Origin: a bacterium
GTDB taxonomy: Bacteria > BMS3Abin14
Direction of reading: 5' to 3'
DNA: 29,582 bases
Assembly (NCBI GenBank): GCA_029210545.1
Contig: JARGFV010000024.1
Span: forward strand, 1 to 29,582
Shown: one piece after another, positions 1-29,582 of the stretch
How positions within the stretch are numbered: position 1 is the first letter of the stretch
How the letters are laid out: the number at the start of each line of letters is the position of its first letter
Notes under the pieces: model-generated
What the model saw: only the letters and a program-made list of their open reading frames with translations
Databases searched by the model: none
What the model was told of the DNA's origin: nothing
Position numbers and translations under genes: made by a program

Positions 1-54
1 CAGGCGCTGTCGCAGAGGGCCGCAGTGGAACCCCAGAATCCGGATTTTTTCTAG
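1..54 (+). CDS. possible C-terminal tail of an upstream gene (partial)
   Basis: Frame 1 is open from the first base to a TAG at 52-54 and would encode 17 residues ending in NPDFF. The downstream sequence turns into repeats at once, which fits a gene ending here. The piece is too short to assign a family, and frame 3 is also open for about 300 bases, so open frame alone is weak evidence. It could equally be non-coding. Confidence 0.25.
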   Translation, partial: QALSQRAAVEPQNPDFF

Positions 55-193
55 GACCTGACTGCGAAACTCCGCGGGACGTGCGGCCTACCAGTGAGCC
101 GTCTTCCACCGTTGCTAACGCCTCTCGACCAGCTATGGCGGATGAACTGCGTAACTCTGCGTCAAGGCTCTTGGGGCGTATGGGCACAGTGCC

Positions 194-240
194 CCGTCAT
201 TCCGGAAATCGACGCCGGGAGCGGGATTATCCGGAATCCA
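194..240. repeat. REP-like dispersed repeat, copy 1
   Basis: The 17 bases at 194-210 and the 20 bases at 221-240 (reading GCGGGATTATCCGGAATCCA) both recur as reverse complements at 14957-14973 and 14896-14915. The two copies are in opposite orientation and differ in the length of the central segment. TCCGGAAT-type palindromic repeats of this sort are common in deltaproteobacterial intergenic DNA. No gene is apparent between 55 and 349. Confidence 0.7.
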
Positions 241-242
241 GA

Positions 243-331
243 TATATGGAGAACCAGATACCTGGCCACATAGGTACTTGGATACTTGGATACTTGGCCA
301 CTTAGCCACTTAGACACGCGGACACCTGCCC
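243..331. repeat. low-complexity word tract (ACTTGGAT / ACTTAGCC)
   Basis: The tract is made of a short word repeated with small changes: ACTTGGAT, ACTTGGAT, ACTTGGCC, ACTTAGCC, ACTTAGAC, then ACACGCGGACACC. It ends about 18 bases before the histidine kinase start. Its build resembles the CACAGAG and CTCCC tracts further right, although the word differs. It could carry the kinase's upstream signals, but no promoter is clear in it. Confidence 0.7.
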
Positions 332-349
332 ATGAAAGAGAGCCTGTAA

Positions 350-1879
350 ATGCTGACCCGCCACCTGGCCGTCAGGGTCAACCTCATCATCGCCATGATC
401 CTGGCCATCGCGCTGGGCACCACGGCCATGCTGACCAAGCGCAACTGGCAGCAGCAGGCCATCGAGGAGGCCATGACCAAGGCCACCATCATGTCGGCGA
501 CGATCATGAACTCCATCATCGTGGAGATGAGCGGGTTCTGCCAGAAGGATGTCCAGAAGATTGTCGCCAACGTGGGCGCCGTTCCGGAGATCGACACCGT
601 CCGGGTCTTCGACGAGGACGGGATCATCACCTACTCGGCCGATCCGGAGGAGGTGGGCCTTGCCGTCGATTCCCTCGACTTTTCCGTTTACCAGAGCAAG
701 GAGAGGACCCGCCCCTTCAAGTCGGAAGAGAGCGGTCACCGGTCGTTCTGTATGGTCCAGCCCATCGAAAACGCCCTCGAGTGCCGGCGCTGCCACGGTC
801 ACGAAAGGGAGATCCTGGGCGTCCTGGACGTCTGCGTGTCCATGGCCCCGACGGAAAAGAGGATCGCCGCCAACAGCCGGTTCCTTTTCGCCACCACCTT
901 CACGACCGTCATTCTTGTCGTCATCGCCATCAGCATCAGCATGTGGATCCTGGTCAACATGCCGGTAAACCGGCTGGTGCGGACCATGGCCAAGGCGGAA
1001 AAGGGCAACCTCAAGGCCCGGGCCGAGATCCGGCGGCAGGACGAGCTCGGACGGCTGGCGCAGAGCCTGAACTCCATGCTTGAGCAGCTCGACCACTCAG
1101 AGCAGGAACTCAAGAGGTTCCATGCCGAGCAGCTGAAAAGAGCGGACAGGCTGGCCACCCTCGGGGAGCTTGCCGCCGGCATCGCCCACGAGATCAAGAA
1201 CCCCCTGGCCGGTATTGCCGGCGCCACCCAGATACTGGCCAGGGAATTTTCCGATGATGACCCGAGGCAGCCGGTGACCCAGGAGATCCTCAAGCTCATC
1301 GAGCGCCTCGACTCGACCATCCGGGGACTCCTGGACTTTGCCCGGCCGTCGGTTCCCCAGATCGTCCCCACTGATCTGGGCCAGGTCATGGAAAGGACCT
1401 TGTTCCTGGTGGAGCAGATGCCCGAGATAAAGGGGCAGGGCGTCGCCATCGACCTTGAGATCGACCCGGAGATGCCGACAGTTCCGGTGGACCCTGATCT
1501 GATCCGCCAGGTGTTCCTCAACATGGCGGTGAACGCGATCCAGGCCATGCGGCAGGGTGGAACCTTGACCGTCACGGTGCGGACGGCTCCGGAGGAAGAT
1601 CTCGGGGAGGTCCATCCCGCGGCCGATTACGTCATGATCTCCTTCACCGACACGGGCTCCGGCATCGAGGAGGACAAGCTGCGCAGCATCTTCACCCCCT
1701 TCTTTACCACCAAGACCCAGGGCACCGGCCTCGGGCTGCCCATTACCATGCGCATCGTAGAGCAGCACGACGGGCGCATCACCGTCAGCAGCAAGGTGGG
1801 CGAGGGGACCACTTTCAGGATCTATTTGCGAAAAGAGCTGGTTCAACCTCAAAACACAGAGGATGCTGAGGAAGGCTGA
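350..1879 (+). CDS. sensor histidine kinase with periplasmic c-type heme motif
   Basis: This 509-residue membrane sensor kinase should autophosphorylate and pass phosphate to a response regulator, most likely the NtrC-type protein encoded at 3081. The first membrane segment is about residues 9-28. A periplasmic domain follows (about 30-175) with C145-R-R-C148-H149, a CXXCH site for covalent heme c, in the context PIENALECRRCHG. The second membrane segment is about 178-204, then HAMP to about 255. The HisKA H-box has H280 in AHEIKNPLAG. The HATPase has N-box N391/N395, G1 DTGSGIEE (434-441), F-box FTPFF (448-452) and G2 GTGLGLP (458-464). The layout resembles DUF3365/Tll0287-like sensors. The ATG at 350 is chosen because AGAGAG precedes it and it gives a full first membrane segment. 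The ligand (redox state, NO, CO or O2) cannot be read from the sequence. Confidence 0.92.
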   Translation: MLTRHLAVRVNLIIAMILAIALGTTAMLTKRNWQQQAIEEAMTKATIMSATIMNSIIVEMSGFCQKDVQKIVANVGAVPEIDTVRVFDEDGIITYSADPEEVGLAVDSLDFSVYQSKERTRPFKSEESGHRSFCMVQPIENALECRRCHGHEREILGVLDVCVSMAPTEKRIAANSRFLFATTFTTVILVVIAISISMWILVNMPVNRLVRTMAKAEKGNLKARAEIRRQDELGRLAQSLNSMLEQLDHSEQELKRFHAEQLKRADRLATLGELAAGIAHEIKNPLAGIAGATQILAREFSDDDPRQPVTQEILKLIERLDSTIRGLLDFARPSVPQIVPTDLGQVMERTLFLVEQMPEIKGQGVAIDLEIDPEMPTVPVDPDLIRQVFLNMAVNAIQAMRQGGTLTVTVRTAPEEDLGEVHPAADYVMISFTDTGSGIEEDKLRSIFTPFFTTKTQGTGLGLPITMRIVEQHDGRITVSSKVGEGTTFRIYLRKELVQPQNTEDAEEG

Positions 1880-1933
1880 ATCTGGAGTAAGGCTTGTCAT
1901 CGCGAACCCTAAAATAGTCCAGTTCCTTAATCT

Positions 1934-1956
1934 TCCTCCCCCTTGAGGGGGGAGGA
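1934..1956. repeat. CCTCCCC hairpin after the kinase gene
   Basis: TCCTCCCC (1934-1941) pairs with GGGGAGGA (1949-1956) across a 7-base loop, followed by a GGTGGGGGTG tail. It lies 55 bases after the kinase stop codon and has no T-run, so it is a weak terminator at best. Hairpins of this wording are typical dispersed repeats. The 1880-2505 gap holds this hairpin, the CACAGAG tract and the 86-bp tandem repeat, and no credible gene. Confidence 0.5.
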
Positions 1957-2001
1957 CTGAGGTGGGGGTGAAAGATACTAAACCCATGTGAAGCAATCTC
2001 G

Positions 2002-2128
2002 GGTTCCTGTAAAAGCGGCATTTTTACCACAGAGATCACAGAGAACACAGAGGAAAAGCGAAACAGGGGGGAAGGCACGGTTCCTGTAAAAGCGGCATTT
2101 TTCACCACGGAGCCACGGAGAAAGTCGG
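2002..2128. repeat. outer left arm: direct repeat plus CACAGAG tract
   Basis: A 24-base perfect direct repeat occurs at 2002-2025 and 2079-2102 (77-base period; it contains CTGTAAAAGCGGCATTTTT). Each copy runs into a tract of the ACCACAGAG/CACAGAG word: 2026-2054, and a CACGGAG variant at 2103-2120. The T-run followed by ACCACAGAG is the reverse complement of the outer right arm at 3053-3078, beyond the GxxExxY gene. Confidence 0.8.
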
Positions 2129-2210
2129 AGGAAAGCACAAATCTCTTTAGGGGGGATCCTCAGGCGTATGCCGTCAGAGCGTAAAGAGCGTTCACCACAG
2201 AGCCACAGAG

Positions 2211-2426
2211 GGCGCCGAGAAGAGCGGAGAAGGGCTGGATCAGGGGGAAAGGCTTGGGCGTACGCCGTTAAAGCGCTGAAGGCTTTCACCACAGAGGGCG
2301 CCGAGAAGAGCGGAGAAGGGCTGGATCAGGGGGAAAGGCTTGGGCGTACGCCGTTAAAGCGCTGAAGGCTTTCACCACAGAGGGCACAGAGAAGAGCGGA
2401 GAAGGGCTGGATCAGGGGGAAAGGCT
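2211..2426. repeat. 86-bp perfect tandem repeat (2.5 copies), inner left arm
   Basis: Unit 1 (2211-2296) and unit 2 (2297-2382) are identical over 86 bases. A third partial unit runs 2383-2426 with a few changes at its start (GGCGCC becomes GGCACA). A degenerate earlier half-copy is seen at 2164-2200. Each full unit ends in GCTTTCACCACAGAG (2282-2296 and 2368-2382), the exact reverse complement of 2989-3003 on the far side of the GxxExxY gene. With no spacers between units, it is not a CRISPR array. Confidence 0.9.
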
Positions 2427-2505
2427 TTTATGGCTTTGGGTGATGCCACCTGTTTACGATTTTTCCATGTGTGCGAAACAGGGGAAAAAGGCGGGACAAG
2501 CGTAA

Positions 2506-2880
2506 ATGGCCGACAATGATCCCTTGACCGGCAGGCTTATAGGCGCCGCCATTGAAGTGCACAGGGAACTGGGACCAGGCCTCCTGGAATCGGCCTATCA
2601 AGAATGCCTGTGCCATGAACTGCTTTTGCAGGGTGTGGAGTTCCAGAGACAGTTCCCTTTGCCGGTCCGTTACAAATCTGCCGAGCTGGATTGCGGTTTC
2701 CGCATGGACCTCCTTGTTGAGGATTCCCTGGTCGTTGAGATCAAGTCCGTCGAAAAACTGCTCCCGATCCATGAAGCCCAACTTCTTACATATATGAAAT
2801 TATCTGGCATAAGGACCGGTTTATTGATAAATTTCAACGTTCGCCTCCTGAAGGATGGTATAAGAAGGTTTGTTCTTTGA
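2506..2880 (+). CDS. GxxExxY family protein (PD-(D/E)XK nuclease-like)
   Basis: The 124-residue product matches the GxxExxY family. The motif ELGPGLLESAYQECL lies at about residues 22-36, following GAAIEVHR. The second half has the nuclease-like core RMDLLVEDSLVVEIKS (about 66-81, Asp then Glu-x-Lys), EAQLLTYM (about 89-96) and GLLINFN. This fits a restriction-nuclease-like fold. The family is widespread and its biological role is unknown. The start codon has no good Shine-Dalgarno sequence (GACAAGCGTAA precedes it). The gene sits alone between nested inverted CACAGAG arms and separates a kinase gene from its likely partner regulator. It therefore looks like an inserted cassette rather than part of the two-component operon. 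Confidence 0.9.
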   Translation: MADNDPLTGRLIGAAIEVHRELGPGLLESAYQECLCHELLLQGVEFQRQFPLPVRYKSAELDCGFRMDLLVEDSLVVEIKSVEKLLPIHEAQLLTYMKLSGIRTGLLINFNVRLLKDGIRRFVL

Positions 2881-2900
2881 TGTTTAGTACTTAGGGAACC

Positions 2901-2919
2901 CCCCCGGCTTTGCCGGGGG
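2901..2919 (+). terminator. GC hairpin after the GxxExxY gene
   Basis: CCCCCGGC (2901-2908) pairs with GCCGGGGG (2912-2919) over a TTT loop, 20 bases past the stop codon. There is no T-run directly after it, so it may be a weak terminator or a small palindromic repeat. Confidence 0.45.
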
Positions 2920-2970
2920 ACCCGAACTGTGTCTCAGTTTTTGCTTTTCCCCCTTTTTGTTTGAGGTTTA

Positions 2971-3078
2971 CTCTGTGCTCTCTGTGTTCTCTGTGGTGAA
3001 AGCTTTCAGTTTTTCGATGTTGTGTCTTTCCCCTTGTTTTTCGGTTGAGGTGTTCTCTGTGTCCTCTGTGGTGAAAAA
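2971..3078. repeat. inner and outer right arms (CTCTGTG tract)
   Basis: The inner arm (2971-3009) reads CTCTGTG words and then CTCTGTGGTGAAAGCTTTCAG, the inverse of the left units. The outer arm (3053-3078) reads TTCTCTGTGTCCTCTGTGG followed by TGAAAAA, the inverse of the T-run plus CACAGAG tracts at 2021-2054 and 2098-2120. The arms are therefore nested in mirror order: A-run type outside, AAAGC type inside. The outer arm ends 2 bases before the ATG of the response regulator and must supply its ribosome binding region. Confidence 0.85.
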
Positions 3079-3080
3079 AG

Positions 3081-4433
3081 ATGGCCTCTAAAGGCCGCAT
3101 CCTCGTCGTCGACGACGAATACCTCATCCGCTGGTCCCTCCAGCAGAACCTCGTCGAGCACGGTTACGAGATCGTCCTGGCCGCCTCGGCCGAGGAGGGC
3201 CTCGCCCTCATGGACCGCGAGGAGCCGGACCTCGTCCTGTTGGACATCCAGCTCCCCGGAATGAGCGGCCTGGACCTTTTAAAGAGCATCAAGGAGCAGC
3301 GGCCCGATTGCGCCGTGGTCATGGTCACAGCGACCTCGGATCTTTCGGTCGCCGTCACTGCCATGAGGGACGGGGCCTTCGATTACATCCCCAAGCCGTT
3401 CAACCTGGACGAAGTGCGCATGGTGGTGGACAAGTCGCTGGAAAACCGGCGGCTTCGGGACGAGGTGAGCCGCTACCGGGAGCAGGAAGGTTCCCGGTAC
3501 AGTTTTTCCAGTTTTATCTACGCCAGCGGGGCCATGGAACAGGTCGTGGATGTGGCCAGGAAGATCGTCCTGTCCGACGCCACCACCGTGCTGCTGACGG
3601 GGGAAAGCGGCACCGGCAAGGACCTCCTGGCCCAGGTGATCCATTTCGAAAGCGGCCGCAGGGATATGCCGTTCATGCCCTTGAACTGCACCGCCCTTCC
3701 CAGGGAACTGCTGGAAAGCGAGCTGTTCGGCCACGAAAAGGGGGCCTTCACCGACGCCAGGACGCTGAAGAAAGGCCTTTTCGAGATCACCGACGGCGGG
3801 ACCCTGTTTCTCGACGAGATCGGCGACATGGACCTGGCCCTGCAGGCCAAGCTGCTGAGGTTTTTGGAGACGCGGACCTTCAAGCGGGTCGGCGGCACCA
3901 GGGACATCTCGGTGGACGTGCGGATCATTGCGGCCACCAACAGGGACCTCGAAGAGCGGATCAGGGAAAAGGCGTTCCGGGAGGACCTTTTCTACCGGCT
4001 CAACGTCATCCCCATAAGGGTGCCCCCTCTCAGGGAACGTCCCGAGGACGTGATCCCCCTGGCCGAGAAGTTCCTTGAGGACTTCAGCCGGGACCTGGGC
4101 AAGAAGATCAAGCGCATCGAGCCCGTGGCCGTGAGGGTCATGGAGGAGTATGGCTGGCCCGGCAACGTGCGGGAGCTTAAGAACGTCATCGAAAGGGCCA
4201 TGATCCTCTCCGCCGACGAGGTGCTCGACGCCGGGGCCCTGGCCCTGAGGAGCAGGGAGGCTGTGCAGGCCCGGCCGGGTGGTACCGACACCCTGAACCT
4301 GGATGAGATGGAACGCCGCCTCATCGAGGAGGCCCTTTCCCGCTCCAGGAACAACCAGTCCAGGGCCGCCCGGCTGTTGGGAATCTCCCGGGACACGCTG
4401 CGGTACAGGATGAAGAAGCACGAGCTTCTGTGA
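3081..4433 (+). CDS. sigma-54-dependent response regulator (NtrC/AtoC type)
   Basis: This 450-residue activator has three parts. The receiver domain (about 5-120) has acidic pair D11/D12, phosphoacceptor D55 in LVLLDIQLPG, and K105. The AAA+ sigma-54 interaction domain (about 145-375) has Walker A GESGTGK (174-180), the sigma-54 contact loop GAFTDA (221-226), Walker B TLFLDEIGDM (241-250) and the arginine-rich region to PPLRERPED. The Fis-type DNA-binding helix-turn-helix is at about 405-448 (NNQSRAARLLGISRDTLRYRMKK). When phosphorylated it should remodel RNA polymerase-sigma-54 for open-complex formation. The contact loop has Asp where most relatives have Gly. The likely partner kinase is at 350. 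A likely target is the sigma-54 promoter 820 bases downstream. Start: first ATG, directly after the repeat arm. Confidence 0.95.
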   Translation: MASKGRILVVDDEYLIRWSLQQNLVEHGYEIVLAASAEEGLALMDREEPDLVLLDIQLPGMSGLDLLKSIKEQRPDCAVVMVTATSDLSVAVTAMRDGAFDYIPKPFNLDEVRMVVDKSLENRRLRDEVSRYREQEGSRYSFSSFIYASGAMEQVVDVARKIVLSDATTVLLTGESGTGKDLLAQVIHFESGRRDMPFMPLNCTALPRELLESELFGHEKGAFTDARTLKKGLFEITDGGTLFLDEIGDMDLALQAKLLRFLETRTFKRVGGTRDISVDVRIIAATNRDLEERIREKAFREDLFYRLNVIPIRVPPLRERPEDVIPLAEKFLEDFSRDLGKKIKRIEPVAVRVMEEYGWPGNVRELKNVIERAMILSADEVLDAGALALRSREAVQARPGGTDTLNLDEMERRLIEEALSRSRNNQSRAARLLGISRDTLRYRMKKHELL

Positions 4434-4450
4434 CCTGGCGTATTGTCGCG

Positions 4451-4484
4451 GTATGGAGGTAAGGGAGTAGGGGAGTAAGGGGGT
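4451..4484. repeat. left inverted arm of the four-helix-bundle cassette
   Basis: This GGAGTA-word tract begins 18 bases after the regulator stop codon. Its segment 4463-4483 is a perfect 21-base reverse complement of 5072-5092, on the other side of the four-helix-bundle gene. The remaining GTATGGAGGTAAGGGAG matches the inverse of CTCCC/ACCTCCATAC words in the right tract. Confidence 0.88.
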
Positions 4485-4612
4485 AAATTCTGTATAGAAG
4501 GAGCAACGTAACCATTTGATCATATAGATCATTTCCTGAAGAGAGTAAACCAATTACCGGCAATAAAGAGTTCGTCAAAGATTATGAAGATCTGCGGGTT
4601 TTTCAAGGTGCG

Positions 4613-4951
4613 ATGGATACGGCTATGCAGATCTTCAAAATTACGAAGTCCTTTCCGGTGGAGGAAAGGTACTCTCTTGTCGATCAGATCAGGCGCTCTT
4701 CGCGTTCTGTGTGCGCCAATATCGCGGAAGCATGGAGGAAAAGAAGGTACAAGAGAGCATTTGTGTCCAAGTTGAGTGATGCTGAGGCTGAGGCCGGTGA
4801 GACGCAGGTGTGGCTGAAATTCGCGGAGAAGTGCGGTTATCTGGGTGAAGAGACCTTAACTGAGTTGGACACGGCATACCGGGTGATCATTGCGCAGATT
4901 ATCAGCATGATAGACAACGCGGGCAAATGGACATTCAAGGACAAGGGATGA
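4613..4951 (+). CDS. four-helix bundle protein (23S rRNA IVS / S23 family)
   Basis: The 112 residues from the first in-frame ATG match the S23-type four-helix bundle family: ITKSFPVEERYSLVDQIRRS, then SVCANIAEAWRKRR, then a C-terminal helix pair. Relatives include proteins encoded in 23S rRNA intervening sequences, and no enzymatic role is established. The conserved first-helix motif continues upstream of this ATG in the same frame: codons 4577-4612 read KDYEDLRVFQGA. The frame is open back to a TGA at 4517-4519, yet contains no ATG, GTG or TTG. The gene thus either starts at a non-standard codon or has lost its original start. It lies between inverted word-repeat arms, which resembles the stem-flanked layout of rRNA intervening sequences. 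Functional status is uncertain. Confidence 0.85.
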   Translation: MDTAMQIFKITKSFPVEERYSLVDQIRRSSRSVCANIAEAWRKRRYKRAFVSKLSDAEAEAGETQVWLKFAEKCGYLGEETLTELDTAYRVIIAQIISMIDNAGKWTFKDKG

Positions 4952-4982
4952 GGAATGGATCTGAGACCTCTGAATGGATTTA

Positions 4983-5097
4983 TTGGGTTTTACCTCCATA
5001 CCCCCATACCTCCATACTCTCAATCCGCCCACTCCCTTACTCCCATACCTCCATACCTCCATACTCTCACTCCCCCTTACTCCCCTACTCCCATACC
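4983..5097. repeat. right inverted arm of the four-helix-bundle cassette
   Basis: This tract is built from CCATACCTCCATAC, CTCCCTTACTCCCATAC and similar words, ending CTACTCCCATACC at 5097. Positions 5072-5092 are the perfect inverse of 4463-4483. Short open frames crossing it are low-complexity and not credible genes. Confidence 0.88.
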
Positions 5098-5252
5098 GGT
5101 GCATTGGGGCAAATACCGCAGGGTATGGGTGTATTCTCCCATAATTCAGAGCCGAATCGACGCAGGGTGAGGGCGGTATGGACCAGTGCCTTTAACTGTT
5201 TGAAATCAAAGAGGAAAAGCCGTACCCATATCCGCCATAATTGACATGAAAG

Positions 5253-5268
5253 TGGAACGAAACTTGCG
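5253..5268 (+). promoter_or_regulatory. sigma-54 promoter for the cytochrome module
   Basis: TGGAACGAAACTTGCG matches the sigma-54 consensus TGGCACGN4TTGCA at all fixed positions except C4 (A here) and the last base (G here). The GG (5254-5255) and GC (5266-5267) have the exact -24/-12 spacing. Transcription would start near 5279, giving a very short leader that still includes the AAGGAGG ribosome site (5282-5288). The word CCATAATT occurs twice upstream (5139-5146 and 5235-5242), and the inverted repeat TATGGG-N8-CCCATA lies at 5124-5143. These are weak candidates for activator sites. Confidence 0.8.
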
Positions 5269-5293
5269 TAACCATTAGAAGAAGGAGGTTTCA

Positions 5294-6973
5294 ATGAGAC
5301 GTACGACAGGTATGAGAACAGGTAAAAACAAGACACTTGCTTTATTGTTCATGGCGCTGGCCGTTGCCTTCGCCGCGGCGGCGCCGCAGGTGGCGTCTGC
5401 GGCTCTGACGGCCCCCAACTGGCTGCCGGGCCAGCCCATGCTGGCGGGCAACCAGATCATCGCCATGTGGCTCCCTGTCCCTGGTGGCGTCAAGTACATC
5501 GTGTATATGGACGGACAGAAGGTGGCGGAGTCTCCTGCCAACCAGTACATGGGGCTCGCGCCCGAGGCCGCTGGTGAGCATGTCTACGAAGTAACGGCGG
5601 TGGATGCTTCCGGAGCTGAAAGCCCCAGGAGTGCGCGCGGTGTCATCAAGATCGTCACCCTTGAGCCGCCTACGGGAGTTATGCTCCGTCCAAACGCCCA
5701 GGACAAGCGCATCGGTGTCCGGTGGACCCCATCTCCAGGTTCGGTGATCTCCAACGTCTACCGCTCCGAGAGTGCCGAGGGCCCCTGGACCCTCCTCTCC
5801 TCGGTGCAGGGGACCGACAACTTCAAGGACGCCGACATAGAGTTCGGCAAGGATTACTGGTACGCGGTCACCGGCAAGGATATCACCGGCAAGGAAACAG
5901 CACGGTCTGCCGCGGAAAAGACCATGTTGAAGGAACCCGAAAAGGCGGCGGAAGTCATCAAGATCGACATGGTGGCGGTACCCTCCGCCGAGGTCGAACA
6001 GGTAAGATTCTTAGGCCGGAACTCTACCACGGATGCCTGGGGCCTGGCTGTAGGCAGTGAGGGCGACCTGTGGTTGGCGACCGGCGAGAAGGGGACGATT
6101 GTACACCTGTCACCCCCTCCGGAATTCGAGGTGCTCACAACAATTCCCCTGAGCAGGTTTAACGCAGAGCACAACCTTAAGCTCAAGAACGCGGACAGGA
6201 TCAACATCTACGAGGACGAGAACCTCATCCTTTTGGTGGACGCCTTCTCCAGCACCCTCCTGGCCCTTGACCTGGACGGCCAGTTCAGGTGGGCCTTCAA
6301 GCCGACTCTCCCCCCCGACGACCGGGATGATATCTGGTCCCTCCTTCAACAGAGGATAAAAAAGGTACGCCTCATACCCAATGCGGCTTTCGTTAGCTCC
6401 TCGGGTCTGGTTCTCGTGAGTGAGAACCGGGCTCCTATCTTCTACGAGGTGGACCTTGAAACGGGAGAACTCCTTGATTGGCGGGGAGGGTATGTCCGGG
6501 ACGGAGAGCACATGGATACGATTGGCGCCGGGATCATGATGGAGATCGAACCGGGCCTCGCCTGGGCCGGCGAACCCCTGGTCCACCGTATTGTTGCCTT
6601 CGACCCGGAAACCATGGATGTCAAATATGTTATAGGCGAAGAGGGGACCCATGACGGCTTTATCGGCGGATTCCTGGGGGTAAGTGATTTCCTGAAGAAC
6701 CCGGTCGATGGCAGCATCCTCGTGGCCGACTCGGGAGTGGGCTCCATCCAGGCCTTCGATCCCAAGAAGGGCAAGTACCTGTATCACATCGGCGGCACAC
6801 CCCTGGCGCCGGATCCGGAACTGGGGGGAGAGCGGCCCAAGCTGGATGTCGGCGCAATCAGCCGAATCTTTTTCACCCCTGACGGCCGCCTGTGGGCCAA
6901 GCACGGTTTCGAGAAGTACTTCTCCGTACGCACCGTCCAGTGGGACAAAAAGACAACCTTTAAGAAGGACTAG
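5294..6973 (+). CDS. exported FnIII / NHL-type beta-propeller protein
   Basis: This 559-residue secreted protein opens with a signal peptide (basic MRRTTGMRTGKNK, hydrophobic core about 14-30, cleavage near APQVASA/ALTA at 36-37). Two fibronectin-III-like modules follow, at about 38-120 (ending YEVTAVDASGAESPRSARG) and 122-215 (YWYAVTGKDITGKETARSAA). From about 230 to 545 there are repeated beta-propeller strands of NHL type, such as WGLAVGSEGDLWLATGEKG, DGSILVADSGVGSIQAFD and RIFFTPDGRLWAKHGF. It has no CXXCH motif. Such proteins often neighbour multiheme cytochromes and probably act as a binding or scaffold partner; that role is inference. The start is fixed by AAGGAGG five bases upstream. 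It is the first gene after the sigma-54 promoter. Confidence 0.85.
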   Translation: MRRTTGMRTGKNKTLALLFMALAVAFAAAAPQVASAALTAPNWLPGQPMLAGNQIIAMWLPVPGGVKYIVYMDGQKVAESPANQYMGLAPEAAGEHVYEVTAVDASGAESPRSARGVIKIVTLEPPTGVMLRPNAQDKRIGVRWTPSPGSVISNVYRSESAEGPWTLLSSVQGTDNFKDADIEFGKDYWYAVTGKDITGKETARSAAEKTMLKEPEKAAEVIKIDMVAVPSAEVEQVRFLGRNSTTDAWGLAVGSEGDLWLATGEKGTIVHLSPPPEFEVLTTIPLSRFNAEHNLKLKNADRINIYEDENLILLVDAFSSTLLALDLDGQFRWAFKPTLPPDDRDDIWSLLQQRIKKVRLIPNAAFVSSSGLVLVSENRAPIFYEVDLETGELLDWRGGYVRDGEHMDTIGAGIMMEIEPGLAWAGEPLVHRIVAFDPETMDVKYVIGEEGTHDGFIGGFLGVSDFLKNPVDGSILVADSGVGSIQAFDPKKGKYLYHIGGTPLAPDPELGGERPKLDVGAISRIFFTPDGRLWAKHGFEKYFSVRTVQWDKKTTFKKD

Positions 6974-7183
6974 GGCTAAGGAGCGACAGAAAAGTTCATG
7001 GCGGCCTTACCTAAGGCTTGAAAATAATGACGCAATATCCATGGTTGGCCAGGACCCCGGGTCCGGGTTCGGGCGCGAAAAGGAGGTGAAAAGAAACGGA
7101 AAAGGGCCTGCGATACCGGATATGAGAGCGTGGGAGCTTTCATAACTAAGATTTAAGACGGATTTCATTCAAAAAGGAGAATT

Positions 7184-9508
7184 ATGATGAGAAAGATTCT
7201 TGTGATCCTTGCCGCAGCGGCTTTGCTGGCAATCCCAATGGCCGCCTCTGCTGGCGTCGCCCTCACTTCCCACGACATGTCACTGGCGTACTCAGGTATC
7301 GTGAAGGCGGGTGTCTGTTCCCCGTGCCACCTGCCCCACGGCACCCAGGGTGATCGCCTCTTCCCCGACCCGGGCGCGGCTGCCGGCGGTGGCATCGTCG
7401 GTAACCTGTGCGCTGCCTGCCATTTCTCCGGCGGCGCGTATGCCGGCGTGACCATCCCGGCCCAGTCGGACGATTACGTCTACGGCACCTATAGCCACGG
7501 TGATGTGGCCCAGATGACCTACGACCAGTACCCCGACAACACCGCCAACGGTTTTCTGACCTCCTCGGCGCTGCCCTACGTGTCCGATGCTGCGCCGAGC
7601 ATGGAGTGCACCTCCTGCCACAACGTGCACAACGACGCCAACCGGCCGTTCCTGAGGACCGACCTGGACGCGATGTGCGGCGCGTGCCACCCCAACAGGC
7701 ACTATGACGCCACCACCGGCTTCACTACCCAGCTGGCGACCATTGCCACCTGGGGCCCTGCCAACACGAGGCTTGCTAACCCCGGTTCCCACCCCGTGGG
7801 CACCGACGTTGATGCTCTCCTCAACGACGCTTCCCAGACCATTGCGATCAGCGCCGACTTCCAGGTCGGCCTGTCGGCCGTTGTTGACGGCTGGAACCTA
7901 GGTGGTCACCTCTCTGGCGGAGCCACCGGCGGCGTCGTGTGCGTTACCTGCCACGCTGTCCACGGTGCCCAGGGCGACGCGGACGATAACCTCCTTTTCG
8001 GGACCGCCACGGCGCACACACCTTATTCCAACTTCCTGAACATCGACCAGAGCTCCACCGCCCTCGCCTATGTTGCACCCACGGGCCTCTCCCGTTCCGT
8101 AGCTTCCGGTTTCGGCGTGGACAACGCCTTCTGCGAGGCGTGCCACAACGGAACTGAGTCTGTTGACTACACCGTCGTTGGTGGCGCGGTCGACCCCGGC
8201 GCAACTGGCTATACCCACCCCCTGGACGGCATCACGCCCTCCAACAACGGGTGGGTCACCGTCTTCCCGGCCAACTGGCCCCAGGGTGACGCCACAACCT
8301 TCGCCACAGGCATGACCCCCGTGGCCATCTGCGAGTCGTGCCACGTCATGCACCCCACCGCCAACGCGGTAGCCACTGTAGTTGAAAGGCCCGACGTGGT
8401 CCAGGGCGCGGTCGATTACGCCTTCATCCTGAGGGACAGCTCCAACGCGATCTGCAACAACTGCCACACGGGTTCCATCGCCGGGCACCATCCGGCCAAC
8501 GTGACCTTCAACCCCGTAGGCGTGCCCTACCTTGAGAACGTTGCCGCCAACCTGCTGACCTGCCGCACATGCCACAGCTCCTCCGGCGCCCACAACTGGG
8601 CCAGCGCCGACGGCATCGGCCTCGACCCTGACTGGCTCCCAGTCAACAACGGCAGGGACGCTGTTCCGGCTACCGACGCTGCTAACGCCCAGATGGGCCA
8701 GACCTGCTTTGACTGCCACTTCAACTTCGACGACGCGCCCCACTGGTCGCCGGTTCTCGACGGCGCTGCTGCATTCCTGACCACCATCGTCAACACGGAT
8801 TCCCCGGGGTACACGAAGCTCGGAGACGGCACGCACTTCATGGGGCACGTCGGCGCGGGTGAAGACCTTACAGCAACCGGCCTGAACCCGCAGTTGGCGA
8901 ACGTCTACACGGCCGGTACCGCCTGGACTGGTGTCGACGGCGCCAACGCCACCGCCGCTGGCTGGTCCCGGTTCCGGCCTGCCGTTGCTGATGGCATCGG
9001 CATCGTGTGCGAGTCGTGCCACGAGCTCGAGCCTGACAAGAACAACTTCGGCGCCGCCACCCCCGGCAACCACCTGCTGCTCGCCACATTCACCGACGGC
9101 AACAACGGCAACGAGGCCGCTGAGGTAGTCGATGGGCGCGACGACTTCTGCCAGGCTTGCCACATGCCGGTGGGTACACACCCCATGACCGGCGATACCG
9201 TTGGCCGGACGAACGGGATCCTCGACATCGTCGTCACCAAGGCCTGGCTCGAGGATATCGATACTACCAGGGCTACTCTTGAAGACGTCACCTGGGCTGT
9301 TGCCACCGACTCCATGTCCTGCGACAGTTGCCACCAGGTTCACGATGCAGAGACCGATTCTGCCAACATGATCCTCGAGGCTCAGGATGCTAATATCCCG
9401 GTTACGGCCGGTGCGATTACCGGTGCCAACGACTTCGTGCCCAACTTCCCCGATGCGAACAAGGGCCCCAACCACGAGGCCTTCTGCCAGTACTGCCACC
9501 TGTACTAA
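7184..9508 (+). CDS. 14-heme c-type cytochrome (doubled CXXCH type)
   Basis: This 774-residue exported cytochrome has a signal peptide MMRKILVILAAAALLAIPMAASA followed by GVALTSHD. Fourteen CXXCH sites are present, in order: CSPCH, CAACH, CTSCH, CGACH, CVTCH, CEACH, CESCH, CNNCH, CRTCH, CFDCH, CESCH, CQACH, CDSCH and CQYCH. The first is at residues 44-48 and the last at 768-772, only two residues from the C-terminus. About 21 histidines lie outside the CXXCH sites, enough for bis-His ligation of every heme. Heme density is about one per 55 residues. It should carry electrons in the periplasm, outer membrane or outside the cell. Whether it is a nanowire-type or docking cytochrome cannot be told from sequence alone. 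AAAAAGGAG precedes the ATG. It lies 210 bases after the propeller gene, with no terminator seen between. Confidence 0.95.
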   Translation: MMRKILVILAAAALLAIPMAASAGVALTSHDMSLAYSGIVKAGVCSPCHLPHGTQGDRLFPDPGAAAGGGIVGNLCAACHFSGGAYAGVTIPAQSDDYVYGTYSHGDVAQMTYDQYPDNTANGFLTSSALPYVSDAAPSMECTSCHNVHNDANRPFLRTDLDAMCGACHPNRHYDATTGFTTQLATIATWGPANTRLANPGSHPVGTDVDALLNDASQTIAISADFQVGLSAVVDGWNLGGHLSGGATGGVVCVTCHAVHGAQGDADDNLLFGTATAHTPYSNFLNIDQSSTALAYVAPTGLSRSVASGFGVDNAFCEACHNGTESVDYTVVGGAVDPGATGYTHPLDGITPSNNGWVTVFPANWPQGDATTFATGMTPVAICESCHVMHPTANAVATVVERPDVVQGAVDYAFILRDSSNAICNNCHTGSIAGHHPANVTFNPVGVPYLENVAANLLTCRTCHSSSGAHNWASADGIGLDPDWLPVNNGRDAVPATDAANAQMGQTCFDCHFNFDDAPHWSPVLDGAAAFLTTIVNTDSPGYTKLGDGTHFMGHVGAGEDLTATGLNPQLANVYTAGTAWTGVDGANATAAGWSRFRPAVADGIGIVCESCHELEPDKNNFGAATPGNHLLLATFTDGNNGNEAAEVVDGRDDFCQACHMPVGTHPMTGDTVGRTNGILDIVVTKAWLEDIDTTRATLEDVTWAVATDSMSCDSCHQVHDAETDSANMILEAQDANIPVTAGAITGANDFVPNFPDANKGPNHEAFCQYCHLY

Positions 9509-9549
9509 GAGACAGGCTTTGTGAAACAGTAGTATCCTATGGTTGAAAC

Positions 9550-9613
9550 GCGGGGGCTCGGAGCATGGCGCTCCGGGCCCCCGCATCCCCTGTAATCCCT
9601 GGGGGGTTTTTTT
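9550..9613 (+). terminator. intrinsic terminator after the cytochrome gene
   Basis: A 15-bp stem (9550-9564 with 9570-9584, one G-T pair, 5-base loop) is followed by a CCCC/GGGG element and a run of seven T at 9607-9613. It may reduce read-through from the abundant cytochrome transcript into the redoxin gene. Confidence 0.7.
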
Positions 9614-9662
9614 GACCGAAGAAGGTTTATCAATGCGGTTTTTCCCGAGGAAAGGGGTAAAA

Positions 9663-10199
9663 ATGAGGAGATTTCCGGTAATCATCGCTGTGGCCCTGGT
9701 GGCCCTCATGCTGGCTGCCCCCGTTTTCGCGGCTGACGAATCGGCCGCCGTCGAGGCAGGCCCACTCAAGGTCGGGGATGTTCTCCCGGACGGCCTTTTA
9801 GCTGCCACCCTCGACGGCGCACCCACTGACCTGAAAAAGAACATTTCAGACAAACCATTCACATTCTTCCAGTTCATGACCACCGCATGCAGTGCGTGCC
9901 AGGGCGAGATGGGGGCGTTTATTGGCCTCCAGCTCGATATGCCCGGCAAGTTCGACGTGGTGGCCATCTCCATGGATATGATGGGAGCCGACGCGGTCAA
10001 CGCCTACGAGTCCAAGTTCAAGTACGGGGTCAAATACCTCCTGGACCCCGATTTCAAGCTGCCCCCGCGCTTTAACTTCCCCTACACGCCCTCCTTTTTC
10101 ATCGTCAATCAGGAAGGCAAGATCGTCTATATGAAGGGCGGGTTCATGTCCAGCCGCTGGGCCAAGGACAGGGACGCGGTTGTCGAGGTGATCCAGTAG
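9663..10199 (+). CDS. exported redoxin / TlpA-like thioredoxin-fold protein
   Basis: This 178-residue protein starts with signal peptide MRRFPVIIAVALVALMLAAPVFA then ADES. The mature part has the redoxin opening PLKVGDVLPDGLLAATLDG (about 35-53) and an active site C76-S-A-C79 in TTACSACQGEMG. A YTPSFFIVN segment supplies the cis-Pro, then come GKIVYMKGG and a C-terminal helix. It should work in the periplasm as a thiol-disulfide reductant or oxidant. Placed after a 14-heme cytochrome, a role in keeping CXXCH cysteines reduced for heme attachment is plausible but inferred. An in-frame ATG at 9633 (AGAAGG upstream) is an alternative start. A start upstream of 9613 would lie inside the terminator hairpin and is unlikely. 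Confidence 0.85.
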   Translation: MRRFPVIIAVALVALMLAAPVFAADESAAVEAGPLKVGDVLPDGLLAATLDGAPTDLKKNISDKPFTFFQFMTTACSACQGEMGAFIGLQLDMPGKFDVVAISMDMMGADAVNAYESKFKYGVKYLLDPDFKLPPRFNFPYTPSFFIVNQEGKIVYMKGGFMSSRWAKDRDAVVEVIQ

Positions 10200-10228
10200 T
10201 GGTATAAAAGCATCGCCTTGCCATTGAC

Positions 10229-10268
10229 GGGGAGCAGTGGTGGAGTTCGCGCCGCTGCCCCCCTTTTT
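10229..10268 (+). terminator. intrinsic terminator after the redoxin gene
   Basis: GGGGAGCAGTGG (10229-10240) pairs with CCGCTGCCCCCC (10252-10263), with one mismatch and one G-T pair, followed directly by TTTTT (10264-10268). It lies 30 bases after the redoxin stop and before the parvulin-like gene, so that gene depends on read-through or its own promoter. Confidence 0.7.
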
Positions 10269-10310
10269 ATTGTGATCACGTTAAGTACCATTACGGAGGT
10301 CGACAAAACC

Positions 10311-12098
10311 ATGAAATACAGTAAGGGACTGCTGCTTTTTGGGACTGTCATGTTGCTGTTCACTTTCCAGTGGGGGTGTCTCGAAAAGCCTGCTGGCCCA
10401 ACCGCTTCTGAGAAGGAAGGGGTTGTTGTAGGCGCCCTGGACAGGTATCGGGAAGGCGGATGGGAAAACCTTTCGGACCCATACGCCCAGGGGCAGGTGG
10501 TGGCATGGCTAGATTCCACCCCGGTGACCCTTGAGGAACTCGAGCGGTTCAGCGTCAGGGTGATGGGAGGCCAGGTTGAGGGCAGTGCACATGGCGGAGG
10601 AAGCGGAGTCGACCCTGTTTACGACGCCCTGCCGTCCTTTCACCGTTACTATGCCGCAATCAAGGAGGCTGAAAAGGAAGGCCTCCACAAGGAGCGCTTT
10701 TTCAGACAGAGGTTCGACCTGACTGTCCGTACCGCCCTGGCCGGCACCTTCACTCGATGGTTCACTGCTAATGCGGAAGTGGACCCCGATTCTCTGGCCG
10801 CCCGGATACCGAAGCGGTGGGTACAGATGAATTTTGCAGTGAAACTGCTGCCTGAGGATGGAACCGCGGAGGACATCCTGGCTCGTGTTTCGAACCGTGA
10901 GGAGTTTCTCGCCCTGGATACCGGTATGGCGCCCAGCAGCCGTGAACTGCCTCAGACCGGCCTGGTGTTTCCCGGTTCCGGGTTCTTCGAGGGGTGGGAC
11001 GACGCCGAGCTCTTCAACCTCGCTGAGGGCGATGTCTACGGGCCCATAAGGACCGGCATCGGCAGCGCCATCGTCCTGGTGCTGGAGCGGCAGGACATGG
11101 ATGAAAAAGCTCAGGCAGACTACATGGATGGTATCAGGGAACAACTTTCGCAGCAATGGATGGCCGACAGGATGCAGAGGTACATTGAAAGCCTGAATAT
11201 GGAGATCAGGGAGGATGCCCTCGAGAAAGCAGTTTTCGAGGAGTTCACCGGCGGGATGCTCCTGGACGAAACGGTCGCAATGGTGGGTGATGACGAGATC
11301 TCTTACCGGCTTTTCCGACTCATTAACGGCAAGAGCTACGCTACGTACAGGACCAACTACCCGATGAGTTCCTGGCCAAATGTCGTGAGATCGGATCTGG
11401 GGGCAACCCTCCGGCAGGTCGCCGTTGGGCGCATGGCACAGGAATATTACAAGGACGGACGATGGCCGGGGGATGTTCCGGAGTACGTCCTGCAACTGTT
11501 TTACGATTACAGGAAAACATTCCTTTATCACAGCTTCCTGGACCTGGTGGAGCGGGAGTCCCAGTTTGAACTGACGGACGAAGAACTCCTCGCCTACTAT
11601 CAGCAGAATCCCGGTTTCTTTACCGTTCCGGGCAGCGTTGAAATCGCTTACAAAATGGCCGTAGACGAGGAAACACCGGCTGTCTGGAGGAAGATCCTCG
11701 CCGCCGGCGGTTCCTTCAGCCAAGCGGCCAACGCCACCGCAGGTCCTAAAAGCCCACATGGGAGCACAGGGGAGTTCAAGCAGGTGACAGTCTACCAGGG
11801 GGACACATTTTTCAAGGAGATGCAGGAGGATCTCTTTGCCATGGAGAAGGGGAAGACCGCCATCATTGACGGCGAGATGGGCACCTACCTTGTTAACGTG
11901 GCAGACAAGTCAGAAGGCCGCATGCAAAGTTTCGGGGAGAGCAGGGAAGAGGTGCGCGTGCGCGTCGTCCGCCAGCGTTTCAGGAACATCGTCGATGCCA
12001 GGGTCACAGGACTGGCATCCCACGTGAAGGTGAGAGTGGCCGAGGAGTTTCTTCCGGCAAAGCCGATGGAGGACGTTCCCCACCCGGACCTGGGTTGA
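10311..12098 (+). CDS. parvulin/SurA-like peptidyl-prolyl isomerase, putative lipoprotein
   Basis: This 595-residue exported protein has an N-terminal hydrophobic stretch MKYSKGLLLFGTVMLLFTFQ ending at Cys23 (QWGC-LEKP). That is a weak lipobox, so lipid attachment is likely but not certain. A SurA-N-like segment (VVAWLDSTPVTLEELERF) comes first. A parvulin-like module spans about 165-270 (VQMNFAVKLL to GIGSAIVLVLERQDM). A second chaperone-like unit starts at VAMVGDDEISYRLF (about 320), and a second, more divergent parvulin-like module spans about 420-540. It probably assists folding of exported proteins such as the neighbouring cytochrome; that link is inferred. GGAGGT 10 bases upstream supports the ATG at 10311 over an earlier in-frame ATG at 10218, which lies before the terminator hairpin. 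Confidence 0.78.
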   Translation: MKYSKGLLLFGTVMLLFTFQWGCLEKPAGPTASEKEGVVVGALDRYREGGWENLSDPYAQGQVVAWLDSTPVTLEELERFSVRVMGGQVEGSAHGGGSGVDPVYDALPSFHRYYAAIKEAEKEGLHKERFFRQRFDLTVRTALAGTFTRWFTANAEVDPDSLAARIPKRWVQMNFAVKLLPEDGTAEDILARVSNREEFLALDTGMAPSSRELPQTGLVFPGSGFFEGWDDAELFNLAEGDVYGPIRTGIGSAIVLVLERQDMDEKAQADYMDGIREQLSQQWMADRMQRYIESLNMEIREDALEKAVFEEFTGGMLLDETVAMVGDDEISYRLFRLINGKSYATYRTNYPMSSWPNVVRSDLGATLRQVAVGRMAQEYYKDGRWPGDVPEYVLQLFYDYRKTFLYHSFLDLVERESQFELTDEELLAYYQQNPGFFTVPGSVEIAYKMAVDEETPAVWRKILAAGGSFSQAANATAGPKSPHGSTGEFKQVTVYQGDTFFKEMQEDLFAMEKGKTAIIDGEMGTYLVNVADKSEGRMQSFGESREEVRVRVVRQRFRNIVDARVTGLASHVKVRVAEEFLPAKPMEDVPHPDLG

Positions 12099-12120
12099 CG
12101 CTTCGTCTAACCCAGATTAT

Positions 12121-12156
12121 AAAGAAAGAGGCGGCCTCACGGCCGCCTCTTTCTTT
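12121..12156. terminator. bidirectional hairpin terminator closing the cytochrome module
   Basis: AAAGAAAGAGGCGGCC (12121-12136) pairs perfectly with 12141-12156 over a TCAC loop, giving a 16-bp stem with A-rich and T-rich ends. It lies 22 bases after the parvulin-like gene. It would also stop leftward transcription arriving from 12555. Confidence 0.88.
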
Positions 12157-12420
12157 GGCGTAACGGTTTCGATCCCGCCTCGCAGCCGTATCCGATTTGC
12201 CCTGCGCAACCCCGTGGTCACACTGCTTATGAATTAACTGCACCGCGGCCGTCTGAAGGCGGGAACACGGGGTTACGCGGGGTAACAGCTCCGTATTCCC
12301 TGCGTCCTCCTTCGTACTCCGCGGTCATATTGCTCTTGATCCAAAAGTATTTTGGCTTTTGGCTCTCCCCTGCGCTCCCCATGCGCCTGCCTGCCGTCCT
12401 GTCCATCGACCTGTCCACGG

Positions 12421-12490
12421 TAGCCTTGGCGAAGGTGGAAGCTCGGAAGGTGTGGTCGGAAGCCTTTGGCGAAGGCTGGGTCTCTGCGGT
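12421..12490. repeat. dispersed 'TTGGCGAAGG' repeat
   Basis: TAGCCTTGGCGAAG at 12421-12434 recurs inverted near 14923-14937. CGGAAGCCTTTGGCGAAGGC and the following bases (12457-12487) match 15118-15147 with a few changes. The stretch 12157-12554 contains this repeat and scattered GC-rich low-complexity sequence. I see no credible gene in it. Confidence 0.7.
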
Positions 12491-12554
12491 AACACTTCTC
12501 TTGATTAAACCATGGCGCGTTGAGATGTACGGATAGGCGAGGGGCGCGCGACGG

Positions 12555-14507
12555 TCAATTCCCCTGGGGCCCGCCGAGCTGTTTCTGCAAGGCCTGCATC
12601 TTTGAGGACGCCAGAGATATGTACCTCCTGTCCCCGAGCCAGAATCGCAGAAACTTCTCATAGTTGGCGATGGCCACGGCCGGCTGGCCCAGGTTCTCAT
12701 AGGCCAGGGCGATGTTGTAGTAGGACATGGCGAATGTCGGGTCGATGAACAGGGCCTGCTTGTAGTATTGGATCGCTTCCGGGTATTTGCGCTCCTTGAA
12801 GTAGATATTGGCCAGGTTGTTGGCCGCCTCGATGTAGCGGGGGTTGTACTTCAGGGCTGTCTTATAAGCCCCGATCGCTTCCTCGGTTTTGCCCGCCTCC
12901 CTGAGGATGTTACCCAGGTTGTAGTTGGCCAGGGCTGACTTCGGGTCCAGCTGGATGGCCCGCTTCATCCACTTTTCCGCGTTCTCGTACCCCTTCTTCT
13001 TGTGGTAGACGTTGCCAACGTTGATGTAGGGGTTCGGGAACATGGGGGCCAGCTTGATGGTGCGCTGGTAGTGCTGCAGCGCCCGGTCGAAATCCCCGTT
13101 CTGCTCGTAGTAGATCCCCAGGTTGTTGTACCCCCGCACCGAGTTGCGGTCCTTTAAGATAACATCCTTCCAGATCGTTTCCTCTGTGGCAAAGGCCATG
13201 TTGCGCTTGAACGTCCCGAGGCCCATGAAGAGGAGGATGGTCAAACATATGGTGATAAAGGTTTTGAAATACCATCCTCCGTCTGACCGGAACCGGAGAT
13301 AAAGCTTGGCCACAACGTAGGTGAAAACCAGGACGAACCCGAACCCGGGAAGGTAAAGGCGGTGGTCGTTGATCACCACGTTCAGGCGAAACAGGGATGT
13401 AGGAAGCAGGGCCAGAAAGAACCAGAGAACGCCGAAGGTGATTAGGGGATGCTTTTTCCAGTACCTGAGAGCGGCAGCGACAATGAGAGTGATGACCAGG
13501 CACGACAGCAGCACCTTGCCATCGGAAAAGCTCCTGGTCACCTGGAACGGCTTGTCGATGGAAAGGCCGGTGGGAAGGAACCACTCCCGAATGTAGAAAA
13601 CAACTGCCCTGGACTGGGTCGCAAGCTGGCTGACCCAATCGGCGGCCGCCTGCGTTCCGCCCTTTTCGGTGAACCTACTGGCCAGGTTCTCGCCGTAGAT
13701 CTGAAGCCTTGTGTACAAGATGCCCACCAGGACGACTCCGTACGGAGCCAGCCGTATGGTAAGGTTTGTCATGATTGCAGGGAGGCTACGGCCTTCCATC
13801 CACCTCCTGTTAAGGAATATCTCGTAAAGGAAGATCATCCCCGGAAGGGTCACTGCTATCTCCTTGGAAAGGAATCCGCAAAGATACATGAAGGTGGATA
13901 AGGCCAACGGAAGGAAGCGGATGGAGGTAGTCTCCTGGTCCTGCGTCGCCTTGAGGTAGAAGTAGAACCCGGCCAGCAGGAACATGGTGGCCATGCCGGA
14001 GGAGCGGGAGGAGATGTAGACGATGGTTTCTGTGTTTATGGTCTGCAGCCCGAACAGGAGTCCGGCGAAGGCCGCAGGCAGGGCAGGGTCCATCCCGTCG
14101 AGGCGGATCCGGCGGCGGAACAGAAAGAGGGTGATGAAAAATACGAGCAGGGAGCTTACAAGGTGGAACAGGAAGTTCACCACGTGGTAGCCGACGACGT
14201 CATATCCGTCCCGGTTTGTCCATATCCCGACCTGGTAGTTGATGGCGTGGGTGGCCATGAGGAGCGGGCGGTACATGCGCGTCTGGGGGTTCCGGCTGAA
14301 GGTGGTGGCGTCGGTGAAGAACATCGGGATATTGGAGATCTTCCGGATGTTGATGTTCTCCTTGATGTGGTGGAAGTCGTCGTAGTGCCAGTCCGCGGTA
14401 AAGCTGTTGGAGTAGAATATGGTCAGGGCCGCCGTGATAAGGAGAACGGCGAAAAGCGTCGGCCTGGCTTCGTAAACGGTGCGGAGCTTTTGAAGGATGC
14501 TGTTCAT
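12555..14507 (-). CDS. multi-pass GT-C-like membrane protein with C-terminal TPRs
   Basis: This 650-residue protein has an N-terminal membrane domain and a TPR tail. After a first membrane segment (about 17-33) comes WHYDDFHHI with the Asp pair D43/D44, placed where GT-C glycosyltransferases carry the catalytic acidic residue in their first extracytoplasmic loop. About ten more hydrophobic segments follow to residue 425. From about 448 to 630 there are roughly five TPR units (YNNLGIYYEQNGDFDRALQHYQ, NPYINVGNVYHKK, ANYNLGNILREAGK, AANNLANIYF, SYYNIALAYENLG). The design matches the TMTC/PMT-like membrane proteins thought to glycosylate exported proteins. Substrate and activity are unknown. It is monocistronic as far as can be seen, separated from the operon upstream by 618 repeat-rich bases. 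Confidence 0.85.
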   Translation of the reverse strand: MNSILQKLRTVYEARPTLFAVLLITAALTIFYSNSFTADWHYDDFHHIKENINIRKISNIPMFFTDATTFSRNPQTRMYRPLLMATHAINYQVGIWTNRDGYDVVGYHVVNFLFHLVSSLLVFFITLFLFRRRIRLDGMDPALPAAFAGLLFGLQTINTETIVYISSRSSGMATMFLLAGFYFYLKATQDQETTSIRFLPLALSTFMYLCGFLSKEIAVTLPGMIFLYEIFLNRRWMEGRSLPAIMTNLTIRLAPYGVVLVGILYTRLQIYGENLASRFTEKGGTQAAADWVSQLATQSRAVVFYIREWFLPTGLSIDKPFQVTRSFSDGKVLLSCLVITLIVAAALRYWKKHPLITFGVLWFFLALLPTSLFRLNVVINDHRLYLPGFGFVLVFTYVVAKLYLRFRSDGGWYFKTFITICLTILLFMGLGTFKRNMAFATEETIWKDVILKDRNSVRGYNNLGIYYEQNGDFDRALQHYQRTIKLAPMFPNPYINVGNVYHKKKGYENAEKWMKRAIQLDPKSALANYNLGNILREAGKTEEAIGAYKTALKYNPRYIEAANNLANIYFKERKYPEAIQYYKQALFIDPTFAMSYYNIALAYENLGQPAVAIANYEKFLRFWLGDRRYISLASSKMQALQKQLGGPQGN

Positions 14508-14578
14508 AATCTGAGTATGGCCTCTCTCGGTTTTGAGGATATCAGGATCGCTGGGATCCTTTCAGCATTAATGGTTAA

Positions 14579-14730
14579 CGTTGATGGACTCGCAAAAAGT
14601 CCATCAACGCACCCCGCGCGGGGTGCCCAAATCAATGACTCCCACTGTAAGTCATTGATTTGTAAGGAAAGGGAAAAAGACGCTTTTCCCTTTCCTTGGA
14701 GCGAAAAGTCCCGGATTGGACTTTTTGCGA
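14579..14730. repeat. compound element of five abutting hairpins
   Basis: Five stem-loops follow with almost no spacing. H1: 14579-14590/14598-14609, 12 bp perfect. H2: 14609-14626, an 18-base perfect palindrome (GCACCCCGCGCGGGGTGC). H3: 14629-14640/14650-14661, 12 bp perfect. H4: 14664-14677/14684-14697, 14 bp perfect. H5: 14701-14711/14718-14728, 11 bp with one G-T. The outer segments can instead pair with each other: TCGCAAAAAGTCC (14590-14602) with GGACTTTTTGCGA (14718-14730), closing a cloverleaf over H2-H4. The element lies just upstream of the GT-C/TPR gene. It is probably a dispersed structured repeat; function is unknown. Confidence 0.88.
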
Positions 14731-14868
14731 CTCTATCAGCGTTGGCCGTTGAAGGTTGCCAGCCACTAACTTTATACCTTAACCGTTAAGGTTATCAACC
14801 GGTTAAAATTGAGCTGTCAGCAAAAAGGTCCTTCTCCCGACGCTGTCATCCCGGATACTCATATGGCT

Positions 14869-14975
14869 GTCACTCCGGGCTTGACCCGGAGTCCATGGAT
14901 TCCGGATAATCCCGCCTTCCGTCTTCGCCAAGGCTATGCCGTGACAAGCAAGCGGTGATTTCCGGAATGACGGTA
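14869..14975. repeat. REP-like dispersed repeat, copy 2 (inverted)
   Basis: A hairpin ACTCCGGG-CTTGA-CCCGGAGT (14872-14892) is followed by TGGATTCCGGATAATCCCGC (14896-14915), and GATTTCCGGAATGACGG lies at 14957-14973. Both segments are reverse complements of 221-240 and 194-210. The middle (14916-14956) holds a CTTCGCCAAGGCTATGCC block shared with the repeats at 12421 and 15083. Confidence 0.8.
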
Positions 14976-14985
14976 ATCATGGGTT

Positions 14986-15076
14986 TTACCTCGTTACCTC
15001 GATACAACTCTTCATCCCCCATGCACCCACGCCCCCAGGCTCTCCCGTTCCTTCCCCGTGTCACCGTGTCTCCGTG
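14986..15076. repeat. low-complexity word tract (TTACCTCG, CCGTGTC)
   Basis: TTACCTCGTTACCTCGATAC (14986-15005) and CCGTGTCACCGTGTCTCCGTG words (15056-15076) show the repeated-word build of the tracts around the GxxExxY and four-helix-bundle genes. No gene lies between these two parts. Confidence 0.55.
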
Positions 15077-15082
15077 CTTGCC

Positions 15083-15147
15083 ACGCCGACTTGTCACGTC
15101 GGAGCCTATGGCGCAGACGGAAGCTTTAGCGAAGGCGGGTCCCTGCG
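15083..15147. repeat. dispersed repeat running into the DUF354 gene end
   Basis: The hairpin CCGAC-TTGTCAC-GTCGG (about 15086-15102) is followed by GCGCAGACGGAAGCTTTAGC and GAAGGCGGGTCCCTGCG. This is related to 12457-12487 directly and to 14911-14955 as an inverted copy. It contains the leftward stop codon (15126-15128) and the last six or so codons of the DUF354 gene. Confidence 0.7.
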
Positions 15148-16172
15148 TCCAGCAGCCTTTCCACAATAAACTCTGTCACGTCGATCTTCTCCGCCATCAT
15201 CCTGGAGTGGCCTTCCCTGAACCGATCGCTGTCCTTGAGGTTCCCTTTCAGGGCCTCCTCGGCCTTATCGACGGATTCCCTCACCTGCCACGGCCGGAAG
15301 TTGTAGCCCAGCCCGTACCTTCCCTCCTGCTCGTCGGTGTAGCCGCGTCCCACCACGTCCAGGTAGACGAAGGGGGTCCCCAGCACGGCGCTCTCGGAGG
15401 CCATGGTGGCGCTCTCTCCGATAATAAGCTGCGCGAAGGCCAGGAGATGGTGGACCTGGTGGGGGGGCAGGGGCAGGCGATACTTTTCGAACTGTTCCGG
15501 AAGCGCTGCTTCGGAAGTGATGTAAACCTTGCCGTGCTCCTGCAGGGTCCTGGCCAGGAGCAGCTTGTCCTCCGGTGAGTACCCCCTTGCCTTCACATCG
15601 TGCATCGCCTTCCACGAAACGAACCTCACGACCGTGAACGGCTCTTGGGGATCGACGCCGTGGGTCGAGAGGATGCCCGGGTCGGGCGCGAACCGGTCCG
15701 GATGAAGGTAGGCCAGTTCGTGGTATCCGGCGTAGGGGACATGCTTTCCCTCTGGAACCCAGCCCCTGTAGCAGTCGGGCGTGACCACCTCGGTGGCGAA
15801 GGGGTAGGAAAGGCGGTTCGACACTGTGGCGTTCTCCGTGTCGTAGAAAATGAGGTTCCTGGTCCGCGTCATAAATCCGACCTGTGCCGTGGAGATCCCC
15901 CCGATGCTGCCGAGAACACTGGGCTTTTCCTTTACAACAAGGCGTGCCAGCCTGATGTTCCTTGTTGCCAGCTCCCCGGCCAGCCCCGCTTTCCCCGAGG
16001 CTTCGCGGCTGATCACCCGATGGGGGATGCCGTAAAGATCCAGGAGGCGGAGGGTCAGGTCCTTGTCCCTGGCCGTCACCAGCACCTCGTGGCCTTTCCC
16101 GGTCAGTTCCTCAACGGCGTTTCGGAAGAAGTGCACGTGGGCCGGATGGAGGATGTCTAAAAGTATCTTCAT
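15126..16172 (-). CDS. DUF354 family protein (GT-B-like, polysaccharide locus)
   Basis: The 348-residue product has the DUF354 pattern. It opens MKILLDILHPAHVHFFRNAV, then GHEVLVTARDKD and GSIGGISTAQVGFMTRTRNLIFYDTENA, with a C-terminal half carrying VVRFVSWKAMHD and IIGESATMASESAVLGTPFV (a nucleotide-sugar-binding-like motif). The fold resembles UDP-GlcNAc 2-epimerase/GT-B proteins, and family members recur in archaeal and bacterial surface-polysaccharide clusters. The precise reaction is unknown. It is the last gene of the leftward operon, six bases after the methyltransferase gene. Its last codons and stop are supplied by a dispersed repeat, so the C-terminus (DAGTRLR) may not be ancestral. 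Confidence 0.88.
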   Translation of the reverse strand: MKILLDILHPAHVHFFRNAVEELTGKGHEVLVTARDKDLTLRLLDLYGIPHRVISREASGKAGLAGELATRNIRLARLVVKEKPSVLGSIGGISTAQVGFMTRTRNLIFYDTENATVSNRLSYPFATEVVTPDCYRGWVPEGKHVPYAGYHELAYLHPDRFAPDPGILSTHGVDPQEPFTVVRFVSWKAMHDVKARGYSPEDKLLLARTLQEHGKVYITSEAALPEQFEKYRLPLPPHQVHHLLAFAQLIIGESATMASESAVLGTPFVYLDVVGRGYTDEQEGRYGLGYNFRPWQVRESVDKAEEALKGNLKDSDRFREGHSRMMAEKIDVTEFIVERLLDAGTRLR

Positions 16173-16178
16173 TTTTCG

Positions 16179-17012
16179 TTATTTTACAAGGTGCATTTTG
16201 TGGAACCAACCCACGTATTCTCCAAGCTTCCATCGGATGAAATCGGGGGTGATCTTGTGAAGTCCTTTCCAGGTTCCGAAGAGATAGGCACGAAAATGGT
16301 GGACCTGAGAGAATCGACCGACCATCTTCAGCACCTCCTTTTTGGTGAAGTGGTAAGCAAAGGGACACACTTCCTTAGAAAGGCTGAGAGGGTCCTCATA
16401 CCTTGGGTTGAAGATCCGGTGCGCAAGATAGTTCAGGGAGTGTCTGTTGTAGAGCAGGACATGAGCTCTTCCACCTGGTTTCAGGACCCGGTAAATCTCA
16501 TCGATACCTTTCTGAGGATTGACCGTGTGCTGGAGCACTCCGCTGACTACGCAGTCGAAGGTTTCATCCCCGAAAGGAAGCTTTTCCGCGTTAGCGACCT
16601 GTACGGTGGCATTACCGTAATCATCACCGTAGATTCCCTCTAACTCAAGATACCTCTGTGCCAACCTGATAACGTCGTCGGCGAGGTCAACTCCCACGAC
16701 CCTGTTTCCGAGTTGTGCGAACCTGACGATGTCGTGCCCTATGCCGCAGCCGATCTCGAGCATATATTGGGGTGAGTACTTCTCGATAAAACCGTAAAGC
16801 TCCACATGGTGCCAGTGCTGCACCTTGGTCCTTTCGTCCCGCATTCTATGGAAGTATTCCAGATCTCCTTTCATACCCAGGCTCTCAGGGATATAATGCT
16901 GGCCGCAGACGATGTCGTTCCAGAAACGCCTTATCTGGTCGAAGGTCTCCTCGGTGTTGTACTCCTTCATTTTTTCTTTCGATACCGGTTTGGGAACAGT
17001 TTTTTCAATCAT
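16179..17012 (-). CDS. class I SAM-dependent methyltransferase
   Basis: This 277-residue protein has the Rossmann methyltransferase core: motif I LEIGCGIGHD (85-94), VVGVDL (105-110) with the acidic residue for the SAM ribose, NAEKLPFGDETFDCVVSGVL (about 141-160), and RVLKPGGRAHVLLYNR. The N-terminal helical part (FWNDIVCGQHY) and C-terminal cap are of the kind seen in polysaccharide-locus methyltransferases. It probably methylates a sugar or lipid-linked glycan; the acceptor is unknown. The start has AAGGAG seven bases upstream. It overlaps the preceding gene's end by 8 bases, implying translational coupling. Confidence 0.9.
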   Translation of the reverse strand: MIEKTVPKPVSKEKMKEYNTEETFDQIRRFWNDIVCGQHYIPESLGMKGDLEYFHRMRDERTKVQHWHHVELYGFIEKYSPQYMLEIGCGIGHDIVRFAQLGNRVVGVDLADDVIRLAQRYLELEGIYGDDYGNATVQVANAEKLPFGDETFDCVVSGVLQHTVNPQKGIDEIYRVLKPGGRAHVLLYNRHSLNYLAHRIFNPRYEDPLSLSKEVCPFAYHFTKKEVLKMVGRFSQVHHFRAYLFGTWKGLHKITPDFIRWKLGEYVGWFHKMHLVK

Positions 17013-17985
17013 GCTCCATCTCCTTGGCAGTGAATGAGTTGTTGCCAGTCAGAAGGTCCTTTGGGGGCTTTATCCGCTTGAAAAGGATGAACCAGCAAAG
17101 CGGGGCCAGGACAAAGACGACAATTATGTTGCAAAGCCTCAGGACCGCTGCAACCATGAGGCTCTGGTTAAAGCCGAGCAGAGTCAGTTTTCCTATGAAG
17201 CCTGTGATGAATTCCTGCAGACCGAGGTTGTTTGGCGTAAGGGTGATGAAATTTGAAAGTGATTGAAACACACCAATCGCAAGGCAGGAGAGGTAGTCAG
17301 GATCTATGGAGAAGGTCCTGTATGAAAAATAGATCAGGAATGCCCCCGATGCGTACTGGATGACGATGGAAAGGACTACCAGAATGACGACAGAGGGATT
17401 CTGGAATATTACGTTAATAGATCTTACGGCTAGGGACAGGATATTTCTCAGCCGTGACGTTGGTTCTATCCGATTCGGTCTAAGTATGAACATAAGGACC
17501 GGGAAAAGGATTAGGCCAGCCGTCAGTGGAAGGAGATATCCTATGTAGCGCGGATCGATCCCTTTGAAGAAGGGAAACATCAGGATGCAGATCAGGCCCG
17601 CTGTGAACAGTATGAAGAGCATGTTCGCGGCCATTAGCCCTCCATAGGCCGAGAACGGCATGCCATGGTTGTTTTTGAGATAAGTTGCCCTTATTGCGGC
17701 ACCTGCCCTCAGGGGACCGAAGTAATTAAAAAAAGTCGTCAGAATAGAAAGAGTGAATATTTCAGTGAACGAAAGCCTGAAACCGACGGCGTAAAGAAGA
17801 ATAGCGTTGGTTACTCCGGCCGAAAAGACCATGAAAAGGGAGAGCGAGAAAAGATAGGGGATAAAGGAGCAGCTTACCTTGGTAAACAGGTGGAGCTGGT
17901 CCCGTATGGCATAAGAATACACAATCGCCATGAGTATGATAATGACAGTGCCGGCAAGAGTCGCTATTTTTGAACCGCGTGCCAT
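17005..17985 (-). CDS. LPG synthase TM-region / flippase-like membrane protein
   Basis: About 326 residues, almost wholly hydrophobic, with seven to eight membrane segments. The signature FNYFGPLRAGAAIRATYL (about 85-105) and SNFITLTPNNLGLQEFITG (about 245-265) identify the lysylphosphatidylglycerol-synthase TM-region (UPF0104) family. Relatives in polysaccharide loci are thought to help move lipid-linked intermediates. The synthetase domain of MprF is absent. The ATG at 17985 is preferred because GAGGA lies five bases upstream. A TTG at 17997 that overlaps the previous stop is the alternative. Confidence 0.85.
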   Translation of the reverse strand: MARGSKIATLAGTVIIILMAIVYSYAIRDQLHLFTKVSCSFIPYLFSLSLFMVFSAGVTNAILLYAVGFRLSFTEIFTLSILTTFFNYFGPLRAGAAIRATYLKNNHGMPFSAYGGLMAANMLFILFTAGLICILMFPFFKGIDPRYIGYLLPLTAGLILFPVLMFILRPNRIEPTSRLRNILSLAVRSINVIFQNPSVVILVVLSIVIQYASGAFLIYFSYRTFSIDPDYLSCLAIGVFQSLSNFITLTPNNLGLQEFITGFIGKLTLLGFNQSLMVAAVLRLCNIIVVFVLAPLCWFILFKRIKPPKDLLTGNNSFTAKEMEHD

Positions 17986-17993
17986 CTTCTTCC

Positions 17994-19379
17994 TCAATTG
18001 CGCTTCCGCCTTACAAGTAGAAATACGAGTTCCCTCATGAACCTATTGATGAGGATCCTGGGGTTTCGTCGCAGAAGAATCAGTGCATAAAGGAATGTCT
18101 TGACTCTGGCTAGTCGCCCGAATTTTCTCAGGAGTTTGTAAAGCTCCTGTTTTGAGAGTATTTCCGACAAGACGATGAACCGGTCGAGGACCTGCCTGGG
18201 CCGGTACATCGTGGCGATCAGGTCGAGAGCCTCCCAGTCCATGTCCACCGTTTCGGAGACAAGACCTTTTGCGAGGGCGTGTTCCCAAAGTTTTGTACCG
18301 GGGTAGGGAACGGGCAGGAACACCTGGACCTTGTTGAGGGGGGTCGCCCGGATGAAATCGTAGGTCTCCATGATCTCCTCCCGGGTCTCCTCCGGGAACC
18401 CGATAATGAAACTGGACTCGCTGAACAGGTCGAAGCGGCGCAGCATGAGAGCCGCTTTCCTGTTGGTTTCAACCGTAGTTCCCTTGTTGATATATTCAAG
18501 GGTCCTGTTCGATCCCGATTCCATCCCCAGGCTCACATGAATACAGTTCATTCTCTTGAGCTGGTGGAGGAGTTCCTCGCTGATGTGGTCGGCCCGGGTG
18601 GCGACGGAGTAGTTAAACCTTGCGGTAAGTCCTTCCTCCTCGAGGAGGTCAACGATGCGCCGCACACGCTCCTTTTTAACGGTGAAAAGGTCATCCCAGA
18701 ACTTGACTCTCTGAAGGGCAGGGTACCGTTCAGCATGGTACTTGATCGTTTCGAGGACCTTTTCCGGACTGAACCACCGGACGTTCCTGTGCCAGCCGGT
18801 CGCACAGAACACGCAACGGTAGGGGCATCCCCTCGATGTCATGATACACAGGGTGTCTGTTTTCTCATTGCCCTGCAGCAGGTCAGGTACGGGCAGAGAG
18901 TCAAGGTCTTTCAGCGGTGACGCCGGCTCTGTTTGCACGAGGCCGCCCTGGCTGTCCCTGAACACTATTCCGGGAACATCCAGCAGTTCCTCCCCTTTCC
19001 AGCCGCCATTGTAGACCCGAAGGAGCTTCTCGAAAGCCCGTTCCCCCTCTCCAATGACGCCTATATCCATATCATCGGTTATGAGGTTGGGCAGAGTGGT
19101 GATCTGCTCTCCTCCCACAACGACATGAACGCCATATTCCTTGCACATTCCGGCGACCTTTATGGCCTGTCCATAAGTCGCCGCATAACAGGAGAGTCCA
19201 ACGATGTCCGGTCTTTCCCGTTCCAGGAGTTCTTTGTCGATATAAGGAACAATGCTGATCCGGACATGGGGGTTTTTGTCTTCACAGAACGTCTTGATAT
19301 AGGAAAGCCCGATGGGATTTGTGAGAATCTCCACCGAGGTGTAGTAGTTGCATGGAGAGTTCAGCAGGATCTTGACCAT
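17994..19379 (-). CDS. B12-binding-domain radical SAM enzyme
   Basis: This 461-residue protein has an N-terminal cobalamin-binding-type Rossmann domain (about 1-130: GLSCYAATYGQAIKVAGMCK, VVVGGEQITTLPN, GVIGEGERAF), with no DxHxxG motif. The radical SAM core (about 175-390) holds cluster cysteines C185, C189 and C192 in SRGCPYRCVFCATGWH. Further core motifs are VKFWDDLF, SLGMESGSN and SSFIIGFPEETREE. Class members methylate or rearrange unactivated carbons. In this setting a sugar or lipid substrate is likely but unproven. It lies seven bases after the GT4 gene. Confidence 0.9.
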   Translation of the reverse strand: MVKILLNSPCNYYTSVEILTNPIGLSYIKTFCEDKNPHVRISIVPYIDKELLERERPDIVGLSCYAATYGQAIKVAGMCKEYGVHVVVGGEQITTLPNLITDDMDIGVIGEGERAFEKLLRVYNGGWKGEELLDVPGIVFRDSQGGLVQTEPASPLKDLDSLPVPDLLQGNEKTDTLCIMTSRGCPYRCVFCATGWHRNVRWFSPEKVLETIKYHAERYPALQRVKFWDDLFTVKKERVRRIVDLLEEEGLTARFNYSVATRADHISEELLHQLKRMNCIHVSLGMESGSNRTLEYINKGTTVETNRKAALMLRRFDLFSESSFIIGFPEETREEIMETYDFIRATPLNKVQVFLPVPYPGTKLWEHALAKGLVSETVDMDWEALDLIATMYRPRQVLDRFIVLSEILSKQELYKLLRKFGRLARVKTFLYALILLRRNPRILINRFMRELVFLLVRRKRN

Positions 19380-19386
19380 AACGTTT

Positions 19387-20586
19387 TTATCGAACCTCGC
19401 CCTGGAGTGTAGAACAGGCCAGTTGCCGGAAGCGGTCGGCGAAACCTTCCCACGTGAAACGTCCAGCTGCTTTAAGGGCCTTCTCTTTCATCGTGTTGAG
19501 TGCCGTCGGGGCGTTCAGGATGTTCCCTATCCTGGCACTTATCTCTTCATCCTTGGCATCTGGTGGAATGAGAAACCCGTTTTCCCCGTCAACGATGATA
19601 TCCAGGGGGCCTCCGGCTCTGAACGCTATTACTGGGACTCCGCTGGCGTTGGCTTCCACAAGACACAGGCCGAAGGAGATGTTCTGCTCCAGAATGACGA
19701 AAAGGTCGGCCGAATCGTAAAAGGAGAACACCTCATCTGGTCCCACGTAACCGGGGAAAAGGACGTTGCCGGTCAGCCCCATCCTTTCAACCTGCTCCTT
19801 CAGTGGCCCCATGGAGGGGCCGTCTCCGACGACCAGGCAGGCTATATCGGGGAACTGTCTTTTCAGTAGGCCGGTGATGTTGATGAGCCTGTCAACGTTC
19901 TTCCACGGGATCAGCTTTCCCGTGAAACACAGGACCGGCCCTTTTCCCTCCAGTGCAGCAGCTATACCGGGTGGCAGGGGAGGAACTTTTTCCGGCCTCT
20001 GGACACCCGGGGGCACCACCTTCACCCCCTCGATCCCGTAGATCTCCTGGATCCACTCACCATAACCGGTTGAGAAAGTGAAGACCTCATCGGCCCTCCT
20101 CACAGCCGCCCTGTCGCAGGGACGATAGGCGGCTGCGAAAATTGGTACGAGACGGCCCAAAAATCCTCCGGAACGCGAGGTATCGGTCGTCGTGTCGTAG
20201 GCGAAGCGCGGCGGCTGGTAGCAGAAGTAGATCGTCGGTTGAGGCCGTCCGAGCAAGGTCTGAAGGGCGAGGGCGGGCACAACCGTCTCTGTGTGAAAAC
20301 AGACCACATCGCTCCTCCTGGGAAAGAAAAAAGGCAGGACAAATGTGGTTGCAAGGTTCGCAAATCCGGCGAGAAGGACATTTTTGAAGGAGAGAGAAAG
20401 GGCCCTCGGTGGAGTGATGAGTCCCACTCGTGGGTCCAGCTGCTCTGCCAGGATCCCGGGAAAATCGCTGGTGACCAGGGTGTTCCGGATTCCCTGGTCG
20501 CACAGGCATCGGAGCAGGTTGAAGATCACCGGCTCGGCTCCGCCATGGATCTCCTTGAACCTTGGAAAGACATGGGTGATGTGCAT
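19387..20586 (-). CDS. glycosyltransferase family 4 (GT-B)
   Basis: The 399-residue protein has the two-domain GT-B layout. The N-terminal part MHITHVFPRFKEIHGGAEPV carries the glycine-rich acceptor loop. The C-terminal GT1_4 domain has VLCFTGKLIPWKNVDRLI (about 215-232), CLVVGDGPSMGPLKEQVERMGLTGNVLFPGYV (about 255-285) and the EX7E-type FGLCLVEANASGVPVIAFRAGGPLDII (about 310-336). It should transfer a sugar from a nucleotide donor to a growing surface glycan at the inner membrane face. Donor and linkage are unknown. Confidence 0.92.
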   Translation of the reverse strand: MHITHVFPRFKEIHGGAEPVIFNLLRCLCDQGIRNTLVTSDFPGILAEQLDPRVGLITPPRALSLSFKNVLLAGFANLATTFVLPFFFPRRSDVVCFHTETVVPALALQTLLGRPQPTIYFCYQPPRFAYDTTTDTSRSGGFLGRLVPIFAAAYRPCDRAAVRRADEVFTFSTGYGEWIQEIYGIEGVKVVPPGVQRPEKVPPLPPGIAAALEGKGPVLCFTGKLIPWKNVDRLINITGLLKRQFPDIACLVVGDGPSMGPLKEQVERMGLTGNVLFPGYVGPDEVFSFYDSADLFVILEQNISFGLCLVEANASGVPVIAFRAGGPLDIIVDGENGFLIPPDAKDEEISARIGNILNAPTALNTMKEKALKAAGRFTWEGFADRFRQLACSTLQGEVR

Positions 20587-20601
20587 GAGGCGCTTACCGC
20601 G

Positions 20602-21630
20602 TCAGGCTCCGAAAACCTGTCGGTTTTCGACCGCCCACTCGTAAAGGGCCTTGATCCCGTCCCTGGGTTCAGTCTGTGCCTCCCAACCCAGGACCTCTCT
20701 GGCTTTGGAGGAGTCGCACACGAAGTAGTACAGGTCCCCGAAACGCTCACCCCCGAAATGGAGTTCCAGGGGCTCGCCTGTCAGTTCCCCGAGGTAGTCA
20801 ATACACTCCAGGAGGGAGATCATGGTCTTCTCCCCCCCTCCGATGTTATAGGTCCCCGGCACAGGGTTTTCGTAAAAGGAGTGGAAGGCGCGGCATACGT
20901 CCGGGGCGAACAGGATATCCCTTAACTGTTTGCCGGTGTTAAAGACGGTTACGGGCCGCCCGATGGCAGCCTTGATGGTGAAGTTGGCCACCCATCCGTG
21001 ATCCTCGCCACCGAACTGCCTGGTTCCGTAAAGCCCGGTCAGCCTGAAGGTTGCCGCCCTGACTCCGAAAGTGTCGGTGAACATCCTCACGTAATGTTCC
21101 GCCGCCATCTTGGAAGCGTGGAGGGGGGTGATGCTCCCGGTCATGAGCTCGTGGTCTTCCGCGATCCCGGGAGGGGTCCGGACGTACCGTGTGGACTCTT
21201 CCGAAATGGAATCGTTGATGCCGGTCCCGTAGACGTGGATGGAACTGCAGCTCACTACGGGTGCCCCGATCTGCCTGGCCGTTTCCAGGACGTTGTAGGT
21301 GCCCATGAGGTTCGTGGTGAAATCCAGCCAGGGGTCTTCCATGGAGATGGTCATGGCCGGCTGGGCTGCCGTGTGAACGATGAAATCGCACCCGTCCGCC
21401 TCTGCCAGAAGGTCGTCGAGGTCCCTGATGTCCTTTTTCACCAACTGGACTCCCATCTCTTTCAGGTAGTCCCAGTTGAAATTGCGGACCAGGTCGAGGT
21501 CATAACCCGTTTTGCTGAGTTCGTACTTGGTCATGCTGTCGTAGGAAACCACTTCCCATCCCATGTTTCTGTAGAATTCGCACACGTGGGACCCGATGAA
21601 CCCGCACCCTCCCGTCACAAGAACTTTCAT
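20602..21630 (-). CDS. NAD-dependent sugar epimerase/dehydratase, CDP-paratose 2-epimerase-like
   Basis: This 342-residue extended SDR has the NAD motif GGCGFIG (7-13) and YDSMT after the second strand. The stretch HTAAQPAMTISMEDPWLDFTTN (about 86-107) and RLTGLYGTRQFGGEDHGWVANF most resemble CDP-paratose/tyvelose 2-epimerases. The active-site YxxxK is altered: where Tyr is expected, residue 170 is Leu (TPLHASKMAAEHY, Lys at 174; codon CTC on the minus strand). The SCSSIHVYG strand keeps its serines. This may mean a shifted catalytic base, a different reaction or a binding role. The gene overlaps the nucleotidyltransferase gene by 4 bases. CDP-sugar genes lie on the opposite strand at 27.8 kb. 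Confidence 0.87.
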   Translation of the reverse strand: MKVLVTGGCGFIGSHVCEFYRNMGWEVVSYDSMTKYELSKTGYDLDLVRNFNWDYLKEMGVQLVKKDIRDLDDLLAEADGCDFIVHTAAQPAMTISMEDPWLDFTTNLMGTYNVLETARQIGAPVVSCSSIHVYGTGINDSISEESTRYVRTPPGIAEDHELMTGSITPLHASKMAAEHYVRMFTDTFGVRAATFRLTGLYGTRQFGGEDHGWVANFTIKAAIGRPVTVFNTGKQLRDILFAPDVCRAFHSFYENPVPGTYNIGGGEKTMISLLECIDYLGELTGEPLELHFGGERFGDLYYFVCDSSKAREVLGWEAQTEPRDGIKALYEWAVENRQVFGA

Positions 21631-22379
21631 GATTCCCCCCTTTCGGTACTTCGCAGAAGTTTTTCGAACCTGGCGATATCTTCCTCGATGTTGATGTTGA
21701 AATACTCGGATCCGATGTTGAAGGTCTTGACCTTCTGGTCGTCATCGATGGCGCACTGGATCATGTCCACCAGCTCCTTCTCACCCCGTTTCTGGTTGAT
21801 GGGCGTCTCTTCGATATAGTCGAAGATGGCGTTGTTGAAGATGCAGTTACCCGTACCTTGGGTGTCGTTGAGGGCCCGCTTGGGTTTTTCGACCAGCCTG
21901 AATACGGTCCTGCTGTCGTCCTGTATGACGGCGTAAGTCTTGGATATCTCCGATCTGTCCCTGGCCTGGATGACCCCGCAGGTCACAAAACACCCTTCAT
22001 CCCTGAAGGAGTTGATCATCTCCAGGTGCCGAGGTCCCACCAGGATCTCGTCACCGAGGAATGTCATGAAGTCGTGCCCGTCGATGGCCTCCTGCGCTGT
22101 TTCGATGGCGTTCACCAGCCCTTTTCGCTCCAGCTGGATGGCATAGCGGATCCGGGTCCCGCCATACTCGTTCCCGAACTCGTTGATGATGTCCTCTGCC
22201 CTGTAGCCAACGACGATAACAATTTCACAGACGCCTGCGCGAACGGCGTTATCCAGGCTGTAGGAGATGAGAGGGCGCCCGTTCATGGGCAGCATGCACT
22301 TGTTGAGTTCTGATGATCTTTCGTTGAGCCTCTTCCCGCGTCCGCCAGCCAGGATAACCGCCTTGATTTTCCTTTCCAT
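21627..22379 (-). CDS. sugar-phosphate nucleotidyltransferase
   Basis: The 250-residue protein opens with the nucleotidyltransferase signature AVILAGGRGKRLNERSSELNKCMLPMNGRPLISYSLDN (LAGGRGKRL at 10-18). IVIVVGYRAEDI and MTFLGDEILVG (metal-binding Asp) follow. It should activate a sugar-1-phosphate to an NDP-sugar, as in the RfbA/GlmU N-terminal family; sugar and base are not clear. The start is supported by AAGGA just upstream. It is translationally coupled to the SDR gene (ATGA overlap), so the two may act on the same nucleotide sugar. Confidence 0.88.
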   Translation of the reverse strand: MERKIKAVILAGGRGKRLNERSSELNKCMLPMNGRPLISYSLDNAVRAGVCEIVIVVGYRAEDIINEFGNEYGGTRIRYAIQLERKGLVNAIETAQEAIDGHDFMTFLGDEILVGPRHLEMINSFRDEGCFVTCGVIQARDRSEISKTYAVIQDDSRTVFRLVEKPKRALNDTQGTGNCIFNNAIFDYIEETPINQKRGEKELVDMIQCAIDDDQKVKTFNIGSEYFNINIEEDIARFEKLLRSTERGES

Positions 22380-22385
22380 GGATCC

Positions 22386-23774
22386 TTACCTCCCCTGGTT
22401 TTTGATCTCCTGATCCATATCCACATCTTCATAGCGCCATTTCATGTTCTCGCCCATGTGGTTATCGTAAAACTCCCTGAGAGTCATGACTTCGCCCGTC
22501 CCTGTGTTCATGATCCCGTATTTTTTCTCCCTGGGAAGTGTATTGAAGATGCGACAGCCGACACACTGCATGGGGATGGGCCTGTCCGGCTTGTTGATGC
22601 TGTACCTGAGGGCCTTGTAGGAGCGGTTGTACCAGATATCCCTGAAATTTTCCCGCAGGACGTTGCCGTGGGCATGCTCCCGGATGAAATCCCTGTTGTT
22701 GGAAATGAAAACCGCGCAGCACTGTGAGACGTAGCCATCCATCATGATGTACGGTTCCATCCAGGCCATGCAGCAGGAAGGCTCGGGAAGCTCCTCCCTG
22801 ACGTTGGTACCTGTAAAGTTCACCAGCATCCCGTGCTTGTCCGCCCTGCGGTAGGTCTCGTCGATGATCTCCTGGGGGATATCCTCCAGTTGCAGGTGGA
22901 GGATCTGTTTGAAGGCGAGTAAACGGATGATACCGATCCTGGACCCGGCTCCAAACTCCTGACGTTGTCCCATGCTTGCCACGACATCGACGAAATCCGG
23001 TATCTCGTGGACGTTGTTTTTCATGGCGATGTAAACAAACATGATCTCCGGGAAAGGTGATCCTTTCCTTTTTTTCATCTCCACCATTTTTTTCACGTTT
23101 TCCATGGTGCGCTCGTATTTGCATCCCACCTTCACTGCCTCGTAGGTTTCCTTGCTTGCGCCGTCGAAAGAGAGGACGATGCCCTCCATGTCGTTGTCGA
23201 CGATGTATTCGATGAGTTCGTCATCGTAATCGCACATGTGGTCGGGGACGTAGGACATGATGTTCCTGTCCCGCAGGTACTTGATGAACCGCTTCATCTC
23301 CTTGTGTTCGAAGGAACTTCCTTCACCCACGAGACTTGCCCAGCGCAGGCCAGGGAACTGCTCCATGACTCCAGTGACCTGTTCGTAGCTCATCTGCTTG
23401 ATAGGCTGGGACTCCCTGGACCAGTAGGTGTGCTCGCAGTGGATGCACCTCTTGGCGCAGGTCGTGGTGATCTCCATCTCCAGCTGCTTGGGCATCCCGT
23501 AAAGCTGGGGGAATCTCCGGATGAACGGCCCGGCGAAAAACCACCAGATGCCCGCCCCGCCCGGGCCAACTGGGGTAAACAGCTTGACGCTGATGAACTT
23601 CCAGGCGGCGACGGGTCCGCGCTTGCGAAGCAGGTACCAGACGACCCCGATGTAGCCGTAGCCGATGGCAAAAAGCATGGCAAACAACCGCCGCAAACCG
23701 ATCCGCCTTGCGCTTATGAGCAGGGGGGCCGGAATGAACATGGCCGTCATCTTCTCCTTCAGGTTTGAAGTCAT
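22386..23774 (-). CDS. radical SAM protein with SPASM-like C-terminal domain
   Basis: In this 462-residue protein the radical SAM cluster motif is C106-A-K-R-C110-I-H-C113, in EITTTCAKRCIHCEHTYWSR. A downstream core motif is IVLSFDGASKETYEAVKVG. The C-terminal cysteines (EPSCCMAWMEPYIMMDGYVSQCC and CVGCRIF) resemble a SPASM or twitch domain for extra Fe-S clusters. Residues 1-90 are a hydrophobic, basic extension (FAMLFAIGYGYIGVVWYLL), so the enzyme may sit at the membrane. SPASM enzymes modify peptides or act as sugar or alcohol dehydrogenases; the substrate here is unknown. GGAG lies upstream of the ATG. Confidence 0.88.
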   Translation of the reverse strand: MTSNLKEKMTAMFIPAPLLISARRIGLRRLFAMLFAIGYGYIGVVWYLLRKRGPVAAWKFISVKLFTPVGPGGAGIWWFFAGPFIRRFPQLYGMPKQLEMEITTTCAKRCIHCEHTYWSRESQPIKQMSYEQVTGVMEQFPGLRWASLVGEGSSFEHKEMKRFIKYLRDRNIMSYVPDHMCDYDDELIEYIVDNDMEGIVLSFDGASKETYEAVKVGCKYERTMENVKKMVEMKKRKGSPFPEIMFVYIAMKNNVHEIPDFVDVVASMGQRQEFGAGSRIGIIRLLAFKQILHLQLEDIPQEIIDETYRRADKHGMLVNFTGTNVREELPEPSCCMAWMEPYIMMDGYVSQCCAVFISNNRDFIREHAHGNVLRENFRDIWYNRSYKALRYSINKPDRPIPMQCVGCRIFNTLPREKKYGIMNTGTGEVMTLREFYDNHMGENMKWRYEDVDMDQEIKNQGR

Positions 23775-23798
23775 CTCGCTCTCCGTGTGGTCCTGGTT

Positions 23799-24989
23799 CT
23801 AGTTGGATTCCTTTGTGAGAGCCAGGGAATGTTCACTCAAGGCATAGACCAGCCATCCCTGGCACCATCGCATGTACGTCGTCTTCCTCGTATACAGCCA
23901 TCCCTTCTGGTAGAAGAAACGGTCCTCCCCGTTCCACAGGTCAGTTAGGGCAGCTTCTGTGACCTGGCCTGCGAAATCGAGATCGCCTGCCAGGGTGAAA
24001 GAGATGATCCCCTGGGAGTAACCGTGCGCGTCGTAGGGGAACACCCTGTCGTTCATCCACCTGGGGCGTGCTTCCTCAGTGAACAGGTTGGTCCGGTAAT
24101 ATTCCAATCCATGCTCACAGGCTGTGCGAAAACTGTCATCGTCGGAATATTTCCCATATTCGTAGAGGGCATCCACGATCTCCCCTGTGTGGTAGTTGTC
24201 GTGGGTGATGTGGCTGTCACCGGAAGGGTATGTGTAGAACCAGGCACCGTAATCGGTCTGTTTGTCTACGACCCAGTTCACCAGGCGCCTGGCCTCATAA
24301 AACAGGCTGTTGTCGTTGGTGTGTTTGCCCACTATGGCGCATAGTGCCCCGCAAAGCGCAGAAACGTCCATGACCGCCATGGAGATCTGATCCGAGGGGA
24401 TATAACTGAGACACAGCATGTCGTTGCTTTCATGCAGGACTTTGGGTGCCTGTAGAATGAAATTCACTGCTTCCCTGGCACCCTCCAGGTACTTTTCATT
24501 CCATGTCACTTCATATCCGTGGACGAGAGCCCGCCCGGCGAAATAGGTGACGATCCGGTTGGGCAGCCCTGAAGGCGCATAAAAACCGGGATCCTGCCAT
24601 GGATAAGGATAGCCCCATGAACTGCCGGGCCACTGTCCTTCCGCCGGATTTTCCAGAAGCCAGTCCAGGAGGGCCTGTGCTTCTTTCAGGCACTCCTCAT
24701 CACCGGTAACATGATACATGTTAAGCCATGCCCTGGCGAAAAGAGCAACACCCTTGGGATTCTTGTGTTTTCGAACACCCAGGAGGGGACGAAGGTTGAT
24801 CGGGAACCTCATTACCGCCTGGATCGCGATAATCTTGGGCCACTTCAAGCCCAGTGAAAGTGCCGAGAGAAACGGACTGTTAAGCGCATCGTGTTTTTCC
24901 CAACCGGTGTAGTCTCGCTCATGTGCCCATTGGAGACTGCGTTGACAGATGCTGGCCAGCTGCTCCATATCTTTCATCTCAGGCCCCAT
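23799..24989 (-). CDS. six-hairpin-glycosidase-like (alpha/alpha toroid) protein
   Basis: This 396-residue soluble protein has repeated helical hairpins with aromatic-rich turns: ARAWLNMYHVTGDEECLKEAQALLDWL, WPGSSWGYPYPWQDPGFYAPSGLPNRIVTYFAGRALV, YGAWFYTYPSGDSHITHDNYHTGEIVDALYEY and FFYQKGWLYTRKTTYMRWCQGWLVYAL. This fits the (alpha/alpha)6 barrel of glycoside hydrolases and epimerases acting on polysaccharides. It has no signal peptide, so it acts in the cytosol if at all. A glycan-modifying or binding role is inferred from fold and locus. It overlaps the asparagine-synthase gene end by 11 bases, and GGAG lies seven bases before its ATG. Confidence 0.72.
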   Translation of the reverse strand: MGPEMKDMEQLASICQRSLQWAHERDYTGWEKHDALNSPFLSALSLGLKWPKIIAIQAVMRFPINLRPLLGVRKHKNPKGVALFARAWLNMYHVTGDEECLKEAQALLDWLLENPAEGQWPGSSWGYPYPWQDPGFYAPSGLPNRIVTYFAGRALVHGYEVTWNEKYLEGAREAVNFILQAPKVLHESNDMLCLSYIPSDQISMAVMDVSALCGALCAIVGKHTNDNSLFYEARRLVNWVVDKQTDYGAWFYTYPSGDSHITHDNYHTGEIVDALYEYGKYSDDDSFRTACEHGLEYYRTNLFTEEARPRWMNDRVFPYDAHGYSQGIISFTLAGDLDFAGQVTEAALTDLWNGEDRFFYQKGWLYTRKTTYMRWCQGWLVYALSEHSLALTKESN

Positions 24990-26895
24990 AGCAGTTCTCC
25001 GGCGCCTTGCCGTTTACGAAAAGGTCCTCCCAGACTTTCACACCGAGGATCAACCAGATCAGGAAGTAGTGCCAACGCATCCAGCGATGGGGCGGATGGT
25101 CGAGGACTTCCTTGATGAAACCGTACTGGAAGATCCCCTGGTCATCGATAAACTCTTTGGTCAGCTCCATTCTGGCCAGCCCCTGGAGGTCCTTCTGAAA
25201 CTGGTGGAAAGAGTCGAAGGTGAACCCCCACTTGGGTTTTTCCAGGGTCTTCGCGGGGAGGATCCCCCCCATGGCGGATTTGAGGACCGTCTTGAGCTCC
25301 CCCCCGGCGAACTTCACCTCTGCCGGGATGGAGAAGGCGAATTCCACGAGTATCCTGTCAAGGAACGGCACCCTTACCTCCAGAGAGTTTGCCATGGAGG
25401 TCTTGTCCTCGTTGAGGAGGAAGTCGTCCACCAACTTGAAACGAAATTCCGTTCGCAGAATATCCTCACGGATATCCTGCGAACTATTTTTAAAAAAGGG
25501 CTCAAAAAATGCCTCAATACCAGACTGAATTTTTTTCTGGGTTTCAGGCGTGTAGATGGACGTAAAGAGCCTCCGGTCGTGCTCCCACATGTTGCGGAGG
25601 ATGGGGTACCATCGCTCGGGAACTCCCAGGGAGAAGGCACCATCCATCCCCCTTTTTGCAAGATCCCACTTCATGGAGCCGAGGTTTCCCGTGAGGGCTG
25701 TCAGGAGGTTGCGAATGGGCCAGAGGAGGGCGCGGTTAAGACCCCTTCCGACGAGGCGCTCCGGGAAAACCATAGGACGGGCGTAATCGAAGATCCGGTA
25801 GCCCCCGAAAAGTTCATCTCCTCCAAGGCCTGACAGCGCGACCTTGACGTGCTGCGATGCGTACCGGGAAAGGAGATAGAGCTGGATGGCGTTCTCCTTG
25901 GGTTCTTCCACGTGCCAGGTCACAAGGGGCATCATGGAAAGGGCGTCGAAACCGATGGTGGTCTCGTGATGGTCCGTTCCGAACTTTTCCGCCACCAGCC
26001 GGGAGTCGGCCAGTTCATCGGTGGGTTCATCGAACCCCAGGGAGTAGGTTTTCACCTTCCCATGACCGCTGGCGGCCGCCATGGCAACAAGGGAGCTCGA
26101 ATCCATCCCCCCCGAGAGGTAAAGCCCCAGGGGAACGTCGCTGACCATCTGCCTGTTGACCGCGCTTGCGAGGAGAGTCCGGGTCTGCTCTGCGCACTCT
26201 TCCGGTCTTCTGATAGCTGCATCGGGTTTGGCTGGCGGCTGCCAGTACCGCAACTCCCTGGAGGCGCCTTCCTCCCAGACGAGGCTGGTGGCGGGAGGGA
26301 GCATCCGGACTCCCTTGAAGAGGGTGCGCTTACCGGGGATGAACCGGATGTTAGTGAGGAAGTGAAGGGATCCGAGGTCCATTTCAGCGTTAAAGCGTCC
26401 GGTTGCCGTGAACGCCTTGACCTCGGAGGCGAAAGCCAGCTCCCTTCCCCTTTGCCACAGGTAAAGAGGCTTGATCCCCACGTGGTCCCTGGCCAGTACC
26501 AGTTTTCTCTTCCGCACATCCCATAGGGCGATGGCGAACATCCCGTCAAGATGCTTCGGGAAATCCTCCCCGTACTCTTCGTACATGTGGGGAATGACCT
26601 CTGAATCGGTGCGGCTGGCGAACCTGTGCCCCTTCGATTCCAGATCCCTCCGGAGTTCCTGGAAGTTGTAGATCTCCCCGTTCTGTACGGCGGTGATGGA
26701 CCGGTCCTCGGAATAGACAGGCTGCTTGCCCCCTTCCACGTCGATGATGCTCAGACGCCGGTTGGCCAGGAAAAGGGCCGGGTTCCGGCTTTCGAAGAAA
26801 CCCTCGTCATCCGGGCCCCGGTGGGTCAGGCTGGCCGCCATTTTCCTGATCGTGGCTCCGTCACCGAAGCCTGCTGTTCCGCAGATACCGCACAT
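24979..26895 (-). CDS. asnB: asparagine synthase-like glutamine amidotransferase
   Basis: The 638-residue protein has a class II glutaminase domain (about 1-200) with nucleophile Cys2 (MCGICG), RLSIID and NGEIYNF. An asparagine-synthetase ATP-pyrophosphatase domain (about 225-600) follows, with the PP-loop SGGMDS (261-266). ALSGLGGDELFGGY and LNEDKTSMANSLEVRVPFLD also match the family. AsnB-like proteins in polysaccharide loci often amidate sugar carboxyls or other locus products rather than make free asparagine. Which applies here is unknown. AGGAG lies eight bases upstream of the ATG. It follows the regulator gene by 10 bases. Confidence 0.92.
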   Translation of the reverse strand: MCGICGTAGFGDGATIRKMAASLTHRGPDDEGFFESRNPALFLANRRLSIIDVEGGKQPVYSEDRSITAVQNGEIYNFQELRRDLESKGHRFASRTDSEVIPHMYEEYGEDFPKHLDGMFAIALWDVRKRKLVLARDHVGIKPLYLWQRGRELAFASEVKAFTATGRFNAEMDLGSLHFLTNIRFIPGKRTLFKGVRMLPPATSLVWEEGASRELRYWQPPAKPDAAIRRPEECAEQTRTLLASAVNRQMVSDVPLGLYLSGGMDSSSLVAMAAASGHGKVKTYSLGFDEPTDELADSRLVAEKFGTDHHETTIGFDALSMMPLVTWHVEEPKENAIQLYLLSRYASQHVKVALSGLGGDELFGGYRIFDYARPMVFPERLVGRGLNRALLWPIRNLLTALTGNLGSMKWDLAKRGMDGAFSLGVPERWYPILRNMWEHDRRLFTSIYTPETQKKIQSGIEAFFEPFFKNSSQDIREDILRTEFRFKLVDDFLLNEDKTSMANSLEVRVPFLDRILVEFAFSIPAEVKFAGGELKTVLKSAMGGILPAKTLEKPKWGFTFDSFHQFQKDLQGLARMELTKEFIDDQGIFQYGFIKEVLDHPPHRWMRWHYFLIWLILGVKVWEDLFVNGKAPENCYGA

Positions 26896-26905
26896 AAAAA
26901 AACTC

Positions 26906-27454
26906 CTATAGCTCTCCGTGAGTTTTTTTATCCCAGAGTTTCATGACCGGACCCAGGCTGCCCTTTTCGAGTAACTGATCGAACTCATTCTGGAGCAGAA
27001 TTAACGTACGTATCTTTCGCTTGATGTACCGCTCGGTCTTAACGATGACGTCATCGAGCTGCTCGAGGTCGATGTCGCCGATGAGCACCATGTCGATGAT
27101 CCCGCTGTCCTGCCCCCGGGCGTAGTCCCCGCTGAGATAGGCCGCCTCCAGCCTGCCGAGGCGTTCGATGACGGAGCTGACCAGTTCGTCGATACCGGTA
27201 ATCTTGCGTACCATGGAGGAAAGTTCGGGAAAGAGGGGGTGTTTCGTGTTGGCCCGGTAATAGACGCTGCGGCCGTCACGTTCGGCGATGAGGATGTTGT
27301 TTTCGGTCAGGGTGTTTAGCTCCGTCCTCACCGAGTTCGTGGAAACATCGAACTCGGTGGCCAGTTCCCGCAGGTAGGCTTTCATGGCCGGGTTCAGGAA
27401 CAGCTTTACCAGGAGGTTTATCTTGGTTTTGGATGTAATTATTCCATTTAACAT
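26906..27454 (-). CDS. winged-helix regulator with nucleotidyltransferase-like domain
   Basis: This 182-residue protein has an N-terminal winged helix (about 15-75: LLVKLFLNPAMKAYLRELATEFDVSTNSVRTELNTL, then the wing LIAERDGRSVYYRA). Its C-terminal segment (about 100-165: YARGQDSGIIDMVLIGDIDLEQLDDVI) recalls the MNT/MinN nucleotidyltransferase fold with a DxD-like IGDID. The pairing is seen in first genes of surface-polysaccharide operons. It heads the 11-gene leftward operon, so it probably regulates that operon and perhaps rfbF. An inverted repeat next to its own predicted promoter (27563-27583) is a candidate operator. Whether the nucleotidyltransferase part is active is unknown. Confidence 0.85.
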   Translation of the reverse strand: MLNGIITSKTKINLLVKLFLNPAMKAYLRELATEFDVSTNSVRTELNTLTENNILIAERDGRSVYYRANTKHPLFPELSSMVRKITGIDELVSSVIERLGRLEAAYLSGDYARGQDSGIIDMVLIGDIDLEQLDDVIVKTERYIKRKIRTLILLQNEFDQLLEKGSLGPVMKLWDKKTHGEL

Positions 27455-27562
27455 CGTGAAAAACCTTAAATGGGAGGTTTTCCCACCCCGTCTATTGCAT
27501 GTTGACTGAAATTCAGCTATCGATGGCCTTTTGACGGCTATTATGAGTTACACTTCCATATA

Positions 27563-27583
27563 TTGAGTAGAATACTTACTCAA
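27563..27583. promoter_or_regulatory. candidate operator, inverted repeat TTGAGTA-N7-TACTCAA
   Basis: TTGAGTA (27563-27569) and TACTCAA (27577-27583) are perfect inverses with a 7-base spacer. The site touches the predicted -10 of the leftward promoter and covers its likely start point. That is the expected position for autorepression by the adjacent winged-helix protein. Confidence 0.55.
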
Positions 27584-27611
27584 GATAGGGTAAAAGTGGT
27601 TGAGCTGTCAA
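27582..27611 (-). promoter_or_regulatory. candidate sigma-70 promoter for the leftward polysaccharide operon
   Basis: On the minus strand TTGACA (27611-27606) matches the -35 consensus exactly. TATCTT (27587-27582) is a 4/6 match for the -10, with an 18-base spacer. It would give a leader of about 120 bases before the winged-helix gene. Confidence 0.5.
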
Positions 27612-27645
27612 GAAGAGAAAAACGTTTTTGAGTCGGAACAGTCCG

Positions 27646-27685
27646 TTAAACCTGGAGGGATCGTTTCATTCCCTTTAAGGTTTAA
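27646..27685 (+). promoter_or_regulatory. two-stem hairpin in the rfbF upstream region
   Basis: TTAAACCT (27646-27653) pairs with AGGTTTAA (27678-27685), and inside it AGGGA (27656-27660) pairs with TCCCT (27670-27674). It lies just upstream of the predicted -35 of the rightward promoter at 27699, so it is more likely a protein-binding site than a leader RNA structure unless transcription starts earlier. Confidence 0.45.
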
Positions 27686-27698
27686 GTGAGTTTATGGT

Positions 27699-27727
27699 TT
27701 AATAATCCGTGCCGTGAAATTTATAAT
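27699..27727 (+). promoter_or_regulatory. candidate sigma-70 promoter for rfbF-rfbG
   Basis: TTAATA (27699-27704, 4/6 match) and a perfect TATAAT (27722-27727) are separated by 17 bases. The transcript would start near 27734 and reach the GCGGAGG ribosome site before rfbF. The local sequence is markedly AT-richer than the flanking genes. Confidence 0.55.
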
Positions 27728-27811
27728 GAAGGTGAATTGAAAGTTTGGATGTTGTTCTGCAGATTGGCACCAGTCCATTGTTAAGAATGTCCAAAAGGAA
27801 GCGGAGGTTCA

Positions 27812-28579
27812 ATGATAGCGGTGATATTGGCGGGAGGGTTCGGCACCAGGCTCAGTGAGGAAACCCAGTTGAAGCCAAAGCCGATGGTCGAGATCGGGCA
27901 GAAACCGATCCTGTGGCATATCATGAAGGTCTATTCGACTCATGGTATCAATGAGTTTGTCATCTGTCTGGGGTACAAGGGGTACATGATCAAGGAGTAC
28001 TTCTCGAATTATTTTCTCCATGTGTCAGATGTGACAATAGATATTGAAAACAATGAGATGGAGATCCACAAAGGCAATGTCGAACCTTGGAAGGTAACGC
28101 TGGTGGATACCGGGGAACACACACAGACTGGTGGTCGGCTCAAGCGTGTGGCTTCTTACCTGGGTGATGAACCCTTCTGCTTCACTTATGGTGACGGGGT
28201 GGCTGATGTCGATATCGGAGAGCTTGTCAGGTTCCATAACGATCACGGCAAGCTGGCAACGGTGACAGCTGTCCAGCCGCCAGGCCGGTTCGGTGCCATG
28301 GTCCTGGAGGGTGAAACTGTTAAAAGGTTTATGGAAAAGCCAAGGGGCGATGGGGCGTGGATCAACGGAGGATTCTTTGTCCTGTCACCTGGCGTTATTG
28401 ACTACATCGAGGGCGATATGACGACCTGGGAAAAGGAACCCATGGAAAAGCTGGCCGTGGACGGCCAGATGGAAGCATTTCTTCACGGGGGTTTCTGGCA
28501 GCCAATGGATACCTTGAGAGACAGGCGTAAACTTGAGGATCTCTGGGCTTCTGGTGAAGCTCCATGGCAGGTTTGGTAG
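27812..28579 (+). CDS. rfbF: glucose-1-phosphate cytidylyltransferase
   Basis: The 255-residue product matches RfbF along its whole length: [20 protein letters not shown] (6-25) for nucleotide binding, [49 protein letters not shown] (metal Asp), and the C-terminal [14 protein letters not shown] and [17 protein letters not shown]. It makes CDP-glucose from CTP and glucose-1-phosphate, the entry step to CDP-3,6-dideoxyhexoses such as paratose, abequose or tyvelose. GGAGG lies five bases upstream of the ATG. It is transcribed divergently from the winged-helix-led operon and is followed six bases later by rfbG. Confidence 0.96.
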
Positions 28580-28585
28580 AGATCT

Positions 28586-29582
28586 ATGGAATCGCTATTC
28601 GAAGGATTTTTCAAAGACAGGACAGTGTTTCTCACTGGCCACACTGGGTTTAAAGGGGCCTGGTTGTCGATCTGGCTAAACCTCCTGGGAGCGAAAGTGG
28701 TGGGTTATTCCCTTGCGCCGCCTACAGTTCCTAGCCTTTTTGATCTTGCGGGCCTCGAGGGGAAGATTGAACACATCGAGGATGATGTTCGGGACGCCAA
28801 ATCTCTTCTGCGAGCCTTGAAAAGGACCCACCCGGAGGTGGTTTTCCACCTTGCGGCACAACCCCTGGTGGGTGAATCATACAAAGATCCCCTTTTAACC
28901 TATGGGACCAACGTCATGGGTACGGTTAACCTTCTCGAAGCTGTGCGGGCCTGTGACACTGTTCGTGTCTGTCAAATCGTTACAACCGACAAATGCTATG
29001 AGAACCGGGAGTGGGTATATGCCTACCGGGAAGAGGACCGTCTGGGAGGACGAGACCCCTACAGTTCGAGTAAAGTCTGCGCCGAACTGGTGACCAGAGC
29101 ATACAGGGATAGTATCTTCACCCCAGGGGCGCCCGGAGAAGACCATCAGCTTATTTCCTCGGTAAGGGCTGGTAATGTTATCGGGGGTGGTGACTGGGCC
29201 CTGGACCGTCTGGTTCCGGATTGCTTCCGTGCTGTCACGGCCGGACTGCCCATGGTCCTCAGAAATCCCGAAGCCGTACGCCCCTGGCAGCACGTTCTGG
29301 ACTGTCTCTCCGGATACCTCTGGCTGGCTGTGATGATGTGGAAAAATGGTGGTGAATATGCCTCGGCCTGGAACTTCGGTCCCGAAATCAAGGATGCAGT
29401 TTCGGTCAAGGATCTGATAGGCCGTCTGATACGAATCTGGGAGTCGGAGGGGGAGAATATCCCGGCTCCCGGTCAGGGGGCAGGTGCTCCCCTTTTCAAG
29501 GAGGCCCATTATCTCAAACTCGATTGCACCAAGGCCTTCAGCCTCCTCGATTGGCGGCCCGTGATGGACCTGGAGGAAGCCC
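28586..29582 (+). CDS. rfbG: CDP-glucose 4,6-dehydratase (3' end cut by window)
   Basis: The 332 visible codons match RfbG, whose full length is about 360 residues. NAD-binding GHTGFKG is at 18-24, FHLAAQPLVGESYKDP at about 87-102 and IVTTDKCYEN at 121-130. The catalytic Y149-S-S-S-K153 lies in GRDPYSSSK, followed by GNVIGGGDWALDRLVPD and RPWQHVLD. It converts CDP-glucose to CDP-4-keto-6-deoxyglucose, directly after RfbF in the pathway. The ATG at 28586 follows rfbF by six bases. No stop codon occurs before the window ends. Confidence 0.95.
   Translation, partial: MESLFEGFFKDRTVFLTGHTGFKGAWLSIWLNLLGAKVVGYSLAPPTVPSLFDLAGLEGKIEHIEDDVRDAKSLLRALKRTHPEVVFHLAAQPLVGESYKDPLLTYGTNVMGTVNLLEAVRACDTVRVCQIVTTDKCYENREWVYAYREEDRLGGRDPYSSSKVCAELVTRAYRDSIFTPGAPGEDHQLISSVRAGNVIGGGDWALDRLVPDCFRAVTAGLPMVLRNPEAVRPWQHVLDCLSGYLWLAVMMWKNGGEYASAWNFGPEIKDAVSVKDLIGRLIRIWESEGENIPAPGQGAGAPLFKEAHYLKLDCTKAFSLLDWRPVMDLEEA

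Follow-up and report, generated by a model that had tools for sequence, protein, structure and literature searches.

A predicted heme-sensor two-component circuit that may drive a multiheme cytochrome cassette through a tandem enhancer and sigma-54

The locus described here raises the question of what switches on an envelope cytochrome cassette, and whether the sensor kinase and NtrC-type regulator encoded ahead of it do so. Kinase, regulator, regulatory elements and cassette all lie on the plus strand of the window, that is, the whole stretch of 29,582 nucleotides analysed, in which no tRNA and no Rfam match was found. The cassette opens with a gene for an exported protein with Fn3-like domains and an NHL beta-propeller (5294..6973), the Pfam NHL match lying at the cut-off and the profile matches including Fn3 (3mpc) and NHL propellers (TRIM2/3/71). 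There follow a 774-aa c-type cytochrome (7184..9508) with 14 CXXCH motifs, all of them kept in full-length orthologues and paralogues; an exported thioredoxin-like/redoxin protein (9663..10199; Pfam Redoxin/AhpC-TSA; start codon picked by signal peptide), whose C-x-x-C is invariant in six copies; and a parvulin-type prolyl isomerase (10311..12098; Pfam Rotamase_2), a probable lipoprotein, since the copies that were compared show a lipobox-like Cys, with parvulin domains also present in the relatives. This is the four-gene module that an earlier sequence-only reading had described, heme count included. That reading had also called the cytochrome a ‘conduit’, a term we find unsupported since no porin or outer-membrane barrel appears among the Pfam-scanned window genes (350-16172) or the sampled genes of relatives, and since the N-terminal tetraheme region resembles OmcE, a filament subunit and the nearest solved relative (7tfs, E 8.3e-17; 9yuq, 1.4e-17). 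The C-terminus matches OmcS (2e-7), and these two proteins rank ahead of other multiheme structures in the profile search; the AlphaFold model of the cytochrome, at a pLDDT of 29, is too poor to use.

The predicted point of control is a sigma-54 -24/-12 promoter, TGGAACGAAACTTGCG (5253..5268), from which transcription would start at 5279. Its element TGGAACG-AAAC-TTGCG lies 820 bases past the regulator gene and 41 bases ahead of the ATG at 5294, with GG at -24, GC at -12 and correct spacing. Across the genome of 2.7 Mb the exact form TGGAACGN4TTGCG has a single occurrence, and the window contains one perfect TGGNACN5TTGC match, while a looser one-mismatch pattern is no commoner than expected (4 matches vs 6.9), so that the evidence from this single sequence is modest. 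What makes the promoter secure is its conservation, as TGG[AT]A[CT]G[AG]AACTTGCGTAA, 5′ of the propeller gene at six loci in five genomes of this small phylum, and the exact promoter proposed by the sequence-only reading thus stands. The sigma factor gene, rpoN, was found in each of 12 genomes from this phylum.

Further upstream, these six loci share a feature that was missing from the earlier account and is newly found here, namely two tandem dyads of the form TGNG-N8-CNCA, which we regard as a candidate regulator-binding enhancer. The first, TGGGGCAAATACCGCA (5105..5120), lies at -147 to -149 from the -24 element, and the second, TGGGTGTATTCTCCCA (5126..5141), 21 bp from the first, at -125 to -127, each in all six loci, with a pair spacing of 20-23 bp allowed. 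The DNA from -105 to -60 cannot be aligned among the six (28-30% identity), whereas the promoter and the dyads hold fixed positions. The six loci supporting the TGNG-N8-CNCA motif are also those from which it was defined; when any shared dyad pair was counted, none was seen in 5000 shuffled sets, nor in 3000 when one locus per lineage was used. In 12 genomes the composite enhancer and promoter pattern falls in exactly six places, each before a propeller gene, and control matches number zero. Lone dyads are no commoner in the window than expected (7 vs 9.4), and hence only the pair at its fixed place is informative. Between enhancer and promoter, an anchored alignment reveals a conserved A-rich element (~TGAAATCAAAGAGGAAA; 5201..5217), possibly a bending site. 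An IHF site in this interval was considered and rejected, as the conserved part is the A-rich element only and holds no proper IHF match.

Which protein would bind these dyads? The closest candidate, already recognized as an NtrC-type activator, is encoded at 3081..4433 and comprises a receiver (D55), a sigma-54 AAA+ domain and a Fis-type HTH, all with Pfam scores far over the cut-offs. Orthologues are 74-77% identical, and all four carry GAFTDA instead of GAFTGA in the sigma-54 contact loop, a departure that counts somewhat against the circuit, even though PMC4641369 names GAFTDA among variants that are tolerated. Two small, unrelated genes absent from the earlier account sit in the gaps, a GxxExxY gene (2506-2880) and one for a 23S-IVS-type four-helix protein (4613-4951). 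The latter, together with the 820 bp it lies within, separates the regulator gene from the promoter, and at least seven other proteins of the genome have similar HTH ends; another NtrC-type activator might therefore serve promoter and enhancer, with the adjoining kinase/regulator pair controlling something else. We consider this quite unlikely, however, because all five genomes that carry the site have the regulator gene directly upstream of the enhancer, apart from the small IVS-type gene that intervenes in two (in one genome the regulator gene is partly masked), and its HTH is conserved alongside. Moreover, the recognition-helix region is kept between orthologues and has no second close copy in its own genome, where the next best HTH is about 50% identical and the others 50% or less.

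Assignment of the enhancer to the adjoining regulator is also favoured by gene order in relatives. A search of genomes for the five-gene order and the promoter motif, proposed as a check on the sequence-only reading, finds kinase and regulator beside the cassette in relatives and the motif at the six loci; the absence of such conservation, which that reading had named as its refutation, is thus not what is seen. In one genome (G004) kinase, regulator, propeller, 14-heme cytochrome, redoxin and PPIase genes occur in the same order; in another (G009) the first four, from kinase to cytochrome, are present up to the contig end; and in a third (G003) regulator through PPIase are present, with the kinase elsewhere, near a contig end. 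No kinase was found near the partly masked regulator in G002, and in G007, where the contig is cut within the kinase gene, the cassette found is of the other type only. Together, synteny, conserved promoter and tandem enhancer support the wiring of kinase, regulator, promoter and cassette that had been suggested, though not its description as ‘self-contained’. Contig C105 of this genome bears another cassette with this enhancer and promoter, which leads us to reject a circuit confined to one cassette; given that shared enhancer and a regulator helix unique in the genome, it is probable that the circuit also works in trans.

What the circuit senses turns on the histidine kinase (350..1879), which consists of a first membrane helix, a periplasmic Cache-type domain, a second membrane helix, and HAMP, HisKA (H280) and HATPase_c domains, the last three matched by Pfam. 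Its periplasmic domain contains, as had been claimed, a single CRRCH (C145-R-R-C148-H149) between the two membrane helices; the structural model places it in a helix (143-149) that is flanked by strands 131-140 and 155-164. Orthologues are 68-85% identical across residues 1-253 and every one has CRRCH or CHRCH, and Met60 is invariant among 14 homologues. The sensor profile matches the structure of GSU0935 (3b42; E 3.1e-6); the alignment pairs the Met60 residues of the two proteins, and His149 of the CXXCH with His144. On Pfam models, PF21563 (the GSU0935-type sensor) scores 23.3 bits on the kinase, under its cut-off of 27, and PF11845 finds no match; we accordingly file the sensor as a relative, not a member, of the c-heme Cache family. 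Scanning genome contigs with the sensor profile yielded one true relative, in the MAG SZUA-204, whose contig ends inside the kinase; three Alloyangia matches were set aside, as they cover the C-terminal part only (residues 154-247, mainly the HAMP region).

We think that the kinase probably carries heme and probably works in the same way as GSU0935 and the sCache_heme family. The predicted fold is Cache-like (pLDDT 70, moderate confidence) and 3b42 is among the fold-search matches, although the best superpositions are with the ligand-binding Cache domains of WalK and CitA. That ranking would suit a sensor without heme, its CRRCH being a structural or zinc/disulphide site, which responds to a small organic ligand as other Cache domains do. 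Such a sensor appears very unlikely in view of the CXXCH and Met60 held invariant among orthologues, the profile match to a solved c-heme sensor, and the cytochrome c maturation genes ResB and CcsA in the same cluster in G009. A heme-bearing kinase could also leave the wiring unchanged and sense nitric oxide rather than redox state: a 2026 preprint (PMC12889525) reports tight NO binding by c-heme Cache domains that are joined to signalling modules, and GSU0582/0935 also bind NO and CO (PMC8396549). We hold gas sensing to be unlikely, since Met60, the redox-switched ligand in GSU0935, is invariant here, while the protein found to bind NO in the preprint (PMC12889525) has no axial Cys and probably has water there; no NO or nitrogen-oxide genes were recognized in the scanned parts of the locus, the sampled neighbours being cytochrome and cytochrome-maturation genes. 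Heme-based redox sensing is instead supported by the invariant Met60 and by His149, aligned to the axial ligands of GSU0935, in agreement with the redox-responsive heme sensor suggested earlier. The accompanying term ‘cytochrome-like’ should be dropped, as the sensor has a Cache-type fold into which a probable heme-binding segment is inserted, and is not a cytochrome.

Taken together, we consider it fairly probable that a two-component heme-sensor circuit drives the envelope cytochrome cassette via the tandem enhancer and sigma-54. The DNA itself shows the parts, their shared gene order, and the conservation of promoter and enhancer; phosphotransfer, binding, heme attachment, the identity of the signal and the location of the cytochrome we infer, as follows. 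The membrane kinase would hold one covalent heme c in its periplasmic Cache domain, and kinase activity would respond to changes in the redox state of this heme, His149 and Met60 switching as ligands in the manner of GSU0935, or possibly to a diatomic ligand. The kinase would phosphorylate the neighbouring NtrC-type regulator, whose Fis-type HTH would bind the two dyads 21 bp apart so that its AAA+ ring could reach RNA polymerase-sigma-54 some 110 bp downstream, at the -24/-12 element. The operon (propeller, 14-heme cytochrome, CxxC redoxin, parvulin lipoprotein) would thereby be activated, as would, in trans, the second copy on C105. Redoxin and parvulin would probably help in reduction of heme-site cysteines and in folding of the exported cytochrome, itself an OmcE-related electron carrier, probably at the surface or extracellular. 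More tentatively, and with doubt outweighing confidence, the circuit might form a feedback loop in which the heme-c redox kinase governs the very cassette responsible for the redox state that the kinase detects, from envelope redox poise through tandem enhancers and sigma-54 to OmcE-like cytochromes; a paralogous type of cassette would, in the same cells, have an ECF sigma factor as its partner instead. The locus also suggests how uncultured bacteria may choose among cytochrome cassettes, using enhancer and sigma-54 for one type and, for another, an ECF sigma factor encoded alongside.

Heme-c sensor domains occur widely among Desulfobacterota, Nitrospirota and phyla related to them (PMC12889525), and the literature searched yielded no paper naming the genes controlled by a heme-c sensor kinase and no regulon of this sort for a c-heme Cache kinase. 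As the present locus supplies sensor, regulator, predicted binding site, promoter and target together, the targets of such sensors become directly testable. The c-heme domains of the Geobacter chemoreceptors GSU0935 and GSU0582 (PDB 3b42, 3b47; PF21563) and sCache_heme (PMC12889525) are likewise periplasmic and Cache/PAS-like, with CXXCH inserted ahead of the last strand, and the Met60/His144 pair of GSU0935 is conserved here as Met60/His149; however, identity is only about 24%, and the domain is joined here not to a chemoreceptor but to a histidine kinase that has an NtrC partner and an operon as its predicted target. In Desulfovibrio, the sigma-54 activator DVU3142 is predicted to control the octaheme ohcBAC operon (PMC4641369), so that there too a sigma-54 enhancer-binding protein adjoins a multiheme cytochrome operon, but the gene content differs and the portion of that paper drawn on here describes no heme-sensor kinase. 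With the Geobacter filaments of OmcE and OmcS the cytochrome shares homology (N-terminal E as above) and not the tetraheme subunit, having 14 hemes in 774 aa where those have 4 or 6. Finally, the SEEP-SRB1/Desulfuromonadales operon (Skennerton 2017, PMC5539420) also groups beta-propeller, large multiheme cytochrome and prolyl isomerase genes, a likeness in gene kinds. Because it has only one cytochrome, of 14 hemes, where that operon has a 16- plus 26-heme pair, our cassette is alike in kind and is not filed as a member, and it adds to this common plan a CxxC redoxin, a dedicated kinase, an NtrC regulator and a sigma-54 promoter.

Every element that the sequence-only reading had placed at this locus was found where claimed: a sensor kinase with CRRCH (350-1879), an NtrC-type regulator (3081-4433), a -24/-12 element (5253-5268), a propeller gene (5294-6973), a 14-heme cytochrome gene (7184-9508) and genes for a redoxin and then a parvulin lipoprotein (up to 12098). 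The window is the start of its contig in a 2.7 Mb draft genome, and the phylum comprises 12 species of one family in the searched set. Adjacency of kinase and regulator to the cytochrome module, checked in relatives, is conserved: G004 retains kinase, regulator, propeller, 14-heme cytochrome, redoxin, PPIase and a convergent TPR membrane gene; G009 retains kinase through 14-heme cytochrome, as far as its contig end; and G003 retains regulator through PPIase, its kinase (85% identity across the sensor half) sitting close to the end of a different contig. Upstream of the kinase lie 13- and 5-heme cytochromes (G004, G009 and the related MAG SZUA-204), redoxin-TPR proteins (G004, SZUA-204) and ResB- and CcsA-type cytochrome maturation genes (G009). 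The cassette without adjacent kinase and regulator is more widespread, occurring on three other contigs of the same genome (C3, C105 and C114, the last two truncated at contig ends) and in the distant genomes G296 and G320, and the regulatory arm therefore looks lineage-specific.

A second propeller/14-heme cassette type, found on C3 and in G009, G003 and G007 (L033:4109-4759, L039 about 5700-6370, L040:13149-13739, L118:6052-6681), has an ECF-type sigma factor gene directly downstream of the cytochrome in 4/4 genomes, three assigned by Pfam and that of G009 by reading its translation. No sigma-54 element precedes the propeller in the three checked; this is a paralogous cassette, wired differently.

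TGGAACGN4TTGCG in its exact form has a single match in the genome, and its predicted +1 at 5279 gives a 15-base leader with the ribosome-binding site still inside. A loose pattern that allows one mismatch shows no enrichment, either in the window or across the genomes, so that sequence alone is weak evidence for a promoter. The proposed sigma-54 promoter is borne out by comparison: TGG[AT]A[CT]G[AG]AACTTGCGTAA precedes the start of the propeller gene in the window, the C105 cassette, G002, G003, G004 and G009, and at the level of sequence comparison this conservation settles that the predicted promoter is real. Sigma-54 is present in 12/12 genomes.

When these six loci were anchored on the -24 element, two 16-base dyads, TGNG-N8-CNCA, became visible. 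Their starts are -148/-127 in four loci (window, C105, G002, G003), -149/-127 in G004 and -147/-125 in G009, and the 450 upstream bases (187 for C105) hold no further occurrences. Pairwise identity is 42-44% at the dyads, 28-30% (about chance level) between dyads and promoter (-105 to -60) and 89% at the promoter. Because the motif was read off the same loci, shuffled sets were searched with every half-site letter and across 27 dyad geometries; none of 5000 showed so much as a single positionally shared dyad, and none of 3000 did when only four loci of distinct lineages were used. Across the 12 genomes, the loose promoter plus both dyads matches exactly the six loci, and the reversed control gives 0 matches. 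With a spacing of two helical turns and the sigma-54 element about 110 bp downstream, the dyads are arranged as one would expect for an NtrC-type activator. Between enhancer and promoter, an A-rich element (5201-5217) is conserved in position and fits the IHF consensus poorly.

The candidate binder is the regulator, whose gene is the next upstream of the enhancer in the window, G003, G004, G009 and also G002 (with a masked stretch). Its HTH region is nearly identical across these five, the nearest counterpart elsewhere in the genome being about 50% identical. Its loop, GAFTDA, is among the tolerated variants listed in PMC4641369. A small gene for a 23S-IVS-type four-helix protein separates regulator and enhancer in the window (4613-4951) and G003 (L036:10660-11184, 88% identical) and is missing from G004 and G009; in the window it is followed by low-complexity CCATACCTCC repeats (about 4990-5095). 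A GxxExxY (PD-(D/E)XK-like) gene between kinase and regulator (2506-2880) is likewise absent in G004 and G009.

A sensor profile built from 14 homologues hits GSU0935, a heme sensor of solved structure (3b42; E 3.1e-6), aligning the kinase CXXCH histidine with His144 and the invariant kinase Met60 with Met60 of GSU0935, a residue thought to ligate the iron of the reduced heme and to dissociate from it on oxidation (PMC8396549). The sensor domain is predicted to adopt a Cache-like fold in which an inserted CRRCH helix precedes the last strand, and fold-search matches include WalK, CitA and GSU0935. Beside a redox signal, a gas signal to the kinase is a serious rival, since a 2026 preprint demonstrates tight NO binding by one of the signalling c-heme Cache proteins (PMC12889525). 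Related sensors of the phylum, both kinases (L061, L062, L064, L065, L068-L071, L073) and proteins of about 300 aa (L063, L066, L072, L074, L075), combine a single CXXCH with a second motif, C-X4-CH, that aligns with CRRCH, which suggests sensors that bind two hemes and use an unusual heme motif.

In the cytochrome profile search, OmcE (8e-17), another cytochrome (9yuq, 1e-17) and the OmcS C-terminus rank ahead of other multiheme structures. No porin was found among the window genes scanned with Pfam (350-16172) or the genes sampled in relatives, and the conduit of the sequence-only reading is therefore unsupported; the cytochrome would more probably be an electron carrier at the surface or outside the cell. 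The redoxin, with an invariant CxxC that fits such a role, would keep heme-site cysteines reduced, and the parvulin lipoprotein probably aids folding of an exported protein. Adjoining the locus is a polysaccharide-type cluster (12555-29582), mostly on the minus strand, with glycosyltransferase, radical SAM, asparagine synthase, sugar epimerase and nucleotidyltransferase-like genes, as judged from their sequences; the TPR membrane gene (12555-14507) remains beside the cassette in G003 and G004.

We found no report, in the literature searched, of sigma-54 control of a cytochrome operon combined with a heme-sensor kinase. The locus is of moderate interest because it opens the regulon of a heme-c sensor to testing. 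Published propeller/cytochrome/PPIase operons (Skennerton 2017, PMC5539420) are alike in kind to this cassette but carry two larger cytochromes. Cytochromes belong to the Geobacter RpoN regulon (PMC2725144), and the Desulfovibrio ohcBAC operon, for which PMC4641369 predicts sigma-54 control, is a predicted precedent for a multiheme cytochrome operon so controlled. The system is real and well conserved, and is a variant on known kinds of system.
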